Notes under the pieces: generated by a model | What the model was told of the DNA's origin: nothing | The model's input: the letters and a program-made list of their open reading frames with translations, nothing else | Database searches by the model: none | Position numbers and translations under genes: made by a program | In this document: piece after piece, positions 1 through 63,296 of the stretch | How the letters are laid out: every line of letters starts with the position of its first letter | Position numbering within the stretch: the first letter of the stretch is position 1 | DNA from: a virus | Virus record (IMG/VR): IMGVR_UViG_3300001242_000003 | Location: 1-63,296 of that record | Direction: 5' to 3' (one strand) | Length of the DNA: 63,296 nt

Positions 1-1179
1 ACAATAGACAGTAGTAAATTAACTACCGCATCCGTCACACCAGATAAAACAGATTTCATCAAAGAAGTTAAAAATTTATTTGACCATACGGATGCAAAAG
101 TACTTAACCACAGAATTTTAGTAGAAACAGGTGGCACAGACGGTACAGTCTATAGCGACACACGTATGACCACAGGTTATATCCCTGTCAGACCAGGAGA
201 TAACTTAATATGTTCATATTTGAGCACCTCCGGGGTAGTAAGTACAGTTGTTTATTATATCGTAGCAGTTTACGACAAGAATCAAAAACGAATAGTTTTT
301 ACGACGGTAACCAGTTCAACCTATATTGTACCTGCGAATGCTGAATATGTGCGTTTCTCCTTTAATACTTCTTATTACGCGAGAAAAGCATATGTTCAAG
401 TGGCTGTCGGAACTGAAATAAGTTTTCCGACAAAATATAAGAAACAAATGGATATATCTCTCTTGGATAAACCATACAAACCTGTTAAGGATACAATAGC
501 TGAGTTAGTGCAAAATAGTTTATTATTGACTGGCACAAGCACAGTTAACATTAAACTTGTCGGTGATAGTATCACTCATGGGGTAGGCGGTACAGGGTTT
601 TTAGAGGACGGTAATTTAATTATCTCTGGTTTTAACCGTAACCCTAATGGTTATTGTTGGGCGAAACTTTTTAAAGAATATATGGAAGCAAAATTTAATT
701 GTTTGGTAACAAATAACGCCTGTCGTGGCACACACTCAGGTTATTTAAGACAATATTGGGATACTCTAGTCAGTCCCACTGATGATATTGTCATATGTAT
801 GTATGGCACTAATGACCGTGGGTCAGGTGCCTACAGTGCATTATTAGAAAATTTACAGCTTTTTCTAGACAGAGTGGATATAGATAATCAAAAAATAATC
901 TTGATGAGTAGTATTCAAGCATCTGTAACAAATGATGCAACTTACACCTTTCATATGGAAGATGTTGACAATGCAATAATGTCAATAGCAGCCGCAAACA
1001 ACGTAGAATATATTTCTTTATTTAAGTTGTTTAGAGATTATATTGATGCGAGAGGTATTAGTTTTGATACACTCTCTGCTGATGGATTACACCCTAACGA
1101 TGCGGGTTATGATATTATGTTTTATCTTATTTTAAATGCTTTGGGACTGGGTAATAAAGTTAGTGGTGCTACTTGGTAA
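1..1179 (+). CDS. SGNH/GDSL hydrolase tail fibre protein, 5'-truncated by window edge
   Basis: This is the left-end copy of the 403-codon gene at 61363-62574, entering the window in frame at codon 12. It carries the GDSIT block with the catalytic Ser, a GTND block and a DGLHPND block, the hallmarks of SGNH hydrolases that deacetylate or de-esterify surface polysaccharide. The N-terminal half is a beta-rich receptor-binding-type region. It ends at TAA 1177-1179. Full description is given under the intact copy. Confidence 0.9.
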   Translation, partial: TIDSSKLTTASVTPDKTDFIKEVKNLFDHTDAKVLNHRILVETGGTDGTVYSDTRMTTGYIPVRPGDNLICSYLSTSGVVSTVVYYIVAVYDKNQKRIVFTTVTSSTYIVPANAEYVRFSFNTSYYARKAYVQVAVGTEISFPTKYKKQMDISLLDKPYKPVKDTIAELVQNSLLLTGTSTVNIKLVGDSITHGVGGTGFLEDGNLIISGFNRNPNGYCWAKLFKEYMEAKFNCLVTNNACRGTHSGYLRQYWDTLVSPTDDIVICMYGTNDRGSGAYSALLENLQLFLDRVDIDNQKIILMSSIQASVTNDATYTFHMEDVDNAIMSIAAANNVEYISLFKLFRDYIDARGISFDTLSADGLHPNDAGYDIMFYLILNALGLGNKVSGATW

Positions 1180-1216
1180 GTTAACTAACGAAGGTACGTA
1201 ATGGAGGTGAAGTAAT

Positions 1217-1366
1217 TTGTTTCCATCAATTTATAATCAAAAACAAATAGATAAACTAAAACATGGCAATATTAAATTTAAAATTATTTATAAAGGTACT
1301 AACATAAACGGTGAAAAATTTTATCATATACGTATTGATTCCTTACCGTTTATTGTCATGCATTAG
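1217..1366 (+). CDS. Small hypothetical protein (49 aa) closing the SGNH fibre cassette
   Basis: It starts at TTG 1217 behind a strong GGAGGTG at 1203-1209 and ends at TAG 1364. The product is small, Lys/Ile rich, has no membrane segment, and I recognise no family. It lies between two copies of an AACTAACGAAGG repeat (1183-1195 and 1377-1388). A similarly sized but unrelated ORF occupies the same place in the second receptor-binding cassette (53958-54104), which suggests a cassette-associated accessory protein, perhaps a fibre chaperone. Confidence 0.6.
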   Translation: MFPSIYNQKQIDKLKHGNIKFKIIYKGTNINGEKFYHIRIDSLPFIVMH

Positions 1367-1374
1367 GCTGTTAC

Positions 1375-1400
1375 CCAACTAACGAAGGTGCGTTAGTTTT
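1375..1400 (+). terminator. Hairpin AACTAACG/CGTTAGTT, cassette-end repeat and likely terminator
   Basis: AACTAACG (1377-1384) pairs with CGTTAGTT (1391-1398) around a 6-nt loop and is followed by a T-rich tract. An almost identical 23-base copy (one mismatch) lies at 54105-54127 at the end of the other fibre cassette. Confidence 0.65.
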
Positions 1401-1432
1401 ATAATATAATAAGCGAAAGGATATATAAAATA

Positions 1433-1861
1433 ATGAATAAGCGTGTTTTGTTTAAAACATTTGAATTAGATGGCAGAAAGTGGCGTATTGGGAAATTTAA
1501 TGCGATGGTAGGTTCATATATTGCATATAAACTTATGGCCGAAGTAATGCCGTTAGGAATAGCGCAACAAGCAGGCATACCGGTTCCAGCTGGCGGAAAA
1601 TCAATGAGTAAGGCAGATTTTATAGAATTACAAAAAGATTGTTTATCTTGTTGTTATGAATTTCTTCCGGCTGGTCCAGCTCCAGTTATTAATGAAAACG
1701 GAACTTTTGGAGTTGAAGACTTAGAAAACAATGTAAAAGTTGTTATGGCTTTAACGATTCAAGCTTTGATTTTTAATGTTTCAGATTTTTTTACAGAAAA
1801 CCTCTTGAGTTCACTAGCCGATTCAATGAAGACTTTAATCCCGCCCGTTGCAAAAATATAA
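1433..1861 (+). CDS. Tail assembly chaperone, short form
   Basis: A 142-aa protein lying directly before the tape measure gene, the standard place of the tail assembly chaperone that binds the tape measure during tail assembly. Its start ATG follows GCGAAAGGATAT. The N-terminal two thirds resemble gpG/XkdN-type chaperones by position and composition rather than by a motif I can name. The gene contains a T7 slippery stretch (1786-1792) that gives a longer form by -1 frameshifting. The right-end copy is at 62828-63256. Confidence 0.7.
   Translation: MNKRVLFKTFELDGRKWRIGKFNAMVGSYIAYKLMAEVMPLGIAQQAGIPVPAGGKSMSKADFIELQKDCLSCCYEFLPAGPAPVINENGTFGVEDLENNVKVVMALTIQALIFNVSDFFTENLLSSLADSMKTLIPPVAKI
1786..1792 (+). 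promoter_or_regulatory. Programmed -1 frameshift site T_TTT_TTT
   Basis: In the zero frame the codons are GAT TTT TTT ACA, a perfect slippery heptamer. Slipping back one base continues in the next frame with TAC AGA AAA and stays open for 80 codons to TAA 2032. The position inside the tail chaperone gene matches the gpG/gpGT arrangement of many tailed phages. Confidence 0.8.
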
Positions 1862-2034
1862 ATGAGTTTCTTTATGCTCCGGTAATAGCTGGAGTTTGGA
1901 AGCAAAAAGAGCTTTGGGATGGAACTTACACTTTTAAGGATTTGTTAGATATACACGAAATGCTGGAGGTTAAGTATGAAAATGAACAGCGGGCTTATGA
2001 TGCAGCCGTAGCAAATAAAGGAGGTGGGCAATAA
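1792..2034 (+). CDS. Tail assembly chaperone, frameshift extension (GT-like)
   Basis: This is the -1 frame extension joined to codons 1-120 of the chaperone gene (1433-1791), giving about 200 aa. The 80 extra residues read like real protein, acidic and rich in Glu, Asn and Tyr (for example EFLYAPVIAGVW and LEVKYENEQRAY), and there is no start codon or ribosome site of their own near the beginning. The TAA stop overlaps the ATG of the tape measure gene by one base, so translation is coupled. Confidence 0.75.
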   Translation, partial: YRKPLEFTSRFNEDFNPARCKNINEFLYAPVIAGVWKQKELWDGTYTFKDLLDIHEMLEVKYENEQRAYDAAVANKGGGQ

Positions 2035-3416
2035 TGTTAAATGTTATTAAAGAGTATCTTGTAAGTCTCGGGTATAGGGTTGATCAACCGTCTTTTAATT
2101 CAGCCGTTAACTCCGTAACACAATTAAGTAAGACAATAAATAGTTTCGCTAGTGCTTCCATAGGTAGGTTAACTTCAGCAGGATTAGTTTTAACTGGATT
2201 TATGTCCACCTTCGCGGCTGTTTTATATCAACTCACTATTGGTGTAGCCAATGCTGATTTACAGAATGAGCTATTTGCAAGGCGAATGTGGATGGCAAAG
2301 GACGCGGCTGTTTCATATAAAAGTGCGTTAAGTGCTTTAGGAGTTACTTTGCAAGATTTATATTTATCACCGGAGTTAATGCAAAAATTCTTTCAATTAA
2401 GACAACAAGCCACTTCTATGGAAGTTCCAGATAGCTTTAGTGACTCAATGAAGGGTCTTCGAGCAATTACTTTTGAGTTTCAGCGGTTTAAACTTGAGGC
2501 TACTTATGCCGTACAGTGGGTTGGATATTATTTAACAAAATATTTATCTGGACCACTTTTTGGTGTAAAAGGCGGGCTAAAAGGAATAAATGATTTAATA
2601 ACTTCTGAAATGCCTAAATGGACTAACAAAGTGGCTCAGTTTATAGCTAATTTTGTTCATTTAGGTAACACAGCTTATACAGCTGGCAAAGAAATTAAGG
2701 AAGTCTGGAATAGTTTAGGCGATTCAACAAAGCAGGTTATTGGTTTAACAGCAAGCTTTTTCGCTTTGTTAAAGCTTGGTCCTATCGGAATGATGGTTGC
2801 TGGGCTAACTGCTCTTTTGTTACTTTTAGATGATTACACAACTTTTCAAAATAACGGTAAGAGCGCTTTTCCTGATATGTGGAAATGGGTAGAGGACTTT
2901 AAGAAATCGGTAAAGGATGACGGAACTTTAAGAGAATTTAAGAAAAGTTTTGATGAATTAGCTGAAAGTATTCTTGGTGTGTGGATAAATTTTTGGAAAT
3001 TGATGGATTCGCTTGTTGAAGGAGATAGCAAGAAAAAGCTTATAATTGGAATGATTAATGCTATTACTGAATCATTTAAAATTTTAAGTTTTACGCTTGA
3101 TAATATAGCTAAATCATTAAAGCTTATTAGAGATTACTGGAATGGTGATGAAAATGCAGTTAAAGAAGGTAAAAAGGATATAATTGATGGGATACTTAAA
3201 AAACCTTCATGGCTTGATAAATTTGCTGCAACTTTTTTAGCACCGTTATCTACGGGATATTATCCAATATCAACAAAGCAAATGAGCAGGGAAACAAATA
3301 TGGTAGTTAACTCAAATAATTATATTTATGGAGCTTCGAATCCTCAATCGGTTGCTTTAGTAGTTAATCGTACTTACGAAAAAGCTACTAGACAATTGCA
3401 AGGGGTGATAATTTAA
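2034..3416 (+). CDS. Tape measure protein (short)
   Basis: A 460-aa protein that follows the tail chaperone and precedes baseplate genes, the invariant position of the tape measure that sets tail length and is ejected at infection. It has a long hydrophobic segment near residues 48-70 and another near 235-265 (ASFFALLKLGPIGMM...), with Ala/Ser-rich helical stretches between, as expected. It is short for this role, so the tail should be short as well. The GGAGGTG at 2020-2026 serves as ribosome site, and the stop overlaps the next ATG. Confidence 0.8.
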   Translation: MLNVIKEYLVSLGYRVDQPSFNSAVNSVTQLSKTINSFASASIGRLTSAGLVLTGFMSTFAAVLYQLTIGVANADLQNELFARRMWMAKDAAVSYKSALSALGVTLQDLYLSPELMQKFFQLRQQATSMEVPDSFSDSMKGLRAITFEFQRFKLEATYAVQWVGYYLTKYLSGPLFGVKGGLKGINDLITSEMPKWTNKVAQFIANFVHLGNTAYTAGKEIKEVWNSLGDSTKQVIGLTASFFALLKLGPIGMMVAGLTALLLLLDDYTTFQNNGKSAFPDMWKWVEDFKKSVKDDGTLREFKKSFDELAESILGVWINFWKLMDSLVEGDSKKKLIIGMINAITESFKILSFTLDNIAKSLKLIRDYWNGDENAVKEGKKDIIDGILKKPSWLDKFAATFLAPLSTGYYPISTKQMSRETNMVVNSNNYIYGASNPQSVALVVNRTYEKATRQLQGVII

Positions 3417-3982
3417 TGGCCTTGTCACCTGAAACTACTTCCGAGGACGTTGAACAATTAATTTATGTTAAAACTAATATAGGTGGTTATTTCTTTGATG
3501 CAATATTAAGAACGGAGCATACTACCAGTCTTACAATTACTAATCATCCTGTTGAAACAGGGGCAGCCGTATCAGATCATTGTTTTGTAAATCCTTCTGT
3601 TTTAGTTATGGAGGTTGGAATGTCTGATGTATCAAAAAGCATAATTAGTGGTCAATTTTCTGGAGGGTGGTCAAGGTCCGTTACGGCTTATAAAGTTCTT
3701 TTAGAATTGCAAAAAATAAGAATACCAATACAAATAGTAACTCGTATTAATGTTTATAAAAATATGTTAATAGAAATTATTTCAGTTCCGGATGACATTA
3801 AAACATTGCATGGCTTAAAGGCCACTGTAACTTTGCGTGAAATATTTATTGCTACTGTAAAGGCTGTTAAAGTAAGCGCAAGACCACAAGCCACTGATTC
3901 AACACAGAAAGGCGAAGTGCAAGCTATACCAAGCAATGAAAGCTTTTTATATCAACAAGGGTTTGGAGAAGGTTCAAATTGA
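3416..3982 (+). CDS. Dit-like baseplate/tail protein
   Basis: A 188-aa protein beginning inside the tape measure stop (TAATG). The N-terminal half (FFDAILRTEHTTSL, NHPVETGAAVSDH) is the pattern of the Dit-like N-terminal domain found in myovirus baseplate proteins next to the tape measure. It likely forms the ring connecting the tail tube to the hub. The C-terminal 40 residues are polar and poorly structured. Family assignment is by recalled pattern and position. Confidence 0.7.
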   Translation: MALSPETTSEDVEQLIYVKTNIGGYFFDAILRTEHTTSLTITNHPVETGAAVSDHCFVNPSVLVMEVGMSDVSKSIISGQFSGGWSRSVTAYKVLLELQKIRIPIQIVTRINVYKNMLIEIISVPDDIKTLHGLKATVTLREIFIATVKAVKVSARPQATDSTQKGEVQAIPSNESFLYQQGFGEGSN

Positions 3983-4041
3983 TGTATTTTCTTTCTTTAT
4001 GTGGTAATAATACTTGGTATTAAACAAAGGGAGGAAATACC

Positions 4042-4347
4042 ATGTTTTTAAAAATACTTAGCGTTTCAATTGCTTTTGCATTTTGTTGTGTAGCTGGTTG
4101 TGTTGAGCATGGGATTAATCTACAAAATATACCTGAAGGAATGTATAAGGTCGGTAAGGACATACCTGCTGGTGAATATCAAATCATTTCTGACAATAAC
4201 GGTTCTTTTGTGGTGTATAGGAATTCAGGTTCACCGGAAGCAAAAAATATGGTTAATTTCGGTTTCATAGATGGTCAAAAATATGTTAGCGTATTTGAAG
4301 GTCAATACTTACAAATAAAGCGTTCACATGCTTTAAAAGTTGACTAA
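4042..4347 (+). CDS. Small lipoprotein (moron-like)
   Basis: A 101-aa protein with a classic lipoprotein signal: a hydrophobic segment after MFLK, then lipobox VAGC with Cys20. The mature part carries GMYKVGKDIPAGEY and QYLQIKRS, a small beta domain common in secreted lipoproteins of Bacillota. It is set apart from the tail genes by a leader with GGGAGGAAA before its ATG and by a promoter/terminator region behind it. A phage gene for a host-surface lipoprotein inside a tail operon is typical of a moron, perhaps for superinfection exclusion. The function is inferred. Confidence 0.75.
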   Translation: MFLKILSVSIAFAFCCVAGCVEHGINLQNIPEGMYKVGKDIPAGEYQIISDNNGSFVVYRNSGSPEAKNMVNFGFIDGQKYVSVFEGQYLQIKRSHALKVD

Positions 4348-4354
4348 ATAAGTA

Positions 4355-4383
4355 TTTACAAATTCTTTAAAATGTGTTATAAT
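4355..4383 (+). promoter_or_regulatory. Sigma-A type promoter P1
   Basis: TTTACA (4355-4360), 17 bp, TATAAT (4378-4383), within the phage-wide context TATTTACAAA. Transcription would begin near 4390 and cross a palindrome and terminator at once before reaching the baseplate genes. Confidence 0.75.
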
Positions 4384-4398
4384 TAATTCTATTGTTTA

Positions 4399-4432
4399 AA
4401 AGTTGGCCAACTTTGGTTGGCTTTATTTTTTT
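4399..4432 (+). terminator. Terminator overlapping a 16-bp palindrome downstream of P1
   Basis: GCCAAC (4406-4411) pairs with GTTGGC (4416-4421) around TTTG and is followed by TTTATTTTTTT. AAAGTTGG/CCAACTTT (4399-4414) is a perfect palindrome that uses the same bases, so the two hairpins exclude each other. It may end the lipoprotein transcript and attenuate P1, or the palindrome may be an operator. Confidence 0.7.
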
Positions 4433-4449
4433 GTGAAGGATGTAACGGA

Positions 4450-4764
4450 ATGTATAAAATACCTGTTACGAGTGAACCAGATCAAAGTTTTTCTTGTTCT
4501 ATTCCTATTGGTGGCAAAAATACGCTTTTAAGGTTTAGAATTAGGTATAACGATATAGCGAGATACTGGTGGATGGCTATAAGTGATTCAAAAGGAAATA
4601 TGTTACTTGATTCGATCCCTCTTTTAACCGGAAGCAATATTTTGGGTCAATATCAATATTTGAGTATTGGTAGCGCTTACATCATTAATAACGGAAATTC
4701 GTTACTTTCAGATCCTGATGAATCAACTTTAGGAACAGATTTTTTGCTTATGTGGGGTGATTAA
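4450..4764 (+). CDS. Baseplate plug protein (Pam3 gp18-like)
   Basis: A 104-aa protein. I prefer ATG 4450 behind GAAGGATG; the upstream TTG at 4417 lies inside the terminator stem. The fold pattern (F/L-RIRYND...YWWMAISD...LL.SIPL) is that of the small beta-barrel plug protein found in simple myovirus baseplates. It sits directly before the hub-lysin gene, whose ATG follows its stop without a gap, which fits plugging the central hub. Confidence 0.7.
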   Translation: MYKIPVTSEPDQSFSCSIPIGGKNTLLRFRIRYNDIARYWWMAISDSKGNMLLDSIPLLTGSNILGQYQYLSIGSAYIINNGNSLLSDPDESTLGTDFLLMWGD

Positions 4765-6558
4765 ATGGCTTATGACAGCAACTATATAATTAGCAAACTT
4801 GTTTCCTATGGAGTTTCTTCTAGTGATGCAACCATTTTGGCTGCTGTTGCTTATGCTGAATCAAGCTATCAACCCGGCATTATTGGAGACCAACAATATG
4901 GCGGTAGTGTTGGTTTGTTTCAGATAAATTTGCCAGCTCATTCCAGTAAACTAAAAAAGTGGACAAAAAGCAATGACAGAAATGTTTGGATAAATTGGTT
5001 ATCAAATATCGACAATAATATTTATGCAGCTTCACAGGTGTATTTTTCTCAAGGTCTCGGGGCTTGGACTATGTATCGAAATGGAGAATACAAAAAATAC
5101 CTTGGAAAAAAATTAAGCATATCTTCATCAAATTCCAGTGATATTTCTCAAGCTGATAGTATTAATAGCACTCCACAATTTGTTTCTTTTGTTGAATTGC
5201 AAATAGGCAAGCCATATGTGTGGGGCGCAACTGGTCCTGATAGTTTTGATTGCTCAGGACTTGTTAAATATGTTTGGACACATTTTGGAATTCAAATAGC
5301 TAGAACAACTTATGACCAGTGGCCAGGTTGCCAAGAAGTAGATAAAAATAATATGCAAGTTGGCGATTTAATGTTTTCTAGGTTTGGCGAAGACAATGTT
5401 GGTCCTGGACATGTTGGAATATTTGTTGGCAACAATAAAGTTGTTCAAGCTGCTAACTCAATTAAAGGTGTTATAATAGGAGATGTAAGCTCATTTGGTT
5501 CATTTCGCGGAGCTAGGCACCCTGAAATGTCAGCGTTTTTAGGCAATAGTGGTGGTTCTAATTCAACTAATTTTGCCGGTCCATTTGGTACGATTAAAAT
5601 ACCCCAGACAAACTTTCAGATAGTTGAAAATAGTATTTCAAATGGAGACACCCTTTACGGTAGAAGGTACCGAGTCATTGTAAGTAGTCTTGATGGACAA
5701 ACGGCTTTGGATGTTTCAGGTTTAAGGTGTACTTTTAATTGTGTTAAAAATATAATGGAAGCTAATTATTCAGAAGTTGTTATTTACAATCTGTCTCCAT
5801 CTTCAGAAAATATTATTATTAAAGAAGGATATAGAGTTATTATTGAGGCTGGTTATGAAGGAAATCAATATGGTCTTATTTTTGATGGCAATGTAATTCA
5901 GCCACTTCGGGAAAAAGAAGGAGGAACAACTTATAAATTAAATTTAGTGTCAATGGATTCCGATATGTTTTTAGTAAGTGGGTCAGCTAATTTCTCAATT
6001 ATGCGCGGACAAAATTCTCGTTCACTAATAGAGAACATAGTTAATTCTTCAAGTGTTTCAACTCAGCTTGGAGCTATTTCGCAAAATTTATCTAATTCAG
6101 AGCTTACAAGGGGTAAAGTTGTTTTTGGTAAAGCGAGTGATTATTTACGGCAAATTGCTCAATCTGAATCGGCTGCTTTTTACATGGAAGATGGCAAGGT
6201 AAATATAATTCGTGCGGATGACTACTCAGAAAATGAAGTAATAGAGTTAGATTCTGAATCGGGATTAATTGGAGTTCCGTCACAAAGTGACTTTGGAGCA
6301 ACAATTAAAATGTTATTAAATCCAAGGGTTAAACTTGGTACTATGATTCACGTTAATAACAGCTTAATTAAAAATAAACAGTTTCAACAAGGGCAAGCTT
6401 TTTATGGCCTTGATCAAGATGGTTTATATAGAGTTATTAAAGTTACTTATAAAGGTGATACTCGCGGGGTTGATTGGTATACTGAAGTTGAGACAGTAAC
6501 ACAATCAGGAGCGGATATACCAAATATGCTTGCTAACAAATATTCAAATCCTAATTAA
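4765..6558 (+). CDS. Baseplate hub with transglycosylase and NlpC/P60 domains
   Basis: A 597-aa three-part protein. Residues 1-115 form an SLT-type lytic transglycosylase (AYAESSYQP with Glu32, then GSVGLFQIN). Residues 135-255 form an NlpC/P60 peptidase (FDCSG with Cys163, GHVGIF with His216). Residues about 275-590 form the gp27/gp44-like hub ring. Two different peptidoglycan hydrolases are thus built into the tail tip, cutting the glycan chain and the stem peptide during DNA entry. Ser/Asn-rich linkers separate the domains. It is followed by the spike gene. Confidence 0.88.
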   Translation: MAYDSNYIISKLVSYGVSSSDATILAAVAYAESSYQPGIIGDQQYGGSVGLFQINLPAHSSKLKKWTKSNDRNVWINWLSNIDNNIYAASQVYFSQGLGAWTMYRNGEYKKYLGKKLSISSSNSSDISQADSINSTPQFVSFVELQIGKPYVWGATGPDSFDCSGLVKYVWTHFGIQIARTTYDQWPGCQEVDKNNMQVGDLMFSRFGEDNVGPGHVGIFVGNNKVVQAANSIKGVIIGDVSSFGSFRGARHPEMSAFLGNSGGSNSTNFAGPFGTIKIPQTNFQIVENSISNGDTLYGRRYRVIVSSLDGQTALDVSGLRCTFNCVKNIMEANYSEVVIYNLSPSSENIIIKEGYRVIIEAGYEGNQYGLIFDGNVIQPLREKEGGTTYKLNLVSMDSDMFLVSGSANFSIMRGQNSRSLIENIVNSSSVSTQLGAISQNLSNSELTRGKVVFGKASDYLRQIAQSESAAFYMEDGKVNIIRADDYSENEVIELDSESGLIGVPSQSDFGATIKMLLNPRVKLGTMIHVNNSLIKNKQFQQGQAFYGLDQDGLYRVIKVTYKGDTRGVDWYTEVETVTQSGADIPNMLANKYSNPN

Positions 6559-6574
6559 TAAGGGCGTGATTTAG

Positions 6575-7168
6575 ATAAGAACTTTTGGCGAAAGAATAAA
6601 TAGTCAGGAAGAGCTTTTAAAGAGACTAGCTGATAAAATAAAAAATGATACACGTAATGCAATGCCAGGTATTATACAGTCGTTTGACCCTGACGAACAG
6701 ACGGTTTCTGTTCAGCTTGCAATTCGTGAAAGAATAAGAGACGGTGAAGGTAGAATGGAATTTGTTAATTTGCCGCTTTTGTTAGATGTGCCAATTTTAA
6801 TGCCGAGAGCTGGCGGATACATAGTAACTATGCCAGTAAGTAAAGGCGATGAATGCCTTGTTGTTTTTGGCGATATGTGCATTGATGCTTGGTGGTCAAA
6901 TGGCGAGGTGCAAAATCAAATAGAAAAACGTAGGCATGACCTGTCAGATGGATTCGCTATTTTAGGACCATGGAGCCAACCTAATAAAATACAAAATTAT
7001 AGCACTGATTCCGTTCAGTTAAGAACTGAGGATGGAAATACATATATTGAAATAAAACAAAATGAAATAAATATAGTAGCTTCAGTATTAAAAATCAATG
7101 GTAATGATTTTGTGCAACATACGCATTCAGACCCACAAGGTGGCTTTACTGGTCCAGTAATAATCTAG
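6575..7168 (+). CDS. Baseplate spike protein (Gp138/gpV-like), apparent AUA start
   Basis: The first canonical start (ATG 6662) would lose a conserved N-terminus. The reading frame is open back to TAG 6572, and the residues right after it (RTFGERINSQEEL) are typical of the Gp138-type N-terminal domain. The codon in the start position is ATA 6575, placed four bases after AAGGGCGTGAT, a near-perfect ribosome site. The product is about 197 aa with an OB-like domain (GIIQSFDPDEQTV, DECLVVFGD) and a C-terminal histidine motif (HTHSD), and it would form the membrane-piercing spike on the hub. Confidence 0.75.
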   Translation: MRTFGERINSQEELLKRLADKIKNDTRNAMPGIIQSFDPDEQTVSVQLAIRERIRDGEGRMEFVNLPLLLDVPILMPRAGGYIVTMPVSKGDECLVVFGDMCIDAWWSNGEVQNQIEKRRHDLSDGFAILGPWSQPNKIQNYSTDSVQLRTEDGNTYIEIKQNEINIVASVLKINGNDFVQHTHSDPQGGFTGPVII

Positions 7169-7181
7169 GTGGTGATAATAA

Positions 7182-7544
7182 ATGATCTATAGGGAGCTTG
7201 ATTTAAACGGCGATTATACCTTTGGAAAAAATATGCAGAATTTTATTAGCGGAGCAGCTGCGGTAGCTCAAGCTATTAAAACTAATTTACTTCTATTAAA
7301 AGAAGAATGGTGGGAAGACACTGAAGAAGGGCTTCCTTTATTTCAGAATATAATTGGGCAGAAATTTTTTGCTGACGGGAATATACAATCAGCAGATTTA
7401 ATTATTAAAGATCGTATCGCAAATACGCAGGGGGTTTTAACTATTATTGGTTATAATAGTATGTATGACAATCGTAAACTCTCAATTTCTTGTACAGTTA
7501 TAACTATTTTTGGTGAATCTGCTTCTGTGGAGGTGAGTTTTTAA
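7182..7544 (+). CDS. Baseplate wedge protein, gp25/DUF2634-like
   Basis: A 120-aa protein between spike and baseplate J genes. FISGAAAVAQAIKTNLLLLKEEWWED and GLPLFQNIIG match the gp25-type wedge family (lysozyme-like fold without the catalytic site), which initiates sheath polymerisation. AGGTGGTGATAATAA precedes the ATG. It overlaps the start of the J gene by one base. Confidence 0.8.
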   Translation: MIYRELDLNGDYTFGKNMQNFISGAAAVAQAIKTNLLLLKEEWWEDTEEGLPLFQNIIGQKFFADGNIQSADLIIKDRIANTQGVLTIIGYNSMYDNRKLSISCTVITIFGESASVEVSF

Positions 7545-8728
7545 TGGCTTATTTTAGGCCTTATATCGATGAAACAGGCCTTCATATTCCTTCTTATTCA
7601 GATATTCGTGACGATTTAATTCAACAAGCAAAAAGTATTTATGGCCAAGATATATATTTGGGGGCTGATAGTCAAGATTATCAGCTTATTTCCGTAATAA
7701 GTATAAAAAGTTATGACACTATGCTCGCGCTTCAAGAAATATTTAACAGCAGGGGCCCTGGAACAGCTATTGGCTCTGCTTTGGATGGCATAGTTAAGAT
7801 AAATGGAATTTCAAGGGGAGTAGAAACTTTTTCTACGGCAATAGTAACCTTAACTGGAACGGCTGGTACTTTAATTTCAAATGGTATTGTTCAAGACAAT
7901 AGCGGATATAAGTGGAGCGTTCCTGAAGCTGTAATAGGACAAGATGGCACTATTTCGGTAATGGTAACTTGTCAACAAGCAGGGCCTATTTCAGTTATTC
8001 CAGGAGATATAACTAAAATAGTTACCCCTACTTATGGGTGGGCAACGGTATTGAATACGAGTTATGCTACTATTGGTAAATATAAAGAATCTGATTCAGA
8101 GCTAAGAGCTAGACAAGAGATTAGTACCGCTCAGGCAAGCAGAACGCTTTTAGAGGGGCTAAAAGGTTCACTGGCTAGTATATCCAGTGTTACTAGATCA
8201 GAAGTCTATGAAAATGACACAAGTGTTATAAATGCCAACGGACTACCGCCTCATAGCATAACTGCTGTTATTGAAGGCGGTTTGGATTATGATATAGCTC
8301 AGGCTATCTTCTTAAAGAAAGGTCCTGGGTGTTATACTAATGGGAGTGTTATTGTAGTTATAACTGATTTTTATGAACAACAAACGAATATAAGATTTTA
8401 TCGTCCAGTATATGTTGATGTTGACGTAACTGTTGATATTAAGCAATTGCCAGGATATAATTCTCAAACTACTTTGGATATACAGACGGCAATAAATGAT
8501 CTCTTAAATAGTGTTGGAATGGGCATAAAAAGTATTCCAATATCAAGCTTTTGGGGTTCAGTTTTATCAGTAATGACAAATTTAGCACAACCTACGTTCT
8601 CGGTATTATCTATTGTTGCAGCTAGGCATGGCCAGTCTCAAAGTACACAAGATATAAAGACATATTCGGTCGATGAAGCAATTAGGGGAAATATTTCATA
8701 TATTATAATTAATGCTAGTGAGGTGTAA
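7544..8728 (+). CDS. Baseplate J-like protein
   Basis: A 394-aa protein of the gpJ/gp47 wedge family. The N-terminus has DETGLHIPSYSDIRDDL, and the centre has the usual segment ending in TKYKESDSELRARQE (here IGKYKESDSELRAR), followed by a variable loop and a beta-rich C-terminus. It joins the hub to the periphery of the baseplate. The gene order gp25, J, further wedge protein is standard for simple myoviruses. Confidence 0.88.
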   Translation: MAYFRPYIDETGLHIPSYSDIRDDLIQQAKSIYGQDIYLGADSQDYQLISVISIKSYDTMLALQEIFNSRGPGTAIGSALDGIVKINGISRGVETFSTAIVTLTGTAGTLISNGIVQDNSGYKWSVPEAVIGQDGTISVMVTCQQAGPISVIPGDITKIVTPTYGWATVLNTSYATIGKYKESDSELRARQEISTAQASRTLLEGLKGSLASISSVTRSEVYENDTSVINANGLPPHSITAVIEGGLDYDIAQAIFLKKGPGCYTNGSVIVVITDFYEQQTNIRFYRPVYVDVDVTVDIKQLPGYNSQTTLDIQTAINDLLNSVGMGIKSIPISSFWGSVLSVMTNLAQPTFSVLSIVAARHGQSQSTQDIKTYSVDEAIRGNISYIIINASEV

Positions 8729-8733
8729 TAATA

Positions 8734-9147
8734 GTGGCTGATATACATGTGTATAAAGGTGAAGTAACTAGCGGTGGAGTTGATGGAATTCTAGTATCTG
8801 AAGGAGGAGCTAATACTTCGCCAATTATTGTAGGGCCATTAAACGGAAATAATAATGAAGTTTCAGAAAGTTTGAAGTTAAGTATTCGCTGTGATCCGGA
8901 TTTTTTAACCATAGGAGAAACTTTAATTTCAATACTTGGTTTAACTGCTTCTAAGTGGGCTCTTGCTTTGGATAATGAAGGAGTTCCAGGCATTTTTAAA
9001 GAATATGGTGAAACTTTGGTTATACCAGGGATAATAACTGATGTAAACACTATTTTTTGGACTAAAGCTAAAAGCGATACATTTGATATTAAGCCAGATG
9101 ATTCATACGTGAGTTTTAATGTGCAAGCAGAAGTTAGAAAGGTGTGA
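8734..9147 (+). CDS. Hypothetical baseplate-associated protein
   Basis: A 137-aa protein with a GTG start behind GAGGTG. It is beta-rich with Gly/Ser loops and no cysteines or membrane segment. I do not recognise a family. Its place between baseplate J and the spike gene suggests a virion protein, possibly an adaptor that carries the beta-helix spike. Confidence 0.65.
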   Translation: MADIHVYKGEVTSGGVDGILVSEGGANTSPIIVGPLNGNNNEVSESLKLSIRCDPDFLTIGETLISILGLTASKWALALDNEGVPGIFKEYGETLVIPGIITDVNTIFWTKAKSDTFDIKPDDSYVSFNVQAEVRKV

Positions 9148-9153
9148 TCCTAA

Positions 9154-10881
9154 ATGGCAGATTTACATTATTATGTTAGTGTAACAAATGGAAACGATAC
9201 AAATGATGGTCTTACCGTAGCAACTGCTTGGAAAACATTAACTAAAGCAGCTATAACTGTACCGTCACCAATTGATGGTTTTAATAATTACGTGCATTTT
9301 GCACCAGGAGTATATAGGGAAAAGTTTATTCCTGCAAACAGCGGAGCAAGTGCAACATCTAAGATTATTTTTAAAGGTGATCCTAGATGTGTGCATTTTG
9401 TCAGTGAAATACAAGGCAAATGTAGGATTACTGGGACAGATGCACAGGAAATGCCAACTGCTGGAGCGGTATTAGACTGGATTGATAGAACGAACGTAGA
9501 ATTGTGTAATTGTCAAGTAGATGGTAGCCAAACTATTGGTTCTACTTCTACTTATGCTATTGCTAACATTTCAATTTGCAGAAATGTACTAGTAATTTCA
9601 GTGGGCGGTTTTAACAATTGCACTTGTTATGAGTGCAAAGCATTATGCTCTTATAAGGGTTTTTTTACCTGTGTAGCACATAATTGTGTAGTTATTAGTG
9701 GATCTTATGGTTTTGATGGTGGTTCACTATATGGCTGTATAAGCATTGGTAGCCCAGTTAATTTCCTTAGTTGTACAACGTATAATTGCTTGGCTATTAG
9801 TGGCTCTAATGCGTTTTATAATTGCGCAGCATATAATTGTATGATTGTTGGCAGTTCAGTTGCAGCACCAGGTGGTACAATGCATAACTGCAATATTATT
9901 AATTGTGATAGTCCAACTACTGGTGGCAGTAGTACAACAGGATGCAAATCAGCATATACTAGAGCTTCATTGACGTCAAATGTAACAGCTATGAAGCATA
10001 TAGATGTTGATATATTATTTTCAGCTATAGCTAACTTGTTAAATATTAACCCTAGTAGCTTGAATAGGGGTAATATGACATTAATAGTTTCTTCTCTTTC
10101 TATGTCAAATACTATTAATTTAACGGTAGAAAGAGATTTGATATTTACTCCTTCGCAAATAGGAGCTTGCTTAGGAGCTAGTATTTTAGTTGCATCAAAG
10201 ACAATAAGTGGGAATGTAACCGTAGCATTACAAAAATATATAGTAGATACCTGGACAACGCAAAAATCAAAAACACTTCCAGTTTCGTTACTAGACCTTA
10301 CGTCATATACATTTTTTGAATGGGATACAACAGCAGACATTGGTGACAATAATTTAACAACAGATGCAAATACTTGGAGAATAGCAATAACTGCTGATAT
10401 AGAAGCTAGTGCTACAACGCTTTATGGTGTTAATGCTACGACTCCAGGATGTATGGCAAATATCATACCTTCTTGGGGAAATTATGATGCTCTTGGCCAA
10501 CCCATTAAAACTTCAACAATAATTGGAGCCTACGATATTGCAATGGTAACACTGGATCAAACTCTTTATCATACAGATGCACCTTCGGTTAAAATTAATG
10601 GTTCTGGCGTTAAAACACTTAAATTGCCTGTCAAGAAAAATGTTCCAGTAACGGTTAGTTATTGGGTTAGGCATGACGGGGCGATTGCTGGCATGGAACC
10701 GATGTTGGTTTTAAGTGGCAACGATATTGAAGAAGTAGTCGATACTCATAGTGTAGGTGCTAATACTTGGGAACAATTATCAGTTAATATTACTCCTCCT
10801 GTTGATGATATATTGAATGTATCATTAATTGCTAGAGATTCAAGTAAAAATGCGTGGTTTAGCGATCCTACAGTAGTTTAA
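9154..10881 (+). CDS. Right-handed beta-helix tailspike with cysteine ladder
   Basis: A 575-aa protein. Residues 1-60 hold the DUF1565-type cap (YYVSVTNGNDTNDG, AWKTLTKA, FAPGVYREKF). Residues about 110-270 form a repeat-rich parallel beta-helix in which Cys and Asn recur at short intervals (NCTCYECKA, YNCLAISGS, YNCMIVGSS). Residues about 400-575 look like a carbohydrate-binding beta-sandwich. It probably binds or degrades host surface glycans. No catalytic residues can be assigned with certainty. Confidence 0.75.
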   Translation: MADLHYYVSVTNGNDTNDGLTVATAWKTLTKAAITVPSPIDGFNNYVHFAPGVYREKFIPANSGASATSKIIFKGDPRCVHFVSEIQGKCRITGTDAQEMPTAGAVLDWIDRTNVELCNCQVDGSQTIGSTSTYAIANISICRNVLVISVGGFNNCTCYECKALCSYKGFFTCVAHNCVVISGSYGFDGGSLYGCISIGSPVNFLSCTTYNCLAISGSNAFYNCAAYNCMIVGSSVAAPGGTMHNCNIINCDSPTTGGSSTTGCKSAYTRASLTSNVTAMKHIDVDILFSAIANLLNINPSSLNRGNMTLIVSSLSMSNTINLTVERDLIFTPSQIGACLGASILVASKTISGNVTVALQKYIVDTWTTQKSKTLPVSLLDLTSYTFFEWDTTADIGDNNLTTDANTWRIAITADIEASATTLYGVNATTPGCMANIIPSWGNYDALGQPIKTSTIIGAYDIAMVTLDQTLYHTDAPSVKINGSGVKTLKLPVKKNVPVTVSYWVRHDGAIAGMEPMLVLSGNDIEEVVDTHSVGANTWEQLSVNITPPVDDILNVSLIARDSSKNAWFSDPTVV

Positions 10882-10894
10882 GGGAGATTATAAT

Positions 10895-11899
10895 ATGACA
10901 ATTATAAATTTAACCTCCCCTTTTATTGCTAATTATTTACTAATTAATGGGGAATATAATCATCCTTCTTATTCAATCTCACCTTTAGAAGGTGTTTTGT
11001 TCAAGGAAAATGCTAATATATTTTCTAATGTAAATAAATCATTATTAGATTATAATACTTCTTTTATTTATCTTACAGAAGATTTATCACCAGTTAATTA
11101 TTATTCTGCTACGGCAATTCAAGATTTACCAGGAAATGAGCATTTGGTAAACTTTGGTCCTTTGATTGCGGATCGCTTATATTTAATGTCGGCAATTCTG
11201 GAAAATGTTATTGTAGATGGTTTAAGGGTAGTTTCGTCTATAGAATCAGTAAGCGTTGATACTCTTAGAATTATTTCATCAGTACAAAGTATTATGGTTG
11301 ATACGCTTCGGGAAGTTTTAATTAGTGAAGACCGAAATATTGATTACGTTAACCTAATAACCTCAGAACATGCTGGCAGAGTGAAATTTATTTCTTGGTT
11401 AAAATTATTGCTTGAAAAAATGGATGGTACTGTTCAGCTATTAGAAATATTTAATTCATATTTTGACATTGAAACAGCTTCCGGCGTGATGCTTGATGTG
11501 TTAGGAGATATTGTTGGAGTTAAGAGGCTTATGAATTTTGAGCCATCAAACAATTTATCGCCGATTCTAAGCGATGAAAATTTTAGGTTATTGATAAAGG
11601 CTAAGATAGCAAAAAATCAATGGGACGGAACAATACAAAAAATTTACGAATTATGGTCCAGCCTTTTTAAAACCAAAACTCTTATTTTAAATGATAATCA
11701 GGACATGTCAGTATATGTTTTGGTCTTTGGCTTTATTGCTGGCATACAGCAAGATTTAGTAGCTAATGGCTATATTGTACCAAAACCGCAAGGAGTTAAA
11801 TTTTATTATGCTTTTCTGCAAGGTCCCGTTTTTTCGTATGGAATGGATAATGAGATATTTAAAGGATATAGCGAAGGAAGCTGGATTGATTTTGTTTAA
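10895..11899 (+). CDS. DUF2612-like baseplate protein with repeat-bearing N-terminus
   Basis: A 334-aa protein. The C-terminal two thirds match DUF2612 (GVMLDVLGDIVGVKR, FRLLIKAKIAKNQWDGT), a family of phage baseplate proteins next to J that hold the fibres. The N-terminal part has three imperfect repeats of the form V(D)xLRxxxSxxS (residues about 110-150). A GGGAGATT site precedes the ATG. Confidence 0.75.
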   Translation: MTIINLTSPFIANYLLINGEYNHPSYSISPLEGVLFKENANIFSNVNKSLLDYNTSFIYLTEDLSPVNYYSATAIQDLPGNEHLVNFGPLIADRLYLMSAILENVIVDGLRVVSSIESVSVDTLRIISSVQSIMVDTLREVLISEDRNIDYVNLITSEHAGRVKFISWLKLLLEKMDGTVQLLEIFNSYFDIETASGVMLDVLGDIVGVKRLMNFEPSNNLSPILSDENFRLLIKAKIAKNQWDGTIQKIYELWSSLFKTKTLILNDNQDMSVYVLVFGFIAGIQQDLVANGYIVPKPQGVKFYYAFLQGPVFSYGMDNEIFKGYSEGSWIDFV

Positions 11900-11914
11900 A
11901 AAGAGGTGATACGT

Positions 11915-12445
11915 TTGTTTGGAAGTTCAAATTTTCTAGTTTTTAATGAAAGTTTATTAAATGTTCAGGATGATCCAACTTATACAGCTGATACTACGAG
12001 AATTAGTGGGCTTAATAACGGAATAGCTTCAACAGTTCTTCATAATAAGCTTTTTCGACAAGTGTCGATCATGGCTGCGGCGCTTGGAGAGCTTATTTCA
12101 ACACAAGGAAGAATTGCAAGTGACGCCAATCTTAATTTATTGTCTCAGGAGTTGCAAAAATCTATAGTTACCACTGGGGCTGACAATAAAGCAACTAAAA
12201 ACATTAATTCAATTTTGATTGATGTTGATACGAGGACAGTAACTATAAATAGATCCGGCGGAGAAATAAATGGAATTACAATTAAAGATCCAACTGATAA
12301 TTCAGTTGTTGAGGAAATTGTAATAAACAGGACTTCAGGATTACTTTCATCTATCCAGAAGACAGTAGGTAGCAAAGTAATAGCTTATACTGTTGTTAGA
12401 GATGGCGGCGGTTTAATTTCTGGTATAACGAAAAATGTTACATAG
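11915..12445 (+). CDS. Tail fibre protein, attachment-domain type
   Basis: A 176-aa protein starting at TTG 11915 behind AAGAGGTGAT. The segment YTADTTRISGLNNGIASTVLHNKLFRQVSIMAAALG, cited here in part as YTADT and LHNKLFRQVS, is characteristic of short fibre or attachment proteins of Bacillota phages. The C-terminal half has short beta repeats (NRSGGEI, NRTSGLL). It probably connects the fibre to the baseplate. Confidence 0.7.
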   Translation: MFGSSNFLVFNESLLNVQDDPTYTADTTRISGLNNGIASTVLHNKLFRQVSIMAAALGELISTQGRIASDANLNLLSQELQKSIVTTGADNKATKNINSILIDVDTRTVTINRSGGEINGITIKDPTDNSVVEEIVINRTSGLLSSIQKTVGSKVIAYTVVRDGGGLISGITKNVT

Positions 12446-12456
12446 GAGTAGTGGTA

Positions 12457-13017
12457 ATGATGAGTACGGAAAATTTAGCTTTAATCGTTGATATTTTAGA
12501 TAAGATTGGTAGCGGTGCTGATTTAGCAGGATTAAGTACATTGTTTTCAAAGTTGGCACAGGTAAAAGATTATATTGATCAAATAGGAACAACAATAGGG
12601 CCAGCAAGCCCATCTTCCGGCGGAACTGATACTCTGTTTAAATATTTGAAAATGATTGATAATAAATTGCTATTTGGCGGGCAGATTAATGTTATGCAAA
12701 TTGAGCGGTCTACCTTGCCAGTGGCAACTTTAACAACAATATTTTCAGTTGCTGGTTCAGGCATTTTAGAATCGGTTTTTATTGAGCATTTTGGTTCGGT
12801 AATATATCCAAATATTTCATTTAGAATAATGGTTGACGGGGTTCAAGTTTTCAATACTCAAGGAAATATTGCGGCAAGTCAAATTCTTGGCTCTTCACCA
12901 AATACTCCTTTGCAAACAAATTTAAGATTTACTTCAAGTTTTGAAATAATTGGCTTAAATAATGATGTTGATGCTCATGATGTAGTTCCTTGGATAGTTT
13001 GGAGAACAGAAATATAA
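12457..13017 (+). CDS. Hypothetical tail-tip protein
   Basis: A 186-aa protein starting at ATG 12457 behind AGGAGTAGT. The first 50 residues are helical, then a Gly/Ser/Pro linker, then a beta-rich domain (SVAGSGILESVFIEHFG, FRIMVDGVQVF). It stands between the fibre and lysis genes. I see no family motif; a distal tail or fibre component is the best guess. Confidence 0.6.
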   Translation: MMSTENLALIVDILDKIGSGADLAGLSTLFSKLAQVKDYIDQIGTTIGPASPSSGGTDTLFKYLKMIDNKLLFGGQINVMQIERSTLPVATLTTIFSVAGSGILESVFIEHFGSVIYPNISFRIMVDGVQVFNTQGNIAASQILGSSPNTPLQTNLRFTSSFEIIGLNNDVDAHDVVPWIVWRTEI

Positions 13018-13060
13018 AAAAATGTTTGGTTGTTATTCGGTTACCGGAGGTGGAGGGGAT

Positions 13061-13279
13061 TTGGAAGCTAAAGTTTTGGAGATGGCAGCAAGCCAAGGTT
13101 TTTTCGCTGTACTTTTTGTTGGGCTTTTATTTTATGTGCTTCGAGAAAACTCAAAACGTGAAGCGCAGTATCAAAAAACAATTAATACATTAGCGCAAAA
13201 ATTAGATATTGCTGATGATATTAAAAAGGACGTATCAGAAATTAAAGTTCATGTTGAAAGACGAGGAAGGGGCGAATAG
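13061..13279 (+). CDS. UviB/BhlA-type holin
   Basis: A 72-aa protein starting at TTG 13061 behind GGAGGTGGAGG; the upstream ATG at 13022 lacks a ribosome site. MAASQGFFAVLFVGLLFYVLRENS gives one membrane span followed by a charged helix, the pattern of the BhlA/UviB holin family. It abuts the amidase gene, which fits a lysis cassette. Confidence 0.82.
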   Translation: MEAKVLEMAASQGFFAVLFVGLLFYVLRENSKREAQYQKTINTLAQKLDIADDIKKDVSEIKVHVERRGRGE

Positions 13280-13873
13280 ATGTTTAGGCTTATAGAGGAT
13301 CCCGGGCATGGAGGATTAGATGTTGGAGCTATAGGCGTAAATCCAAGTGGCGGGTTTTTATATGAGAAGAGTTTAAACTGGCAATTAGCTGTTGAAGTGT
13401 ATAACAAGCTTGTTGGTTATCCAATAGAAGTTGTTATTATTCAGCCAAGTTGTGATAATTCTAAAAGCACAGGCAAAGACGAACTTTATAAACCGGTAGC
13501 AATTGCTAATAGAATGCATAAACAAAAGCCAATTGATTTATTTCTTAGTCTACACACAAACGGCGGAAAAGGAACTGGAACTGAGATTTTTTGTGGTAAA
13601 AATGCTTCGCCTGCGTCATTAAAGCGCAGAGATATTCTTCATGACAATATAGCTCCCTACATGAAGTCATGGGGTTTTTGCGATAGAGGAGAAAAGGAAG
13701 CTGGGTTTTATGTCCTTACTTATACTAAGATGCCAGCTGTATTGATAGAAACTTTGTTTATTGATAATGCTAGGGACGCCAAAGCTCTTGTTAATCAGGA
13801 CTTTATGGCTGGTTTAGCAAGCTGTATAGCTGCTTCCATATGCAAAATGGCTGGAGTTAAATGGAAAGGATAA
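13280..13873 (+). CDS. N-acetylmuramoyl-L-alanine amidase endolysin (Amidase_3)
   Basis: A 197-aa endolysin. Zinc ligands and catalytic residues are visible: DPGHGG (His10), Glu29, SLHTN (His92) and VLIETLFI (Glu157). It cuts the amide bond between MurNAc and the stem peptide. It consists of the catalytic domain only, without a recognisable cell-wall binding domain. It starts directly after the holin stop and is followed by another small membrane protein. Confidence 0.92.
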   Translation: MFRLIEDPGHGGLDVGAIGVNPSGGFLYEKSLNWQLAVEVYNKLVGYPIEVVIIQPSCDNSKSTGKDELYKPVAIANRMHKQKPIDLFLSLHTNGGKGTGTEIFCGKNASPASLKRRDILHDNIAPYMKSWGFCDRGEKEAGFYVLTYTKMPAVLIETLFIDNARDAKALVNQDFMAGLASCIAASICKMAGVKWKG

Positions 13874-13886
13874 AGGAGGAATTTTT

Positions 13887-14060
13887 ATGAACAAGTTAAA
13901 ATCTCGCAAATTTTGGATGGCTATTATAACTGCTATTGTAGCAGTAGCTAATAAAGGATTAGACCTAAACATTCCTGGCGAAGCGATTATTACAGCAGCC
14001 GGTGTTGTTACAGCTTATATTTTTGGTGAAGCTTATGTTGATGGGAAACAAAAACAATAA
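13887..14060 (+). CDS. Small holin-like membrane protein
   Basis: A 57-aa protein behind an excellent AAAGGAGGA site. It has a Lys/Arg-rich N-terminus (MNKLKSRKFW) and two short hydrophobic segments, MAIITAIVAVANK and AIITAAGVVTAYIFGEAYV, separated by GLDLNIPG. Proteins of this type often follow the endolysin gene in Bacillota phages. A second holin or antiholin is likely. Confidence 0.7.
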   Translation: MNKLKSRKFWMAIITAIVAVANKGLDLNIPGEAIITAAGVVTAYIFGEAYVDGKQKQ

Positions 14061-14066
14061 CAAAAA

Positions 14067-14110
14067 AAAGCACAAGTTGAGTTAAAACTTTTCTTGTGCT
14101 TTAATTATTT
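14067..14110 (+). terminator. Intrinsic terminator of the lysis operon
   Basis: AAAGCACAAG (14067-14076) pairs with CTTGTGCTTT (14093-14102), 10 bp, 16-nt loop, followed by AATTATTTTG. Confidence 0.8.
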
Positions 14111-14170
14111 TGTTGGTATATTACCGTTTACTTTGTAATACATTTTAGTAATACAAGGGAGGTCGGTAAG

Positions 14171-14365
14171 ATGCAACAATACGCTAGGCCAATAAATTTA
14201 AGGTTAACCGAAAGGCAGTTTAAAGAATGTTTAGAAAACGGCGGGGTGTCAACTTATGTTAGATGGCTGATTGACCAAAGCATAGCGACCAAATACTCGT
14301 CAGTTTGTAGTAGTAAAAGAATAATAAAGGCTGTGGATGAAAGAAGGTTAGAGTGTGGCTATTAA
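14171..14365 (+). CDS. Small ribbon-helix-helix-like protein
   Basis: A 64-aa basic protein. INLRLTERQF followed by VSTYVRWLIDQSI has the spacing of a ribbon-helix-helix DNA-binding domain. It has its own GGGAGG site and lies between two terminators. The leader contains the direct repeat GTAATACA (two copies around 14134-14154), a possible binding site. It precedes the conjugation-like module and may regulate it. Confidence 0.6.
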   Translation: MQQYARPINLRLTERQFKECLENGGVSTYVRWLIDQSIATKYSSVCSSKRIIKAVDERRLECGY

Positions 14366-14389
14366 ATGTGTTGTTAACACATTTTATTC
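14365..14389 (+). terminator. Hairpin/terminator after the RHH-like gene
   Basis: AAATGTGTT (14365-14373) pairs perfectly with AACACATTT (14377-14385) around GTT and is followed by TATT. The T tract is short, so it may also be an operator. Confidence 0.6.
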
Positions 14390-14439
14390 ACACAGATTCT
14401 TATTTATTCCTATTTTAGTCTTTAGAGAGGAGAATATTT

Positions 14440-14790
14440 ATGGGAATTAAAAATAAGCTTAGTAAAGTTGGTTGTTTAATTGCTAACCACCTAGAAAGTA
14501 ATAAAAAACTTTACCTAGGTATTGGTTATTCAGTAGTTGTTGCTACTTTGTTTGATCCTAGCATGTGTTTTGCAGGAATTGAAGATGGTGGTAGAAGAAT
14601 ACACTCAAAAATAGTTTCAGTTGGTAAGTGGGTTATAATTATTAAGGGTAGTATTGATACAATTCAAGCTGTGTTAAATGGCGACTTCCCAGCAGCTAAG
14701 AAATTATTTTTTAGTTATTTATTATGCTTTGCTATAATGTTAGGTTTACCATGGGGAATGGATGAAATTGAGGGGGTATTCAAACAGTGA
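14440..14790 (+). CDS. Small membrane protein with signal peptide, VirB2/TrbC-like topology
   Basis: A 116-aa protein. A signal-like segment (LYLGIGYSVVVATLF) ends in a possible cleavage site MCFA|G near residue 45, followed by two membrane segments (VGKWVIIIKGSI and FFSYLLCFAIMLGLPW). That layout is like small pilin or TrbC/VirB2-type conjugation proteins, although no sequence motif proves it. It has a GAGAGGAG site and overlaps the next gene by 4 bases, so it is translated together with the ATPase gene. Confidence 0.6.
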   Translation: MGIKNKLSKVGCLIANHLESNKKLYLGIGYSVVVATLFDPSMCFAGIEDGGRRIHSKIVSVGKWVIIIKGSIDTIQAVLNGDFPAAKKLFFSYLLCFAIMLGLPWGMDEIEGVFKQ

Positions 14791-14996
14791 AAGAAGCGTT
14801 TAAGGAAGCTATTATTGAGTTGCTTTTACAAGCGTTTAGTGCTGTTACTCATTGGTTGGTAAGTGTCAGTTATAGCGCAGCTTTAATAGGCGGAGCCATT
14901 TCGGTGTTGTTGTATGTTGCTGGCTGGCCTAAAGGAATGCGTTGCGTGGGTATTTTAGTGGTTGTTCATGTAGTATTTAGAACAGTTTTTAGTTAG
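14787..14996 (+). CDS. Small two-span membrane protein (VirB3-like position)
   Basis: A 69-aa protein with an amphipathic start (MKEAFKEAIIELLLQ) and two hydrophobic segments (AALIGGAISVLLYVAGW and GILVVVHVVFRTVF). The start codon, GTG, overlaps the previous stop. In type IV secretion operons a tiny VirB3/PrgI-like protein often stands just before the large ATPase; here the resemblance rests on size, topology and order only. Confidence 0.6.
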   Translation: MKEAFKEAIIELLLQAFSAVTHWLVSVSYSAALIGGAISVLLYVAGWPKGMRCVGILVVVHVVFRTVFS

Positions 14997-15007
14997 GAGT
15001 GAATAGA

Positions 15008-17359
15008 GTGAAGTCAATTAAATTTAGTGATGTTGTTAAGGTAGTGTATCCTGAATATGTGTATTTTAAATTAACGCCTGACAATTCAGCAAGAAATAAT
15101 TCTACTTACAAAATAGCTAAAACGATTAGTTCATTGTATAAAAATATTTTGCATAATGTTAAACGGGAGCAAGCAAAGGTTATTAAATTAACTGGCATTA
15201 AAAAGGATTTTTTATTTGGTACGAAATATTCAATTATGTTAAATCATAAAACTTCTTATTATATATATATTGAAAAACAAAAAATTGAGTTTTATTTTAT
15301 AGTGCCTAGATATTGTTTAAGCGTTATGTCGGAAAAGCTTAATGATGTTTGGCCAAATATTACTATTAGTGAGGTAAAAGAAGTTCCTGCATTTAGTGAA
15401 AAAGCTACCAAGCACCAACTCTTTTATAATAAAGAGGACGGCTTGAGCTTATCAGTTGACCGTAGGGCAAATGAATTGCTGGAAAGTAATCTTAATATAG
15501 TAGATGTTTTACATGATGGTGATAAAGTTGGTATATTTTATAACTTTATGCCGATATCGCAGTTTGGTTGGAAAGCTCAGTATAGGTCGACATTAGAAAA
15601 AGTCTCTAAGAGCTTGCCTGTTGAGCGTAATAAGTTAGGGCTAAGTTACTTGCTCAAGTCAGCTTTTGCGCTTGTTTATGGGCTTCTGAATAGCCTTGGT
15701 GAAGCTTTTGCTGGTGCTACTCCGCACATGTTGACTAAAGGAAATGAATTATTGTTTTTAGAAACCTTAAAGCAATTTAATGATAGCAAGAAAGTTTCAG
15801 ATGCAACAATTAAGAAAGGAAATGATATAGTTTTAAATACTCAAATATTAGTGCTAAGTGAAAGTTCCGATGAGGTTAGACAATTAAACAATGCAAAAAG
15901 CTTAGCACAAAGTTTTGATGCAGTAACTGAAGATAACAGCTTGATTTATAAGCAAACTTATAAAGATTTTAAGCCATTAAGTTTTTCACTAGGAACCGAA
16001 ATAAATAAAGTAAGTTCAGTTGAATGCTCAAGCTTTATAGCTTTGCCTGGTAAGGAATTGTTAGAAAAGTATTCATGTATAAATAAAATAAAAACGCAGG
16101 AAACACAGGTACCGGAAGAGCTTCAACATGGTGTTATGTGTTTAGGAGTTAATACGTTTAAAGGCAACAAACAATTAGCTTATTTAAGTACAGATTTTGA
16201 TTACCAGATGTTAAGTTTAGTCTTAATTGGGCCTAACCGGGCAGGTAAATCAAAGTTTTTGGCTAATATAGCTAAGAATGCTATTGATGAAGGAGAATGT
16301 GTAATACTGCCGGACTTTATAGGAAGTTGCCAGCTTAGTTCAGAGATAGCTAGTTGTATTGACAAAAGTAAAGTCCTTGAAGTGTATTGTGATAACTGGG
16401 ATACTTTACAAGGGCTTGGTTTTAATGAAGTTCCGCATAGTAATAATCCGTTCGTGCAATATAAAAATGCTAAGGAACAAACTGCCTTATTAATGACCTT
16501 AGTGGATAGTATAAACTCAGATGATGCTAATTTCACAGCTAGAATGGGACGGTACTTTGAAGCTGCAAGTTTAGCAGTATTTTTATCAAATGGCAGTATA
16601 AAAGATGTATTCGCAGTATTAATGAATAACAATGTTAGACGTGAATTTATAAATAAAATACCAAGCTCCCAAAAGGAAAATATGAAGGAGTATATCGAAT
16701 ACCTTTTAGAACTAAATCATATCGAAAAAGGTGTAATAGTAGGTACTAAAATACATTTGATCACTGGAGCAGTTGATAGGCTGCAAAAACTTAAAGTGAA
16801 TGCTTACTTAGAGTTAATGCTTAAAAAGGGTACAAAAGGCAATATTAATTTAGTCAAGGAAATGCAAAAGAATCAGCTTATTGTGATTAAAATGCCACAG
16901 AGAATGTTTCTAACTGATAATGAAAAAGATGTATATGTAACATATTGGTTAACGAAATTGTGGCTTGCCTTACAAATACGTGAGGAGCAGGTAGGGAATA
17001 GAAACAAATTGATTAAGGTAAACATGATAATTGATGAACTTTATCAAGTAAACAACGCTGAAAAGTTTCTTACTAAGAAACTAAGCCAGCTTCCTAAATT
17101 TAACCTAAAACCTATAATAAGTTGCCATTACTTAAATCAAATTAGATTCATTAGAGAAGAATTAAGAAGCGCAAACGCCAGTTATATGCTGATTGCGGGG
17201 TGCGATAAAAAGAACTTTAGTGAACTACAAAGTGAGCTTTACCCGTATACAGAGAATGATTTGTTAAGTTTGCCACGTTACCACAGCTTAAATCTAATTA
17301 AGTGTAATGACGGATATGGAAAATTTATAACGCATTTGCCAAAGCCACTTTCAAAATAA
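15008..17359 (+). CDS. VirD4/TraG-HerA-type P-loop ATPase
   Basis: About 783 aa, starting at GTG 15008 six bases after AGGAGTG (GTG 14999 lies inside that site). It shows Walker A GPNRAGKS near residues 408-415, Walker B VNMIIDE near 671-677 and a downstream ISCHYLNQ segment, the signature of the FtsK/HerA branch that includes T4SS coupling proteins and VirB4. The N-terminal 330 residues form a domain I cannot name. A packaging role is unlikely because a normal large terminase is present. It is probably membrane-associated through the two preceding proteins. Confidence 0.75.
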   Translation: MKSIKFSDVVKVVYPEYVYFKLTPDNSARNNSTYKIAKTISSLYKNILHNVKREQAKVIKLTGIKKDFLFGTKYSIMLNHKTSYYIYIEKQKIEFYFIVPRYCLSVMSEKLNDVWPNITISEVKEVPAFSEKATKHQLFYNKEDGLSLSVDRRANELLESNLNIVDVLHDGDKVGIFYNFMPISQFGWKAQYRSTLEKVSKSLPVERNKLGLSYLLKSAFALVYGLLNSLGEAFAGATPHMLTKGNELLFLETLKQFNDSKKVSDATIKKGNDIVLNTQILVLSESSDEVRQLNNAKSLAQSFDAVTEDNSLIYKQTYKDFKPLSFSLGTEINKVSSVECSSFIALPGKELLEKYSCINKIKTQETQVPEELQHGVMCLGVNTFKGNKQLAYLSTDFDYQMLSLVLIGPNRAGKSKFLANIAKNAIDEGECVILPDFIGSCQLSSEIASCIDKSKVLEVYCDNWDTLQGLGFNEVPHSNNPFVQYKNAKEQTALLMTLVDSINSDDANFTARMGRYFEAASLAVFLSNGSIKDVFAVLMNNNVRREFINKIPSSQKENMKEYIEYLLELNHIEKGVIVGTKIHLITGAVDRLQKLKVNAYLELMLKKGTKGNINLVKEMQKNQLIVIKMPQRMFLTDNEKDVYVTYWLTKLWLALQIREEQVGNRNKLIKVNMIIDELYQVNNAEKFLTKKLSQLPKFNLKPIISCHYLNQIRFIREELRSANASYMLIAGCDKKNFSELQSELYPYTENDLLSLPRYHSLNLIKCNDGYGKFITHLPKPLSK

Positions 17360-17381
17360 GTGGCATATTTTTTTGAAAGTG
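17343..17381 (+). terminator. Terminator with alternative 12-bp hairpin
   Basis: GCCACTT (17343-17349) pairs with AAGTGGC (17357-17363) and is followed by ATATTTTTTT. The same bases can instead form CCACTTTCAAAA (17344-17355) with TTTTGAAAGTGG (17370-17381), a perfect 12-bp stem. Confidence 0.8.
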
Positions 17382-17437
17382 GTTTATATTTTATACTAGA
17401 TAGCTTTAAATATGACTCACTTATTTTAAATTTGCTA

Positions 17438-17466
17438 TTTACAAACAAATTATTTTATGTTATAAT
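17438..17466 (+). promoter_or_regulatory. Sigma-A type promoter P2 (replication operon)
   Basis: CTATTTACAAA context with TTTACA 17438-17443, 17-bp spacer, TATAAT 17461-17466. It lies 70 bases before the first gene of the replication and modification operon. Confidence 0.8.
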
Positions 17467-17535
17467 TGTTATTAGCTTATTTAATATGTTTTTAATAATA
17501 GTAAACAAGAAATAGTAACAAGGAGGTACAATATT

Positions 17536-17925
17536 ATGAAAAGTGAAACTTTTGAAAGTGAATTAGCTTTGGAAGTAGAAGTAAAGCAAGAGGAGTGGGA
17601 AAAGATTACTTATATAGAAGTTAAATCAATACCTATTCCGGAAGCTACAAAAACCATACCTAAAGACAAAAGTTTTTATATTGATGAAAAAGCTAAAGTT
17701 GGCGTTATCATAGCTTTTAAAGTAAATGATGTAAAGGTTATCAGCGGAAAAATTGAAGAAATACATCAAGATTCTTTTGTTGTTGCAACTAAAAATGATG
17801 TGAGATTTACAGTAGCCAAAAGTAATGTGCTTTGGGTTAAAACTACAGACAGGTGGCCAAGAGGCATATACCTGGCGTTTAAAGGAGTTGTTGGTCCAGA
17901 TGAAAATAGAAGACCTAGTGCTTAA
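17536..17925 (+). CDS. Hypothetical early protein
   Basis: A 129-aa protein, first gene after promoter P2, with an AAGGAGG site. It is rich in Glu, Lys and Val. The C-terminal half looks like a small beta domain (KVGVIIAFKVND, KIEEIHQDSFVVAT, WPRGIYLAFKG). No family is recognised. The last 26 bases overlap the next gene. Confidence 0.65.
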   Translation: MKSETFESELALEVEVKQEEWEKITYIEVKSIPIPEATKTIPKDKSFYIDEKAKVGVIIAFKVNDVKVISGKIEEIHQDSFVVATKNDVRFTVAKSNVLWVKTTDRWPRGIYLAFKGVVGPDENRRPSA

Positions 17926-18373
17926 GGCACACGAAGCCAAGTTAGCCATAGAAAAATATTCCAGTGAATTAGCGTCTTTGAAGCAATATATTCAAAAATA
18001 TTTTGATAAGTCAACTTCAGGTTTTGTTAGTGTTGATAACATTATTGCTTCAAAGCGCGAGCGTGTTGATATTACTTATTTTCCTGAAAAGCTTCGGGAA
18101 AGTTTGAGTAAAAAGATATTCAACAAAGTTACAAATAAGAAGTATTACATTAAGGATTTGGAAGGGCTAGTTGAGCTGTTAAAAGAGGCTGGTGTAAGTC
18201 CTTCCGAATTTAAAAAGCTTATTGACGTTGAAATAACTGTAAATAAGGAAGCAATGAAGCAAGCTTATGAAGTCGGCGACATTAGTAAAGAAGATCTTGC
18301 TGGTTGCTATTCAGCTAAAATAATTAAATATGTACAGCTTAATGAAGGAAAAGAAAAAGGTGGTACCGATTGA
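17900..18373 (+). CDS. Hypothetical helical protein of the replication operon
   Basis: A 157-aa protein starting at ATG 17900 inside the preceding gene. It begins with a long helical or coiled-coil-like segment (LVLKAHEAKLAIEKYSSELASLKQYIQ), followed by a Lys-rich region. Its position before primase and SSB suggests a replication or recombination accessory role (a Gam-like or helicase-loader-like helper is conceivable), but no motif confirms it. Confidence 0.65.
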   Translation: MKIEDLVLKAHEAKLAIEKYSSELASLKQYIQKYFDKSTSGFVSVDNIIASKRERVDITYFPEKLRESLSKKIFNKVTNKKYYIKDLEGLVELLKEAGVSPSEFKKLIDVEITVNKEAMKQAYEVGDISKEDLAGCYSAKIIKYVQLNEGKEKGGTD

Positions 18374-19313
18374 AGAATTCAAGCCTGGCGGAAGAGAATT
18401 AGCTAAGGTATTGCATTACTTTGGATTATTGGAAGGGGACAATGAATTTAAAATAATTTGTCCGTTTCATGAAGATATTAATCCGAGTATGTTAATAAAT
18501 CTGAATTCTGGTACTTTTTATTGTTTTGGTTGTGGTTTAAGCGGAGACGCTTATAATTTTATTAGGCACTTATTTCCCAAGCTTGATGGCCTTAAATGTT
18601 TAAAGGTTTATTTTAGAATCCTAAAAAGCAATAAAGTCAAAAAGCTTAATTTTGTTCGCAAGAAAATGTACAAGCCTAAGTCTTCAGAAAAGCAAGCACT
18701 TATAGAAGCTGAAGACTTTTATTATGGTCTTAAAACTATTAACTGGTTAAAAGATCAAAGCTTGGAAAAACAATACATGCGCCAAAGAGGGTTTTTGCCT
18801 TCAGCATTAAATTTGTGCAAGGCAAAACTTACATATAAAGATAACTATCCATTAGTATTCCCGATGTTTGATATGGAAGTATTCAAAGGCTGGGTTTGTA
18901 GAACAACTACAAAAAGAATTGAACAACAAAGAAAATACCTTTACAATACAGGTTTTAGCCGCGCTAATACTTTAGTTGGGAAATATAATTCTGGAACAGT
19001 GGTATTAGTGGAAGGCTACATGGATTGGCTCAAATTTAAACAGTTTGGGGTAACTAATGTAGCTGCAATACTTGGTTGGAAGGTTACTGAACAGCAAATA
19101 ACAAAGTTAAAAACACTTGGCGTTGAAACAGTTGTTTCAGCGTTAGATAATGATTTTTGTGGTGATAAAGGCACAGCTTATCTTAAAAACTTTTTTAATG
19201 TAGTAAGATTTAAGTTTCCTCAAAATATAAAAGATCCTGGAGAGTTAACTAGGGCGCAGTTTAAGCAAGCAAAAGAGGAAACACAAAAATTAGTCAGGAG
19301 GATAAATAATTGA
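18342..19313 (+). CDS. DnaG-type primase (CHC2 zinc finger and Toprim)
   Basis: A primase of about 314-323 aa. The CHC2 zinc motif has Cys40, His43, Cys61, Cys64 (CPFH...CFGC), followed by a Toprim core with EGYMD near residue 225 and ALDND near 267. It lays down RNA primers for the phage polymerase. It is shorter than host DnaG and lacks a helicase domain. ATG 18342 has no ribosome site, whereas ATT 18369 stands five bases after AAAAAGGTGG, so the true start may be the ATT. Confidence 0.88.
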   Translation: MKEKKKVVPIEEFKPGGRELAKVLHYFGLLEGDNEFKIICPFHEDINPSMLINLNSGTFYCFGCGLSGDAYNFIRHLFPKLDGLKCLKVYFRILKSNKVKKLNFVRKKMYKPKSSEKQALIEAEDFYYGLKTINWLKDQSLEKQYMRQRGFLPSALNLCKAKLTYKDNYPLVFPMFDMEVFKGWVCRTTTKRIEQQRKYLYNTGFSRANTLVGKYNSGTVVLVEGYMDWLKFKQFGVTNVAAILGWKVTEQQITKLKTLGVETVVSALDNDFCGDKGTAYLKNFFNVVRFKFPQNIKDPGELTRAQFKQAKEETQKLVRRINN

Positions 19314-20197
19314 GTAGTTTAATAGATAACATCAAGGATCAGATTAAAAGATCTGGCGCTAATAAAGGCAAATTTTTATATTTTAAGCCTGGTGTGAAGG
19401 TAAGGATTAGGTTCCTTCAAGACCTGGATGACGGCATGAAAGTAAAATTTCATGATAGTTTTACGCTTGGTGTAAATGTACCATGCCAAGAAGTATTTGG
19501 CCGTGATTGTGATAAGTGCGAAATGGAAGGTTTAAGGCACCGGGACCAATATATTTGGTCAGTTTTTGACCATGACGCAAAAGAAACAAGATTTTTAATG
19601 GGAGCAGCAAATAATGCTTCACCCGTGCCAGCGCTTGTAGGAATGTATGAAGCTTATGGAACTTTGACTGATAGGGATTATGTTATAACCAAAATAGGTC
19701 AAGGTACTGCAACAACTTATCAAGTAGTACCAATGGATAAGGTTAAGTTCCGTAATGAAAAAGCTAAGCCATATAGCGAGAAAAAGACGTTGGAATTGCT
19801 TGATAAAGCTTTTCCGGATGAAGATAGAGATGATGAAGATGACAAACCAGCTAAAGGGAATAAAAAGCCAAGTAAATCAAATAAAAATAAAGAAACTGCT
19901 GATTATGATGATATGTCAGCTAAAGAATTGTATAGCCTTTGCCAGGAGCGTGATATTGCTTGTAAGCCAAGGAAAAGTGAAGATTATTATATTGAATTGC
20001 TTGAAGAATGGGACGAAGAGCAGAAAGAAGCGGATAGCGATGGTAAGGTAGATTATGAAGAGCTGTCTGCTAAAGAGTTGTACAAGCTTTGCCAAGAGCG
20101 AGATATTGAATGCAAGCCCAGAAAAAGTGAAGATTATTATATTGAGATTTTGGAGGAAGATGATGCTGAAAATGGCGGAGACAAGGATGATTGGTAA
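19310..20197 (+). CDS. Phage single-strand DNA-binding protein with tandem SAP-like tail
   Basis: A 295-aa protein starting at TTG 19310 behind AGGAGG and overlapping the primase stop. Residues 1-160 match phage gp32-type SSB proteins (YFKPGVKVRIRFLQD, a Cys cluster CDKCEMEG). The acidic, Lys-rich tail holds two nearly identical 34-residue copies (MSAKELYSLCQERDI and LSAKELYKLCQERDI) that look like SAP/HeH-type DNA-binding motifs, and it ends in Asp/Glu residues as SSB tails do. Confidence 0.75.
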   Translation: MSSLIDNIKDQIKRSGANKGKFLYFKPGVKVRIRFLQDLDDGMKVKFHDSFTLGVNVPCQEVFGRDCDKCEMEGLRHRDQYIWSVFDHDAKETRFLMGAANNASPVPALVGMYEAYGTLTDRDYVITKIGQGTATTYQVVPMDKVKFRNEKAKPYSEKKTLELLDKAFPDEDRDDEDDKPAKGNKKPSKSNKNKETADYDDMSAKELYSLCQERDIACKPRKSEDYYIELLEEWDEEQKEADSDGKVDYEELSAKELYKLCQERDIECKPRKSEDYYIEILEEDDAENGGDKDDW

Positions 20198-20540
20198 AAA
20201 AAATGGATTAACTAATATTTTTAATCAGCAAGCTGCATTTCAAAAGCTTATAACTTCAATTGATTTGCCTAGCGATAATGTCGTTTGGTCATCGTATCAT
20301 ATTTTAGGACTTCAGGAAGAAATTGGCGAAGTGCTTAAAGCAGATAAACGCTGGAAAACTCATAGAAATGCAGCATATGATCCTGAAAACAAATTAGATG
20401 AAATAGTTGATTGTTTTATAACGCTTGTTAATATAGCTTTGTTTTCCGGGTTTGGTTCGCAAGAAATTTATAGTGCTATTGAAAATAAAATTAAAGAGAA
20501 TGTCGAAAGGTTGGATGATAGTGATGGAGAACAACAATAG
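20163..20540 (+). CDS. MazG-like all-alpha NTP pyrophosphohydrolase
   Basis: About 125 aa, starting at ATG 20163 six bases after GGAGG (ATG 20187 is an alternative). The metal-binding motifs EExxE (Glu52, 53, 56) and ExxD (Glu80, Asp83) define the MazG/dimeric dUTPase/T4 dCTPase superfamily, which hydrolyses (d)NTPs to (d)NMP and PPi. It overlaps the carbamoyltransferase gene. In this context it could remove dCTP so that modified cytosine is used and dCMP is supplied. The substrate is inferred from context. Confidence 0.8.
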   Translation: MLKMAETRMIGKKNGLTNIFNQQAAFQKLITSIDLPSDNVVWSSYHILGLQEEIGEVLKADKRWKTHRNAAYDPENKLDEIVDCFITLVNIALFSGFGSQEIYSAIENKIKENVERLDDSDGEQQ

Positions 20541-22305
20541 CGAAAAGTTTTATCTTGGTATTAGCTTAGGGTTTAATTCTTCGGCTTGCGTTATGTCAAA
20601 TAAACGTGGTTTGATAGCAGCTGTTTCACAAGAAAGGTTATGTGGAATTAAGAATACGAAAGAGTTCCCGGTTGATGCGATAATTGAATGCATCAAATTG
20701 GCTAAAGCTCCTTTTAGTTATAAATTTGATGTTGGTATAAGCCATTACCAGCATATAACAGCGGAAAATATTTACAAGTATCTGCCGGAAAAATATAAAG
20801 ATTATATGGGAACTTTTCATAATGTTTGTTTATTCGGCCTTGATTATGTTGAAGATTGCCTAAAAGCCTTGGCTTGCGTTTTAGTAAATTCAATAGTCAG
20901 GGTTGAACATCATACAGCTCATGCTTATGCAGCTTTAGTCATGCATGGCAAAGATGCAAATATGTCGGATGATAGAAATATATTTGTTACTTGTGATGGT
21001 TTTGGTGACGGAACCAGCGGAAGGATAGTGCTTGGCTCCGGTGAGGTGCTTGCTAGTTTAAGGCTAGTTGATAGCGTCGGATTGTTTTATCAGTTTGTAA
21101 CTGGAGCTTTGGGTTATAAAGAACATCAACATGAAGGTAAAATAACTGGCTTGGCTGCGTTTGGTAAGCCAATTTATGTAGAGAAGTTAGTCGAAGTATA
21201 TAGCCAAATGTTATCAGTCGATTTAAGTAAAGAGCAAAGCTCAGAGGTAAAAGCGAGTAATATTGAAAACTTTAATTTATTTTTACGCTTAAAAGATAGC
21301 ACTTATAAGCTAGTTAATTGCTTGCTTGGTAGCGGAGCATTGCCGGAGGATATTGCTGCTTCGGTTCAATTCTTTACTGAAATGGTAATAATTAATTGGC
21401 TTAATAGCACTATTGAAAAATACACTAAAAAAACTATTAATTTCCCTTTGTTTAATGTGTATTTTTCAGGCGGGCTTTTTGCAAATGTAAAACTTAATCA
21501 AAAGATTCATGCTTTACCTTGGGTTGAAAATATTTATGTATGTCCAGCAATGGGTGATGAAGGAACTTGTATTGGTGCAGCTTTTCACGCTATGAAAGAA
21601 AAAATAGGTATGGAAGTTATAGAAGCTAATAGCTTTCTAAAGCATCAGGTTAGCCCGTATCTGGGAACAAAGCATGAATATAGTGCAGAGCAAGTAATAT
21701 TGGAATTGGCTAATTTAAGAGCTTCTGAAAGTGTTTGTGTACATGAGCTTGAAGATGCACAACTTATTAATTGCATTGCTAAACATCTTACGAATAAGAA
21801 AATAGTTTGTTTATTCCGTGGCAGAATGGAATTTGGTCCAAGAGCGTTAGGTAATCGGTCAATACTTTATCATTGCACGGACCGAACAGTTAATATGTGG
21901 CTAAATGAACAACTTGGTAGAACTGAATTTATGCCGTTTGCTCCGATATGCAAAATGGAAAATGCTGGGGCTTTATTTGACAAAATTGGCGCTGAGCAAA
22001 CAGCGGAATATATGACAATAACATTTAATTGCTCAGATGAATTCAAAAATAACTATCCAGCAGCCTGTCATATAGATGGAACTGCCAGACCGCAGTTAGT
22101 AACGAAAGAAGCTAATAGATTTATGTGGAACTTATTGGACAAGTATGAGTCAATTTCATGTCAGAAAGTCCTAATTAATACTAGCTTTAATTTGCATAAT
22201 TTTCCTATCATTGAAAGCCCTGAGGATGCAATTCAAAGTTGGTTTGATTCAAATACTGATGTATTAGTAATAAATAATGTAGTCATAGAGAGGATGGTAA
22301 AGTAA
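20524..22305 (+). CDS. NodU/TobZ-type carbamoyltransferase
   Basis: A 593-aa enzyme. The N-terminal Kae1-like domain shows the metal motif HxxxH (His129, His133), Asp158 in CDGFGDG, and Asp345 in GDEG. The C-terminal domain has the family signature FRGRMEFGPRALGNRS (431-446) and a late VLINTSFN. The family forms carbamoyladenylate from carbamoyl phosphate and ATP and moves the carbamoyl group to a hydroxyl. Phage members are known to carbamoylate 5-hydroxymethylcytosine. It sits between MazG and the dCMP hydroxymethylase-like fusion, which strongly suggests DNA base modification. GTG 20521 is an alternative start. Confidence 0.92.
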   Translation: MENNNSEKFYLGISLGFNSSACVMSNKRGLIAAVSQERLCGIKNTKEFPVDAIIECIKLAKAPFSYKFDVGISHYQHITAENIYKYLPEKYKDYMGTFHNVCLFGLDYVEDCLKALACVLVNSIVRVEHHTAHAYAALVMHGKDANMSDDRNIFVTCDGFGDGTSGRIVLGSGEVLASLRLVDSVGLFYQFVTGALGYKEHQHEGKITGLAAFGKPIYVEKLVEVYSQMLSVDLSKEQSSEVKASNIENFNLFLRLKDSTYKLVNCLLGSGALPEDIAASVQFFTEMVIINWLNSTIEKYTKKTINFPLFNVYFSGGLFANVKLNQKIHALPWVENIYVCPAMGDEGTCIGAAFHAMKEKIGMEVIEANSFLKHQVSPYLGTKHEYSAEQVILELANLRASESVCVHELEDAQLINCIAKHLTNKKIVCLFRGRMEFGPRALGNRSILYHCTDRTVNMWLNEQLGRTEFMPFAPICKMENAGALFDKIGAEQTAEYMTITFNCSDEFKNNYPAACHIDGTARPQLVTKEANRFMWNLLDKYESISCQKVLINTSFNLHNFPIIESPEDAIQSWFDSNTDVLVINNVVIERMVK

Positions 22306-23820
22306 ATGCCGTATTTAAAAGTTAATTCAGTAACAGAAGCTTTTAGCTCGGTTGTTGCACTTTTGGAAGCAGAAGGTTTTGAAACTGCCCCTAGAGGAAT
22401 GAAAATAAAAGAAGTGCTTAATTGTTGTATTGAAGTAACTAATCCCCGGGATAGAATTGTACAAAATCCTGAAAGGCAAATGAATTTTTCTTACGCTGTT
22501 GGCGAATTGCTTTGGTATTTAAGCGGGCGCAATGATGTAGGTACTATGGAGTATTATTCAAAGAAAATGGCTAATTTTTCAGACGATGGTAAAACATTAA
22601 ATTCAGCTTATGGCCATAGAATTTTTGGTAATAATGCTAAGATTGGCTTTAACCAATGGGAACATGTAAAGCAACAGCTTATTGCCGATCCGGATTCACG
22701 GCAAGCAATAATTCATTTGCATACTCCAAATAACCAGAAAACAAAAGATGAAGTTTGCACGTTAAGCTTGCAATTTTTGCTCAGGCATGGTAAACTAAAT
22801 CTTATTGTTAATATGCGCTCAAATGATATTGTGCTTGGCTTTACGTACGATGCTTTTGCGTTTACTATGTTGCAGGAAATTATGGCAATTGAACTTGGCG
22901 TTGAATTAGGAAGCTACTTCCATAATGCTGGAAGTATGCACATGTATGAGCGTGATTTTAATACTTATAGTAAAATAACTTATAAAGTTAATTCAATGCC
23001 GATGTTGCCGCTGAACATGGTTTTAACGGATTTTGATCGCTTAATTGATTATGAAGCTTTTTGCAGGGATTTTAATAATAGTTTTAAAGAAGTAATTGAT
23101 TATACCACCTCAATGTTAGTTGCAAGTAAAAATAGTAATGAAAGAATATTTATGATTTCTTTAGCTATTTGGACAGTTATACGGCGCGGATATAGTTTCG
23201 CTTGTACTAAATATGTTAATAATTTTATTAATATAAGCCGCAGAATTGATGAGCGCTTTGCAGATATTCTTGCAGCAGGAAATAGTGTTTTTACTAAGAA
23301 CGATTTTAAAGTAATAATTGAAGGTGTAGATGCTAGTGGTAAAACATCTTTAGCGAACGCTTTAGCGCTTAATATTAATGGCTTAGCTTTATCAATACAG
23401 CATTATGACGCACCAACTAAAAACTTTGCTTTTTATTCAGCGTATAAAAGCGCCTTACAAAGTAAAGTTAGCACTATATTTGATAGGTTCTTTTTCTCAG
23501 AAATTGCCTATTCAAAAGCTATAGGCAAAGAATGCAGAATTAACGAAGTTAGGCAAAACTTGCTCTTAGGTATTATTTCAATATCTGGTTTTGTATGCGT
23601 TTTCTTTGTGTTTAATGACTTAGAGCTTGATTTGGTAATAAGCCGAATGGATGCTAAAGATTATGATAAATATGTTAAATCAGGGCTTATTTACAAAATT
23701 AATAGTGCTTACAAAGATCTTTGTGAAAGGGCTGAAAGGCATGGTTGCAAGGTGATAAAAGTAACTAAAGCTAATTATGATGTTGAACAAGTTATTGAGC
23801 AAATTAAAGGAGCTTTATAA
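22306..23820 (+). CDS. dCMP hydroxymethylase-like enzyme fused to P-loop nucleotide kinase
   Basis: A 504-aa fusion. Residues 1-300 are a thymidylate-synthase fold: Glu67 in GELLWYL, catalytic Cys151 in DEVCTLS, RSND (171-174) and His212/Tyr214 (MHMYERD). The residue eight after RSND's Asp is Asp182, where dUMP-specific TS has Asn; Asp is diagnostic of dCMP hydroxymethylases such as T4 gp42. Residues 330-504 are a thymidylate-kinase-like domain with Walker A EGVDASGKTS (339-348) and DR at 393-394. It would make 5-hydroxymethyl-dCMP and phosphorylate it. The ATG follows the carbamoyltransferase stop without a gap. Confidence 0.88.
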   Translation: MPYLKVNSVTEAFSSVVALLEAEGFETAPRGMKIKEVLNCCIEVTNPRDRIVQNPERQMNFSYAVGELLWYLSGRNDVGTMEYYSKKMANFSDDGKTLNSAYGHRIFGNNAKIGFNQWEHVKQQLIADPDSRQAIIHLHTPNNQKTKDEVCTLSLQFLLRHGKLNLIVNMRSNDIVLGFTYDAFAFTMLQEIMAIELGVELGSYFHNAGSMHMYERDFNTYSKITYKVNSMPMLPLNMVLTDFDRLIDYEAFCRDFNNSFKEVIDYTTSMLVASKNSNERIFMISLAIWTVIRRGYSFACTKYVNNFINISRRIDERFADILAAGNSVFTKNDFKVIIEGVDASGKTSLANALALNINGLALSIQHYDAPTKNFAFYSAYKSALQSKVSTIFDRFFFSEIAYSKAIGKECRINEVRQNLLLGIISISGFVCVFFVFNDLELDLVISRMDAKDYDKYVKSGLIYKINSAYKDLCERAERHGCKVIKVTKANYDVEQVIEQIKGAL

Positions 23821-23822
23821 TT

Positions 23823-26510
23823 ATGTGGTTTGAACTGCATAAGCACACACATTTTAGTTTATTTGATGGATTTGGTCTTATAGGTGATGTTGTAAAGCGG
23901 GCTGTTGAATTGGACATGCCCGCTTTGGCGGTAACAGACCATGGAAATACCTGCGGATTAGCTAAACTATATTTCACTTGTAAAGACAAAGGTATTAAGC
24001 CAATACTCGGTGTAGAAGTTTATTTTCAGCCTAAGTTCAATAAAGAAAATAAAACTAATCATCTATGCTTATTTGCTAAGAATCAGCAAGGTTATTCTAA
24101 TATAATGAGGATAATAACTGAAGCAAATGAGGAAAATTTTTATTATAAAGGTATAGTAACCTTTGAGCTGTTAGAAAAGTATAATGAAGGTGTGATATGT
24201 TCTTCAGGTTGTTTAGCTGGCTTTATACCGCAAGCAATTTTAAATAATAATAAAGAGCTTGCGGTAAAAGCTATCAAGAAATTTAAAAGAATATTTGGTG
24301 AAGATTTTTACTTTGAAATAATGCCTATACCAGTTGATAAAGTAGGAACACAAGAGAAAGTTAATAAAATCATGTATAAACTTGGTGAAAGGTATAATAT
24401 TGGTTGTATACCAACGACTGATTCGCATTATACTAGAGCGGAGGATTTTCCATCGTATAAGGTGATGCATAAAATAGCTGGCACTAAGTATGATATAGAG
24501 CAAACATACAAAGACCGGTATATGCACAGTGAAGCCGAGATAAAGGAACGGCTTCATAACGAAGGATTTACTAAAAGTCAAGTAAGAAATATGCTCAATA
24601 ACATGGAAGAAATTTATAACAAAATAAACATTGAGCTTGACTTTTCAGAATCAATTCCAGTGCTTGGCAGTGGTGATTCGTATGAGCAACTTAAAGAGCG
24701 TTGCAAAGAAGCTCTTAAAAAGTATTTGAAAAAGCGCGGTTTAATGCATAAAAAACGTACATATTTAGACAGGTTGAGAACTGAACTAGAAGTTATTGAA
24801 TCGCACCACTTATCAGACTATTTTTTAATAGTAGCTGATTATGTAGATGAAGCTAAAAGACGTGATATATATGTTGGTCCTGGTAGGGGCTCAGTATGTG
24901 CTTCACTTATAGCTGATTTACTTGGTATAACAGATGTTGATCCAGTTGAAATCGGAAATGACTTTGCTAGATTTTTGCGCTTGGACAAAAAGAAAATGCC
25001 GGACATTGACTTGGATTTTGAATATGGCAAGCGTGATGAAATAACTGAATATTTGTTACAAAAGAATAAAGGAAACTCAGCGCAAGTTATTACTTTTGGA
25101 TTAAATCGTACTAAAAATCTTTGTAATGATTTGATAAAGGTGTTTGAAGTTTACGAAGATGATGCAGTTATTTTTCGTAAATATATTTCTAAGCATGTAG
25201 ATGATAATCGTCTTGTAAAAATGATGGACATTGATTATGAGGCGATACTTAAAGAGCCTGGAATGGCGCAAATAAATAAAAAGTATGACAATATAGTAAT
25301 CCATTTTTGTAAGCTGTATGGACAAATAAAGTATTATGGAACACATGCTGCTGGTGTAGTTATTACCAATGGACCAATTAAGAACTATATTTCCTTGGTA
25401 AAATACAAAGGTAAGTTGGCAACATGTTACGACAAGTTTGATTGTGAAGATCTTGGATTCTTAAAATTTGATATTCTCGGTTTAAAGACGCTAAATATTC
25501 TGCATGATATCGAGGAGCTTACGGGAGAACGATATGATTATAGGACAGCACCAGAAAGAACTAAAACTGCTATTTATGAAGGTTTTAGAACTGGTAAAAC
25601 TTCAGGTGTATTTCAATTAGGAAGCGGAACGGCTAAAGATATTTTAACCTCAATAGGCACGGATAATTTGCAGGATTTAATTGCAGCTATATCATTAAAT
25701 CGTCCAGGGCCTTTATCATTAACAATGCATGAAAAGTATGCAGAGAATAAATTAAATCCGCCTAAAGATTCCGCTTGGTATGAATATACGGCAGACACAA
25801 ATGGCACTTTAATTTACCAAGAACACGTTATGCAAATATGTAAAGGCCTTGCCGGATTGGACTATAATACGGCTGATAAAATATTCAAATGGCGCATGAC
25901 GGAAGAAGAAAGAAACAAAGTTTGTAATTTATTTGTAGAAGGAGCACACAAAGTTAGTGGAGTTGATAAGCAAGAAGCTCATGATTTATTCTATAGCATG
26001 TCAAGCTATTTGTTTAATAAAGGTCATGCTTCCGGCTATGCAGTAATTTCTGAATGGCATATGTACCACAAACTTTTTCATCCAACTGAATTTTGGTATG
26101 CCAGCATGAAGTATGAAATTGATGAGAAGAAGAAGTTTGAATTTCAGGCTGAAGCCGCTGCTGATGGTGTATTATTTTTCTTACCTCATGTAAATTATAC
26201 AGCTGATTATTCAATCCGCAAAGTTGAAGGCGAAAGTGTAGTTCAGCAAGGTTTGACTTCAATCAAAAACGTAGGTCAAAAAGCTGCTGAAACTATTGAA
26301 TATGAGCGCAGGCTTAATGGTTTTTATAAAAGCTATGATGACTTCTTGGATAGAGTTCCAAAGCGCCAAGTAAATTCAAGAGTAGTTGAATGTTTGCTCG
26401 AACAAGGTGCATTGGAATTTAACAAGAAAACTTATTTAAAGCGTACTATTAAATACAATTCTGTGCTATATATGAAAGGCCTTAGAGTTAAGAATAATTG
26501 TACTATATAG
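23823..26510 (+). CDS. DNA polymerase III alpha subunit, DnaE-like
   Basis: An 895-aa replicative polymerase. It has an N-terminal PHP domain (HKHTHFSLFDG, TDHGN, GVEVYF), the catalytic PDIDLDF near residues 393-399, GPGRGS, the third Asp in KFDILG near 547, and a helix-hairpin-helix (IKNVGQKAA) near 813. It is shorter than host DnaE because the C-terminal OB and tau-binding parts are missing. Being in one operon with the modification enzymes suggests it accepts the modified nucleotide. AAAGGAG serves as ribosome site. Confidence 0.92.
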   Translation: MWFELHKHTHFSLFDGFGLIGDVVKRAVELDMPALAVTDHGNTCGLAKLYFTCKDKGIKPILGVEVYFQPKFNKENKTNHLCLFAKNQQGYSNIMRIITEANEENFYYKGIVTFELLEKYNEGVICSSGCLAGFIPQAILNNNKELAVKAIKKFKRIFGEDFYFEIMPIPVDKVGTQEKVNKIMYKLGERYNIGCIPTTDSHYTRAEDFPSYKVMHKIAGTKYDIEQTYKDRYMHSEAEIKERLHNEGFTKSQVRNMLNNMEEIYNKINIELDFSESIPVLGSGDSYEQLKERCKEALKKYLKKRGLMHKKRTYLDRLRTELEVIESHHLSDYFLIVADYVDEAKRRDIYVGPGRGSVCASLIADLLGITDVDPVEIGNDFARFLRLDKKKMPDIDLDFEYGKRDEITEYLLQKNKGNSAQVITFGLNRTKNLCNDLIKVFEVYEDDAVIFRKYISKHVDDNRLVKMMDIDYEAILKEPGMAQINKKYDNIVIHFCKLYGQIKYYGTHAAGVVITNGPIKNYISLVKYKGKLATCYDKFDCEDLGFLKFDILGLKTLNILHDIEELTGERYDYRTAPERTKTAIYEGFRTGKTSGVFQLGSGTAKDILTSIGTDNLQDLIAAISLNRPGPLSLTMHEKYAENKLNPPKDSAWYEYTADTNGTLIYQEHVMQICKGLAGLDYNTADKIFKWRMTEEERNKVCNLFVEGAHKVSGVDKQEAHDLFYSMSSYLFNKGHASGYAVISEWHMYHKLFHPTEFWYASMKYEIDEKKKFEFQAEAAADGVLFFLPHVNYTADYSIRKVEGESVVQQGLTSIKNVGQKAAETIEYERRLNGFYKSYDDFLDRVPKRQVNSRVVECLLEQGALEFNKKTYLKRTIKYNSVLYMKGLRVKNNCTI

Positions 26511-26526
26511 TGGAAGGAGCTTTAAA

Positions 26527-26691
26527 ATGTCAATGGTAATATTACCTTGTGGTTTACAAGGCCAAGATTTAAGTTGTTTTAAAAACTGTCAACTTGGTAA
26601 AGCAGGCAATGCCAAAAAGATAGAAATGTGTTATGACTTATTAAAAGGCTCAAAGAAGGCTAATAGTAAGCGCAAGGCCAAAACTACATAA
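26527..26691 (+). CDS. Small Cys-containing hypothetical protein
   Basis: A 54-aa protein behind GGAAGGAG, 16 bases after the polymerase gene. Four Cys (LPCG, LSCF, KNCQ, EMCY) in the N-terminal 36 residues could bind a metal. The C-terminus is very basic (KKANSKRKAK). No family is recognised. It is the last gene of the operon that starts at P2. Confidence 0.65.
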   Translation: MSMVILPCGLQGQDLSCFKNCQLGKAGNAKKIEMCYDLLKGSKKANSKRKAKTT

Positions 26692-26734
26692 AATATAAAT
26701 TGCTATTGGCTATAGGCTTCCTAGACATTCACAA

Positions 26735-26801
26735 AGCTACTTTGTATGGCAAATATATTTGCATTAAATCGCAAATTGCTATTTACAAAGTAGCTTTTTT
26801 A
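26735..26801 (+). terminator. Long-stem hairpin/terminator overlapping promoter P3
   Basis: AGCTACTTTGTA (26735-26746) pairs perfectly with TACAAAGTAGCT (26784-26795), followed by TTTTT. The 37-nt loop contains its own palindrome GCAAATATATTTGC. The right arm includes most of the -35 box of P3, so termination and initiation signals share bases. Confidence 0.65.
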
Positions 26802-26810
26802 TTATATAAT
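26782..26810 (+). promoter_or_regulatory. Sigma-A type promoter P3
   Basis: TTTACA 26782-26787, 17-bp spacer, TATAAT 26805-26810, CTATTTACAAA context. It drives two small genes and probably recA. Confidence 0.8.
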
Positions 26811-26851
26811 AGCTTTAATAACAAAATAGTTCTCAAGAGGAGGAATTAATA

Positions 26852-27013
26852 ATGAATAGGCCTTTAGAAGTTATTTTAGACGAATTAAGTAGATTTGGGA
26901 CAGAATATACTTATAGTGAAGCACAGTTAGTTATTGAGTTTTTAATGAGCGTTGAACAACCATTTGAAGTAAATTTTACGTTTGATGGTAAAATAATTAT
27001 AGCCACAAAATAG
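26852..27013 (+). CDS. Small acidic hypothetical protein
   Basis: A 53-aa protein directly after P3 with AGAGGAGGA as ribosome site. It is acidic with an N-terminal helix (PLEVILDELSRF) and a short beta C-terminus. No family recognised. Such small promoter-proximal proteins in phages often inhibit host functions, but nothing here shows that directly. Confidence 0.65.
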   Translation: MNRPLEVILDELSRFGTEYTYSEAQLVIEFLMSVEQPFEVNFTFDGKIIIATK

Positions 27014-27034
27014 CACTCAGAGGAGGAATATATT

Positions 27035-27268
27035 ATGGAATTAAAGTGCGGTAGAAAAACATACATTTTAACTGAGAAAGATTTGATAATGTTTAATGGA
27101 GCTTGTTATCAGCTTGTAACTAGAGTTGAGCCAATAGACCATTATGACGTTAGCCCAATAGTTGCTAGAAACAGAGCAGAAAAGTTAATAAGAGAAGGAA
27201 AATTAGTTTTATCACATAAAGGTATTAAGCGTAATGTAAAGGTAGAATTTTATAAGATTGCTAGATAG
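27035..27268 (+). CDS. Hypothetical protein (77 aa)
   Basis: A basic protein with an AGAGGAGGA site. It has two short strands at the start (KTYILTEKDLIMFNG) and a basic C-terminus (IKRNVKVEFYKIAR). No known family is recognised. It is followed at once by a TTCG-loop terminator. Confidence 0.65.
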   Translation: MELKCGRKTYILTEKDLIMFNGACYQLVTRVEPIDHYDVSPIVARNRAEKLIREGKLVLSHKGIKRNVKVEFYKIAR

Positions 27269-27270
27269 AC

Positions 27271-27298
27271 CGCCCTCTTCGGAGGGTTTTATATTTTA
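27271..27298 (+). terminator. Intrinsic terminator, UUCG tetraloop
   Basis: CCCTC (27273-27277), TTCG loop, GAGGG (27282-27286), then TTTTATATTTT. Confidence 0.82.
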
Positions 27299-27315
27299 GA
27301 AAGGGTGTACAAGCG

Positions 27316-28254
27316 TTGGCAAAAACTAATAAAGAAAAAATAATGCAGCTATGTAAGCAGATTGACCAAAAGGAAGGTGCAGGAAGTATATTTAGCCTAG
27401 GCTCTAAAAATTCAGTGTTAAAGATTCCTCGTTGGTCAACTGGCATTGAGGATCTAGATCACATACTGGGTGGCGGAATGCCTGAAGGTAGAATAATTGA
27501 GATATTTGGCCCAGAATCAAGCGGGAAAACTAGCTTAGGTTACCATTTGTCCAGTCTACATGAGCTTTGCTTAAATATACCGATTGAAGGAACTTTTGAT
27601 GCTAATAGAGCTAAGCAGTTTGGTAATAGACCTAAACAAATGCTTGTATATAGAGCAAAATATGGTGAAGCAGCACTTAATAGGGCTATGAAGTTTGCTG
27701 AATCAGGTATTCCATTAATCGTCATTGACAGCGTTCCGGCATTAAAGCCTAAGGAAGATATCGAAAAGCTCAAGAAAAATATCAACAATGATAAAGAGGA
27801 AAATGATCGTATGGGCGGAGTTGCCCGTTTGCTTCATAGGTACGTGCCGATGCTCGAAGAAGTTGTTGAATTTTCCGGCACTACAATTATTTTTATTAAT
27901 CAGGTGCGGGATAAAATGGATGCAATGTTATTTGGTGAAAAAACAGATACACCAGGTGGTAGGGCCTTAAAATTTTATAGTAGTATTAGATTACAAGTAG
28001 CTAGAAAAAGCTGGATTGAAATACCAAATAAAGATCCAAGAAATTCCGCTGTTAATGAAAAAGTTGGTATGATTATGAAAGTTAAAGTAATTAAAAGCAA
28101 AGTTTGTAATCCAATGGGTGAAGCTGAATTGCCAATGTTCTTCAAGCATAATTTTGTTAGCTTTGATGATATTTCAGTGCTTAGAAAACAGCTTATGGCT
28201 GATAGCAGGAAAAAGCGTGGCAATAGTGAGGAGGATGAAGATGGTGAGGAATAG
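27316..28254 (+). CDS. recA: RecA recombinase
   Basis: A 312-aa protein starting at TTG 27316 behind AAAGGGTG. Walker A GPESSGKTS at 65-73 is identical in place and sequence to bacterial RecA. It also has LIVIDSVPAL (Walker B), the L1-like MGGVARLLHR region and FINQVRDK (L2 entry), ending in an acidic tail. It is about 40 residues shorter than host RecA, and the region usually occupied by MAW/YID motifs around residue 100 reads GTFDANRAKQ. It promotes strand exchange for phage recombination and repair. Confidence 0.9.
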   Translation: MAKTNKEKIMQLCKQIDQKEGAGSIFSLGSKNSVLKIPRWSTGIEDLDHILGGGMPEGRIIEIFGPESSGKTSLGYHLSSLHELCLNIPIEGTFDANRAKQFGNRPKQMLVYRAKYGEAALNRAMKFAESGIPLIVIDSVPALKPKEDIEKLKKNINNDKEENDRMGGVARLLHRYVPMLEEVVEFSGTTIIFINQVRDKMDAMLFGEKTDTPGGRALKFYSSIRLQVARKSWIEIPNKDPRNSAVNEKVGMIMKVKVIKSKVCNPMGEAELPMFFKHNFVSFDDISVLRKQLMADSRKKRGNSEEDEDGEE

Positions 28255-28654
28255 ACCTAGTAAGGATGCTTATTATTTTGGCATAGCGGAAGCAGTAAGT
28301 AAGCGTAGTACATGCCTCAGGCGCCAATATGGCGCAGTTATTATCAAAGATGATGAAGTAATAGCGACAGGATATAATGGCTCTCCTAGAGGTTCTGAGA
28401 ACTGTTGTGACAGTGGTATATGCTATAGAATAGATAACGACATTCCTCGTGGTACGCAATATGAAAAATGTCAAAGCGTTCATGCAGAACAAAACGCTAT
28501 TATATCAGCAAGGCGCTCAGATATGAAGGGTGGCATATTATATTTATATTGTTTTGATGTCATACTTGGTAAAGCAATGCGACCAGAACCATGTTTAATT
28601 TGCCAGCGTTTAATTAAAAATGCAGGATTAGAGGTTAAGCTATGTCAATGTTAA
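28241..28654 (+). CDS. dCMP deaminase
   Basis: A 137-aa zinc deaminase starting at ATG 28241 behind GAGGAGG and overlapping the recA end. Zinc ligands are HAE (His81, catalytic Glu83) and PCxxC (Cys118, Cys121). The extra Cys residues near 55-61 (NCCDSGIC) correspond to the second zinc site of phage dCMP deaminases. It converts dCMP to dUMP for ThyA (36758-37588). Together with the MazG-like enzyme and the dCMP hydroxymethylase-like fusion it closes a phage-directed dCMP supply route. Confidence 0.9.
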   Translation: MVRNRPSKDAYYFGIAEAVSKRSTCLRRQYGAVIIKDDEVIATGYNGSPRGSENCCDSGICYRIDNDIPRGTQYEKCQSVHAEQNAIISARRSDMKGGILYLYCFDVILGKAMRPEPCLICQRLIKNAGLEVKLCQC

Positions 28655-29463
28655 GGGATGCTATTAAAAACGAAGTTAAAATAACAGCAAGCACTAAAAC
28701 TAACTTCGGTGAGCAGCTTGTTATCGAGCAAACTTTAAACAAGTTGTTTTATTTACCAGCTAAACCAAAGGAAGAACTATTAATGATAAAGTCTCAGTAT
28801 GAGCAAAAGAAAGGCGATAGGTATGGTTTGCATGCCAGTTCAATTATTGCTTCAGAAAAAGATTTTTGTTGTCGTGAGCAAGTTCTTAGCTTGTTTTATA
28901 AGCAAGTGCAGGGTGAAAACATCTCAGTTGGTTTAAAACGTATATTTGAAGAAGGAAACTTTGTTGGTGAAAAGTGGCAAAGATTATTTATACGCGGTGA
29001 ACTAGGTAATTATCTTGACATGGATAGAAGTTGTTTTCTGGACAAATATGATCTTAGCTATACACCTGACGCCATTATTACCATTGCTAAGAAAAAATAT
29101 GTAGTTGAAATAAAATCAATGAATACTTTTCAGTTCAAAAAAGCTACTACTCATCCATCAGGAATGAAGCAACTTAGATTTTACATGTTACTCACTAAGA
29201 TTCATAAAGGCTTTGTACTTGTTGAAGACAAAAATGACCAGAACTTTAAGATATTCACAGCCGAGCATAAAATGGCTGATGTTGCAGAATATATAGAGCG
29301 TTTAAAATTAATTCAAGAACATAAACAGAGCTTAATAAAGAACAAGAAAATGGTAAAAGGTATTTGTAGTGATAAAGATTGTAAACGTGCTTTAAAATGC
29401 AATATGCGTCCAGCTTGTTTTGGTTTACCTGGTGGAAGGGTAAAATTAGTTAAGAGCAATTAA
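28642..29463 (+). CDS. Cas4/RecB-like PD-(D/E)XK nuclease
   Basis: A 273-aa protein. HASSIIASEKDFCCREQVL is the Cas4/RecB N-terminal motif, then YTPDAII and VVEIKSMN give the PD...ExK active site, and QLRFYMLL is the QhxxY-like motif. The C-terminus has CSDKDCKRALKC...C, which with the N-terminal Cys could hold an iron-sulfur cluster. It probably acts as a 5'-3' exonuclease in recombination, next to recA. It overlaps the deaminase gene by 13 bases. Confidence 0.82.
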   Translation: MSMLRDAIKNEVKITASTKTNFGEQLVIEQTLNKLFYLPAKPKEELLMIKSQYEQKKGDRYGLHASSIIASEKDFCCREQVLSLFYKQVQGENISVGLKRIFEEGNFVGEKWQRLFIRGELGNYLDMDRSCFLDKYDLSYTPDAIITIAKKKYVVEIKSMNTFQFKKATTHPSGMKQLRFYMLLTKIHKGFVLVEDKNDQNFKIFTAEHKMADVAEYIERLKLIQEHKQSLIKNKKMVKGICSDKDCKRALKCNMRPACFGLPGGRVKLVKSN

Positions 29464-29526
29464 GAATACTTTTGAGCCTCTAGGTATATAATATTGCATA
29501 GTCTTATAATTAAGGGAGGTTATGCA

Positions 29527-29739
29527 ATGTCAATACCTAAAGGCAAACTAAAGCGTAAAGCTGTATTCTTCACAGCAGCTGACGAAGATATACTTAAATT
29601 AGCCAATAGTAAACCTAACTTTAGCGATTGGGTTAAAGCTAAGTTACGTGATGAAATGTTTGTTGATATGTTGTTAATAGAGCAGGAACAACCAATAGAA
29701 CAGCAAAAACAAAAAATAGTTTGGAATTTTCCGCATTAA
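29527..29739 (+). CDS. Small RHH-like DNA-binding protein
   Basis: A 70-aa protein starting at ATG 29527 behind GGGAGG. It has a basic N-terminus (KGKLKRKAVFFT), then DEDILKLANSKPNFSDWVKAKLRDEM in ribbon-helix-helix spacing and a Gln-rich tail. It is a likely small transcription regulator. Its leader (29463-29526) has a TATAAT but no clear -35 box. Confidence 0.6.
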   Translation: MSIPKGKLKRKAVFFTAADEDILKLANSKPNFSDWVKAKLRDEMFVDMLLIEQEQPIEQQKQKIVWNFPH

Positions 29740-29742
29740 GTA

Positions 29743-29771
29743 TTTACAATTAGTTTTATATGTGTTATTAT
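29743..29771 (+). promoter_or_regulatory. Sigma-A type promoter P4
   Basis: TTTACA 29743-29748, 17-bp spacer, TATTAT 29766-29771, TATTTACAA context. A short hairpin (TCAGG/CCTGA) follows in the leader near 29777-29794. Confidence 0.75.
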
Positions 29772-29819
29772 ATTCTCAGGTCAGGGAACCTGATACTTTA
29801 GCACCTCAGGGAGGAAATT

Positions 29820-30137
29820 ATGATGGGTAAATGTTGTTTATGTGGTAAAAGTTTTGAGTTAACTGATGATAACATGTGTTATTGCCCAGAATGCATCGAT
29901 AAACTGGAAGCAGCTCAGTTTTACGATAAAGATAAAAACTTCATTAATTTAACTAAGGGTGACATGGTAACATTGTCAAAGCAAGGCATAGCCAAATATC
30001 CAGATTTTAAAGATGTTCCGCTATTTGTCTCAAGTATTGATATTGATGGAATAATTCATGCTACTGATTTACTTGGCGTTCATTTATATTTTATTATTAA
30101 AGATGTTAATCCATACTTTGAAGGCCAAGAAGTTTAG
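29820..30137 (+). CDS. Zinc-ribbon hypothetical protein
   Basis: A 105-aa protein starting at ATG 29820 (or 29823) behind GGGAGG. The N-terminus has CCLCGK and CYCPECI, two CxxC knuckles forming a zinc ribbon. The rest is a small alpha/beta domain (FIIKDVNPYF at the end). The function is unknown; zinc ribbons of this type bind nucleic acid or protein. Confidence 0.7.
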   Translation: MMGKCCLCGKSFELTDDNMCYCPECIDKLEAAQFYDKDKNFINLTKGDMVTLSKQGIAKYPDFKDVPLFVSSIDIDGIIHATDLLGVHLYFIIKDVNPYFEGQEV

Positions 30138-30188
30138 TCAACTATATCGGTTAGTGGTTATCCGTTAAAACCACATCGGAGGGTATAC

Positions 30189-30266
30189 ATGATTATTAAA
30201 ATAATATTTATAGTAACAGTAATATTAGCTATACTTAACTTAATATTGTACAATATAAAAAGGTAG
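30189..30266 (+). CDS. 25-residue single-span membrane peptide
   Basis: A tiny ORF with a CGGAGGG site. The product is almost all Ile/Leu/Val (MIIKIIFIVTVILAILNLIL) with a basic end (YNIKR), one membrane helix. One of three such mini-proteins in this genome. Confidence 0.55.
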   Translation: MIIKIIFIVTVILAILNLILYNIKR

Positions 30267-30275
30267 TGTGTTTTT

Positions 30276-30742
30276 ATGCGTTTATGGCATGAAAAATTAA
30301 TTCCAATATTACCAAGTGCCCAACTTAACGGACAACATCAAGAATGTTGCGCTTTAAGGGGCAATGGGTGGGGTAAAAAACATAGCACTGTTAATTATGT
30401 GTTTAATCACAGTCCATTGGTGTCGCTGCTTTTTATTATGTTCGGTTTTTCTCTGGCCCGGAAGGGTGCACTGTTTAGCTTGGCGTTGTATGTGGTGGTG
30501 CAGGTATTGGGCGCATCATTAAAATAGGGAGGGGTTATCGTGAGTAGAAATATTGACGATGCTATAAGCTGTCTAAAAGGATTAAGGCCTAAGTCTGGCG
30601 CGGACAAAAAGAAAATACAAAAGAAAATAAAAGAATTGCAGTCACTTAAAAAATAAAAACCGCCGAAGGTAATGAAAGAAAGGTTTAACAGGGGTTATAA
30701 AGTAGATGAGCGGTGGCTAAATGAATGTTACAGGGGTAAAGT
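30276..30742 (+). pseudogene. Interrupted TIGR02328/pyrimidine-dimer glycosylase-like gene
   Basis: 30276-30420 encodes the conserved start of the family (MRLWHEKLIPILP, CALRGNGWGKKH, YVFNHSP). 30666-30742 encodes the family's end (VMKERFNRGYKVDERWL, CYRGK) in the same reading frame. Between them lie about 250 foreign bases with two stops (30525, 30654): first a hydrophobic continuation (LFIMFGFSLARKG...), then a separate GTG ORF. The upstream part could still make an 83-aa fusion protein with one membrane span, ending at 30527. Confidence 0.6.
30540..30656 (+). CDS. Small basic protein inside the interrupted gene
   Basis: A 38-aa ORF with GTG start behind GGGAGGGG. It is Lys-rich with a helical end (KKKIQKKIKELQSLKK). 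It lies entirely within the insertion that separates the two parts of the TIGR02328-like gene. No family recognised. Confidence 0.5.
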   Translation: MSRNIDDAISCLKGLRPKSGADKKKIQKKIKELQSLKK

Positions 30743-30961
30743 ATGTATAAGCCATATGAATCACTCACAATTATTGCTAATTGGTGTTATGAAGAGCATA
30801 ATAATGATTACCTTATGGAATGTATTTATAACTTGCTTGCTAAGCTTATACGCCAACTTGACAAGCCTCAGCTATATGCATTCTTAAATAACTTAGTCAG
30901 TATAGGCTTAGATAAGTCAATAGTAAAAGCAATTTATATTAAAGTTAAGGAGGCTAAATAG
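30743..30961 (+). CDS. Hypothetical helical protein (72 aa)
   Basis: It starts at ATG 30743 behind CAGGGG and stops on the GTG of the next gene. All-helical composition (LTIIANWCYEEH, ECIYNLLAKLI, FLNNLVSIGL). An overlapping ORF from ATG 30672 in another frame is better explained as the end of the interrupted gene. Function unknown. Confidence 0.6.
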   Translation: MYKPYESLTIIANWCYEEHNNDYLMECIYNLLAKLIRQLDKPQLYAFLNNLVSIGLDKSIVKAIYIKVKEAK

Positions 30962-31203
30962 TGTCAGCAGTTATCATTAAATGCTACTCAATGAAGTTCC
31001 CGCAAATGAAATTAACAGTTGAAGAAGTAAGCTTAATGTCAGGGTTATCAAGCGCCAGCGTAAGACAATATATACGCAAAGGCATACTTAAAGCAAACAA
31101 GATTGGTAGCTTAAGAACTTCTCCATATTTGGTAAATTTCAAAGATGTTATTACCTTCATGAAAGTTCTTAGGTTTAAAAAGAAACACGGATTAGCCCGC
31201 TAA
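30961..31203 (+). CDS. MerR/excisionase-like helix-turn-helix protein
   Basis: An 80-aa protein, GTG start. LTVEEVSLMSGLSSASVRQYIRKG followed by YLVNFKDVITFM is the winged-helix pattern of MerR/Xis-type DNA-binding domains. No effector domain, so it is a small regulator or an excisionase-like architectural protein. As there is no integrase, a regulatory role is more likely. A strong terminator follows. Confidence 0.75.
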   Translation: MSAVIIKCYSMKFPQMKLTVEEVSLMSGLSSASVRQYIRKGILKANKIGSLRTSPYLVNFKDVITFMKVLRFKKKHGLAR

Positions 31204-31228
31204 CAAGCGGGTTTATTTATTTTTTTAG
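31196..31228 (+). terminator. Intrinsic terminator
   Basis: CCCGC (31196-31200), TAACAA loop, GCGGG (31207-31211), then TTTATTTATTTTTTT. Confidence 0.82.
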
Positions 31229-31239
31229 GAGGTTTTAGT

Positions 31240-31392
31240 ATGCCAGATAGAAGTTGTCATGGGTGGAAGCTTAAAGATAATTATGAGCCAAAGCCAATGG
31301 AAAAAGTTATCGCTAAATGTTGTGGTGTCTGCAAATATTATTGCCCTGTGTATTGTTGCAAACATCCTTTATATAAGCCATGCAAAGACTAA
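31240..31392 (+). CDS. Cysteine-rich small protein
   Basis: A 50-aa protein with AGGAGG ribosome site. Nine Cys, including KCCGVCKYYCPVYCCKH, indicate a metal-binding knuckle. No family recognised. It overlaps the next gene by 13 bases. Confidence 0.6.
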   Translation: MPDRSCHGWKLKDNYEPKPMEKVIAKCCGVCKYYCPVYCCKHPLYKPCKD

Positions 31393-32231
31393 CTACTATT
31401 ATCAATATAAACTTAACTAAGCAGCCGTATGACGTTTATATAGGCCGTGGAAGCTTGTTTGGTAATCCGTTTTATATAGGAGTCCATGGCAATCGTAAAG
31501 AAGTAATAGAGTTATACAAACAATACATACTAAATAGCCCTGAACTACTCAAAGCTGCTAAAGCACTAAAAGGAAAAGTATTAGGCTGCCATTGTAAACC
31601 TGCTCCCTGCCATGGTGATATACTTGTAAATATAGCGAATGGAGTTTTAAAAGTGTATAATAAATTAATTATTGGCATTGATCAAAGTTACACCCGTACC
31701 GGCATTGCTATAGCTGCTGATGGTAAGCTATTAAAGGTTAGTAGCTTAGCCTTCAAAGGCCTTCATAGCCCCACAGAGAAGCGTAAACATCTAACTAATG
31801 TACTAACCCGTATACTTGACCTTAACGCTCACAAGGCTTCTGAGTGCTATGTCATATGCGAGCGTATAAGAACTTTTTCACACAACAACAATGATAATAG
31901 TCAAAATCAAATGTTTATTAGCACTAATTATATTAAGTCAGCTGGCGCTTTAGTAGCTACTATTGTAGATGTTGCTAATAGTTATGGTGTTAAAGTTTAT
32001 AGCGCAGACACAAGAAGTTGGAAAGCTCAAATTGTTGGTACAAGTAAAGCCAGTCAGTCCGGTAACAAAAAACTTGCTACTATTAAGCATGTTATAAATT
32101 TAGGTTTTAGCTCCAGTGTTACCTCAGTTAACAGAAATGGTAAAACTGTTTATGACGATGATGCCTGCGACGCTGCTTGTATTGCTCTATATGGCTTCCA
32201 CAAGAACCAGAAGTTGAAAATAGAGAAGTAA
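31380..32231 (+). CDS. DUF4326-RuvC-like fusion
   Basis: A 283-aa protein. Residues 15-85 match DUF4326 (YIGRGSLFGNP, LGCHCKPAPCHGD), a small phage-associated domain of unknown function. Residues 95-283 are an RNase H-fold RuvC-type domain with acidic residues Asp101 (GIDQSYTRTG), Glu161 (ICERI) and Asp260/263 (DDDACDAA). The RuvC part should resolve Holliday junctions during recombination or before packaging. The fusion itself is unusual. Confidence 0.75.
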   Translation: MQRLTTIININLTKQPYDVYIGRGSLFGNPFYIGVHGNRKEVIELYKQYILNSPELLKAAKALKGKVLGCHCKPAPCHGDILVNIANGVLKVYNKLIIGIDQSYTRTGIAIAADGKLLKVSSLAFKGLHSPTEKRKHLTNVLTRILDLNAHKASECYVICERIRTFSHNNNDNSQNQMFISTNYIKSAGALVATIVDVANSYGVKVYSADTRSWKAQIVGTSKASQSGNKKLATIKHVINLGFSSSVTSVNRNGKTVYDDDACDAACIALYGFHKNQKLKIEK

Positions 32232-32541
32232 GTTTTTATACCAAGCGTAAAATCAGAAATTGTTCTAATTTGAACCACAAGCGCTTTAAACCATTACCAC
32301 TTATATGTAAGAAGCAAAATAGCTAAATTGTTTTAATGGTAATAATTCTGAATCGGATTCCGAGAAATCAAGAAATATAAATTTGAACTCACTTGCTGGA
32401 ACATTGTAGACAGAGTTCTTGAGCGGATAAAAACAAGCAAAAGCAAAACTTCCAGAAAAACGTGTTAAACCCCTTATAGATCTTATATTTATATAATATA
32501 TAAATAAGTTTTGCTTGGTATAAAATATTTACTAAAAGCTA
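32232..32541. other. Non-coding, AT-rich structured interval (possible origin)
   Basis: About 310 bases without a convincing gene. It holds inverted repeats (ATTACCA near 32290 with TGGTAAT near 32338; GAATC/GATTC near 32350; GAACTC near 32375 with GAGTTC near 32410) and a very AT-rich near-palindrome around 32484-32510. A DNA-unwinding element or replication origin is possible. There are no repeated 9-mers that prove it. Confidence 0.35.
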
Positions 32542-32570
32542 TTTACAAACTTATTTGTTTAGTGTATAAT
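32542..32570 (+). promoter_or_regulatory. Sigma-A type promoter P5
   Basis: CTATTTACAAAC context; TTTACA 32542-32547, 17-bp spacer, TATAAT 32565-32570. A partial copy of the -35 region (ATATTTACTAAA) lies 17 bases upstream. Confidence 0.8.
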
Positions 32571-32617
32571 AGGAATTGTTAAACAAATTAACTTAGTAGC
32601 CGAGAGGAGCAAATAAA

Positions 32618-33403
32618 ATGGCAGAATATAAAAAGCAACACTTTAACAGTTTGGGTGAGTTTTATAACTATATAAGCATAACTAAAGAAAATAGTGTATT
32701 TGAAGGTAAAACTCTTACTTCGCTTGATACTTCAGAATGGTCTAAAGGGTTTACACTTACTAATAGTTTTGAGACAGCAGTTGAATTAATGCGGAATGGT
32801 TGGTCAGAAATGGCTAAAGATATTGAAGGTAAATTGCAAGCTAAAATTAAAAATATAAGCAATAAATCAACTCAGCGCTCTGTTTATGATGTAGTAGGTG
32901 GCAATTGTTCTGTGCCAAGATATTTACAGGGTGTACCAACTAACATGATAAACAAAAAAAGAGTAGTGCAAAAGCAAAAAGTTGTTACGCTAAATAAGTT
33001 CATCAACTATAGTGCTAGTGCAAGCACAGAACAAATAGTTGATGAAAGTGTAAAAGCATTGATAATAGTAAGGGAAATTGAAGCAGCAGGAATCAGAGTA
33101 AACTTAAATATAGTTCTTGAAGCGCAAAGTGGCAATGAAATAGCTTCACTTTCGATAAGAATTAAAAATGCTTCTGAAAGGCTTAATGTATCGAAAGTAG
33201 CTTTTCCATTAGTGCATCCTTCGATGCTGAGAAGGTTATCATTTAGGTGGATGGAAGTTTCATCAGTGATAACAGAAAAAGGTTTTATAGGTGGATATGG
33301 TTCACCGCTAAATGAAAGGAAATCAAAAGAGTATATGAACAAAAATGAAATTATGTTACCAAGTTTTATAAGAAGCGTTGAAGAGGTTGTAGCTAGTATT
33401 TAA
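32618..33403 (+). CDS. DUF7192-like phage protein, partner of the AAA+ ATPase
   Basis: A 261-aa protein with GAGAGGAGC ribosome site. The arrangement FNSLGEFYNYI, then EWSKGFTLTNSFETAVELMRNGW, a basic loop and a C-terminal alpha/beta domain with IVREIEAAGIRVNLNI and FPLVHPSMLRRLSFRW is the recalled pattern of DUF7192 proteins of virulent phages. It is regularly found next to a MoxR-type ATPase, as here. Function unknown; it may be remodelled by the ATPase. Confidence 0.65.
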   Translation: MAEYKKQHFNSLGEFYNYISITKENSVFEGKTLTSLDTSEWSKGFTLTNSFETAVELMRNGWSEMAKDIEGKLQAKIKNISNKSTQRSVYDVVGGNCSVPRYLQGVPTNMINKKRVVQKQKVVTLNKFINYSASASTEQIVDESVKALIIVREIEAAGIRVNLNIVLEAQSGNEIASLSIRIKNASERLNVSKVAFPLVHPSMLRRLSFRWMEVSSVITEKGFIGGYGSPLNERKSKEYMNKNEIMLPSFIRSVEEVVASI

Positions 33404-33441
33404 AAGTTTTTAAATTATTTTTAAAACTTTGCAAAAGGGGG

Positions 33442-33470
33442 TTTACAACCTCCTATTTTTGCTGTATAAT
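33442..33470 (+). promoter_or_regulatory. Sigma-A type promoter P6
   Basis: TTTACA 33442-33447, 17-bp spacer, TATAAT 33465-33470. The -35 box sits inside an imperfect palindrome (GGGGGTTTACAACCTCC), and a hairpin AAAGTTTT/AAAACTTT (about 33401-33430) lies just upstream. Confidence 0.78.
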
Positions 33471-33540
33471 TATAAATGTCAGCAGGGAATAATACATAGC
33501 AAGTAAAAATTAGTGCTAGAGAATAGAGGAGGAGCAAAAA

Positions 33541-34641
33541 ATGAGAAAAGTAACAGTAATGAGCACTGAAAGTAAAGTTTTAAGCATAGCGAAGAGTTTT
33601 AAATTTGAAGGCTGTGTAATGGTAACCCCGAAAGCTAGTCCGGATAAGCTTGTAAAACGCAACTACTACTTGGATAAAGTTTCTGGAAAACAATATTGCT
33701 ACTTTTCAGGCGATATCTACAGCTTCAAACTAAACACAGGAAGTAGCTTGGAAGCTTACGACATTGAGTATGAAGGCAGATATAGCGGAGATGCTGGAAG
33801 TTGGAGCAAAGGAAAAGCTGAAACACCGAAAAAAGTTCCGGCAGTTGTTGTAGAAGTTCCAAAAGCACATAAGGTTGTAGTTGAAACTGAAGGTGTTAAA
33901 CATGCTAAATATCAGCAAATACTAACCTGTGTAAGCGTAGATATTCCAGTTTACCTTTACGGCCCAGCAGGAAGCGGTAAAAACCACACTTTGCAACAAA
34001 TAGCTGAAAGCTTAGGGTTAGACTTCTACTTCACAAATTCAGTGCAACAAGAATATAAAATCACAGGCTTCGTTGATGCGGGTGGTAAATATCATGAAAC
34101 AGAATTCTACAAAGCATTTGTTAACGGAGGATTATTCTTCCTAGACGAAATGGATGCAAGTATCCCGGAAGTTTTGGTCTTGTTAAATGCAGCTTTGGCA
34201 AACAAATACTTTGAGTTTCCAAATGGCAAAGTGAATGCTCACAAAGACTTCAGAGTAGTAGCAGCTGGAAACACTGTAGGCAATGGTGCAGATGAACAAT
34301 ATACAGGGCGTCTGCAATTGGACCAAGCAACATTAGACAGATTCGTATTGATAGAATTTGACTACGACGAAAACATTGAGCTTGCACTTGCTAAGGGCAA
34401 CACTGAATTGGTTGAATTTGTTAGAGGACTTCGTAAACAAGCTTCAGAAAAAGGAATACGGGCTACATTCTCATATCGCTGTATAATCACAGTAACAAAG
34501 TTGGAAGGCAAAATGGAACTTAAGGAAATAATAGCGATCGGAATAATGAAGGGTTTTGATAAAGACACTGTAAACACCTTCGAAACTGACAGAACTAACA
34601 AATATAGCCAAGCATTATTTGCACTAAAAAAAGGAGCCTAA
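33541..34641 (+). CDS. MoxR/CobS-type AAA+ ATPase
   Basis: A 366-aa protein. Residues 1-120 are a variable N-terminal domain. The AAA+ core has Walker A GPAGSGKN (141-148, Asn in the usual Ser/Thr position, as in other phage members), Walker B LFFLDEMDA, sensor-1 VVAAGNT and an Arg-bearing LDRFVLIEFD. MoxR/CobS ATPases unfold or insert metals into partner proteins. It follows the DUF7192-like gene but has its own promoter P6. Confidence 0.85.
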   Translation: MRKVTVMSTESKVLSIAKSFKFEGCVMVTPKASPDKLVKRNYYLDKVSGKQYCYFSGDIYSFKLNTGSSLEAYDIEYEGRYSGDAGSWSKGKAETPKKVPAVVVEVPKAHKVVVETEGVKHAKYQQILTCVSVDIPVYLYGPAGSGKNHTLQQIAESLGLDFYFTNSVQQEYKITGFVDAGGKYHETEFYKAFVNGGLFFLDEMDASIPEVLVLLNAALANKYFEFPNGKVNAHKDFRVVAAGNTVGNGADEQYTGRLQLDQATLDRFVLIEFDYDENIELALAKGNTELVEFVRGLRKQASEKGIRATFSYRCIITVTKLEGKMELKEIIAIGIMKGFDKDTVNTFETDRTNKYSQALFALKKGA

Positions 34642-34654
34642 GGGCTCCTTTTAC
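34629..34654 (+). terminator. Intrinsic terminator of the AAA+ gene
   Basis: AAAAGGAGCC (34629-34638), TAAG loop, GGCTCCTTTT (34643-34652); the stem includes the last codons and stop of the gene. Confidence 0.8.
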
Positions 34655-34742
34655 CTTTGCATAAGTAGCCTTGTAAAGCTCCTGAAGGCTCAAGGCCAAG
34701 CGTTAAACATTAAGCAAATGGTTCTTATAGGAGGTTGTTAAA

Positions 34743-34910
34743 GTGGATAAAATAAGCCAGGAAGCAAATTCGCTTGCTTACAAAATTCCGTATAAATTAC
34801 TAAGGGAAATAATATATCAGTTAGGAGCAGGAAGCGCTACGGAAAGAGCAAACTTGGCTAGTGATCTTGAAAAGCTAGTTTCCGACGCTATAATTTCTGA
34901 TGCTAAGTAG
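34743..34910 (+). CDS. Small helical hypothetical protein
   Basis: A 55-aa protein, GTG start behind TAGGAGG. All-helical, acidic (SQEANSLAYKIPYKLLREII, ASDLEKLVSDAII). No family recognised. Its end overlaps a 25-codon membrane peptide ORF. Confidence 0.6.
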   Translation: MDKISQEANSLAYKIPYKLLREIIYQLGAGSATERANLASDLEKLVSDAIISDAK

Positions 34911-34977
34911 CGTAATATTTGATTTGCTCGTGATAATAGTTTTCCTTGTGTTAACAATGTTAGCTGAAAAAGAATAA
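34900..34977 (+). CDS. 25-residue single-span membrane peptide
   Basis: ATG 34900 overlaps the preceding stop by 11 bases, so translation may be coupled; there is no own ribosome site. The product is a hydrophobic helix (FDLLVIIVFLVLTML) with an acidic end (AEKE). Low certainty, but two other mini membrane proteins in this genome look alike. Confidence 0.4.
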   Translation: MLSSVIFDLLVIIVFLVLTMLAEKE

Positions 34978-34997
34978 AACTATTTTAGTCAAGGCTA

Positions 34998-35026
34998 TTT
35001 ACAAACTTCCATGGATTTGTTATAAT
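34998..35026 (+). promoter_or_regulatory. Sigma-A type promoter P7
   Basis: CTATTTACAAAC context; TTTACA 34998-35003, 17-bp spacer, TATAAT 35021-35026. Confidence 0.8.
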
Positions 35027-35067
35027 TAACTTAGTTAAAAAAATAGTTCTTGAGAGGAGAATGTACA

Positions 35068-35568
35068 ATGGGCAATATAGCTGGGTTATTATTGGTAGAT
35101 GGTAAACTACAGCTTGGAACGCATAATCATAATACTGAAGAGGAAGCGCAAAAACACCTAGAAAGACATTATGAAATGAATAAACAAAATTATGCTAACC
35201 GAAATCTTTTTGGTAAACCTGAAATTTTTGTAGGTAATGAGGCTAAAAATAAAATGTGGGAAAGAGAGTATAATAAATTATCTGACGATTATAAATGGCT
35301 TATGGGTGTAATAGTTGGTGATGAAATGATAGAGCTTGATTTATATCAACGTAAGCCAGTACAGAAAATAATGGATATAGTGATTTACAGATTGTTTAAA
35401 GAGGGGTTCGGAAAAACTTGTACAAGGTGTGGCGGTACCGGAGAATATAGCTTCAATCGTATGGATGGTACTAGATGCTTTAAATGCCATGGTAACAAAT
35501 TTATAGTGCCTAAATTAACTAAAAAGCTTAAAAAGCAAATAGCAGAGCATTTTAACCAGATGATTTAA
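35068..35568 (+). CDS. Hypothetical protein with DnaJ-like zinc motif
   Basis: A 166-aa protein starting at ATG 35068 behind GAGAGGAGA. The C-terminal half has CTRCGGTGEY and CFKCHG, two CxxC(x)G knuckles like those of DnaJ zinc domains. The N-terminal half is Asn/His rich (THNHNTEEEAQ). It may be a chaperone-like or nucleic-acid-binding early protein. A terminator follows at once. Confidence 0.65.
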   Translation: MGNIAGLLLVDGKLQLGTHNHNTEEEAQKHLERHYEMNKQNYANRNLFGKPEIFVGNEAKNKMWEREYNKLSDDYKWLMGVIVGDEMIELDLYQRKPVQKIMDIVIYRLFKEGFGKTCTRCGGTGEYSFNRMDGTRCFKCHGNKFIVPKLTKKLKKQIAEHFNQMI

Positions 35569-35598
35569 CCCTCAAGTGAGGGTTTTATTTATTTGTAA
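35569..35598 (+). terminator. Intrinsic terminator
   Basis: CCCTC (35569-35573), AAGT loop, GAGGG (35578-35582), then TTTTATTTATTTG. Confidence 0.82.
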
Positions 35599-35611
35599 AT
35601 GAGGTTAAACA

Positions 35612-35929
35612 ATGAAGTTTAATAATTCATATTGGACGCCTAAAACTAAAATACAGCTATTGCAGCGCTGGGTGTTAATTCACAGTATAATTTATTATCG
35701 CTTAAATACTTCCGTTATTTCAGATGCTATGTATGATAATAACTGCAAGCAACTTGTTAGAGCTATAGAAAAGCAGCCGGAAGCTTTTAAGCAAACAAAA
35801 TACTATTATGTATTTAAAGGGTTTACGGGTGAAACTGGTTTTGATTTATATAGTAAGCTAAAGCAGCCCGATAAATCCAAGTTACAACAACAGGCTGAAT
35901 ATTTGGTGTATAAGTTTGGAGGGCGTTAA
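35612..35929 (+). CDS. Hypothetical protein (105 aa)
   Basis: A basic, Lys/Gln/Tyr-rich protein with GAGGTT as ribosome site. WTPKTKIQLLQRWVLIHSIIYYRLNTSVISDAMYD, cited here in part, resembles the start of small phage proteins related to NAD-dependent ligase N-terminal helices (the 'YYxxxxSxIsDxxYD' pattern), but the ligase core is absent. Function unknown. Confidence 0.6.
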   Translation: MKFNNSYWTPKTKIQLLQRWVLIHSIIYYRLNTSVISDAMYDNNCKQLVRAIEKQPEAFKQTKYYYVFKGFTGETGFDLYSKLKQPDKSKLQQQAEYLVYKFGGR

Positions 35930-35931
35930 TA

Positions 35932-36402
35932 GTGGCTAAAAGACCAATGAAATTTTACTTTAAGAACGAAAGAGAAGTTATGTTGGATTTAGGTTTAAAG
36001 CCCGCAAAAGGCTCTGGTAGTGGGTGGATAGAAAAAGAAGATGGTGAAAATGATTATGTTTTAGCTCAATTAAAAAGCACTGATGCTAACAGCATAAGAA
36101 TAAGAATGCTGGATATTGAAAAACTTGAAGCTCATGCTAATACAAGCCACAAAATACCAGTATTTATAGTTCAATTCTTAAAATCAGGTGATTTATTTTT
36201 TATGGCTAGGCCGTTAGACTTACCAGCTTTAGCTAAATATATTGAAACAGGTAAATGTAAAGCAGTTAGTTCCATAGAAATTGAGGACAAGCCAGTTAAT
36301 AAACCGACTAAGGTAATAAGTTCCGGCAGTAAAAATAGGAGCAAATTTTGGAATGAAAAAGCTGAGCAGCGGGAGAAGGTGAAGCAAAAGTGGCGGAAGT
36401 AA
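35932..36402 (+). CDS. Putative PD-(D/E)XK-type protein
   Basis: A 156-aa protein, GTG start. The order Glu before GSGSGWIEKEDGEND, then YVLAQLKST, a His-containing helix and IPVFIVQFLKSGDLFFM resembles compact PD-(D/E)XK nucleases or Holliday-junction resolvase-like phage proteins (E...D...QLK). The C-terminus is very basic. The nuclease reading is an inference from pattern. Confidence 0.55.
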   Translation: MAKRPMKFYFKNEREVMLDLGLKPAKGSGSGWIEKEDGENDYVLAQLKSTDANSIRIRMLDIEKLEAHANTSHKIPVFIVQFLKSGDLFFMARPLDLPALAKYIETGKCKAVSSIEIEDKPVNKPTKVISSGSKNRSKFWNEKAEQREKVKQKWRK

Positions 36403-36761
36403 GAAAAGTAGATATTAAAACAGTTTGCAAGTATAATGGCCATAGTATTAAAGCAAATGAGGCAGTTGATCTCTCATTGAAGTTCGGATATGATCAACTT
36501 GTAAACTACATACAATTGGTTCAGCTGTTGAATGAAAATATTAATATTATTTCAAAAATAGGCGATAGCAAGCCTATAAAGCTTGGAATATATACGCTGA
36601 AAGAAGTTAAGATTGATAATGACGGTGAAGCGGTTATAAAGTTTAATAGTACACTTAGCTATGTAGAAGCTGACAATTTAAACAAGTTAGCTGGTGAGAT
36701 GCTTAAAGTGCGCTTTAAGGCTGACGTAGAAATAGAAAATGATGGAGAGGATGAAGATTGA
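36390..36761 (+). CDS. Hypothetical protein (123 aa)
   Basis: GTG start overlapping the previous gene. It is acidic at the end (EIENDGEDED) with alternating strands and helices. No family recognised. It overlaps the ThyA start by 4 bases, so these genes are co-translated. Confidence 0.6.
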   Translation: MAEVRKVDIKTVCKYNGHSIKANEAVDLSLKFGYDQLVNYIQLVQLLNENINIISKIGDSKPIKLGIYTLKEVKIDNDGEAVIKFNSTLSYVEADNLNKLAGEMLKVRFKADVEIENDGEDED

Positions 36762-37588
36762 GCAAAGCTGATAATATGTTCATTAAAATGTGCAGGGATA
36801 TTCTTTCAAATGGAATTAGCTCAGAAGGTGAACAGGTAAGGCCAAAATGGGAGGATGGAACTTCAGCTCATACTATTAAAAAGTTTTGTGTTGTTAACAG
36901 GTATGACTTATCAAATGAATTTCCTATACTTACTTTAAGGCCTACTAATTTAGAAGCTGCAATTGACGAACTGCTTTGGATATGGCAGAAGAAATCAAAT
37001 AATATTAAGAATCTTGGCAGTAGTATTTGGGATAGTTGGGCTAATGAAGATGGCTCGATAGGAAAAGCGTATGGATATCAGTTGGGTATTAAGCATGAAT
37101 ACCCAGAAGGATTATTTGACCAAGTTGACAGAGTATTGTATGATTTAAAGCATAATTCCTATAGTAGAAGGATTATAGTGAATATGTACAACCACAATGA
37201 CCTACATGAAATGAACTTATATCCTTGTGCATATAGTATGACATTTAATGTTACCGGTAAGAAACTTAATGCGATACTAAATCAGCGATCACAAGATGTT
37301 TTAGTTGCAAATAACTGGAATGTATCCCAGTACGCTATATTAATTCATATGTTCGCACAAGTAAGCGATCTTGAAGTTGGCGAATTTGTTCATGTTATTG
37401 CCGATGCTCATATTTATGATAGGCATGTTCCGCTTGTGAAAGAGCTTATTCAGAGAACTTCATTTCCAGCTCCGAGACTAAAAATAAATGTAAGTGTAAA
37501 AGATTTTTATCAATTTAAAGTAGATGATTTTATGCTTAAAGATTATAAGCACGGAATGCAGATTAAAAATATTTCAGTAGCTATTTAA
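36758..37588 (+). CDS. thyA: Thymidylate synthase
   Basis: A 276-aa ThyA, TTG start. Conserved sites: Glu71 (DELLWIW), catalytic Cys157 (NLYPCAYS), QRSQD (176-180) and Asn188, the Asn that binds the uracil ring of dUMP, then ADAHIYDRH. It methylates dUMP with methylene-tetrahydrofolate. The Asn contrasts with Asp182 in the TS-like part of the fusion at 22306, so the two paralogues should use dUMP and dCMP respectively. The C-terminus ends with the usual Ala-Ile type residues. Confidence 0.92.
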   Translation: MSKADNMFIKMCRDILSNGISSEGEQVRPKWEDGTSAHTIKKFCVVNRYDLSNEFPILTLRPTNLEAAIDELLWIWQKKSNNIKNLGSSIWDSWANEDGSIGKAYGYQLGIKHEYPEGLFDQVDRVLYDLKHNSYSRRIIVNMYNHNDLHEMNLYPCAYSMTFNVTGKKLNAILNQRSQDVLVANNWNVSQYAILIHMFAQVSDLEVGEFVHVIADAHIYDRHVPLVKELIQRTSFPAPRLKINVSVKDFYQFKVDDFMLKDYKHGMQIKNISVAI

Positions 37589-37620
37589 TATTAAGCATAT
37601 TATAGGAAGGTGAATAACAA

Positions 37621-37878
37621 ATGCGATTAAATGTTTATCAGCTTAGAGAAAAAGGCAAAGAATTCTGCCAAACGGAAGGTTCCGAACATTATAAAAGTAG
37701 CGGAGTTGAGCCAATTGATCTAATGGTTTCAAAAGGCGCCATTGAAGGATTTTGTGTTGGCAATATTATTAAGTACGCAGCTAGGTTCAACAAAACAAGA
37801 AATCTAGAAGATATTAAAAAGATCAGTGATTATGCTCATATACTTGCTGGGGTTGAGCTTGCAAAACAAGAGGAATAA
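37621..37878 (+). CDS. DUF3310 protein, possibly cut short by an in-frame TAA
   Basis: An 85-aa protein of the DUF3310 family (SEHYKSSGVEPIDLM, GFCVGNIIKYAARFNKTRN, LEDIKKISDYAH), small phage proteins often near nucleotide genes. After the TAA at 37876 the same frame stays open for 26 more codons (EERELKRLELIKAYE...) to TAG 37957 with a typical coiled-coil tail, so the TAA looks like a recent nonsense mutation or a readthrough stop. Confidence 0.8.
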   Translation: MRLNVYQLREKGKEFCQTEGSEHYKSSGVEPIDLMVSKGAIEGFCVGNIIKYAARFNKTRNLEDIKKISDYAHILAGVELAKQEE

Positions 37879-38087
37879 GAGGAACGAGAGCTTAAGCGCC
37901 TTGAATTAATTAAAGCTTATGAATGTAACAAATTGCTACAAACTGTTGAAAAACAATAGCGCTTGATATAAGCTAACCTAGAGCTGTATAATGGCATTGT
38001 AAAAGGCTAATAGCTTTTTTAAATTGCGGTAAAAATAGCTCAAATTAAACTTTATTCAAATTTAGTTAAAAATATTACTAAAAAGTA

Positions 38088-38116
38088 TTTACAAAGTTAG
38101 TTCTATTTAGTATAAT
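38088..38116 (+). promoter_or_regulatory. Sigma-A type promoter P8
   Basis: GTATTTACAAAG context; TTTACA 38088-38093, 17-bp spacer, TATAAT 38111-38116. A weak hairpin with T tract (AGGCTAATAGCTTTTTT, about 38004-38020) ends the preceding unit. The rest of 37960-38219 shows no gene. Confidence 0.8.
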
Positions 38117-38219
38117 AGTATTCAAGTAAATAAACCAACCGGAAAGCACCCTGCAAAAAGTATTTGGGGTAATGAGCGGATAAGGTTTAAAAATACAAAT
38201 TTAAAAGGAGGCCATAAAC

Positions 38220-38807
38220 ATGGCAATTAATTGGAAGCCCGGCGAGGCAGTAGAAGCAATTAAAAACGGAGATGGCGCAGCCATAAGTGACATTGGTAAA
38301 AGGTTCCCTAATTTTACAGTAGCAGCAGCTATGGCGCTGGCAGGTAGCCCGGATGGATTTTTAAGAATTCTTGAAGCACTTCCGGAAAGGGTTACTGTAA
38401 GAGTTATTGAAAGCGTTATGAAGGGTGATGCCACTGATGAAGACGGCGATAGCGATGGCGGCGAAGAAAAAGTTAAGGACAAGCCTGCAAAAGAGCCTAA
38501 ATTGACCAAAGCTGGTTTAATGAAAAAGACGCCTAAAGAACTTGTGACCCTGGCGAAAGCTGCTGAAATTGAAATCATGTCCACTAAAAAGTTTAAAGCT
38601 ATGGACGATGATGAAAAGAAAGAAACCCTTGTAGCTGCAATTCTTAAGGCTCAGGCTGCTGCTTCAGAGGTTGACGAAGACGAAAAGCCGGCTAAGAAAG
38701 ACAAGCCCAAGCAAAAAGAAGATGATGGTTGGGGCGATGATGAAGAAGATGAAAAGCCTGCCAAGAAAGACAAAAAAGCCAAGGACGATGACGACTGGGA
38801 CATATAA
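38220..38807 (+). CDS. Acidic/Lys-rich early protein
   Basis: A 195-aa protein with AAAGGAGG ribosome site and its own promoter P8. The N-terminal 75 residues form a helical domain (WKPGEAVEAIKNGDGAAISD, GFLRILEALPERV). The rest is low complexity with Asp/Glu/Lys repeats (DEKPAKKDK twice, ending DDDDWDI), like SSB or DNA-mimic tails. GC content is higher than in its neighbours. It could act on the nucleoid or on host DNA-binding proteins; function unknown. Confidence 0.65.
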   Translation: MAINWKPGEAVEAIKNGDGAAISDIGKRFPNFTVAAAMALAGSPDGFLRILEALPERVTVRVIESVMKGDATDEDGDSDGGEEKVKDKPAKEPKLTKAGLMKKTPKELVTLAKAAEIEIMSTKKFKAMDDDEKKETLVAAILKAQAAASEVDEDEKPAKKDKPKQKEDDGWGDDEEDEKPAKKDKKAKDDDDWDI

Positions 38808-38829
38808 GTTCCCTCGTTAAAACATAAAC

Positions 38830-38866
38830 AAAGCAAGCCTGACTTATTTAAGGGCTTGCTTTGTTG
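38830..38866 (+). terminator. Intrinsic terminator
   Basis: AAAGCAAGCC (38830-38839) pairs with GGCTTGCTTT (38853-38862), 10 bp, then GTTGT. Confidence 0.78.
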
Positions 38867-38886
38867 TAAAAGTAAGGAGTGAAGCA

Positions 38887-39255
38887 ATGGCAAAGATGAC
38901 GTTAGAAAAGCTGTTAGTATTAGATTTAAGAGTTGAAGGCAATGAAGAGCTTCTTAAAACCGGTTTATCCAAGCTGAAATGGCTTGAAAGATTTGAAGCT
39001 GACGAAATAACGATAGATGTTTTAGAAAAGCTATACAGTAAGCTAATTAAAAAATACCCAGCACATATCGGGTATATACAAGATGCTGGTGATAATAGTT
39101 GGGTATTTATGATTAAGCATAAGGAAACACATACATGGATAAATACAGTGTATGGAATAACATTATTTGAAGGAATGGCTAAAACAATTTTAACCTTTTA
39201 TGGTTATTTTATAAAAGAAAATCCCTTCCATGATACTAAAAGGGGGAACAAATAG
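38887..39255 (+). CDS. Hypothetical protein (122 aa)
   Basis: It starts behind AAGGAGTGA. Helical first half (EELLKTGLSKLKWLERF), then a beta pair around SWVFMIKHKETHTWI. I know no family for it. It overlaps the RNase H start by one base. Confidence 0.62.
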   Translation: MAKMTLEKLLVLDLRVEGNEELLKTGLSKLKWLERFEADEITIDVLEKLYSKLIKKYPAHIGYIQDAGDNSWVFMIKHKETHTWINTVYGITLFEGMAKTILTFYGYFIKENPFHDTKRGNK

Positions 39256-39704
39256 TGGCTAAAGTAAGAGCGTATACAGACGGTGCTTGCAGTGGAAACC
39301 CAGGACCAGGAGGTTGGGCTGCATTGTTACTCTTTAATGAGAATGAAAAACAAGAAATATCCGGTTATAGCGAGGATACAACGAATAATCACATGGAGCT
39401 TAAAGCAGTTATAGAAGCAATCAAATTAGCTGTTTCACTTGGCTATAAAGATGTAGACATTTATTCAGATGCTGCTTATGTTGTAAATCCTTTTAAAAAC
39501 CAGTGGTATAAAAGATGGGAGCTTAACAGCTGGAAAACAGCTAAAGGCTCAGATGTTAAAAATAAGGACCTTTGGATTAAGTTTAGCAAGTTAGTTAGAA
39601 AATATAGAGGAATAAATTTAATCAAGATTAAAGGCCATAGTGGCCATGAGCATAATGATCGGGTGGACATGTTGGCTAAGAAAGAGATTGAAAGGATGCG
39701 TTGA
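39255..39704 (+). CDS. rnhA: Ribonuclease HI
   Basis: A 149-aa complete RNase H, GTG start. Catalytic residues Asp9 (TDGACSGNPGPGGW), Glu48 (HMELKA), Asp72 (YSDAAY) and Asp135 (HNDRVD), with the basic handle KNQWYKRWELN. It degrades RNA in RNA-DNA hybrids, removing primers laid by the phage primase, or host transcripts during replication start. Confidence 0.93.
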   Translation: MAKVRAYTDGACSGNPGPGGWAALLLFNENEKQEISGYSEDTTNNHMELKAVIEAIKLAVSLGYKDVDIYSDAAYVVNPFKNQWYKRWELNSWKTAKGSDVKNKDLWIKFSKLVRKYRGINLIKIKGHSGHEHNDRVDMLAKKEIERMR

Positions 39705-39705
39705 A

Positions 39706-39804
39706 TTGACTATTACTAATTACTGGGGAATTTTTTGCATAGTAATAATTTTGCTAATGGTAGTTGGTGGATTAAGTTGCGGAGCGTTATTTGATAAAGA
39801 ATAA
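39706..39804 (+). CDS. 32-residue membrane peptide
   Basis: TTG start two bases after the RNase H stop (TGA ATTG). One membrane span (GIFCIVIILLMVVGGLSCGAL) with an acidic end (FDKE). It is similar in size and character to the peptides at 30189 and 34900. Confidence 0.5.
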   Translation: MTITNYWGIFCIVIILLMVVGGLSCGALFDKE

Positions 39805-39832
39805 CGCTTTGGTACCTAGGAGGCTATGCTGG

Positions 39833-40213
39833 GTGATAAATATTACAGAGAAGTTTTTTGAAGTTGAATTTAAAGACGAAAGCAGTAAACAAGCATATTT
39901 ACAAGCTTGTAAATGGCTTGCTACTAATATGGTTAGTAAAGTTGAAGTCGGTATTTTATACAAAATAGTTAAAAAAATAGACGCTGACTTACCAACTTTC
40001 AAGGTTGAGCTATATTGTTCACTTGAATTATCAAAGTTAAAGAAAGAATTTTGTACTAGATGTAAGGAGTTTCATAAATCTTTTTACATTAATCAAGAAT
40101 ATAATTGTAATGCTTGTAAGCTTAAGGCTTTTCTTGTTGGAAGTAGCCAAAAGTTAGGCATTAAAAGGAGCTACAATAAAGAGAGGCTGAGCTACTTGCT
40201 TGATGGTGAATAA
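39833..40213 (+). CDS. Hypothetical protein with zinc knuckle
   Basis: A 126-aa protein starting at GTG 39833 behind TAGGAGG. The first 65 residues form an alpha/beta domain, followed by FCTRCKEF and CNACK, a CxxC...CxxC zinc knuckle, and a basic tail. No family recognised; its place before the small terminase may be accidental. Confidence 0.6.
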   Translation: MINITEKFFEVEFKDESSKQAYLQACKWLATNMVSKVEVGILYKIVKKIDADLPTFKVELYCSLELSKLKKEFCTRCKEFHKSFYINQEYNCNACKLKAFLVGSSQKLGIKRSYNKERLSYLLDGE

Positions 40214-40257
40214 AGCTTTAGGCATAGTATCAGCCTTTTAAATAAGGAGAAAATGCT

Positions 40258-40914
40258 ATGCCAAAAGTGTTTAGAAAGATATTTACAGAGGAAACCGAAG
40301 AAGAGCTGATGGCAATGACACGCGACGAAGTAACTGATCAGCTTACTGATAAACAAAGGTTGTTTTGCGAAGCGTTTGTAAAAAATTATAATATTCGTAT
40401 TGCTGCAATAAAAGCAGGCTATAATAAAAATACACCTCACGTTATTGGCTGGAAGTTACGTCAGAATCCTGACATCAATCGATACATAGCTTGGTTAAAA
40501 TTATTGGTTGCAAACAAGTTTTTCATTGGTGCAACAGACATAATAGACCAATATGTAAGAATAGCGTTCGCTGATATTACTGACTTTGCTAAAATTGAAA
40601 AAGGAAAGTTAAGAATTATTGACGGAAGCGAAATTGATGGACAGCTTGTAAGTGAAATAAAGTCAGGTAAGGACGGCGTAACGATAAAATTGGTTGACAA
40701 ACTTAAAGCATTAGAAAAGCTCGAACATTATTTTGATGTTATGCCAAAGGACTGGCGCCAGAAAATAGAGGAAAGAAAAGTTGAGATTATGCAGCAGCGT
40801 CTGGAACTTGATAAAGTTAGAGCTGGACAAGGAGAAGAAGAGCTCGCTGATGATGGATTTATTGAAGCATTAAAAAGTTCAGCACAACAAGTGTGGGAAG
40901 ATGAAGTAAAATAA
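40258..40914 (+). CDS. Terminase small subunit
   Basis: A 218-aa protein. LTDKQRLFCEAFVKNYNIRIAAIKAGY (cited in part) is the Terminase_2 helix-turn-helix that binds the packaging site; GWKLRQNPDINRYI and DIIDQYVRIAFADITDF follow as in XtmA/P27-type small subunits. The C-terminal coiled region drives oligomer formation. The large subunit is more than 5 kb downstream, an unusual separation. Confidence 0.88.
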   Translation: MPKVFRKIFTEETEEELMAMTRDEVTDQLTDKQRLFCEAFVKNYNIRIAAIKAGYNKNTPHVIGWKLRQNPDINRYIAWLKLLVANKFFIGATDIIDQYVRIAFADITDFAKIEKGKLRIIDGSEIDGQLVSEIKSGKDGVTIKLVDKLKALEKLEHYFDVMPKDWRQKIEERKVEIMQQRLELDKVRAGQGEEELADDGFIEALKSSAQQVWEDEVK

Positions 40915-40931
40915 TAAAGCGGGTGATATAA

Positions 40932-41150
40932 TTGCCAAGGTTAACAGCTACCGGCATAATTAAACAAGCAATTAAGGAAGCTAGTTCAATTAATCCTGGT
41001 ATTATAAGTCTGCAGATTGAGGAAATAATGTGGGAGGAATTGAGTAAAACTCATGCCTATGTAAACAATAGCTTAGTGTTTACCAGATTAGCACGTCTTG
41101 GATTTAATAAGTTTTCAGATGTAAAGAAAATGGTCAAGAGGCTAGTTTAA
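40932..41150 (+). CDS. Hypothetical protein (72 aa)
   Basis: TTG start behind GGGTGAT. A basic helical protein (TGIIKQAIKEASSINPG, EEIMWEELSKTHAYVN) resembling a small wing-helix type, but no firm motif. It overlaps the methyltransferase start by one base. Confidence 0.6.
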   Translation: MPRLTATGIIKQAIKEASSINPGIISLQIEEIMWEELSKTHAYVNNSLVFTRLARLGFNKFSDVKKMVKRLV

Positions 41151-41680
41151 TGCAAAAGTATAATATTATTTATGCTGACCCACCGTGGGAATATAAAGAC
41201 AAAGCGCTTGCGGGAAACCGTGGCGCAGGTTGCAAATATAAAACAATGAAGATTAAGGACATTCAGGCTTTACCAGTACAAAATATGGCTGCTAGTAATT
41301 GTGTTTTGTTCATCTGGGTTACGTGGCCACATTTGCAAAACGGAATTAATACGCTTGAAGCTTGGGGTTTTGTCTGGGTAAAGAAAAACAAAAAGACTGA
41401 TTCATTATTTTGGGGTATGGGAAATTGGACTAGAAGTAATTCTGAGTTTTGTCTTATTGGGGTACGTGGCAAGCCAAAAAGAATTTCGTCTTCAGTTCAT
41501 TCAGTAGTTGTTGAACCGATAGGTAAGCACAGTGAAAAGCCAAATGAAGTTAGGCAGCGTATTGTAAAACTCATTGGTAATAAGCCGCGTATAGAATTGT
41601 TTGCCCGTGAAAAGTTTAAAGGTTGGCATGTATGGGGAAACGAAGTTGAATCAAGCATTGATATAGAAGATTATGAATAG
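41150..41680 (+). CDS. MT-A70 family N6-adenine DNA methyltransferase
   Basis: A 176-aa protein with the catalytic DPPW at residues 10-13 (IIYADPPWEY), LFIWVTWPHL, then EFCLIGVRGKPKR and HSEKPNEVRQRIV and IELFARE, the complete MT-A70 order. It methylates adenine N6 in DNA. No restriction partner is present, so it probably protects phage DNA against host endonucleases, alongside the proposed cytosine modification. Confidence 0.92.
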   Translation: MQKYNIIYADPPWEYKDKALAGNRGAGCKYKTMKIKDIQALPVQNMAASNCVLFIWVTWPHLQNGINTLEAWGFVWVKKNKKTDSLFWGMGNWTRSNSEFCLIGVRGKPKRISSSVHSVVVEPIGKHSEKPNEVRQRIVKLIGNKPRIELFAREKFKGWHVWGNEVESSIDIEDYE

Positions 41681-42193
41681 CCTTATAAATGTCTAGGATG
41701 GCCATACTCAAACGTAAATCTTATCAACAAGATAAGTTAAGTTAAATATAATACAGGCTAATACAAGGCCTTTGAAAGGCGGTGTTAATTATGCGAACGC
41801 GTTTAGCTACTATTAATTTGTAAAATACCAATTTGCCGCGGCGATTAACGCCATTAATATTATCTTGAAAACAAGGAGGAAAGCGTTTGCCACAAAACCT
41901 AAAGTGGACTGCCGGCTTATTAAATCAATGCAGTATTTGCCTAGCTGAGGGGCATAAACTCAGCATTTAATGTTATATAGTTAAGCTTGGCTTAATTGCT
42001 TGTGCCAGCATTTTATCTATTTATTAGTGTAATCCATAATCCTCCATAATTTATTTGTTTATCGTTGCTAACACAACGATATTCTTTTGAGCTAAAGGCA
42101 GTTAAAATCTGCCTTAGTTCTCCAGCAATTAATGTACATAATTTAGAGTAAATAATCCGAACCGATCGGAGTGGATAAAGGAGAGAATAAATA
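41681..42193. other. Longest non-coding interval, rich in hairpins
   Basis: About 510 bases with no convincing long gene. Hairpins include CTTATC/GATAAG (about 41716-41732), CTGAG/CTCAG within 41945-41964, ATCGTTG/CAACGAT (about 42060-42080, followed by ATTCTTTT, terminator-like) and AAGGCAG/CTGCCTT (about 42098-42118). Two mini ORFs with ribosome sites are possible. A structured RNA, packaging site or remnant region are all possible; none is proven. Confidence 0.5.
41887..41970 (+). CDS. Possible 27-residue peptide
   Basis: TTG start behind AAGGAGGAAAGCG, ending at TAA 41968. The product has a central CSIC motif. The good ribosome site is the main argument; it may be chance in a structured non-coding region. 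Confidence 0.35.
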   Translation: MPQNLKWTAGLLNQCSICLAEGHKLSI

Positions 42194-42595
42194 ATGCTTG
42201 AATGTCCACATTGCGGTAATACCGAAGTTGATAGATTTAGAGCCATTTCAAAGACAGTTTATGGTCTTGACGAAGTAGGCAAGCAGGATAAACGCAATAT
42301 AGTTTCAGAATGCTTAAAACTTAGATGTACAGCATGTAGAAGAACAGCAGCTAATTGGAGCTATACAAAAGGCCAATGGCTAGTGTTTAAGAAAGGTAGT
42401 ACGGATAAGAAAAAGCGCATTAATCCTGGTGTAAGAAAAGTAAACTCATGTTCAGGTTGTTTAGGAAATGCTGATGGCGGAAATTGCACTAGAACAGTAT
42501 TTCCTGTAAGTGACTGTATTGAAAAAGGTTATTTGCTTCATAGCAATAAAGTTTATAGCATCTTCCAGCGCTTGTCCTTCTCTGCATGTCCATAA
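42194..42595 (+). CDS. Zinc-ribbon protein, C-terminus possibly altered by inverted insert
   Basis: A 133-aa ORF. Residues 1-60 form a zinc ribbon (ECPHCGN ... LRCTACRRT). A second Cys-rich part follows (SCSGCLGNADGGNC). From about codon 110 the frame runs through a segment whose opposite strand codes for a HAD-type phosphatase fragment, so the last 20 residues are probably not original. AAAGGAGAG precedes the ATG. Confidence 0.6.
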   Translation: MLECPHCGNTEVDRFRAISKTVYGLDEVGKQDKRNIVSECLKLRCTACRRTAANWSYTKGQWLVFKKGSTDKKKRINPGVRKVNSCSGCLGNADGGNCTRTVFPVSDCIEKGYLLHSNKVYSIFQRLSFSACP

Positions 42596-42703
42596 TATAA
42601 ACACTGTGCTTGGATTCTTTTTAAGCTGCGCTTGCATTTTCTTTACCGTTGATTCTATCAAAGTTCCTTTGCTAATATCTGGCCATATGCTGGAGACATA
42701 CAT
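42515..42703 (-). pseudogene. Inverted fragment of a HAD-family phosphatase gene
   Basis: On the minus strand this segment reads MYVSSIWPDIS, then a helix, then VFILWTCREGQALEDAINFI, the motif II region of the small phage/bacterial HAD hydrolases (ILWTCREG, LEDA). The N-terminal DxDGT motif and the C-terminus are missing. Every other gene here is on the + strand, so this looks like a local inversion or an inverted insertion. Confidence 0.5.
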
Positions 42704-42872
42704 CGTAGATAGCAGGAAAATAGGCGCCAGAGAATACTGGGACGATAGAGCTGTATTAGTAAAAGAAGAAGTATCCGGTTTTAAATTTATTACTAAGTCA
42801 ATTCTTGATCCGCTATTTTATGTATCAGTTGGATTGTTGTTACAATATTTGTTTAGCAGAGTAGGGTGGTAA
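42704..42872 (+). pseudogene. Possible C-terminal gene remnant
   Basis: After the inverted fragment the + strand shows an open frame with coding character (DSRKIGAREYWDDRAVL, then a membrane-like end FYVSVGLLLQYLF), ending at TAA 42870. It has no start of its own except a GTG at 42510 without ribosome site. It is probably the tail of a gene cut by the rearrangement. Confidence 0.35.
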
Positions 42873-42873
42873 T

Positions 42874-43362
42874 ATGCGAATAGCTAATATAATCCAGTTA
42901 AGTGTAGTTGATGGGCCTGATATAAGGCTTCCTATATTTTTTCAAGGGTGCCAGCATAATTGCAAGGGTTGCCATAATCCTGATACACATAAAGTAGATG
43001 GTGGTTACGAAATAGATGTAAAATCATTAGCTAATATAGTTCTAATGTATTTAGATAATAACCCGCTAATAAAAGGTGTAACTTATACGGGTGGAGAGCC
43101 TTTATTGCAAGCGTATAATCTAGAAACATTAACTGATTTAATAAAAGAAGCAAAACCGGAAATCAACTTTATGCTATATACTGGTTTTATGCTTAAAGAT
43201 GCTTATGTGATTTACTATAGCTTAGTCAGCAAAATGGATTATGTAGTTGATGGAAGATATGTTGAAGAGCTTCGTGATATTAGCCTTAAATTTAGAGGAA
43301 GTTCTAACCAACGAATATATCAAAATGTTTTTGGCACGTTCGTAGATATAACGAATGCATAG
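42874..43362 (+). CDS. nrdG: Anaerobic ribonucleotide reductase activating protein
   Basis: A 162-aa radical-SAM protein. The iron-sulfur cluster Cys26, Cys30, Cys33 form CxxxCxxC (GCQHNCKGCHNP), with VDGP near the start and TYTGGEPLLQ as SAM-binding motif. It creates the glycyl radical in class III reductase NrdD. No NrdD gene is present in this complete genome, so it must act on the host enzyme. It implies replication in an anaerobe. Confidence 0.9.
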   Translation: MRIANIIQLSVVDGPDIRLPIFFQGCQHNCKGCHNPDTHKVDGGYEIDVKSLANIVLMYLDNNPLIKGVTYTGGEPLLQAYNLETLTDLIKEAKPEINFMLYTGFMLKDAYVIYYSLVSKMDYVVDGRYVEELRDISLKFRGSSNQRIYQNVFGTFVDITNA

Positions 43363-43384
43363 TATTGCAAAGGAGTGTCGGAAA

Positions 43385-43834
43385 ATGCTTAAATCAATTT
43401 TAAAATGTATTGGAATCGGTAAAAATAAAGAAGTGTTACCACCTAGTTATTTTCTGCCTAGTGAAATGCCTAATAGTGCAATTTTAATTGCACATAGAAA
43501 ATATTTATACAAAGGTTATGTTTACAAGTTTTATTTTAGGGCATTACCAGATGAAGGATTTAATAAATTCTTTGGGCAAGGAGATGGGCGTAACGCTTAT
43601 TTAAGAGAAGAAAAATATCAAGCAAGCGTCGGAGATTTAATGCTTTTTGCGAGAAGCAACTTGTTAAACAGAAAATGTCCTTTGTGTTTTATTGAAAACA
43701 GCATTGTTTTTGACGGTTATGATTTAATGTGCCAAAGATATTATTGTATTAATAAAAAATGCGACGCTGAGTTTGAGAGAAACGGCAGAGGAATATTTTT
43801 GATAAAACCAAGTAGGCTTTATAAACAAAAGTAG
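43385..43834 (+). CDS. Hypothetical protein with C-terminal zinc motif
   Basis: A 149-aa protein starting at ATG 43385 behind AAAGGAG. Basic N-terminus, beta-rich centre (YLYKGYVYKFYFRALPDEGF) and CPLCF...C...C near residues 99-128 forming a zinc ribbon. No family recognised. Confidence 0.6.
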   Translation: MLKSILKCIGIGKNKEVLPPSYFLPSEMPNSAILIAHRKYLYKGYVYKFYFRALPDEGFNKFFGQGDGRNAYLREEKYQASVGDLMLFARSNLLNRKCPLCFIENSIVFDGYDLMCQRYYCINKKCDAEFERNGRGIFLIKPSRLYKQK

Positions 43835-43951
43835 TGTTAATATATGAATGTGTAAATGTAAAGTAATAACTACTTTTTCTGGTGTGTTACCAGAAGCGTA
43901 GAAGTATAATAAAGGGGTTAATAAAGCTTTTATAGTGCTGGAGGTAACTGA

Positions 43952-44194
43952 GTGAAAATTAAAGCATTTTTAGTTAAGTTGTCCAGAATAATTTTTAAGA
44001 GTAAGCAAAAGGTTCCTTTTAAGTGTTGCGATAATTGTATTAAAAGGAGCAAATTTATTGATAATGGTGTTAGTTTAATTAGTAAAGAAGGAGCCGCTGG
44101 TAGCAATAAAAGGCTTTGTAAAGAGTATTCGCAATTAGTTGCTTTTGAGTGCCAGCAAGCTAATTATAAGTATTGGAAAGGAAGTGCTGAATAG
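43952..44194 (+). CDS. Hypothetical Cys/Lys-rich protein
   Basis: An 80-aa protein, GTG start behind GGAGGT. Basic N-terminal helix, then FKCCDNCIKRS and LCKEYSQLVAFEC, possibly metal-binding. A hairpin TTCTGGT/ACCAGAA lies upstream at about 43877-43895. Function unknown. Confidence 0.58.
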   Translation: MKIKAFLVKLSRIIFKSKQKVPFKCCDNCIKRSKFIDNGVSLISKEGAAGSNKRLCKEYSQLVAFECQQANYKYWKGSAE

Positions 44195-44412
44195 TGTTAG
44201 AACAAACTAAAGCTTTATGCAATAAAGAAATAATTGAACAGTTTGCTAATAAGAAGTACAATGAAGGTGTAGTAGCTGAAAGGGAAAGGATAGCTAAGAA
44301 ACTAGCTGAAGATGAAAAAATGTGTTGTGAAGCGTTAGATACCAGTCGTTGTTCCGTAAGTAATTGCTTTGAATGCTGGATGAAATATTTAAACGGAAGC
44401 ACTCTGAACTAA
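44194..44412 (+). CDS. Hypothetical helical protein (72 aa)
   Basis: GTG start overlapping the preceding stop. Charged helix (VVAERERIAKKLAEDEK) followed by a Cys-rich end (CCEALDTSRCSVSNCFEC). No family recognised. It overlaps the next ORF by 40 bases. Confidence 0.55.
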   Translation: MLEQTKALCNKEIIEQFANKKYNEGVVAERERIAKKLAEDEKMCCEALDTSRCSVSNCFECWMKYLNGSTLN

Positions 44413-44579
44413 ATATAGCAGTCAAAGAGTTAATACTTGAAACGGTTACGCTAAATCTTGAATCAGTAAAACAAGCTCGCAGTATAGCAGCTAAAGGCGC
44501 TGAGGTTAGCGCTGAATATTTAAGAATATTAACTAACAATACTGATACATTAGCAGGATTAATATTAACAAAACAATAG
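44373..44579 (+). CDS. Hypothetical helical protein (68 aa)
   Basis: ATG 44373 within the preceding gene, in another frame. One long helical stretch (VKELILETVTLNLESVKQAR, GAEVSAEYLRILTNNTDTLAG). It ends just before a terminator, which supports it as the last gene of the unit. Confidence 0.55.
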   Translation: MLDEIFKRKHSELNIAVKELILETVTLNLESVKQARSIAAKGAEVSAEYLRILTNNTDTLAGLILTKQ

Positions 44580-44606
44580 CCCGCCATAGTGCGGGTTTTA
44601 TTTGTT
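44580..44606 (+). terminator. Intrinsic terminator
   Basis: CCCGC (44580-44584), CATAGT loop, GCGGG (44591-44595), then TTTTATTTG. Confidence 0.82.
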
Positions 44607-44694
44607 TATAGCTTTACGATAGCCCTATAAGTTTATATAAGGCTCATACTAAAGAGCTATTAGCCAAAACGTGTTGAACTAAGTACATTTATAA

Positions 44695-44724
44695 AATAGC
44701 ATTATATTTAATCATAATGCTATT
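44695..44724. promoter_or_regulatory. 11-bp inverted repeat touching the -35 box of P9
   Basis: AATAGCATTAT (44695-44705) and ATAATGCTATT (44714-44724) are perfect inverted copies around 8 bases, ending two bases inside the -35 element. It is a possible repressor operator. Confidence 0.6.
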
Positions 44725-44751
44725 TACAAACTCTTATATATATAGTATAAT
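44723..44751 (+). promoter_or_regulatory. Sigma-A type promoter P9
   Basis: CTATTTACAAAC context; TTTACA 44723-44728, 17-bp spacer, TATAAT 44746-44751. It drives the HD hydrolase gene about 100 bases on. Confidence 0.8.
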
Positions 44752-44851
44752 AGGTATTAGTTAGTAAATACATAATAGTGTTAGCGATTGGCTTTATATT
44801 AACTAAAGTTTTATTTTATTTAACAATAGGCAGAAGAAAAGGAGGTTAAAG

Positions 44852-45385
44852 ATGCAAAATGTTATTATTAGTCCTAAATGGTTTTTTGATCCCAATGGTC
44901 CTCATGGTATTGCACATACAAAACGCGTAATGATACTAGCTGAAACCATAGCTATAATGTACGGTTGCAATAAGCCAGAAATACAGATACTTAGAAAAGC
45001 AGCAGCTTACCATGATATTGGTAGGGAAAATAATGAAGTAGATGAAAAGCATGGATTTAAGAGCGTAAATAAGGCAATAAAGTTAAAGCTTTTAAACCCA
45101 CATGATTCAGAAATTGATGATATAGCAACTGTTTTAATTCATGAACATTCTTTATCAGATTTAGAAAATTTGCCTGATTCTATTACTGTGAAGTTACTTA
45201 ATATTTTCAAAGATGCAGATGCTTTGGATAGAGTAAGGTTTGGTGATAAAGATTGCGGCCTTAACACTAAATATTTAAGAATGGGGCATGCTAAGCAACT
45301 AATTGGATTTGCTAAGATGTTGTTAGTGCAAATGCCTGAAGTAGTGAAGTCAACAGCATTAGAATATTTGTTTAGTAAAAAGTAG
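44852..45385 (+). CDS. HD-domain phosphohydrolase
   Basis: A 177-aa protein with AAAGGAGG ribosome site. Metal ligands: His22 (HGIAHTKRV), His54-Asp55 (YHDIGR), His in LIHEHSL and Asp in FKDADALDRVR, the complete HD pattern of small YfbR/hydrolase-like enzymes. Possible roles are hydrolysis of a nucleotide (dNMP/dNTP) or of a signal such as (p)ppGpp or a cyclic nucleotide. The substrate cannot be read from the sequence. Confidence 0.82.
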   Translation: MQNVIISPKWFFDPNGPHGIAHTKRVMILAETIAIMYGCNKPEIQILRKAAAYHDIGRENNEVDEKHGFKSVNKAIKLKLLNPHDSEIDDIATVLIHEHSLSDLENLPDSITVKLLNIFKDADALDRVRFGDKDCGLNTKYLRMGHAKQLIGFAKMLLVQMPEVVKSTALEYLFSKK

Positions 45386-45414
45386 TTTACATTTTATTCT
45401 TTTAGTGTTATTAT
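45386..45414 (+). promoter_or_regulatory. Sigma-A type promoter P10
   Basis: TTTACA 45386-45391 (starting right after the HD gene stop), 17-bp spacer, TATTAT 45409-45414. Confidence 0.7.
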
Positions 45415-45439
45415 AGTTCTTGGAAGGGAGGTGTAAATT

Positions 45440-45607
45440 ATTCAGTGGTATAAGCATTTACCTAGTGGCAAATTAGTAATTGTTTTAAATAACGATGTTA
45501 CTAAAGCCACTAGAAGTGCAAACCACCGGAACATTGTTGTAGATGCAATGGGTAATAAGTATTTAGTAGAAGTGAAAGATTTAGTATTAATAGAGGAGGA
45601 TAAATAA
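45440..45607 (+). CDS. Small protein with apparent AUU start
   Basis: A 55-aa ORF whose only possible start near the strong GGGAGGTG site (45427-45434) is ATT 45440; a GTG inside that site is followed directly by TAA. The product (QWYKHLPSGKLVIVLNNDV ... YLVEVKDLVLIEEDK) looks like a small beta-barrel. Its TAA overlaps the ATG of the DUF3846-like gene (TAATG), as for coupled genes. No family recognised. Confidence 0.6.
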   Translation: MQWYKHLPSGKLVIVLNNDVTKATRSANHRNIVVDAMGNKYLVEVKDLVLIEEDK

Positions 45608-45972
45608 TGCCTAAGATATTAGCAATAAAAACAGATGGCACTATTGAAGCTGTTGAATCGGGTGCAGCAAGTACTGAACAGTTTTACAAGTCCTTGAATA
45701 GTGGAGTCCAAGGTTGGATTGAAGTTGTAAGACCAATAACAAGGATACTTGAACAGAATCACGTAATGGTAGTTAATGAAGAAGGGCATTGTAAAAACCT
45801 TACGATTAATCAGATTGGTACAATAATTTATGGTTATGCGCCAATAGTTGGCAATGCAGTTATTTGTAAAGAAGCAATGACTGATGAAGGAATAGACTTA
45901 GTACCATTTGAGGATGCAGAAGTTGAAGCAATAATTAACAGGTTAAAACTTAAATTAGCAACAAACTTTTAG
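45607..45972 (+). CDS. DUF3846-like protein
   Basis: A 121-aa protein. GWIEVVRPI, then VMVVNEEGHCKNL and IVGNAVICKEA are the DUF3846 pattern (substrate-like or ArdA-adjacent small phage protein of unknown function). It lies just before the packaging genes and is closed by a terminator. Confidence 0.75.
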   Translation: MPKILAIKTDGTIEAVESGAASTEQFYKSLNSGVQGWIEVVRPITRILEQNHVMVVNEEGHCKNLTINQIGTIIYGYAPIVGNAVICKEAMTDEGIDLVPFEDAEVEAIINRLKLKLATNF

Positions 45973-46002
45973 GCTCCCGTTAGGGAGCTTTTACTATTTT
46001 GT
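45973..46002 (+). terminator. Intrinsic terminator before the packaging genes
   Basis: GCTCCC (45973-45978), GTTA loop, GGGAGC (45983-45988), then TTTTACTATTTT. Confidence 0.82.
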
Positions 46003-46014
46003 GAGGTGTGTTTT

Positions 46015-47310
46015 ATGTCTGTAGAAGTTGTAAAGAATATAGTTAGAGCTGTACTTTTCTTTGTTGCTTTTTCTCTGAAACAAAAGAAAATATTAACTTG
46101 GTGGACAGATGAAAGTCCTTATAAAGATTATAATGGTATTATAGCAGATGGAGCCATAAGAGCTGGTAAAACAGTTCCTATGGCTCTTTCATTTGTATTC
46201 TGGGCTATGGATACATTTAATGGCCAGAACTTTGCTATGTGTGGTAAAAGTATAGGAGCATTTAACAGAAACGTCTGGGCATGGCTAAAGCCAGTACTTA
46301 AGATACGAGGTTATAAGATTAAGGAAGTAAGAACAGGACCTGACAGACGGGTTGATATAAGCTTTAAAGGGCATACAAATCACTTTTATATATTCGGCGG
46401 GCAACACGAAAGCAGCCAAGATTTAATACAAGGTATAACGCTGGCTGGCATATATTTTGATGAAGTTGCGCTTATGCCTGAAAGCTTTGTTAATCAAGGT
46501 ACTGGACGTTGCAGCGTTGAAGGTGCTAAAAGTTGGTTTAACTGTAATCCGGATGCGCCGTTGCATTGGTTTAAAGTAAATTGGTTAGAAAAAGCAAAAG
46601 AGAAAAAGCTCTTGCATTTACATTTCACGATGGATGATAATCCTAGTCTTAGTGAGAATGTTAAAAATAAATATAAATCAATGTATTTTGGAGTATTCTT
46701 TAAGCGTTTTATTCTTGGTTTATGGGTTATAGCCGAAGGCGCTATTTATGATATGTGGTCAGACGAAGAAAATTTGTTTAACGATGAGACTGCTCCGCTT
46801 GGTTTAAAACAAATAGCCAGGCGCTCAATAGCAATAGATTATGGTACTACAAATCCAATGGTATTTCTTGATATTTGGGATGATGGTAAAACGTGCTGGC
46901 AAATAAACGAATACTATTATGACAGCAAGGAAAAAGGCATACAGAAAACAGATTCGCAGTATGCTGATGATCTTGTAGAATTTATCGGTGATGACATGCC
47001 AGATGATATTATTCTTGATCCTTCCGCTGCAAGTTTTAAAGCTGAGCTTAGACAGCGAGGATTTAGGGTTAAGGATGCTGATAATGAAGTTAGAGATGGT
47101 ATCAGTATAGTATCAACTATGTTGGGGCTTAGGCTTTATAAAGTGCATGAAAGGTGTATGATGACACGCTCAGAAGTAACTTCTTATACTTGGGATGATA
47201 AAGCTCGTGAGCGTGGTGAAGAAAAGCCGCTTAAAATAAAAGATCATACCATGGATGCAAAGCGTTATTTTTGTAAAACTAAGATAAAAGCATGGAGGCT
47301 AATAGCTTGA
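46015..47310 (+). CDS. terL: Terminase large subunit
   Basis: A 431-aa packaging motor starting at ATG 46015 behind GAGGTG. Walker A DGAIRAGKT near 44-52 and Walker B GIYFDEVAL near 145-153 belong to the ATPase; IDYGTTNPMVF near 272 and ILDPSAASF belong to the RNase H-fold nuclease. It resembles PBSX/Terminase_3-6 type enzymes. It pumps DNA into the prohead through the portal encoded next. Confidence 0.93.
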   Translation: MSVEVVKNIVRAVLFFVAFSLKQKKILTWWTDESPYKDYNGIIADGAIRAGKTVPMALSFVFWAMDTFNGQNFAMCGKSIGAFNRNVWAWLKPVLKIRGYKIKEVRTGPDRRVDISFKGHTNHFYIFGGQHESSQDLIQGITLAGIYFDEVALMPESFVNQGTGRCSVEGAKSWFNCNPDAPLHWFKVNWLEKAKEKKLLHLHFTMDDNPSLSENVKNKYKSMYFGVFFKRFILGLWVIAEGAIYDMWSDEENLFNDETAPLGLKQIARRSIAIDYGTTNPMVFLDIWDDGKTCWQINEYYYDSKEKGIQKTDSQYADDLVEFIGDDMPDDIILDPSAASFKAELRQRGFRVKDADNEVRDGISIVSTMLGLRLYKVHERCMMTRSEVTSYTWDDKARERGEEKPLKIKDHTMDAKRYFCKTKIKAWRLIA

Positions 47311-47441
47311 TTGAATATGATGTATTTTAAAATGCGATAAAATATATAAAAGGAAAAAGTTTAACAACTGCTAGAATCTTAGTAGGACCTAAACTTCCAA
47401 GAAAAGTGTGCTGTTAAGTAGCAGCTTAAGGTGGTATAAAT

Positions 47442-49031
47442 ATGAGTAAAAAGAGTAATGCGAAAAGAGCAATACAAATGAAACAAATGCAAAGCGTTCC
47501 GCAGCAACCAGCACATTTGATGCTTGATGCTTTTCAAAATGTTCTTGCAAGAATGGGAACAGGAACGCCAAGCATGATGGAATCAACACAATATCCAATG
47601 ACACGTTTAACAAAAGACTATAATTTGATGAATAGTTTGTACCGTAGCCATTGGATTGTTCGCCGAATTATTGATGTAATACCCGAAGATATGTGCAAGA
47701 ATTGGTATAAAATATCAAGCCAATTAAGGCCGGAGTTCCTTGAAAAAATTAGAGTAGTTGAAAGAAAAACAAGCGTTAAAAGGCGTATACTTGAGGCGTT
47801 AAAGTGGGGAAGGCTTTATGGAGGCGCCGCTACTATTGTAATGATTGAAGGTCATGAAAATATACTTGACCAACCTTTAGAGCTTGATATGGTGCTTCCA
47901 GGCAGTTTTAAAGGGCTATTAGTAGTTGATAGATGGTCAGGTATAAGTCCGGGAACTGATTTAGTTACGGACATTAATGACCCTGATTTTGGTTTGCCTG
48001 CAACATATCAAATAACAAACAACGCTTCCCATAATGTAATAATTGTGCATCATAGTCGTGTGTTGAGATTTATCGGTCGTGACTTGCCGTTTTGGGAAAA
48101 GCAAGCAGAAGTATATTGGGGTGCTTCAGAGGTTGAGCATATATTTGATGAACTAAAGAAGCGTGATAACACTTCATGGAATATAGCAAATCTTGTATTT
48201 AGAGCTAATCTAAATGTATTACAAATGGAAGGTATGGATCAAGTATTAACTGTTGGTAACGACAAAATGCGTCAGGATTTGTATAACACAGTGCAGGCTC
48301 AAAACTGGCTTATGAATAATTTTAGTATGTATATACTTGGTCGGAATGATAAGTTTGATACTAAGCAGTATACTTTTAGTGGCTTATCAGACATATATGA
48401 GAATTTTATGTCCGATATTTCCGGTGCTGCTGAAATACCAATGACTAAACTGTTTGGTAGATCTCCAGCAGGCATGAATGCAACTGGCGAAAGTGATTTA
48501 CAAAACTACTATGAAGTAATTGAAGAACGACAAGAGTCTTATTTGAGGCCGGTGCTTGATAAATTGCTTCCTGTTATATTTGTTTCGGAATTAGGAGCTA
48601 TACCAGACGATTTTGACTATAAGTTCAATCCTATTCGCAGAGTATCAAATGAGGAAAGAGCTGAATTAACATCTAAAATGGCAGGTTCAGTCATTGAAGT
48701 ATTTAACGCAGGGCTTATTAGCCAAAAAATAGCTATGCAAGAGCTTCGTCAAATGGAGGAAATAACTGGAATGTGGTCAAATATTACTGATGAAGATATT
48801 GCAAATGCTGACGCAAGTATACAGCAACCTATGGGTGAATCAGGTGTTCCCGGAATGGGTGAAGGAATGGAAGGTTTATTTAACAATATAAGCGTTAAAA
48901 ATAAACAATCAGAAAATAATATTGATGAATCGTTGCAACAAATACAATATCAGCAACATAAAAATAAAGTGCTGGTTGATGATGCTTTAAACAAAATGGC
49001 GTTTGACTCAATGCCAAAAAACTTTGCTTGA
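47442..49031 (+). CDS. Portal protein (DUF1073 type)
   Basis: A 529-aa protein following the large terminase. MTRLTKDYNLMNSLYRSHWIVRRIIDVIPEDM (cited in part: YRSHWIVRRIID) and GRLYGGAATIVM, FGRSPAGMNATGESD are landmarks of the DUF1073 portal family. Twelve copies form the ring through which DNA passes. The C-terminal 60 residues are Gln/Asn rich. The 130 bases before it hold AAGGTGG as ribosome site and nothing else I can identify. Confidence 0.9.
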   Translation: MSKKSNAKRAIQMKQMQSVPQQPAHLMLDAFQNVLARMGTGTPSMMESTQYPMTRLTKDYNLMNSLYRSHWIVRRIIDVIPEDMCKNWYKISSQLRPEFLEKIRVVERKTSVKRRILEALKWGRLYGGAATIVMIEGHENILDQPLELDMVLPGSFKGLLVVDRWSGISPGTDLVTDINDPDFGLPATYQITNNASHNVIIVHHSRVLRFIGRDLPFWEKQAEVYWGASEVEHIFDELKKRDNTSWNIANLVFRANLNVLQMEGMDQVLTVGNDKMRQDLYNTVQAQNWLMNNFSMYILGRNDKFDTKQYTFSGLSDIYENFMSDISGAAEIPMTKLFGRSPAGMNATGESDLQNYYEVIEERQESYLRPVLDKLLPVIFVSELGAIPDDFDYKFNPIRRVSNEERAELTSKMAGSVIEVFNAGLISQKIAMQELRQMEEITGMWSNITDEDIANADASIQQPMGESGVPGMGEGMEGLFNNISVKNKQSENNIDESLQQIQYQQHKNKVLVDDALNKMAFDSMPKNFA

Positions 49032-49099
49032 GAAAATAGAGGCTCTTGAATATGACAATAAAAGTTTAGTTTTTGATGCGTAGTGGTAAAGTTTTAAAA

Positions 49100-49126
49100 T
49101 GATTAAATTTAAACAAAATTTAATCA
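49100..49126. promoter_or_regulatory. 11-bp inverted repeat upstream of P11
   Basis: TGATTAAATTT (49100-49110) and AAATTTAATCA (49116-49126), perfect, 5-base loop, ending 8 bases before the -35 box. Operator or weak terminator of the portal gene. Confidence 0.6.
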
Positions 49127-49134
49127 AATAGCTA

Positions 49135-49163
49135 TTTACAAATCTACTTTTATATGTTATAAT
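49135..49163 (+). promoter_or_regulatory. Sigma-A type promoter P11
   Basis: CTATTTACAAAT context; TTTACA 49135-49140, 17-bp spacer, TATAAT 49158-49163. It lies in the middle of the head operon, just before the DUF3626-like gene. Confidence 0.8.
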
Positions 49164-49193
49164 AATATTTATACCTTAAAAGAGGTGATTCAA

Positions 49194-50762
49194 ATAGATA
49201 AGAAACAAATACTTATTCCGCTTGTTAATGTGTTGACAGGTTTAGTTACAGTTATAGAGCAGGAAAATAAGAAAACTTTAACACATGACGGGGGAGAAGG
49301 AAGCGGTAATCATGGCCATAAAGGCAGACCAGGGAAAATTGGCGGAAGTGGTGAAGGTGGAGGAAGTTCTGAGACTGGACCAAAAACGAAAGCTGAATAT
49401 GTTGAAGCGCTTCTTGGTCATGAAAAAGCAGGATACCCTGAATCAAAAAGAGCTATATTAGGGGAGCGCAGTTTATCACATTTAGAGAATTCCTATAAAG
49501 AAATGATAGTAAAATACGGTCCTAGTAAGAAAGAAGTAAAAAGCGAAAGTGAAAAAGGTAGTAAATTTCCTAGCACTGTTAAGAAGCTTTGGGATTATAA
49601 AACTATAGCTGGTTTACGCAGTCTTGCCAGTGAATATGTAAAAGGCGATCCTAAGCAGTATTCAAGACCAGGTTTAGCTATTCATATAGCTTTAAAAGCT
49701 AGAGCTAATGGAGAAACAGACCATCTTTATAAAGGTTTAAAGGAAGCTTATCCTGAAGCGCCAAAGTCGTATGAAGAAGTGGAGAAGATGCATCCGTTAG
49801 CTTTATCATATAGATGTAAGCTTGCTGCTATTGAAGGCTGGGATAAGCTTACTGAAAGGCATTTAAAAGCAAAGCTTGCAAAGGCATATGGGTATTATAA
49901 ACCTGATTCAGCTACTGTTAAATCGGTAAAATCAGTTGCTGAGAAAACTAAGGAACAACCGGTGCCAGAAAACAATAGGCAGATTGTTCGTGGTCAAGAT
50001 AGCTTCATGAAGCGTTATGTTCCGCCAGCTAAAACAGTTAATGAATATGAAGAAGCTGTAGAAGGTTCGCTTGAATTTCATGCAAATAAAAATAAAATGT
50101 CAGTAGAAGAATACAAAAAAGCAGTAAGTGAGAAGATTCAAAGTATGATTGACAATTGTGATTTAAAAATGCGAATTAGACCAAGTGTTTTGCATGATTT
50201 CATCTTACACAATGGTGGCAGAATGAAGAATCAGTTTGAAACAGGAACTTCTGGTGGTTGTTTAAGTAGCTCAGCAAGAAGCAGATGTGAAAAATCTTAT
50301 TGGGATATTCACCATGAAGCTGACGGAGCTTCAAGACCAATTTATGGATATATGTATAGTGATGAAGCATTTGATAGTCGTGGGCCAGGTTATGTTGATC
50401 ATTATGGCGGGTTGTCAATAACTTTTAAGTCTGAGGTAAAACAAAGAGCTACAGTGACGTGTGGTGATACTTTAAATAAACACCGTGGTGAATATAATAC
50501 CAGCTTTTTAGCTAAACCGGTTACTAATGTTGATTATTCAATATTATCAAGAGATGTTTTAAGTTCACTTTCAGGTGATCCACTTAAAGCAGGCAACCTA
50601 TCTGAAATAAGAGGAGAATATTTTGAAGCTCAGATATTTGGTCCTACTACTGTCCATGATATTGCTCATGTCTCCTTTGCTGGGACTGAGCCAGAAAAAA
50701 GAATTACGGATGTTTTAGATAAACTAGGTATTCCTTGGCATAAAGGCAAAGAAAAAGAATAG
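49194..50762 (+). CDS. DUF3626-like virion protein, apparent AUA start
   Basis: About 522 aa. The GTG at 49185 is part of the ribosome site AAGAGGTGAT, leaving ATA 49194 in start position. Residues about 30-55 are the Gly-rich HDGGEGSGNHGHKGRPGKIGG-type linker seen in phage minor head proteins. The centre is helical and basic. The C-terminal 200 residues (GGCLSSSARSRCEKSYWD, RPIYGYMYSDEAF, QRATVTCGDTL) resemble DUF3626, a domain proposed to be related to toxins and ADP-ribosyltransferases. It has its own promoter between portal and head genes, so it may be a packaged, injected effector. Confidence 0.6.
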   Translation: MDKKQILIPLVNVLTGLVTVIEQENKKTLTHDGGEGSGNHGHKGRPGKIGGSGEGGGSSETGPKTKAEYVEALLGHEKAGYPESKRAILGERSLSHLENSYKEMIVKYGPSKKEVKSESEKGSKFPSTVKKLWDYKTIAGLRSLASEYVKGDPKQYSRPGLAIHIALKARANGETDHLYKGLKEAYPEAPKSYEEVEKMHPLALSYRCKLAAIEGWDKLTERHLKAKLAKAYGYYKPDSATVKSVKSVAEKTKEQPVPENNRQIVRGQDSFMKRYVPPAKTVNEYEEAVEGSLEFHANKNKMSVEEYKKAVSEKIQSMIDNCDLKMRIRPSVLHDFILHNGGRMKNQFETGTSGGCLSSSARSRCEKSYWDIHHEADGASRPIYGYMYSDEAFDSRGPGYVDHYGGLSITFKSEVKQRATVTCGDTLNKHRGEYNTSFLAKPVTNVDYSILSRDVLSSLSGDPLKAGNLSEIRGEYFEAQIFGPTTVHDIAHVSFAGTEPEKRITDVLDKLGIPWHKGKEKE

Positions 50763-50774
50763 GAGGTGATATAA

Positions 50775-51029
50775 ATGTTGGAAGGCAAAGTAGTAGCAAC
50801 ACAAGGAACCGGAACCTTTTTAATTGACGTAGGAAAAGGAAAAGCTGTTATTTTTGAGTTTGACAAGAAAACAGTTTCAACTCCATACAACATTGACTCA
50901 ATTGTTGCCCGTGGCTATTGGGATGAATATGATGAAGAAAAAGAAGGACCAATTGATGTTTCGGCGTTAATAAAAGGCGCTAAAGAAATAGATTGGGAAG
51001 GTAAAGAAACAGGGCAGATTGCCGGGTGA
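50775..51029 (+). CDS. Hypothetical protein (84 aa)
   Basis: It starts behind GGAGGTGAT. Beta-rich start (KVVATQGTGTFLIDVGKGKAVIF) and acidic end (YDEEKEGPIDVSAL). No family recognised. Its place between the DUF3626-like gene and the minor head gene suggests an antitoxin-like or inhibitory partner, or a head accessory protein; there is no direct evidence. Confidence 0.6.
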   Translation: MLEGKVVATQGTGTFLIDVGKGKAVIFEFDKKTVSTPYNIDSIVARGYWDEYDEEKEGPIDVSALIKGAKEIDWEGKETGQIAG

Positions 51030-51034
51030 TATAA

Positions 51035-51865
51035 ATGCCAAAAAATCCATGGGAGCCTAAGGAAAGGCTTGAACATGGTTATTTTAAATCGCTAAACGAA
51101 ATGTTTAAATATTTGTTCGAGCTTATAAAAAATGAAGTTAATCCATTTATTATTGCCAAGACGTTAAAGTTTGCAATGAATAATCCGGTAATAAAAAGAT
51201 TTGCGTATCAAAAAGCTTCCAAAATGGTAACGCTTTTGTCAGTTGAGAACGCTAAATCATGGCGTCAGGCAGCAGCTAAAGGAAGTAAAGGCAATATTAT
51301 TTACAAAGCGTTAATGCAAGAGCTTAGAGGTCCTATTGGCGGTGAAGTGTATGCTCAAGTAATGCGCAACGCTGGTATAATAACAACTCTTCCGATAGAA
51401 ATATCAGAAAGCGTAACAGAATACATAGCTCGGGAGAGCTTCAAAGGTAAAAGAGCTTTAGAGATCGCAGAAGAAATAAAAACAATGTTTCCGGATAAAA
51501 CAACAGCTAGAGCTAAATTAATTGCTAGAACTGAAGTAAGCAAAACTTCAACAGCGTTAACAAGAGCTAGAGCTGAAAGTATTAATCTTCCTTGGTATGA
51601 ATGGCGTACAAGCGAAGACCAACGTGTAAGGTCAAGTCATAAGCATATGGATAAGGTTCTAATACGTTGGAAAGATGCACCAAGACCGGAAAAGTTAATT
51701 GGAATGCATAATCCACCAGCGCCTTATCATGCCGGAGAGATATATAATTGTAGGTGTTATCCTGCTCCAGTAGTTTATGCTGAATATGTAAAATGGCCTC
51801 ACAAAGTGTTTTATGGTGGGGCTATTGTTATGATGACTAAGAAGCAGTTTGAGCAAATAATGTAA
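51035..51865 (+). CDS. Minor head/morphogenesis protein (Mu F/SPP1 gp7 type)
   Basis: A 276-aa protein. ARAKLIARTEVSKTSTALTRARAE (part: LIARTEVSK), then EWRTSEDQRVRSSHKHMD and the Cys-bearing YNCRCYP are the Phage_Mu_F/SPP1 gp7 signature. It attaches to the portal and is needed for DNA stability in the head. Its AT of start follows a GGGTGAT site. Confidence 0.9.
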   Translation: MPKNPWEPKERLEHGYFKSLNEMFKYLFELIKNEVNPFIIAKTLKFAMNNPVIKRFAYQKASKMVTLLSVENAKSWRQAAAKGSKGNIIYKALMQELRGPIGGEVYAQVMRNAGIITTLPIEISESVTEYIARESFKGKRALEIAEEIKTMFPDKTTARAKLIARTEVSKTSTALTRARAESINLPWYEWRTSEDQRVRSSHKHMDKVLIRWKDAPRPEKLIGMHNPPAPYHAGEIYNCRCYPAPVVYAEYVKWPHKVFYGGAIVMMTKKQFEQIM

Positions 51866-51883
51866 AAAAAGAAGGTGGTTAAA

Positions 51884-53404
51884 ATACCTAATCCTGGAAT
51901 TAAAAATTTACCGCCGAGCACGGGAAGGATAATACAAGAAGATGGTGATGTTGTAAATTTTGCTGATGTGCTTTACAATTCAGAAGGCAAGCAATTGTTT
52001 TCCAATGACAATCCAGCAGTAGTTGAAGTGCAAAGTAAATTTAATGGTGGAATTGCAACAGGTGGTAGTAACACAACCATCATTGACGATGCTAAGAGCT
52101 TTGAAATTAATATGTTTTCTGGCAATGTAGTAAAAGTAATTGTTGCTGATATTGAATATTACCGTACCGTTTTGAGTAACACAGAAACAACTTTAACAAT
52201 TTCTAGCTTGCCCGGTTCTGCTGCAAGTGCCATTTTGGGAACAGCAGGAACCGCTGAAGTTACTGTAATTTGTGCAAATAAAGGTATTGGTGGTAACGAA
52301 TATACAGCTGAAATTATAGAAGCTCCTGGTACTGATGATAATTTAAGTGCTTCATTAATTGGACTTGTTTTAACTATTTATTTGGGTAAAACAGGAGGAG
52401 TTTTAGACAATACTAAAAATACTGCTACCGCTGTAGCTGCTGTAATTGACCAAATACCCGAGTTTTTTGCAACAATGACAGGCTCAGGAGGGGTAATTGA
52501 GGTTACTGTTGAGCCAGTATCATTTAATGGCGGTATAGCAATTGTTTCTGTATCCGTTGGTTGTGATTATCAAATCAATACTGATTTATCGGTATTAGCT
52601 ACCTCTGAAAGGCAAGATACTCAAACTTCAGCATTAAATGACATACTTGAGCAACTTGAGATGGGCAATGCGCCTAACATATTAAGAAATACGGGTAAGA
52701 TGCCTCCTATAGGCACTGTATTAGGCGCCGGTGGGACATATGAGTCAGACGTTATTGACCGTCCAAATCAAAACATACCGGTTGGACAGACTAGAATATG
52801 GGTGTATGCAGATCAATCTGGGGTTTTAAATTTACGTGAATCTCATAATGGAATAAATTGGACAACAACAAATACTTTGGCTGTTTCTGCCGGAATAACT
52901 AACATTATGAATTGGTTTAAAATGACGCGCAGATATGCGAAAGTAGAGTATGTCAATGGTGGTGTAGCACAAACAGAATTTATTTTGTTGCAATATTTCC
53001 TTGGCGTAGGAGTTACGCTCATAAAAGCCGATGACGGTGATATAGTTTCCATAGGATTAAGAGCTGATGCACCAGTCATTAATCCAGCATTGTCAGCGAG
53101 TGAAATAGCCCTTTTAAAGGGTATATTAAGTCAACTTCAGGGTGGCGGTTCTGGAGCTGCGCCTGTGCAACTAACTGGTAGTACAGTGGAAAAAGCATTT
53201 AGTATTACACCAAACGATAACGCAGACCTGACCAATAATACAATAGCCATTTTTGTGGGCAGCGGTGGTAATCTTAAAATAGACACCATAAATGGTGATA
53301 CCATAACCATGACTAATATTGCTGTCGGGGTGTGGCACCCCATTAAAGTGAAAAAGGTTTATGCAATCGGCACAACAGTTACCAGTGTTTTGGGTGCTTA
53401 CTGA
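51884..53404 (+). CDS. Large beta-rich virion protein, apparent AUA start
   Basis: About 506 aa. AAGGTGG at 51873-51879 is the ribosome site, and ATA 51884 follows with correct spacing to give PNPGIKNLPP; GTG 51875 lies inside the site. The protein is Gly/Ala/Thr rich with Ig-like and trunk-like beta segments. It ends with a small capping domain that begins VQLTGST (about residues 420-506), the same start as the C-terminal domain of the protein at 60942. It probably forms the trunk that displays the lectin-like protein encoded next. Confidence 0.7.
   Translation: MPNPGIKNLPPSTGRIIQEDGDVVNFADVLYNSEGKQLFSNDNPAVVEVQSKFNGGIATGGSNTTIIDDAKSFEINMFSGNVVKVIVADIEYYRTVLSNTETTLTISSLPGSAASAILGTAGTAEVTVICANKGIGGNEYTAEIIEAPGTDDNLSASLIGLVLTIYLGKTGGVLDNTKNTATAVAAVIDQIPEFFATMTGSGGVIEVTVEPVSFNGGIAIVSVSVGCDYQINTDLSVLATSERQDTQTSALNDILEQLEMGNAPNILRNTGKMPPIGTVLGAGGTYESDVIDRPNQNIPVGQTRIWVYADQSGVLNLRESHNGINWTTTNTLAVSAGITNIMNWFKMTRRYAKVEYVNGGVAQTEFILLQYFLGVGVTLIKADDGDIVSIGLRADAPVINPALSASEIALLKGILSQLQGGGSGAAPVQLTGSTVEKAFSITPNDNADLTNNTIAIFVGSGGNLKIDTINGDTITMTNIAVGVWHPIKVKKVYAIGTTVTSVLGAY
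53166..53185 (+). repeat. 20-bp cassette repeat, copy 1
   Basis: TGCAACTAACTGGTAGTACA is identical at 61093-61112. Both copies lie at the start of the C-terminal QLTGST domain, just before the exchangeable adhesin gene. Confidence 0.8.
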
Positions 53405-53955
53405 TGTTAGGTCTTACTATCGACATACCAACCGCTGCAGTACAAAATTTCCATATTATTGATAATTTTAACCGACCAGACAATAGCGTTACTCTTGGTA
53501 ATGCGGAAACGGGGCAACCATGGTCAGGTGCTACTGGATATGGAATTATTGAGAATCAAGCTTACGCGCTAAGTGCTAATAATGGAGCAGTAATCGATTC
53601 GTATTTAGCAAATGCTACATTACAGGCCACTCTAGCAACGAATATCGGGTTAGGTAGATTACTTTTTCGTTATACCTCAACATCTAATTATTTGCAAATA
53701 GTCCCAGTAATCAGTGGCGCATATAAAATATATAAAACCGTAGCAGGTAGTGCAGTAGAGATTGGATCTCATAATACAATGCCTGCAAACGGTGACTTAA
53801 TTAAAGTAGTCTACGTCGACTCATTAATTAAATTGTATATTAATGGAACTCTTAAGTTAACAGTTGCCGAAGAATTTAATAAAAATGCAACTAAAGTCGG
53901 CATAAAGAGTGGTTATACAGCCAATAGATACGATAATTTCCAATTGGAGGGGTAA
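53404..53955 (+). CDS. LamG/concanavalin-A-like lectin domain protein
   Basis: A 183-aa protein. The fold pattern IIDNFNRPDNSVTLGNAETGQPW, then YALSANNGAVI, LGRLLFRYTSTSNYLQI and IKLYINGTLKLTV is typical of jelly-roll lectin domains that bind sugars. It is a single domain and thus a receptor-binding tip. It shares a base with the trunk gene and is followed by a 48-codon ORF and the cassette-end hairpin. Confidence 0.75.
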   Translation: MLGLTIDIPTAAVQNFHIIDNFNRPDNSVTLGNAETGQPWSGATGYGIIENQAYALSANNGAVIDSYLANATLQATLATNIGLGRLLFRYTSTSNYLQIVPVISGAYKIYKTVAGSAVEIGSHNTMPANGDLIKVVYVDSLIKLYINGTLKLTVAEEFNKNATKVGIKSGYTANRYDNFQLEG

Positions 53956-53957
53956 AA

Positions 53958-54104
53958 ATGATAGTTACCGTGGCTAAAATTATGATTATGGATGAGGACG
54001 TTGGGGAAATGGTTATAGTTCCCGACCTGTCGGAATATGGTAATGTTTCGTGGGGAAAAATTTCAGAGACCGAGGAAACAATGACAGTTGAAATCTACGA
54101 ATAA
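53958..54104 (+). CDS. Small hypothetical protein (48 aa) closing the lectin cassette
   Basis: It starts at ATG 53958 behind GGAGGGG and ends at TAA 54102. Acidic (MDEDVGEMVIVPDLSEYG, WGKISETEETMTVEIYE). It occupies the same position as the 49-aa ORF behind the SGNH fibre but shows no similarity to it. Possibly a fibre chaperone. Confidence 0.6.
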   Translation: MIVTVAKIMIMDEDVGEMVIVPDLSEYGNVSWGKISETEETMTVEIYE

Positions 54105-54127
54105 CCAACTAACGAAGTTGCGTTAGT
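54105..54127 (+). terminator. Cassette-end hairpin repeat ACTAACG/CGTTAGT
   Basis: ACTAACG (54108-54114) pairs with CGTTAGT (54121-54127). It is 22/23 identical to 1375-1397. The T tract is poor, so its role may be recombination or processing more than termination. Confidence 0.6.
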
Positions 54128-54198
54128 CCGTAAGGTAGTTTAATTTATTGTATAAAATCTTGTATAATATTTAATTTTGAAAGAAGGTGGTGAATAAT

Positions 54199-55488
54199 GT
54201 GAAGGCGTTTTATGGTTCAAAAATAAGTCCTAACCAAACTAAGACTCCAGAAGGATTTTTAATTTGTCATAATGTTCCTATAACTAGAGTTGGTTGGCTA
54301 GAGTATTTAGGCCAAGAGCTTGGCTTAAAAGACGCTTATGATCAAATTGTTAAAGTTTATAGGAGTTATGAAGAAGTTTTTAATCCAGCAACAATGGCTT
54401 CATTTGAGAGTAAGTCTGTCACTGATGGTCATCCCTCAAGTGATGTAAGAGCAGACAATTATAGTAGTTATGAAAAGGGGCAAGTTACAAATGTAAGGCA
54501 AGGTCAAGGAAATGAATCAGATTTATTATTAGCTGATTTAGTCATAAAAGACCCGTTGCTTATATCAGAAATTGATCATAATGGCAAGCGTGAAGTCTCT
54601 TGTGGTTATGATTGCAATTATATTCCAATTCCAGGCGAAGAAGGTAAGTATAGCCAAGTCCAAATAAGAGGTAATCATGTTGCAGTTGTTCCTTCCGGAA
54701 GAGCCGGCAACAGGGTTTCAATAAAGGATGAAAGTCCAAAAATAAAAAGGTATGAAAGGAGAAAGAAAATGCCTATTAATAAAAAAGGTATATTCGGAAG
54801 AATGTTATCAGCGTTTGCAAGGGATGCTGAACCTGAGGAATTAGCTGAGGCTGCAAAAATGGGGCCTACAGAAGATGGCATCGGAATTGATCCAAATGTT
54901 CAAGTTGTACCAGCTAAGCCAGTAGTTGATGAACCATCGCAACAAAATATTAGTATTTCAGAGCTTGTTAAACAAGTGCAAGCGTTAACCGCAGTCGTAG
55001 GTCAGCTTTTGCAGGCTGAAAAATCTGAACCGAATCACAGTCCTGATGACCTTGAAAGCTTAATTTCAGAGCTTGAGGCGCCAAATGGCCAACGTGACAA
55101 TGCTGGTGAAGAATCAGTAACTATTTCTCCGGAACAAATGACTGATGCTGAACCAATTTCTTCGCCTTGTGATAGGCCTAATAATCCTATTCCGGGAGCT
55201 GATAGAAATGTTGTTTTAAATGCTATTAAGGCTATAAAGCCAATTATTGCTGCTATTCCCGATGCCGGTGAAAGAAAGAAAGCGTCTGATGCTCTTGCTA
55301 AAACTTTCAGGGATCAAATTGTTCAATCTCCTGTAAAGTTTGGTAACTTAAATGGCTATGAAGCTATTCAAAGCGCTATTTCAGCCAATGCTAGACAAAC
55401 AAAAGACAGCAATAAGCCTGACCCTGCTGAAGAAGGAAGAAATTGGGCTAAAAAATATAATCCTCATTGCAAAGAAGGAGGCAAATAA
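54199..55488 (+). CDS. DUF2213 prohead protease/scaffold-like protein
   Basis: A 429-aa protein, GTG 54199 behind GAAGGTGGTGA. Residues 1-175 are DUF2213 (ICHNVPITRVGWLEYLGQEL, DGHPSSDVR, REVSCGYDCNY, RGNHVAVVPSGRAG), a family related to prohead proteases. The remaining part is acidic and Gln/Ala/Pro rich with a helical stretch (SISELVKQVQALTAVVGQLLQAE), which resembles a scaffolding domain. It builds and matures the prohead. Confidence 0.85.
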   Translation: MKAFYGSKISPNQTKTPEGFLICHNVPITRVGWLEYLGQELGLKDAYDQIVKVYRSYEEVFNPATMASFESKSVTDGHPSSDVRADNYSSYEKGQVTNVRQGQGNESDLLLADLVIKDPLLISEIDHNGKREVSCGYDCNYIPIPGEEGKYSQVQIRGNHVAVVPSGRAGNRVSIKDESPKIKRYERRKKMPINKKGIFGRMLSAFARDAEPEELAEAAKMGPTEDGIGIDPNVQVVPAKPVVDEPSQQNISISELVKQVQALTAVVGQLLQAEKSEPNHSPDDLESLISELEAPNGQRDNAGEESVTISPEQMTDAEPISSPCDRPNNPIPGADRNVVLNAIKAIKPIIAAIPDAGERKKASDALAKTFRDQIVQSPVKFGNLNGYEAIQSAISANARQTKDSNKPDPAEEGRNWAKKYNPHCKEGGK

Positions 55489-55489
55489 T

Positions 55490-56002
55490 ATGCCAGGTCA
55501 AGCAATTGGAACAAGTATGCTTTATGGATATCCGGGTTCTTTTGCTCGGAATGGTGATTGTGTTATAAGAAACAGAATTGTTAAAACAACTGCTCCTGCT
55601 TTTGGTGACCCAGTTGTTTTAAACACTGATGGTACTGTTACAAAATTTGGTGCAGCTGGTACAGCAGCTACTTTTGATGGTGTTGCTGTTCGTGAAGTAA
55701 TGCAAAATGCAGCTTATTTGCCTGCTATTGGAACTTATGCAGTTGGCCAGCCGTGTGATGTTATTCAGCGTGGTTCTGTTTCGGTTATTTGTAATGTTGG
55801 CACTCCTACTGCTGGTGGGGCTGTATACATAAGAGTTACAGCAAATGCAGGTATTCCGGCTGGAGTTGTTGGCGGATTTGAATTCCGTTCTGATACTGAT
55901 GACGACAAGTGTCTTTTAATTACAAATGCCAAATGGACGAATGGTTTAATTGATGCTAATAAAGTGGCTGAATTAACCATACTTAGTCGGCTTAATCCCT
56001 AA
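55490..56002 (+). CDS. Head decoration/structural cement protein
   Basis: A 170-aa protein starting at ATG 55490 behind AAGGAGG. A beta-rich protein with FGDPVVLNTDGTVTKFG, FDGVAVREVM, YAVGQPCDVIQRGSVSV and GAVYIRVT, the pattern of DUF2190/gp24-like cement proteins placed directly before the major capsid gene. It would stabilise the capsid lattice. Confidence 0.8.
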   Translation: MPGQAIGTSMLYGYPGSFARNGDCVIRNRIVKTTAPAFGDPVVLNTDGTVTKFGAAGTAATFDGVAVREVMQNAAYLPAIGTYAVGQPCDVIQRGSVSVICNVGTPTAGGAVYIRVTANAGIPAGVVGGFEFRSDTDDDKCLLITNAKWTNGLIDANKVAELTILSRLNP

Positions 56003-56026
56003 AATAAATTAAGGAGGTAAAATACG

Positions 56027-57055
56027 TTGAGTGTAAAAACTTATCCAATTAAGGATATAAGAACAATTGACAGCTTGGTAGCAAGCCAAGGCGGATTCTC
56101 AATGATGACTACAGACGCAGCTACGGCTGGCGGCATGGCGTTTTTAATTGGTGAACTTGAAAAGCGTGATCCTAAAGTGCGTGAGCCATTGACTTCAGTT
56201 ACGTGGGCTCGTGATATTGTTGCCAAAACTGGTGGCGGATGGGTAGAATTTACTTCTACTATGAATGTAAGTTATGCTACTGCCGGACCAAATGATCATG
56301 GTATTATTGGTGGTGAAACTACTAATATTCCGGTAATGCAGGCTGATATTGGCAAAGATATTTACAAAGTTTTCACCTGGGGTAATATTCTCAAAATACC
56401 ATTTGTTGATCAGGCAAAACTGCAAAATATTGGCCGCAGTCTTGACGATATACTCGATAAAGGTATTCGTCTAAACTATAATAAAACTGTTGACCAAAGC
56501 GTTTATAAAGGATTTACATCCGCTGGTACTACTGGAATTATAAATGATCCTAATGTTGTAGCGACAAGCGTTGCAAATGGTGCAGCCGGTACCAGTGCTT
56601 GGAACACAAAAACTCCGGATGAAATTTTGAATGATATTAATCAGTTAATGATTGCAGGTTGGGCTGCTGCTGAGTATGATTTATCAGGTATGCCTAACCA
56701 TATCTTAATTCCTCCTGCTCAGTACGCTTATATTGTTGGTACTAAAGTTTCAGCAGCTGGTAACGTATCAATCCTGGAGTTCTTGTTGAATAATAATATC
56801 GGTAAAAACCAGGGCGTTGATTTAGTAATTGCTCCGTCAAGATGGTGTATTGGAGCTGGAACAGGTAATACAGACAGAATGCTTGCTTATGTAAATGATG
56901 AAGACAAACTTTATTTTGACCTTACTGTTCCGTGCGCTCGGATTATGACTCAGCCTTCAGTTACTGACATGGCGTATCTTACTGCTTATGCAGCACAAAT
57001 TGGTGTTGTTAAGTTTCTTTATTTGCAGCCGCCCCGTTATGGTGACGGAATCTAA
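56027..57055 (+). CDS. Major capsid protein (DUF2184 type)
   Basis: A 342-aa protein, TTG start behind AAGGAGG. SLVASQGGFSMMTTDA, then FLIGELEKRDPKVREPLTSVTWARDIV and VFTWGNILKIPFVDQA match the DUF2184 family of HK97-fold major capsid proteins. There is no visible cleaved scaffold domain of its own, consistent with the separate DUF2213 scaffold. A compact hairpin follows. Confidence 0.9.
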   Translation: MSVKTYPIKDIRTIDSLVASQGGFSMMTTDAATAGGMAFLIGELEKRDPKVREPLTSVTWARDIVAKTGGGWVEFTSTMNVSYATAGPNDHGIIGGETTNIPVMQADIGKDIYKVFTWGNILKIPFVDQAKLQNIGRSLDDILDKGIRLNYNKTVDQSVYKGFTSAGTTGIINDPNVVATSVANGAAGTSAWNTKTPDEILNDINQLMIAGWAAAEYDLSGMPNHILIPPAQYAYIVGTKVSAAGNVSILEFLLNNNIGKNQGVDLVIAPSRWCIGAGTGNTDRMLAYVNDEDKLYFDLTVPCARIMTQPSVTDMAYLTAYAAQIGVVKFLYLQPPRYGDGI

Positions 57056-57068
57056 TTAAATAAACGAT

Positions 57069-57088
57069 GGGCAGGCGTTTACCTGCCC
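57069..57088 (+). terminator. GC-rich hairpin after the capsid gene
   Basis: GGGCAGG (57069-57075) pairs with CCTGCCC (57082-57088). No T tract follows, so it may stabilise or process the capsid mRNA rather than terminate it. Confidence 0.5.
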
Positions 57089-57121
57089 GCTACATATTAA
57101 ATAATTTGGGAGGTTTTATTT

Positions 57122-57445
57122 ATGGTAAGAGTATTCTCAAAAAGAACTTTTGAATTTACAAGACGTGAGGAAAAAGATGGCCTAATGGCTGCTGTAGAAG
57201 TTGCAAGAACTGGTACGCTTGATTTTTTTGATTTGCCTGATTGGGCTGTATCAGACCCGTTATTTAAGTGGGCGCAACAAGATGGAGACATCGAAGTTAT
57301 TTTTAACAAAGCTGATGAAAAGGAAGCTGAATTGAATGCAACTATTCAGCCGGCGCAAGCTGTTAATACTGCAAATGCAACACAGCAAAATAAGAACAAT
57401 AATGGCGCTAATTATAATAAAAACACAAGTTATGGTAAAAAATAA
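57122..57445 (+). CDS. Hypothetical head-region protein
   Basis: A 107-aa protein with GGGAGG ribosome site. The first 70 residues form a compact domain (FSKRTFEFTRREEKDGL, DFFDLPDWAVSDPLFKW), which is typical of the small protein found after the capsid gene in many Bacillota phages. The C-terminus is a disordered Asn/Ala/Gln tail. Function unknown. Confidence 0.65.
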   Translation: MVRVFSKRTFEFTRREEKDGLMAAVEVARTGTLDFFDLPDWAVSDPLFKWAQQDGDIEVIFNKADEKEAELNATIQPAQAVNTANATQQNKNNNGANYNKNTSYGKK

Positions 57446-57466
57446 TCGGTAAGGCAGGTGTTATAA

Positions 57467-57991
57467 ATGCCTTTTCCTGAAAATATAATTCCTGATACGT
57501 ATCCAACAAGTGTATCAAGTGAATTTACTATTGTTTCCAATGCTTCAAATTTACGTTTTGGTGATAATCCTGCATATACGATTGACGATTTTGTTGCGAT
57601 GTTTACACAATTTGGTCCTGATGCAAATGAGAATTATATTGTTTCTCAAACAATGCTACAACTGTATATAAACCTTGCAAGCGCCAGTATTCAAGAATCA
57701 AGGTTTCATGAGTATTGGCAGCTTTGTATGGGTTTATTTGTAGCACATTTTGCAACGCTTATTCTTGAAGGAATAAAGCAACCGGGAGGAACTTCCGCAA
57801 GCATTATTGAACTTGGCAAAGCTAAAGGTTTGCGTACTTCGAAGTCTGTTGGTCCGATAAGCACAAGTGTTGATTATAGTGCTATTGTTCAAGATTTAGA
57901 TGGTTGGGCTTCTTGGAAACTTACAACTTTCGGTCAGCAATTAGCAACAATATCAAAGCTAGTTGGTAAGGGTGGAATGATGGTATGGTAA
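57467..57991 (+). CDS. DUF4054-like head-completion adaptor
   Basis: A 174-aa protein. The order of an N-terminal loop, then IQESRFHEYWQLCMGLFVAHFATLIL and a C-terminal WKLTTFGQQLATI is the DUF4054/gp6-like adaptor pattern. It would form the first ring below the portal. It overlaps the next gene by 7 bases. Confidence 0.75.
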   Translation: MPFPENIIPDTYPTSVSSEFTIVSNASNLRFGDNPAYTIDDFVAMFTQFGPDANENYIVSQTMLQLYINLASASIQESRFHEYWQLCMGLFVAHFATLILEGIKQPGGTSASIIELGKAKGLRTSKSVGPISTSVDYSAIVQDLDGWASWKLTTFGQQLATISKLVGKGGMMVW

Positions 57992-58476
57992 GCGTTACTG
58001 TTACTTCGCCTATTAATAATGTTGAAAAAATGCGTAAGATGGCAGAAAAATTATCTAAGTTGAATGTGTTAGTTGGCATTCCGCAAGAAAAGTCAAGTAG
58101 GCCAAAAGGAAAAATAACAAATGCTGAATTAGCTTATATTCATACACATGGTTCGCCAATTAATCACATTCCGGCAAGGCCAATTATTGAGCCAGCAATA
58201 GAAGATGAAGAGAATAAAGCTATTATTTCTATTGGTTTAAAAGAAGCAGCAAAAGCCGCACTTAACGGTGATGAGCAGACAACAATGTTGGAGTTAAATA
58301 AAGCAGGAATGTCTGCTCAAAATGCTGTTCGTGATTGGTTTACTAATTTTAAAAACAATTGGGCGCCAAATTCTCCGTTAACAATCAGGAGAAAGGGCAG
58401 CGATAGGCCATTAATTGATACTGCTGAATTAAGAAAATCAATAACATATGTAATAAGAAAGAAGGGTCAAAGATGA
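57985..58476 (+). CDS. Head-tail joining protein (HK97 gp10-like)
   Basis: A 163-aa protein. LNVLVGIPQEKSSR, then NAELAYIHTHGSP and IPARPIIEPAI followed by LIDTAELRKSITYVIR are the recalled marks of the minor tail/neck protein family of Mu gpG and HK97 gp10 type. It belongs to the neck that closes the head and joins the tail. Confidence 0.78.
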   Translation: MVSVTVTSPINNVEKMRKMAEKLSKLNVLVGIPQEKSSRPKGKITNAELAYIHTHGSPINHIPARPIIEPAIEDEENKAIISIGLKEAAKAALNGDEQTTMLELNKAGMSAQNAVRDWFTNFKNNWAPNSPLTIRRKGSDRPLIDTAELRKSITYVIRKKGQR

Positions 58477-58823
58477 TTGATGTTAGTGAAATTATTTATG
58501 ATCCTGACTTTTGCCAGAATTTTATTGCTAAAAGAAAATCAGGCAAATGGGTAGACGGAAGGTATATTGAAGAGTTAACAGAAATTAATTTAACTGGAAT
58601 TATTGTGCCAGCTAGTTCACATGAATTAAAGCAAATACCAGAAGGCGATAGAGTTACAGGCATGATGGCATTTTATGCTGTAAATGAAATTTATACTACA
58701 AATGAAACTGGAACTTCAGATATAATTGTTTGGAAATCAAAAAGTTATAGAATAATGAATGTAACCCCTTATTCCGATTATGGATACTTTTTAGCTTTAG
58801 GCGTTTATATGGAGAGTGTGTAA
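58473..58823 (+). CDS. Neck/head-closure protein
   Basis: A 116-aa beta-rich protein. GIIVPASSHELKQIPEGDRVTGMMAFY with WKSKSYRIMNVTPYSDYGYFLALGVY resembles small head-closure or stopper proteins, and the position between joining protein and tail terminator supports it. It overlaps both neighbours closely. Confidence 0.65.
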   Translation: MIDVSEIIYDPDFCQNFIAKRKSGKWVDGRYIEELTEINLTGIIVPASSHELKQIPEGDRVTGMMAFYAVNEIYTTNETGTSDIIVWKSKSYRIMNVTPYSDYGYFLALGVYMESV

Positions 58824-58826
58824 ACC

Positions 58827-59360
58827 ATGGCTGATATTATTCTTACTTTAAAGCAAATAGAAAATATTTTTCAAAGTCTTACTTGCAGCTTGACTGGTCT
58901 CAATAATGATTCAGGGGTAAGACTGTCATGGCCAACTAAAGGTTCGCCAGGATGGAGTGTGAACGAAGATGTTGTTTTTATTCAGGTTGTGTTTGGTTCA
59001 GATTCGTATACACAACAAAGAGAAACAGAATATCAGGATGATATAGCTAATGATGTTAAGAAGGTTATTGCATCTTATACCAGAGTTCACAATATAAAGT
59101 GGACTATTTACGGTCCTAATAGTTATGAACATGGCGAATCAATTAAGAATGGAATTTATTTGCCAACTACAAGAGGTATTTTGAGACATAATAATTTAAG
59201 TTTGATTCTTAATGTTGGTGATGTTAAAAGGTTTCCTGAATTGTTTAACGGACAATGGTGGGAAAGGGTTGATTTTGAGGCTAGTTTTAACGAAAAAGTG
59301 GTACGATATTCAACTATACCATATTTAGTTGGTGTAAATATACAAGTTAAAAAGGGGTGA
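58827..59360 (+). CDS. Neck/tail terminator protein (gp12-like)
   Basis: A 177-aa protein. SWPTKGSPGWSVNEDVVFIQV, ETEYQDDIANDV and a C-terminal NGQWWERVDFEASFNEKVV match the phage neck terminator family of simple myoviruses. It caps the tail tube and docks it to the head. It stands directly before the sheath gene. Confidence 0.75.
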   Translation: MADIILTLKQIENIFQSLTCSLTGLNNDSGVRLSWPTKGSPGWSVNEDVVFIQVVFGSDSYTQQRETEYQDDIANDVKKVIASYTRVHNIKWTIYGPNSYEHGESIKNGIYLPTTRGILRHNNLSLILNVGDVKRFPELFNGQWWERVDFEASFNEKVVRYSTIPYLVGVNIQVKKG

Positions 59361-59366
59361 TATAAA

Positions 59367-60476
59367 TTGGCAACTTTGCCTTTAAGTGATATTGTTAATG
59401 TATCTGTGGTAGTATCCCCGATAGCAGCAACCAGGTCTAATTTTAATTTAGGGCTTATTATTGGTACTAGCACTGTAATTAGTGCTAGTGATAGAATAAA
59501 GCTTTATACAAAAGTTGATGATATGGTTATTGATGGATTTACAATTAATAGCTCGGAGTATAAAGCAGCAACTCTTTATTTTTCTCAGGTTCCTAAGCCA
59601 CAGAAGGTTGCTATAGGTCGTTGGGATACAACTGGAGCTGAAACAGCCGTACAAGCTGTAACGCTTTGTAGAGCTAAAAATACAGATTGGTATTCATGTA
59701 TGATATGCGGGGCTGTTAAAGCTGATATTATAGCTGTTTCAGAGTATATTGAGGCGGCATTGCCAAGTAGCACTTATTTTTATACTACTTCGGATGCCGA
59801 TGTAATACCAAAAACTGCTGGAAATATTATGGCAACTTTAAAAGCAAGTAACTACATGCGAACTATCGGTCAATATAGCACTTATGCAGATGCGGTTGCT
59901 TCGATTATGGGGTATGCAATGGGGGCAAATAGTTCTACAGCTAATAGCTCATATACGCTGGCGTATAAAAAAGAAGTAGGAGTAACGTCAGAAGTTTTAT
60001 CGTTAACTGATCTTACTGCTATAAAAAGCCAAAATGGGAATGCTTATGTTAATCGTGGTAATACATACGATATCTTTGAGCAAGGTATTATGGCCAATGG
60101 CCAACATTTTGATGAGGTCCTTGGCCTTGATATGCTTACTAATAGCATTCAAATGGCAGTTATGGATCTTTTGGTTGGTGTTAGGAAAGTTCCGCAAACT
60201 GAAGGCGGAGTAACTTTACTTATAAATGCTATTACGGGTCCGTGTAACGATTCTAAAAATAAAGGATTTATTGCTCCTGGTATTTGGAAAGCTGCTCCTG
60301 TCTTGACTTTGGAAACAGGAGACACATTATCACAAGGCTATTTAATTTTGTCTGAAACAATTGATAGTCAAAGCGAAGCTGATAGGTCAGCTAGAATTGC
60401 CCCGCCAATCTATGTTTGTGTTAAATTGGCTGGCGCCATTGAATTTGTTTTAATTGAAGTCTTAGTAAACAGATAA
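59367..60476 (+). CDS. Contractile tail sheath protein (DUF3383)
   Basis: A 369-aa protein, TTG start behind AAGGGGTGAT. LSDIVNVSVVVSPIAATRSNFNLGLIIG, then ATLYFSQVPKPQKVAIGRWD and the C-terminal RIAPPIYVCVKLAGAIEFVLIEV are DUF3383 features; this family is the compact sheath of small myoviruses. Its presence defines the phage as contractile-tailed. Confidence 0.9.
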   Translation: MATLPLSDIVNVSVVVSPIAATRSNFNLGLIIGTSTVISASDRIKLYTKVDDMVIDGFTINSSEYKAATLYFSQVPKPQKVAIGRWDTTGAETAVQAVTLCRAKNTDWYSCMICGAVKADIIAVSEYIEAALPSSTYFYTTSDADVIPKTAGNIMATLKASNYMRTIGQYSTYADAVASIMGYAMGANSSTANSSYTLAYKKEVGVTSEVLSLTDLTAIKSQNGNAYVNRGNTYDIFEQGIMANGQHFDEVLGLDMLTNSIQMAVMDLLVGVRKVPQTEGGVTLLINAITGPCNDSKNKGFIAPGIWKAAPVLTLETGDTLSQGYLILSETIDSQSEADRSARIAPPIYVCVKLAGAIEFVLIEVLVNR

Positions 60477-60491
60477 GGAGGTGTATGTTAA

Positions 60492-60926
60492 ATGCCTTAT
60501 AGTGTATATAGTTTTGCAGATGTGTCCATGACTATTTCCCATCCTTCGGTTGGCCAATATATTTCTGAAAGTGGCGAAGGTCTTGGTTCAATAGCAGTAA
60601 GTAGGGCAACAGATAATACTGTGCATGATTTATCAGCTGACGGAGCTGTTATGGTAAGCAAAATAAAAGGTAGAAACGGAACAATAGCTATAACCATACA
60701 GCAAATATCAAACTTAAATAAGTGGTTGTTAAAATGGTTTAACTATCTTGAAACGGCTGCTACTGACCAATGGGCTGATACTAAAGTAGTGATTCGGTCT
60801 CCAGTTATGCAAGATTTAATTACCGCACTTGGAGTATCGCCTCAAAAACCAGCTGAAAAACCATACCAAGCGCAAGGTCAAAATATATCCTGGGCCTTGA
60901 TGGCTGCTGATATTCAACAAGACTAG
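60492..60926 (+). CDS. Tail tube protein (DUF3277-like)
   Basis: A 144-aa protein just after the sheath gene, behind AAGGAGGTG. YSFADVSMTISHPSVGQY, then GAVMVSKIKGRNGTIAITIQQ and WLLKWFNYLE are the recalled pattern of the DUF3277 tube family. It stacks in hexameric rings inside the sheath. Confidence 0.85.
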   Translation: MPYSVYSFADVSMTISHPSVGQYISESGEGLGSIAVSRATDNTVHDLSADGAVMVSKIKGRNGTIAITIQQISNLNKWLLKWFNYLETAATDQWADTKVVIRSPVMQDLITALGVSPQKPAEKPYQAQGQNISWALMAADIQQD

Positions 60927-60941
60927 GAGGTGGTATAATAA

Positions 60942-61349
60942 ATGACTATAGCTGGTGAAACTGTAAATGTGCAGTTTTTAAACAAAGGTTCTATAATAAG
61001 TGAGCAAAATCCTCTTCCTGTGCGGAATTGTTTTCAAACTCCAGGAGGGCTTTGGGTTTATCAGAAATATGCTGATACCGGGGAGGTGCTTATGCAACTA
61101 ACTGGTAGTACACTTCAGGAAGAAAAAACGCAGGCAAATGCTGTTACAGGTGTAGTAACATTTTCTGCAAATATTTCAACTATTGAAATTTTAAATACAG
61201 ATACAGTTAATACAGGTGTTTTTACTGTTAACGGAATACCTATTACAGTACCTCCTACTGGTATATGGAAAGATGGAGTTGGTGGAACCCCAGGTGCAAC
61301 AGTCACCGTTGCTGGTTCAACCGCTTACATCTTACATAGATTTTCGTAG
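60942..61349 (+). CDS. Adhesin-trunk or connector protein of the SGNH cassette
   Basis: A 135-aa protein with GGAGGTGG ribosome site. The first 45 residues are a beta segment, then MQLTGSTLQEE opens a small C-terminal capping domain (FTVNGIPITVPPTGIW, TVAGSTAYILHRFS) like that at the end of the 51884 protein. It lies between the tube gene and the SGNH fibre gene and probably anchors that fibre. Confidence 0.65.
   Translation: MTIAGETVNVQFLNKGSIISEQNPLPVRNCFQTPGGLWVYQKYADTGEVLMQLTGSTLQEEKTQANAVTGVVTFSANISTIEILNTDTVNTGVFTVNGIPITVPPTGIWKDGVGGTPGATVTVAGSTAYILHRFS
61093..61112 (+). repeat. 20-bp cassette repeat, copy 2
   Basis: It is identical to 53166-53185 and lies in the same place within the C-terminal QLTGST domain of the connector gene. 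Confidence 0.8.
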
Positions 61350-61362
61350 GAGGTGGTAGATA

Positions 61363-62574
61363 ATGGGATATAAGCAAATAGGAATAGCAACCAAAACAAT
61401 AGACAGTAGTAAATTAACTACCGCATCCGTCACACCAGATAAAACAGATTTCATCAAAGAAGTTAAAAATTTATTTGACCATACGGATGCAAAAGTACTT
61501 AACCACAGAATTTTAGTAGAAACAGGTGGCACAGACGGTACAGTCTATAGCGACACACGTATGACCACAGGTTATATCCCTGTCAGACCAGGAGATAACT
61601 TAATATGTTCATATTTGAGCACCTCCGGGGTAGTAAGTACAGTTGTTTATTATATCGTAGCAGTTTACGACAAGAATCAAAAACGAATAGTTTTTACGAC
61701 GGTAACCAGTTCAACCTATATTGTACCTGCGAATGCTGAATATGTGCGTTTCTCCTTTAATACTTCTTATTACGCGAGAAAAGCATATGTTCAAGTGGCT
61801 GTCGGAACTGAAATAAGTTTTCCGACAAAATATAAGAAACAAATGGATATATCTCTCTTGGATAAACCATACAAACCTGTTAAGGATACAATAGCTGAGT
61901 TAGTGCAAAATAGTTTATTATTGACTGGCACAAGCACAGTTAACATTAAACTTGTCGGTGATAGTATCACTCATGGGGTAGGCGGTACAGGGTTTTTAGA
62001 GGACGGTAATTTAATTATCTCTGGTTTTAACCGTAACCCTAATGGTTATTGTTGGGCGAAACTTTTTAAAGAATATATGGAAGCAAAATTTAATTGTTTG
62101 GTAACAAATAACGCCTGTCGTGGCACACACTCAGGTTATTTAAGACAATATTGGGATACTCTAGTCAGTCCCACTGATGATATTGTCATATGTATGTATG
62201 GCACTAATGACCGTGGGTCAGGTGCCTACAGTGCATTATTAGAAAATTTACAGCTTTTTCTAGACAGAGTGGATATAGATAATCAAAAAATAATCTTGAT
62301 GAGTAGTATTCAAGCATCTGTAACAAATGATGCAACTTACACCTTTCATATGGAAGATGTTGACAATGCAATAATGTCAATAGCAGCCGCAAACAACGTA
62401 GAATATATTTCTTTATTTAAGTTGTTTAGAGATTATATTGATGCGAGAGGTATTAGTTTTGATACACTCTCTGCTGATGGATTACACCCTAACGATGCGG
62501 GTTATGATATTATGTTTTATCTTATTTTAAATGCTTTGGGACTGGGTAATAAAGTTAGTGGTGCTACTTGGTAA
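61363..62574 (+). CDS. Tail fibre protein with SGNH/GDSL hydrolase domain
   Basis: A 403-aa protein, GGAGGTGG ribosome site. Residues 1-185 form a beta-rich domain with repeated Thr/Val/Tyr strands (TTGYIPVRPGDNL, YVRFSFNTSYY), as in receptor-binding proteins. Residues 190-400 are an SGNH hydrolase: Ser201 in GDSITHG, Asn282 in GTND, Asp372 and His375 in DGLHPND. It likely removes acetyl groups from host surface glycans. It is placed between tail tube and tail chaperone, a position not expected for a fibre. Codon use is less AT-rich than in neighbours. Copied at 1-1179. Confidence 0.9.
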   Translation: MGYKQIGIATKTIDSSKLTTASVTPDKTDFIKEVKNLFDHTDAKVLNHRILVETGGTDGTVYSDTRMTTGYIPVRPGDNLICSYLSTSGVVSTVVYYIVAVYDKNQKRIVFTTVTSSTYIVPANAEYVRFSFNTSYYARKAYVQVAVGTEISFPTKYKKQMDISLLDKPYKPVKDTIAELVQNSLLLTGTSTVNIKLVGDSITHGVGGTGFLEDGNLIISGFNRNPNGYCWAKLFKEYMEAKFNCLVTNNACRGTHSGYLRQYWDTLVSPTDDIVICMYGTNDRGSGAYSALLENLQLFLDRVDIDNQKIILMSSIQASVTNDATYTFHMEDVDNAIMSIAAANNVEYISLFKLFRDYIDARGISFDTLSADGLHPNDAGYDIMFYLILNALGLGNKVSGATW

Positions 62575-62611
62575 GTTAACTAACGAAGGTACGTAATGGA
62601 GGTGAAGTAAT

Positions 62612-62761
62612 TTGTTTCCATCAATTTATAATCAAAAACAAATAGATAAACTAAAACATGGCAATATTAAATTTAAAATTATTTATAAAGGTACTAACAT
62701 AAACGGTGAAAAATTTTATCATATACGTATTGATTCCTTACCGTTTATTGTCATGCATTAG
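62612..62761 (+). CDS. Small hypothetical protein (49 aa), right-end copy
   Basis: Second copy of the TTG-start ORF at 1217-1366, identical in sequence. Confidence 0.6.
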   Translation: MFPSIYNQKQIDKLKHGNIKFKIIYKGTNINGEKFYHIRIDSLPFIVMH

Positions 62762-62769
62762 GCTGTTAC

Positions 62770-62795
62770 CCAACTAACGAAGGTGCGTTAGTTTT
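62770..62795 (+). terminator. Cassette-end hairpin, right-end copy
   Basis: Second copy of the hairpin at 1375-1400. Confidence 0.65.
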
Positions 62796-62827
62796 ATAAT
62801 ATAATAAGCGAAAGGATATATAAAATA

Positions 62828-63256
62828 ATGAATAAGCGTGTTTTGTTTAAAACATTTGAATTAGATGGCAGAAAGTGGCGTATTGGGAAATTTAATGCGA
62901 TGGTAGGTTCATATATTGCATATAAACTTATGGCCGAAGTAATGCCGTTAGGAATAGCGCAACAAGCAGGCATACCGGTTCCAGCTGGCGGAAAATCAAT
63001 GAGTAAGGCAGATTTTATAGAATTACAAAAAGATTGTTTATCTTGTTGTTATGAATTTCTTCCGGCTGGTCCAGCTCCAGTTATTAATGAAAACGGAACT
63101 TTTGGAGTTGAAGACTTAGAAAACAATGTAAAAGTTGTTATGGCTTTAACGATTCAAGCTTTGATTTTTAATGTTTCAGATTTTTTTACAGAAAACCTCT
63201 TGAGTTCACTAGCCGATTCAATGAAGACTTTAATCCCGCCCGTTGCAAAAATATAA
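62828..63256 (+). CDS. Tail assembly chaperone, right-end copy
   Basis: Second copy of 1433-1861. The slippery T7 is at 63181-63187; the -1 frame extension runs off the end of the window. Confidence 0.7.
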   Translation: MNKRVLFKTFELDGRKWRIGKFNAMVGSYIAYKLMAEVMPLGIAQQAGIPVPAGGKSMSKADFIELQKDCLSCCYEFLPAGPAPVINENGTFGVEDLENNVKVVMALTIQALIFNVSDFFTENLLSSLADSMKTLIPPVAKI

Positions 63257-63296
63257 ATGAGTTTCTTTATGCTCCGGTAATAGCTGGAGTTTGGAA

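Follow-up and report, generated by a model that had tools for sequence, protein, structure and literature searches.

What would two small membrane proteins and a large ATPase, arranged much as in a conjugation system, do for a phage of lytic type? The question is raised by positions 14440-17359 of IMG/VR record IMGVR_UViG_3300001242_000003, analysed here over positions 1 to 63,296 (this whole stretch is hereafter the window). An earlier note on this DNA had read the locus as a conjugation-like module with a VirD4/TraG-HerA ATPase, new to such phages. The answer that we favour, with moderate confidence, is a phage-encoded mini-translocase derived from type IV secretion, located in the host cytoplasmic membrane and accessory to growth.

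Gene content and layout

PHROG scans of the window called genes for TerL, portal, head protease, baseplate and endolysin, and also for a family A DNA polymerase, a primase, a UvsX-like recombinase and two thymidylate synthase-like proteins; the module sits with the lysis unit before it and the genes for DNA replication after it. Neither a tyrosine integrase nor a serine resolvase was found in the window, which bears out the lytic type assumed in the earlier note, and the predicted gene content fits a lytic phage. A nearest-phage search at the DNA level with the window gave no match. The named hosts of close relatives are Bacillota, except for L052, a 3,094-base record titled Bacteroidales UBA8529 whose small-gene region is almost identical to that of viral contig L062 and which is probably a mis-binned phage contig. 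Elsewhere in the window, a carbamoyltransferase-like gene (by motif; 20452-22305), a thymidylate synthase-like/kinase-like gene (22306-23820) and the second thymidylate synthase gene (36758-37588) possibly encode a modified-thymine pathway.

Table 1 Features of the module and its borders in the window
Feature	Position	Strand	Basis
Intrinsic-terminator-like hairpin, end of lysis (endolysin/holin-like) unit	14067..14102	+	inverted repeat; RNA fold -18.7 kcal/mol, z -4.9
RHH-like (ParR/ParG/CopG type) small DNA-binding protein, 64 aa	14171..14365	+	homology
Imperfect palindrome between RHH gene and operon	14354..14394	.	arms 14354-14372 / 14376-14394, 79% complementary
VirB2/TrbC-like membrane protein, 116 aa	14440..14790	+	topology, conserved upstream position
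69-aa membrane hairpin, VirB3-like position	14787..14996	+	HMM of relatives, topology
VirB4-like P-loop ATPase, 786 aa, PHROG 5156	14999..17359	+	PHROG profile, predicted structure
Intrinsic terminator over ATPase stop codon	17344..17364	+	RNA fold -10.4 kcal/mol, z -3.2

The three trio ORFs are almost contiguous (the first two overlap by 4 bases, and 2 bases separate the second from the third), and since relatives keep the trio in full they are not chance ORFs; the tight operon of two small membrane proteins and a large ATPase is confirmed by ORFs, spacing and conservation alike. Its closing terminator is confirmed as well (Table 1). The hairpin that precedes the RHH gene is the stronger of the two structures and cuts the lysis genes off from the module. 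A 51-aa ORF at 17360-17515, whose start falls inside the closing terminator, is probably outside the module. All three trio proteins are under purifying selection: against relatives, pN/pS is 0.17-0.24 for the ATPase gene and 0.31-0.42 for the first small gene (with one dN/dS of 0.17), and dN/dS is 0.13-0.39 for the hairpin gene. The true start of the ATPase is likely the GTG at 15008 (783 aa), nine bases past the ORF start, because AGGAG lies about 8 nt upstream of it and the resulting N-terminus, MKSIKFSD, agrees with those of relatives.

The ATPase

The ATPase carries a Walker A motif GPNRAGKS and a Walker B motif MIIDE, and residues 5-769 match PHROG 5156, a family of unknown function, with E 4.6e-85. 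Pfam gave weak matches alone for the window protein, to AAA_14 and to TrwB_AAD_bind. TrwB_AAD_bind matches 19 of the 43 ATPase family members (best 5.5e-6), and the window protein reaches E 0.037 with it, under the cut-off. The window protein has no match to the VirB4 models PF03135, PF19044 and PF12846 (CagE_TrbE_VirB, P-loop_TraG, AAA_10), which are likewise absent among the families listed for the 43 members. No membrane span was predicted in the protein, N-terminal anchor included.

The structure model, built from the 43 sequences (pLDDT 84.6), points to VirB4. The top six Foldseek matches in the PDB are all to R388 VirB4/TrwK at full length, with E from 1e-12 to 8e-11 and some 900 columns aligned; in VIA comparisons of residues ~360-786 the Z scores are 27.3 for VirB4 (4ag5), 25.3 for DptH, 24.7 for TrwB and 23.6 for HerA. 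R388 VirB4 aligns with model residues 17-786 over 540 pairs at Z 19.6 and an rmsd of 11.7, with a different arrangement of domains. The ATPase thus shares with VirB4 (R388 TrwK, Thermoanaerobacter VirB4 4ag5) the predicted full-length fold, the C-terminal ATPase domain, the lack of a membrane anchor and a gene position after virB2- and virB3-like genes; it differs in being about 10-14% identical, in escaping the VirB4 Pfam models and in belonging to a record without VirB6/B8/B10. On the modelled fold and gene position it appears VirB4-like, and it is not filed as VirB4 proper because the VirB4 Pfam models fail to recognise it. The trio order is likened to virB2-virB3-virB4, which it resembles, because the predicted ATPase structure best matches conjugative VirB4 and not VirD4 or the motors of packaging or repair.

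The earlier note had named VirD4/TraG as the specific relative, and this part did not hold. The C-terminal ATPase domain does resemble that of the type IV coupling protein VirD4/TrwB, but the window ATPase is without its N-terminal membrane spans and is longer at the N-terminus by about 360 residues; the case for VirD4 as the nearest kind is weakened, the full-length structure favouring VirB4. The HerA-type assignment stands insofar as the protein falls in the VirB4/HerA clade. A packaging ATPase was also considered and is rejected: the PHROG match is to 5156, of unknown function, and not to a terminase, the predicted fold matches VirB4, and packaging is covered, as the earlier note had said, by a TerL encoded elsewhere (46006-47310). 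The ATPase does not group with a replication family either.

The small membrane proteins and M23 fusions

The 116-aa protein has a long N-terminal extension, a hydrophobic signal-like helix ending in MCFA-G and then a two-helix hairpin. The prediction of a signal peptide, two hydrophobic helices, a short loop and about 70 mature residues is the arrangement of VirB2 pilins. Its description as a signal-bearing VirB2/TrbC-like protein is upheld by topology and gene order but not by Pfam, whose pilin models (TrbC, T4SS_pilin) match none of the 30 listed members of its family. The family profile was negative against the pilin-like gp150 of phage G and against the 031MP004 protein; against the SPP1-like clade the N-terminal motif alone aligned (E 5e-5). 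A fold search with the predicted model returned generic helical PDB matches only, all with Z under 8, and does not prove that the protein is a pilin.

In relatives, a homologue of the 69-aa hairpin forms the membrane domain of fusion proteins with an M23 endopeptidase (E 7e-7 with an HMM without the window in its seed); the VirB3 Pfam model gave E 0.19, under the cut-off. In each of 26 homologues the central loop of the hairpin carries a net positive charge, and both ends are therefore predicted outside the membrane, so that M23 domains fused at either end would both place the enzyme on the outer side. Such fusions to M23, a peptidoglycan endopeptidase, are found with the domains in one order or the other in many relatives, among them most of the window-clade loci, and Pfam M23 matches 14/26 family members (best 3.6e-29). 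In the window clade M23 is C-terminal in L054, L076, L078, L079 and L081, N-terminal in another set, and encoded by a separate gene beside the trio in L050. N-terminal fusions are also present in the SPP1-like clade (L028, L029, L030, L032, L037, L043), in phage MMB025 and on a plasmid of Alicyclobacillus dauci. The M23 catalytic motifs are kept in nearly all fusions, L047 having lost one of them. No M23 was found in the window.

Distribution and described counterparts

An alignment-based scan for the window protein gave 30 viral and 7 genome loci. The VirB2-like and hairpin genes lie directly upstream of the ATPase, in the same order, at 35 of the 35 listed window-clade loci, which take in the window and a few near-identical contigs, and more divergent equivalents of the trio are present in the SPP1 clade and other Bacillota phages. 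The homologues of the small proteins are the same trio elsewhere, not unrelated proteins, and the search for the trio in other elements suggested by the earlier note shows it recurring in many Bacillota phages, SPP1, SPO1 and phage G included. By tblastn the ATPase was placed in phages of Bacillus, Geobacillus, Lysinibacillus, Alicyclobacillus and Terrisporobacter and in one Microcystis phage, the matches including SPO1 gp27.4, TP-84 and GBK2. Scans that started from the Terrisporobacter and 031MP004 proteins returned no relatives, and PDB sequence searches with A3 and A4 gave nothing useful.

SPP1 gp31.1-gp31.2-gp32 are homologues of the window trio. With gp31 they follow the same order (RHH, VirB2-like, membrane hairpin, ATPase), which is also carried by contig L024 (very likely SPP1). 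SPP1 gp32 (836 aa) is without a membrane span, as is the window ATPase, to which it is about 20% identical; SPP1 is a different phage with its own DNA polymerase. In the 2018 re-annotation of SPP1 the C-terminus of gp32, the part alone compared, was found to resemble TrwB, VirB4 and FtsK; gp32 was proposed to form a trans-membrane translocon with gp31.1 and/or gp31.2, and GBK2 was noted to have the same genes (PMC6316719). The region is under the early promoter PE5, and the inversion mutant SPP1invmir, in which 31.2 is disrupted and 32 promoterless, is viable, so that 31.2 and 32 are non-essential (PMC6316719). The statement that such a module had not been described therefore does not stand: the translocon idea is already known, and the window trio adds a member to a kind that is as yet a prediction. 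No other papers on the phage module were found in the literature covered, preprints and most subscription journals being outside its scope; the paper on 0305phi8-36 mentions neither secretion nor conjugation.

Phage G gp156 belongs to the same PHROG family as the window ATPase (E 6e-207). It lies in a cluster, gp150-gp156, that is fuller than that of the window and adds a T4SS_pilin protein (gp150, 3.7e-6), a VirB6-like TrbL_4 protein (gp153, 1.8e-11) and a VirB4-like P-loop_TraG protein (gp155, 1.6e-15). The P-loop_TraG model matches phage G alone among the records of seven relatives, and alignment of the window ATPase profile with gp155 is confined to the Walker A region. The cluster occupies 3050-9415 of L015 (record positions about 86971-93336). 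PHROG 2666 ('terminase large subunit') is a further match of gp155 (E 5e-272), a protein that is VirB4-like by Pfam; the terminase label is a probable database mislabel. SPO1 gp27.4, considered together with gp27.3, is of the same ATPase family and has small membrane genes upstream. Unlike the window ATPase gene, its gene overlaps the one that comes after it, which encodes a Replic_Relax protein (2.9e-12), and an actin-like gene (2e-27) comes before it.

The RHH gene and partition-type neighbours

The RHH-like gene placed before the trio by the earlier note was confirmed by homology (HMM E 3e-18, the seed including the window), and the same profile is matched by SPP1 gp31-like proteins; the window protein alone has no Pfam or PHROG match. 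Its homologues precede the trio in many relatives, SPP1 included. The palindrome between this gene and the operon gives no significant RNA fold and is a possible operator. In L053, TGTTAAACA motifs are repeated around the upstream gene (6990-7300); these repeats and the window palindrome are possible candidate sites for RHH binding.

Of the 35 window-clade loci, about 10 have a gene for an actin-like protein (about 6) or for TubZ (4) close to the trio, and SPO1, PJN02, BboS-125 and D6E likewise have partition genes of actin-like type; the window has no match to actin-like ALP_N or to TubZ. TubZ-like tubulin genes are upstream of the trio in the Paenibacillus-type loci L048, L050, L069 and L070, and actin-like genes in L047, L049, L059, L073 and L077.

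A translocase and its alternatives

In the proposed mechanism, the VirB2-like protein and the hairpin would form a scaffold or channel in the membrane, with their termini predicted outside and a short loop inside. The ATPase, having no span of its own, would dock on the cytoplasmic side and drive a macromolecule across. We infer that the three proteins form a complex, that the ATPase is a hexamer and that transport is outward. What is carried may be either the DNA of the phage or an effector protein, and the device may serve for export, for transfer or for exclusion. The RHH protein may label the phage DNA for transport, or it may act as a regulator of the operon. In many relatives the hairpin-fused M23 would open the wall from the outer side, and it is from these fusions that we argue for transport across the envelope as a whole. 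In phage G, the pilin-, TrbL- and VirB4-like genes that accompany gp156 tie the family to transport. Against a translocase stand the lack of VirB4 or pilin Pfam matches, the negative comparison with gp150 and a window without M23. The absence from the record of VirB6, VirB8 and a separate VirD4 counts against a known complete channel: TrbL_4 has no match in the window, and no ORF with at least three spans lies outside the module. The earlier note's statement that the window has no relaxase holds for the three Pfam models searched (PF13814, PF03432 and PF02486), none of which matches, and because the record has no VirB6, VirB8 or relaxase the trio is not callable a conjugation system. What survives of the conjugation-like module is a membrane module that resembles type IV secretion, its ATPase being of the VirB4/HerA clade and not VirD4/TraG.

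The same parts might instead guard the envelope, the early membrane proteins, the ATPase and the wall enzyme of relatives blocking DNA injection by later phages. Membrane and wall-acting parts would suit such superinfection exclusion, the SPP1 trio genes are accessory and early, and exclusion is named by the SPP1 authors among the general roles of such early genes (PMC6316719). We nevertheless consider it unlikely: the phage G gene cluster points to transport, and a 786-residue VirB4-class motor far exceeds the needs of the known small exclusion proteins. Less probable again is a plasmid-style motor for DNA positioning or segregation, in which filaments of actin- or tubulin-like type would join the RHH protein and the ATPase in anchoring or pumping phage DNA at the membrane while it replicates or persists in episomal lysogeny. 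The filament genes near the trio and the RHH gene upstream of it in many relatives would agree with this, but the window has no such filament gene, the M23 fusions are left unaccounted for, and FtsK-like segregation requires no pilin-like subunit. Finally, the ATPase could be an antiviral or counter-defence protein of HerA type, for instance kin of MADS Mad8 or DptH, beside membrane proteins by chance. The PADLOC mad8 profile matches it at E 2.2e-6 (the mad8 gene alone considered), and the DptH C-domain is close in fold. Its N-terminal half, however, matches VirB4, the membrane partners are kept at all loci read, and most relatives have no nuclease, SIR2 or methylase gene directly beside it (MMB025 has one GmrSD-like neighbour); this reading seems very improbable.

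If the trio is indeed a translocase, DNA or proteins may leave infected cells before these lyse, and genes may be transferred, or cells act on one another, by a route that, within the literature found, has so far not been attributed to tailed phages. Given the M23 fusions, the vague label 'ATPase' gives way to a concrete hypothesis of whole-envelope transport, and the family, widespread and catalogued as of unknown function, is testable in Bacillus subtilis through SPP1 and SPO1. A more daring version, which we offer as a speculation with little expectation of its being right, is a relaxase-free conjugation-like machine in many lytic and temperate Bacillota phages that would pass phage DNA (or an effector) to neighbour cells without virions, the RHH protein marking the DNA and M23 opening the wall. 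The single-motor transfer of double-stranded DNA by Streptomyces TraB is a loose parallel.

A similar N-terminal motif, of ETIKW/F-D-F-F/M type, opens the VirB2-like proteins and also several of the ATPases (window 15008-15040; L004, L014, L019, L046), and it is perhaps a shared docking signal.

What the first reader, a model, noticed from the sequence alone, without database searches (positions are those of the whole stretch)
20163..23820. Candidate 5-carbamoyloxymethylcytosine DNA hypermodification operon
Seen: MazG-like pyrophosphatase, NodU/TobZ carbamoyltransferase with complete catalytic motifs, and a TS-family enzyme with Asp at the dCMP-determining position fused to a nucleotide kinase, all adjacent or overlapping and followed directly by the phage polymerase. 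Known: T4 uses a dCTPase, dCMP hydroxymethylase and dNMP kinase to build hydroxymethylcytosine DNA, and a viral carbamoyltransferase acting on 5-hydroxymethylcytosine has been described. Inference: this phage makes 5-hydroxymethyl-dCTP and carbamoylates it before or after polymerisation.
Basis: partly seen in the sequence, partly recalled or inferred. Interest (0 to 1): 0.93.

Follow-up and report, generated by a model that had tools for sequence, protein, structure and literature searches.

The report
Phage pathway for carbamoylated hydroxymethylcytosine DNA
A complete phage genome carries a tight gene set that very probably swaps its cytosine for hydroxymethylcytosine and caps it with a carbamoyl group to hide its DNA from bacterial enzymes; the chemistry was described in 2021, but this version has a new fused enzyme and a separate branch of the capping enzyme.

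Summary
Window 20163-23820 holds, in one tight run, a MazG/dUTPase_2-like pyrophosphatase, a NodU/TobZ-type carbamoyltransferase (CTase) and a thymidylate-synthase-fold enzyme fused to a P-loop nucleotide kinase, ending 2 bp before DNA polymerase III alpha. The TS domain passes every residue test I could find for a dCMP 5-hydroxymethylase: it fits dCMP, deoxyribose, hydroxymethyl and folate. A second TS elsewhere in the window (36758-37588) is ordinary dUMP type. In public data the association is nearly absolute: after removing near-duplicates, 53 of 56 phage CTase loci in two clades have a dCMP-type TS within 8 kb, against 0 of 11 other phage CTases and 0 of 72 cellular ones.
What is new is narrower. 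This CTase is only 27% identical to that enzyme, lies outside its clade, and keeps Gly/Arg where that clade has Cys/Thr. The hydroxymethylase-kinase fusion recurs in two related phages and is unfused but adjacent in three more. No activity or mass-spectrometry evidence exists here; whether carbamoylation precedes or follows polymerisation is open.

The parts
20163..20540 (+). MazG/dUTPase_2-like all-alpha NTP pyrophosphatase; proposed dCTPase (dCTP to dCMP + PPi), T4 gp56-like role
   Evidence: PF08761 23.3 bits (cut-off 22.9), phrog_173 3e-8; EExxE/ExxD motif; Shine-Dalgarno GGAGG; 55% and 46% identical genes in the same place in L013 and L017. Substrate not tested.
20524..22305 (+). NodU/TobZ-type carbamoyltransferase, proposed 5-hydroxymethyl-dC(TP)/DNA carbamoyltransferase
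   Evidence: Pfam N and C domains; 27% identical to the verified enzyme with catalytic motifs kept; clade of 7, all next to a dCMP hydroxymethylase
22306..23025 (+). TS-fold domain (about aa 1-240): dCMP 5-hydroxymethylase
   Evidence: E60, S94, Y96, R123, D145, C148, S169, D171, D179 in T4 gp42 numbering all present; best PDB match MilA CMP 5-hydroxymethylase 6e-41
23281..23820 (+). Fused P-loop nucleotide kinase (about aa 326-504), proposed hydroxymethyl-dCMP kinase
   Evidence: GVDASGKT Walker A and FDRFF..S; phrog_761 3.5e-11; thymidylate kinase 3ld9 4.8e-5; Foldseek thymidylate kinases and YorR among the top hits, low-confidence model; stand-alone kinase next to the hydroxymethylase in L002, L014, L015
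23823..26510 (+). DNA polymerase III alpha subunit that would use the modified nucleotide
   Evidence: PF07733 6.7e-59, PHP, fingers; TIGR00594 618 bits
28235..28654 (+). dCMP deaminase; pool balancing as in T4
   Evidence: PF00383 1.9e-15, phrog_174 6.7e-39, HAE and PCxxC motifs
36758..37588 (+). Second TS, ordinary dUMP thymidylate synthase (internal control)
   Evidence: phrog_160 1e-78; TIGR03284 182.8 bits, above its cut-off of 108; L at -3 of the catalytic Cys and N at position 177

Best explanation
This phage builds hypermodified cytosine by a T4-like precursor route with carbamoylation in place of glucosylation. Proposed steps: (1) the MazG-like enzyme hydrolyses dCTP to dCMP (inferred); (2) the TS domain adds CH2OH to C5 of dCMP from methylene-tetrahydrofolate (strongly supported by residues); (3) the fused kinase phosphorylates 5-hydroxymethyl-dCMP to the diphosphate, and host NDK makes the triphosphate (inferred from fusion and adjacency); (4) DNA polymerase III alpha incorporates it; (5) the carbamoyltransferase, using carbamoyl phosphate and ATP, carbamoylates the 5-hydroxymethyl group either on the dNTP or on DNA to give 5-carbamoyloxymethylcytosine (shown in vitro for a relative, inferred here). 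dCMP deaminase and the separate dUMP-type TS keep dTTP supplied. The likely benefit is protection from restriction and other DNA-targeting defence (inferred).
For: TS domain: D179 (dCMP), D145 + S94-x-Y96 (hydroxymethyl signature of PMC6400193), R and S at MilA K133/A176 (deoxyribose, PMC5175136), D171 kept (folate). Contrast with the second TS in the same genome, L at -3 and N177. Co-occurrence: dCMP-type TS beside 46/49 CTases of the verified-enzyme clade and 7/7 of the window clade, 0/11 other phage CTases, 0/72 cellular. Same operon order in L013 and L017, related order in L015, L014, L002. Relative purified and shown to convert 5hmdC DNA and 5hmdCTP but not 5hmdUTP or 5mdCTP, with TS, PRA-PH and dCMP deaminase as neighbours (PMC8670742). 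Cultured phages Xp15, BF486P2 and MD-2021a carry a CTase plus dCMP-type TS cassette.
Against: No biochemical or mass-spectrometry data for this phage. The CTase is only 27% identical to the verified enzyme and lies outside its clade. At the positions that PMC8670742 links to cytosine modification (TobZ W408, G421, R423, assigned here by motif) it has L, G, R; the verified enzyme has I, C, T, and most cellular enzymes share G, R. MazG and kinase substrates are guesses; the MazG match only just passes its cut-off.
Confidence: 0.75

Rival explanations
1. The carbamoyltransferase acts on a non-nucleotide acceptor (surface sugar or metabolite), as in NodU, TobZ or cyanophage gene clusters, and only by chance sits beside a dCMP hydroxymethylase that makes plain 5hmC DNA.
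For: Phage CTases without TS neighbours exist (11 non-redundant loci), and a cyanophage metabolite cluster with CTases is described (PMC7824862). The window enzyme keeps the cellular-type G421/R423.
Against: All 7 members of its clade have a dCMP-type TS nearby, with direct gene contact in the window, L013 and L017 and overlapping or abutting genes in L014 and L015. No sugar or metabolite gene was found in the operon.
Confidence: 0.09
2. The TS-fold domain is a flavin-dependent 5-hydroxy-dCMP synthase (AfhB type, Mosigvirus), so the base would be a carbamate of 5-hydroxycytosine.
For: Foldseek and phmmer both match PDB 9iqc/9iqu, and these enzymes also carry Asp at the cytosine position.
Against: AfhB has MRSQN where folate enzymes have MRSND, Thr for S94 and Glu for D145; the window keeps the folate Asp, Ser and Asp. 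The window matches MilA at 6e-41 against 7e-11 for AfhB.
Confidence: 0.05
3. The TS-fold domain is a ribonucleotide (CMP) hydroxymethylase like MilA, feeding RNA or a small molecule.
For: MilA is the best-scoring solved structure.
Against: The two residues that set the ribose preference, MilA K133 and A176, are Arg and Ser here as in dCMP enzymes. The gene lies in a DNA-replication operon.
Confidence: 0.03
4. 5-carbamoyloxymethylcytosine is only an intermediate (the carbamate being a leaving group) that another phage enzyme converts into a further modification.
For: Phages of this group carry many unassigned genes; a related operon has other decoration genes in the same slot (L008).
Against: No further transferase found next to the operon.
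Confidence: 0.07

Closest known systems
5-hydroxymethylcytosine carbamoyltransferase system (MetaGPA; Yang et al. 2021, PMC8670742)
   Same: CTase with Carbam_trans N and C domains beside a TS with Asp at the cytosine position, a MazG/PRA-PH-type pyrophosphatase and a dCMP deaminase, in phage contigs
   Different: 27% identity; outside its clade (100% SH-aLRT); L/G/R instead of I/C/T at the three associated positions; hydroxymethylase fused to a kinase; operon runs directly into Pol III alpha
T4 hydroxymethylcytosine pathway (gp56 dCTPase, gp42 dCMP hydroxymethylase, gp1 dNMP kinase, beta-glucosyltransferase)
   Same: Same logic of precursor hydroxymethylation followed by capping; all gp42 signature residues shared
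   Different: Carbamoyl cap instead of glucose; hydroxymethylase and kinase in one polypeptide; Pol III alpha instead of gp43
MilA CMP 5-hydroxymethylase (PDB 5b6d, 5jnh)
   Same: Closest solved sequence, hydroxymethylates cytidylate
   Different: Window has Arg/Ser instead of Lys/Ala, so deoxy preference is expected; MilA works in antibiotic synthesis
Mosigvirus 5-hydroxy-dCMP synthase AfhB (PDB 9iqc, 9iqu)
   Same: TS fold, Asp for cytosine, neighbouring annotated thymidylate kinase
   Different: AfhB lacks the folate Asp and makes 5-hydroxycytosine for arabinosylation (PMC13390438)
NodU / TobZ / GdmN O-carbamoyltransferases
   Same: Same two-domain fold and catalytic motifs
   Different: Small-molecule or glycan acceptors; none of 72 non-redundant cellular loci examined has a TS neighbour

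Membership tests
dCMP 5-hydroxymethylase (T4 gp42 type) | Asp at position 179 (E. coli TS N177) for cytosine | tested here: met
dCMP 5-hydroxymethylase (T4 gp42 type) | Asp/Glu three residues before the catalytic Cys and S/T-x-Y motif (water activation, hydroxymethyl not methyl; PMC6400193) | tested here: met
   KDEVC and NSAYG; criteria
dCMP 5-hydroxymethylase (T4 gp42 type) | Arg and Ser for deoxyribose instead of MilA Lys133/Ala176 (PMC5175136) | tested here: met
   alignment; criteria
dCMP 5-hydroxymethylase (T4 gp42 type) | Forms 5-hydroxymethyl-dCMP | not testable with these tools
   Needs an enzyme assay
Thymidylate synthase (dUMP) | Asn at position 177 and hydrophobic residue at -3 of the Cys | tested here: not met
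   Asp and Asp in the finding's TS; met by the second TS at 36758-37588
AfhB-type 5-hydroxy-dCMP synthase | Folate Asp171 replaced (MRSQN) | tested here: not met
   Window has MRSND
MilA-type CMP hydroxymethylase | Lys133 and Ala176 | tested here: not met
   Arg and Ser
5hmC carbamoyltransferase (MetaGPA) | Carbam_trans_N and Carbam_trans_C domains with motifs of the active enzyme | tested here: met
5hmC carbamoyltransferase (MetaGPA) | Next to a dCMP-type TS | tested here: met
   Window and 53 of 56 non-redundant phage loci
5hmC carbamoyltransferase (MetaGPA) | Residues at TobZ W408/G421/R423 as in the verified enzyme (I, C, T) | tested here: not met
   Window L, G, R; its clade L/M/I/Y, C, R/S. 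Column assignment was inferred from the motif, not from a TobZ alignment.
5hmC carbamoyltransferase (MetaGPA) | Same clade as the verified enzyme | tested here: inconclusive
   Outside the 31-row clade holding the verified enzyme (100); the two TS-linked clades together form one side of a branch (98), but the root is unknown
5hmC carbamoyltransferase (MetaGPA) | Transfers carbamoyl to 5hmC | not testable with these tools
   Needs an enzyme assay or LC-MS of virion DNA
Thymidylate-kinase-like dNMP kinase | P-loop kinase with Walker A and DR(F/Y) motifs | tested here: met
   GVDASGKT, FDRFFFSE; phrog_761 3.5e-11; Pfam just under its cut-off
dCTPase / MazG-type all-alpha NTP pyrophosphatase | EExxE...ExxD motif and family profile | tested here: met
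   PF08761 23.3 against 22.9 bits; motif read in the sequence. dCTP specificity not testable

The most novel reading that the evidence does not exclude
In this lineage carbamoylation happens at the nucleotide stage: the fused hydroxymethylase-kinase and the CTase pass 5-hydroxymethyl nucleotides directly to a carbamoylated dNTP that Pol III alpha polymerises. That would be a fully precursor-level hypermodification, unlike T4 glucosylation, carried by a CTase branch separate from the known one and possibly recruited independently.
Probability: 0.25. Interest if true: 0.65.

Novelty: new variant of a known kind. Interest (0 to 1): 0.5.

Why it matters
It shows that carbamoyl capping of 5hmC is more widespread and more diverse than the single purified enzyme suggested, with a second CTase clade and a hydroxymethylase-kinase fusion that assigns a likely function to the unlabelled kinase genes beside phage hydroxymethylases. 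It offers a new candidate enzyme for protecting 5hmC, which is useful in 5hmC sequencing chemistry. Cultured phages with the cassette (Xp15, BF486P2, Acinetobacter HHU4) make the in-vivo question directly testable; I found no paper in the searched library that reports this base in a phage isolate.

Tried and rejected
Rejected: ordinary thymidylate synthase (Asp, not Asn; a separate dUMP TS is present); MilA-type CMP enzyme (Arg/Ser); AfhB-type 5-hydroxy-dCMP synthase, noticed only through Foldseek (folate Asp kept). The paper on 5-hydroxycytosine biosynthesis is not held. I could not decide one or two origins of the 5hmC-linked CTases because the tree has no outgroup.

Full report
What is there. 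The window is a whole virus record whose first and last 1,901 bases are identical, so the genome is a complete 61,395-bp tailed phage with a tail-sheath and baseplate (contractile-tail) module, 35% G+C. Inside its replication operon, primase (18330) and SSB (19310) are followed by a MazG/dUTPase_2-like pyrophosphatase (20163-20540), a carbamoyltransferase (20524-22305), a TS-kinase fusion (22306-23820), DNA polymerase III alpha (23823-26510), RecA (27316), a dCMP deaminase (28235-28654) and an exonuclease (28642).

The TS-fold domain. Published criteria let the substrate be read from residues. Asp179 in T4 gp42 numbering selects cytosine; an Asp three residues before the catalytic Cys together with Ser-x-Tyr activates water and marks hydroxymethylation; Arg and Ser in place of MilA Lys133 and Ala176 mark deoxyribose (PMC6400193, PMC5175136). 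The window domain meets all of them. The same genome has a second TS at 36758-37588 with Leu and Asn at the diagnostic places, a standard dUMP enzyme, so the first is not needed for dTMP. Foldseek raised a rival: the TS-fold 5-hydroxy-dCMP synthase AfhB of Mosigvirus (PDB 9iqc, 9iqu). Aligning a Mosigvirus copy that matches those chains almost residue for residue shows that AfhB has lost the folate Asp (MRSQN), while the window keeps it (MRSND). I therefore hold dCMP 5-hydroxymethylase at about 0.93.

The kinase. The C-terminal 180 residues are a thymidylate-kinase-like P-loop domain. The hydroxymethylase-kinase fusion recurs in two other IMG/VR phages, L013 and L017, with 45-47% identity over the whole protein, in the same order MazG - CTase - fusion - Pol III alpha. 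In L002, L014 and L015 the kinase is a separate gene beside the hydroxymethylase, and the podovirus ct3Et533 has pyrophosphatase - kinase - hydroxymethylase - dCMP deaminase - polymerase without a CTase. This points to a hydroxymethyl-dCMP kinase by gene fusion and adjacency; the substrate was not tested.

The carbamoyltransferase. It has both Pfam domains and the motifs shared with the purified 5hmC carbamoyltransferase. I gathered 80 phage loci and 80 cellular loci with the same alignment. After collapsing near-identical proteins, a dCMP-type TS lies within 8 kb in 46 of 49 members of the clade that holds the verified enzyme, in 7 of 7 of the window's clade, in 0 of 11 other phage CTases and in 0 of 72 cellular ones. 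The sets were gathered with patterns from known members, so the fractions are descriptive, but the contrast is very strong. In the tree the window clade lies outside the verified clade (100); the two TS-linked clades together form one side of a branch (98), but the root is unknown. At the three positions that the MetaGPA authors tied to modification, the verified enzyme has I, C, T; the window clade has mostly L/M/I, C, R, and the window itself L, G, R. So this is a distinct branch, and shared or independent recruitment is unresolved.

Comparison with what is known. Yang et al. 2021 (PMC8670742) found CTases co-occurring with TS, PRA-PH and dCMP deaminase in cytosine-modified phage contigs, showed that TS there mostly has Asp at position 177, purified one CTase, and showed conversion of 5hmdC in DNA and of 5hmdCTP, but not of 5hmdUTP or 5mdCTP. 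The present operon is the same kind of system. New here are the separate CTase branch, the fusion, the complete T4-like set including a second normal TS, and the placement directly upstream of the replicative polymerase. Full-text searches found no further paper on carbamoyloxymethylcytosine in phages within the held library, which excludes most subscription journals and preprints.

Mechanism and certainty. Shown by sequence: gene content, order, catalytic residues, base and sugar specificity residues, conserved association. Shown by others for a relative: 5hmC carbamoylation. Inferred: dCTP removal by the MazG-like protein, phosphorylation of hydroxymethyl-dCMP by the fused kinase, timing of carbamoylation, and the protective role. 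A related operon in Agathobaculum phage AB434P2 keeps the MazG, kinase, hydroxymethylase and polymerase backbone but has sugar-activation-like genes and two unknown proteins in place of the CTase, which fits the idea that the CTase slot is an interchangeable base-decoration module.

Noticed in passing
L008 (Agathobaculum phage AB434P2) 416-5582: Homologous operon where the CTase is replaced by a phosphoheptose-isomerase-like/choline-kinase-like protein, an HldE-like adenylyltransferase and two unknown proteins beside a dCMP hydroxymethylase: possibly a heptose-type hypermodification. The hydroxymethylase is annotated as deoxyuridylate hydroxymethyltransferase but has the dCMP Asp.
   Followed up: partly
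L029-L032, L041, L043, L046, L048, L049, L052, L054: TS-family proteins near verified-clade CTases with E60 replaced by M/I/Q and the folate Asp171 replaced by N/E; some phages have both this and a normal hydroxymethylase. They may be folate-independent (AfhB-like) enzymes.
   Followed up: partly
window 36758-37588: Second TS-family gene, ordinary dUMP thymidylate synthase.
   Followed up: yes
window 1-1901 and 61396-63296: Exact 1,901-bp end overlap, so the record is very probably a complete 61,395-bp genome.
   Followed up: yes
window 19901-20158: Tandem 150-bp repeat (81% identical over 108 bp) encoding a duplicated short C-terminal motif of the SSB-like protein; L017 carries a similar duplication.
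   Followed up: no
window 14999-17359: 786-aa protein with a Walker-A motif (GPNRAGKS) matching only phrog_5156 of unknown function, just upstream of the replication operon.
   Followed up: no
L018-L028, L033-L035: Phage CTases in other clades with no TS neighbour (11 after removing near-duplicates), presumably with non-DNA substrates.
   Followed up: partly
window 31380-32231: DUF4326 domain fused to a RuvC-like Holliday junction resolvase domain in one ORF.
   Followed up: no

Follow-up and report, generated by a model that had tools for sequence, protein, structure and literature searches.

The window, that is, the whole stretch of DNA analyzed here, comprises 63,296 nucleotides. Its bases 1 to 1901 recur exactly at positions 61396 to 63296. 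With this terminal repeat, in direct orientation and 1,901 bases long, the window has the appearance of a complete phage genome, 61,395 bp in size, although its record is classed with virus records lacking end repeats. A frame on the plus strand at positions 22306 to 23820 encodes 504 amino acids followed by a stop codon. A preliminary description had read this frame as two enzymes in a single chain. The chain is real: its 504 residues contain no stop and both domains are matched significantly. Domain 1 (residues 1 to 329; 22306 to 23292, plus strand), which includes a helical C-terminal extension, is a putative MilA-like dCMP 5-hydroxymethylase, assigned from matches to PF00303 and MilA. Domain 2 (residues 334 to 504; 23305 to 23817, plus strand) is a TMK-fold P-loop nucleotide kinase, assigned from PF02223, phrog_761 and the folds of YorR and TMKs. 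The residues singled out in the preliminary description, i.e., Glu67, Cys151, Asp182, the Walker A motif at 339 to 348 (EGVDASGKTS; 23320 to 23349, plus strand) and the DR motif at Asp393-Arg394 (23482 to 23487, plus strand), all lie where it had placed them. The 60 residues before the P-loop contain one in-frame ATG, GTG or TTG codon, Met283, with three of six bases matching AGGAGG; given this lone candidate start and its partial match, the kinase seems unlikely to be translated on its own.

The fusion gene is embedded in a set of plus-strand genes for nucleotide metabolism and DNA replication. It starts directly after the stop codon (22303 to 22305) of a gene for a TobZ/NodU-like carbamoyltransferase (20452 to 22305; PF16861, 181 bits; PF02543, 92 bits). 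These coordinates describe the longest frame, for which an ATG at 20524 is, by eye, the likelier start. Further upstream lies a gene for a MazG/dUTPase_2-like pyrophosphohydrolase (20055 to 20540; PF08761, 23.3 bits; phrog_173). Only 2 bp downstream of the fusion begins a PHP-containing DNA polymerase III alpha (23823 to 26510; Pfam), and a dCMP deaminase follows at 28118 to 28654 (Pfam; phrog_174). The phage also carries a separate, ordinary thymidylate synthase (36758 to 37588, plus strand), which served as an internal control since it has Asn188 at the position of Asp182. The gene set of 5-hydroxymethylcytosine (hmC) carbamoyltransferases is thus present, with a carbamoyltransferase adjoining an Asp-type thymidylate synthase, accompanied by MazG and deaminase. 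Carbamoyltransferase, Asp177-type thymidylate synthase, PRA-PH and deaminase domains co-occur in modified-cytosine phage contigs, and one such carbamoyltransferase acts on 5hmdC single-stranded DNA and on 5hmdCTP, according to passages of an eLife 2021 study (PMC8670742). Elsewhere in the window we noted an MT-A70 methyltransferase (41150 to 41680), suggesting adenine methylation besides cytosine modification, a radical-SAM protein that is NrdG-like by eye (42874 to 43362), and a single frame at 31380 to 32231 in which a DUF4326 domain is followed by a part that appears RuvC-like by eye. An HD-domain protein at 44852 to 45385 may be a nucleotide phosphohydrolase; in MW202897 and M6, too, HD proteins adjoin genes that resemble thymidylate synthase.

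Domain 1 matches the thymidylate synthase family PF00303 with 96 bits. Among solved proteins, the two MilA entries scored highest by sequence (143.6 and 143.5 bits), followed at a distance by the best thymidylate synthase (69.4 bits) and T4 gp42 (53 bits), and a T4 gp42 query at E 1e-15 retrieved T4 entries only. The domain had been proposed as the counterpart of T4 gp42, which is borne out for the active-site set; the closest solved relative is instead MilA. Structure prediction of both domains had been put forward as a check, and AlphaFold2 returned each of them with confidence. The full-length model, built from 23 sequences, reached a mean pLDDT of 85.6 and a pTM of 0.71, at which the geometry of the two domains is not settled by the model. 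Residues 5 to 329 of this model superimposed on MilA with a Z of 37.6 and an rmsd of 2.0 A over 308 aligned residues (VIA). The preliminary description had ended the domain at residue 300; the domain itself stands, but it runs to about residue 329 and covers all of MilA. Since all of MilA, including its C-terminal extension, precedes the kinase, the hinge is short, comprising only a few residues, and the pLDDT drops below 50 at residues 327 to 331.

We mapped the active site by aligning 11 proteins. T4 gp42 was compared at 11 mapped positions, of which 10 are kept (E67, S100, Y102, R132, D148, C151, S172, D182, H212 and Y214) and one departs, Q133 standing for T4 R124; M88 likewise departs from T4, which has W82. 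The catalytic pair of the thymidylate synthase superfamily is present as Cys151, the nucleophile (22756 to 22758, plus strand; T4 Cys148, E. coli TS Cys146), and Glu67 (22504 to 22506, plus strand; T4 Glu60, E. coli TS Glu58). Asp182 (22849 to 22851, plus strand) occupies the cytosine-selecting position and is the same residue in all 23 rows of a further alignment (A4). A placement of Asp182 away from the pyrimidine site had been named as fatal to the original reading; on the sequence side, the residue shares its alignment column with T4 Asp179 and E. coli TS Asn177. The role of Asp versus Asn at the E. coli position is treated in passages of PMC8670742, PMC5175136 and PMC6400193. Both the phage's own second thymidylate synthase (Asn188) and the dUMP hydroxymethylase SPO1 gp29 (Asn194) have Asn in this column, and we rejected a dUMP enzyme on these grounds.

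Kinship to MilA raises the possibility that domain 1 acts on CMP. As described in parts of PMC5175136, MilA prefers CMP over dCMP 5-fold, a ribose preference that rests on Lys133 and Ala176 and is reversed when these are changed to Arg and Ser. The MilA-type pair is absent from the fusion protein, which has Arg132 and Ser172 in the corresponding positions of the sequence alignment. Together with Asp182, these residues lead us to expect that the substrate of domain 1 is dCMP. Use of dUMP, as by its relative SPO1 gp29, is opposed by Asp182 in place of Asn194. Hydroxylation of dCMP with flavin, as by phage AfhB, is suggested by the rank of AfhB as the next different entry after MilA in the structural comparison (9iqc, Z 23.7, VIA), but that match aligns 216 residues, whereas the match to MilA is full length. 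We therefore regard any of these other activities, on CMP, dUMP or through flavin, as very improbable.

The kinase domain matches PF02223 with 30.3 bits when residues 325 to 504 are searched alone, above the cut-off of 27, and the whole protein scores just below it at 26.1 bits; with so narrow a passage, the substrate cannot be read from the sequence. The domain also matches phrog_761, and all 23 members of the kinase alignment match PF02223 at E 0.1. When modeled separately, it gave a pLDDT of 89.2 and a pTM of 0.86. The best structural match was YorR (Z 16.7), with thymidylate kinases at Z 15.6 and below (VIA), and YorR is recognized by the kinase profile at E 2e-22. Searches with the kinase domain alone yielded no relative among viral contigs and one match at E 0.7 among 50,697 phage records. 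In the whole window genome there is one PF02223 match, namely, the fused domain itself, and the phage carries no other recognizable TMK or gp1-type kinase.

The kinase had been described as the counterpart of T4 gp1. While the proposed step survives, the relatedness does not: gp1 belongs to PF21448 (DNMK), which none of eight records (the window and seven related ones) matched at E 0.001, and here the kinase is TMK/YorR-like. We rejected homology with gp1, as hhalign gave 26.5% and aligned the P-loop only.

A comparison with gp54 of Pseudomonas phage M6 bears on whether the kinase might instead act on DNA, phosphorylating hydroxymethyl-pyrimidine bases after replication in the manner of the 5-hmdU DNA kinases of hypermodified phages. 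The kinase profile aligned with gp54 at 90.3% over 113 columns in hhalign, above its alignment with E. coli TMK (70.8% over 62 columns). However, gp54, which we take to be a 5-hmdU DNA kinase and which as a positive control indeed matches PF18748 (5-hmdU DNA kinase) with 65.1 bits, differs in family from the fused domain. PF18748 is not among the four Pfam families of the window kinase at E 0.1; it is likewise absent from the 25 commonest families listed for the kinase alignment, so that at most three members matched it, against 23 of 23 for PF02223. In the alignment, the DR pair of gp54 is not followed by the F..SE..Y motif of the kinase, and the 50 structural matches listed for the kinase comprise YorR, thymidylate kinases and polyphosphate kinases. 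Moreover, carbamoylation requires a free hydroxyl. We accordingly give a DNA-directed kinase hardly any weight. As a side observation, M6 gp54 (L104:21686-22249) and many other records are annotated as "terminase small subunit" (phrog_800), and because gp54 matches PF18748, this label looks like a propagated misannotation.

Scans with the hydroxymethylase family yielded 91 loci with a hydroxymethylase frame, 80 of them viral (the best 80 of 123) and 11 from genomes. Examining these loci for other fusions of this kind, a check that had been suggested, brought up the same fusion in three other viral contigs (L015, L016 and L017), as frames of 482 to 510 amino acids with 38 to 46% overall identity to the window protein. 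As these contigs come from other samples, a sequencing or assembly error was rejected as the origin of the fusion. Their residues 1 to 225 are 55 to 68% identical to those of the window, while the kinase domains share 26 to 32%. Despite this divergence, the P-loop core, His366, the DR motif, Ser398, Glu399, Tyr402, Asn466 and Tyr469 are invariant in the four forward fusions, as expected of a working kinase.

Three further proteins show the reverse order, with a kinase followed by an Asp-type hydroxymethylase (L074:4320-5651, L077:4485-5813 and L078:4494-5813). All three have Asp at the key cytosine position, and the L077 and L078 proteins are 98% identical. The tree places the forward fusions in a single clade (98/89) beside L023 (91/94); the reverse fusions have a clade of their own (100/100), nested in a different supported group of 10 rows (100/98). 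Because the two types fall in different supported clades, two independent joins in opposite domain orders seem the simplest reading of the tree. Scans with forward- and reverse-fusion profiles found no fusions beyond those already known, so both types are rare in IMG/VR at the sensitivity of the scan. None of 2,496 phage records with a match covered 80% of the fusion. We also found no description of a hydroxymethylase-kinase fusion in the open-licence PMC literature searched, including the searched portion of PMC7824862.

The genes surrounding the fusions are conserved as well. A carbamoyltransferase frame lies directly upstream of the fusion in L015, L016 and L017, and L023 has separate kinase and hydroxymethylase genes with a carbamoyltransferase downstream; in the other 87 of the 91 loci, none was found within the fetched DNA. 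In L023 (4520-8536), a kinase, a MilA-like hydroxymethylase, a protein that is dUTPase-like by eye and the carbamoyltransferase stand in a row, after which we noted by eye a ThyX-like frame at 9147. The isolates Xp15 and Acinetobacter phage MD-2021a possess an unfused set consisting of carbamoyltransferase, PRA-PH, kinase-like protein, Asp-type hydroxymethylase and deaminase. The small protein beside the hydroxymethylase was recognized by the kinase profile in both isolates (E 4e-9 and 1.5e-15, respectively, in a search of seven proteins) and had no Pfam match at E 0.01 in either. In Xp15, this candidate hmdCMP kinase profile thereby picks out gp37 (L113:9115-9597), which is annotated as "putative DNA polymerase subunit." Bacteroides phage BF486P2 presents a different layout, with two Asp-type hydroxymethylase genes (L112:9513-10274 and 12346-13026) near a carbamoyltransferase and a P-loop protein (AAA_28) between the first of them and the carbamoyltransferase; in that first gene, the catalytic Glu column holds Leu, possibly through misalignment.

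We then asked how often such a kinase accompanies each type of hydroxymethylase locus, leaving the window itself outside the 91 loci and measuring gaps on stop-to-stop frames. A kinase was fused or within 150 bp at 27 of 76 Asp-type loci (6 fused and 21 within 150 bp) but at 0 of 14 Asn-type loci (Fisher p 0.008, uncorrected for kinship, some rows being near-copies). The remaining 49 Asp-type loci had no kinase of the fusion-kinase profile within 150 bp, and one truncated locus with an adjoining kinase, whose type could not be assigned, stands outside both groups. Two features make the difference overstate the independent evidence: the 14 Asn-type rows form a group within the SPO1 region of the tree, and the loci that supplied the training kinases for the profile were themselves mostly Asp-type. 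The preliminary description had argued that the fusion ties the kinase to hydroxymethyl-dCMP; the count and the two opposite-order clades lend this comparative support.

The same comparison bears on a more conventional role, in which a general or dTMP-directed deoxynucleotide kinase became fused by accident and serves to raise dTTP, hmdCMP being phosphorylated by the host. Such a role would suit the TMK fold and family, the annotation of YorR-like kinases as thymidylate kinases in SPbeta-type phages, and a phage whose thymidylate synthase and dCMP deaminase would make dTMP. Against it speak the count at Asp-type and Asn-type loci and the fusion in two clades with opposite order; moreover, no TMK-family gene adjoins the thymidylate synthase that the phage encodes at 36758. 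We consider this role unlikely.

The two domains, their catalytic residues, their folds and the conserved gene context are directly supported, and we think it probable that the fusion is a bifunctional hmdCMP synthase and kinase that makes 5-hydroxymethyl-dCDP and feeds a carbamoyl-hmC pathway. The N-terminal domain would convert dCMP and methylene-tetrahydrofolate to 5-hydroxymethyl-dCMP, and the C-terminal TMK-fold domain would phosphorylate hmdCMP to hmdCDP. A phage without gp1 would require an equivalent hmdCMP kinase, and this is the role that we propose for the fused kinase. The nucleoside diphosphate kinase of the host, the enzyme that completes hmdCTP, would then act on hmdCDP, after which the phage polymerase would incorporate hmdCTP. 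The end product, 5-carbamoyloxymethylcytosine, would arise when the adjoining carbamoyltransferase adds the carbamoyl group, whether to hmdCTP or at the DNA level. With both enzymes in one chain, the activities would be present in equal numbers, and hmdCMP might be handed on directly, which is the channeling put forward in the preliminary description. The reaction products, the kinase substrate, the order of steps and the benefit of the physical link are inferred. More tentatively, the fusion, carbamoylation of hmdCTP by the upstream enzyme and the downstream polymerase might form a nucleotide-level assembly line, in which cytosine would be fully modified before the fork with no step at the DNA level, although we are inclined to doubt it.

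The two opposite-order fusion clades suggest that a small kinase family, so far labeled thymidylate kinase or carrying no label, probably supplies the hmdCMP kinase in many modified phages without gp1. The fusion or the kinase family may serve to recognize, from sequence, phages in which cytosine is modified ahead of replication, and the fusion is possibly a ready-made bifunctional enzyme toward 5-hydroxymethyl-dCTP.

Among known systems, MilA (PDB 5jp9 and 5b6d) resembles domain 1 in its fold over residues 5 to 329, including the C-terminal extension, in its catalytic set and in the Asp at the cytosine position; it differs in being CMP-preferring, with Lys133 and Ala176 for Arg and Ser, and in having no kinase. 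YorR of SPbeta (PDB 3kb2 and 2axp), to which the kinase domain is most closely related among solved proteins, stands alone, whereas the kinase here is fused. T4 gp42 and gp1 carry out the same two predicted steps, gp1 phosphorylating hmdCMP and not dCMP according to the T4 record annotation, and the fusion keeps the gp42 active-site set. In T4, however, the two are separate proteins, and gp1 is a PF21448 DNMK unlike the TMK/YorR-like kinase of the fusion. The closest likeness in gene content is to the 5hmC carbamoyltransferase clusters of the eLife 2021 study (PMC8670742), which share the carbamoyltransferase, the Asp-type thymidylate synthase, the dCMP deaminase and a pyrophosphohydrolase, the last being PRA-PH in those clusters and MazG/dUTPase_2-like here. 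The word "kinase" occurs 0 times in the main text of PMC8670742, whereas the present hydroxymethylase carries a fused kinase, and the kinase family is a candidate for the step that has no assignment in those carbamoyl-hmC clusters.
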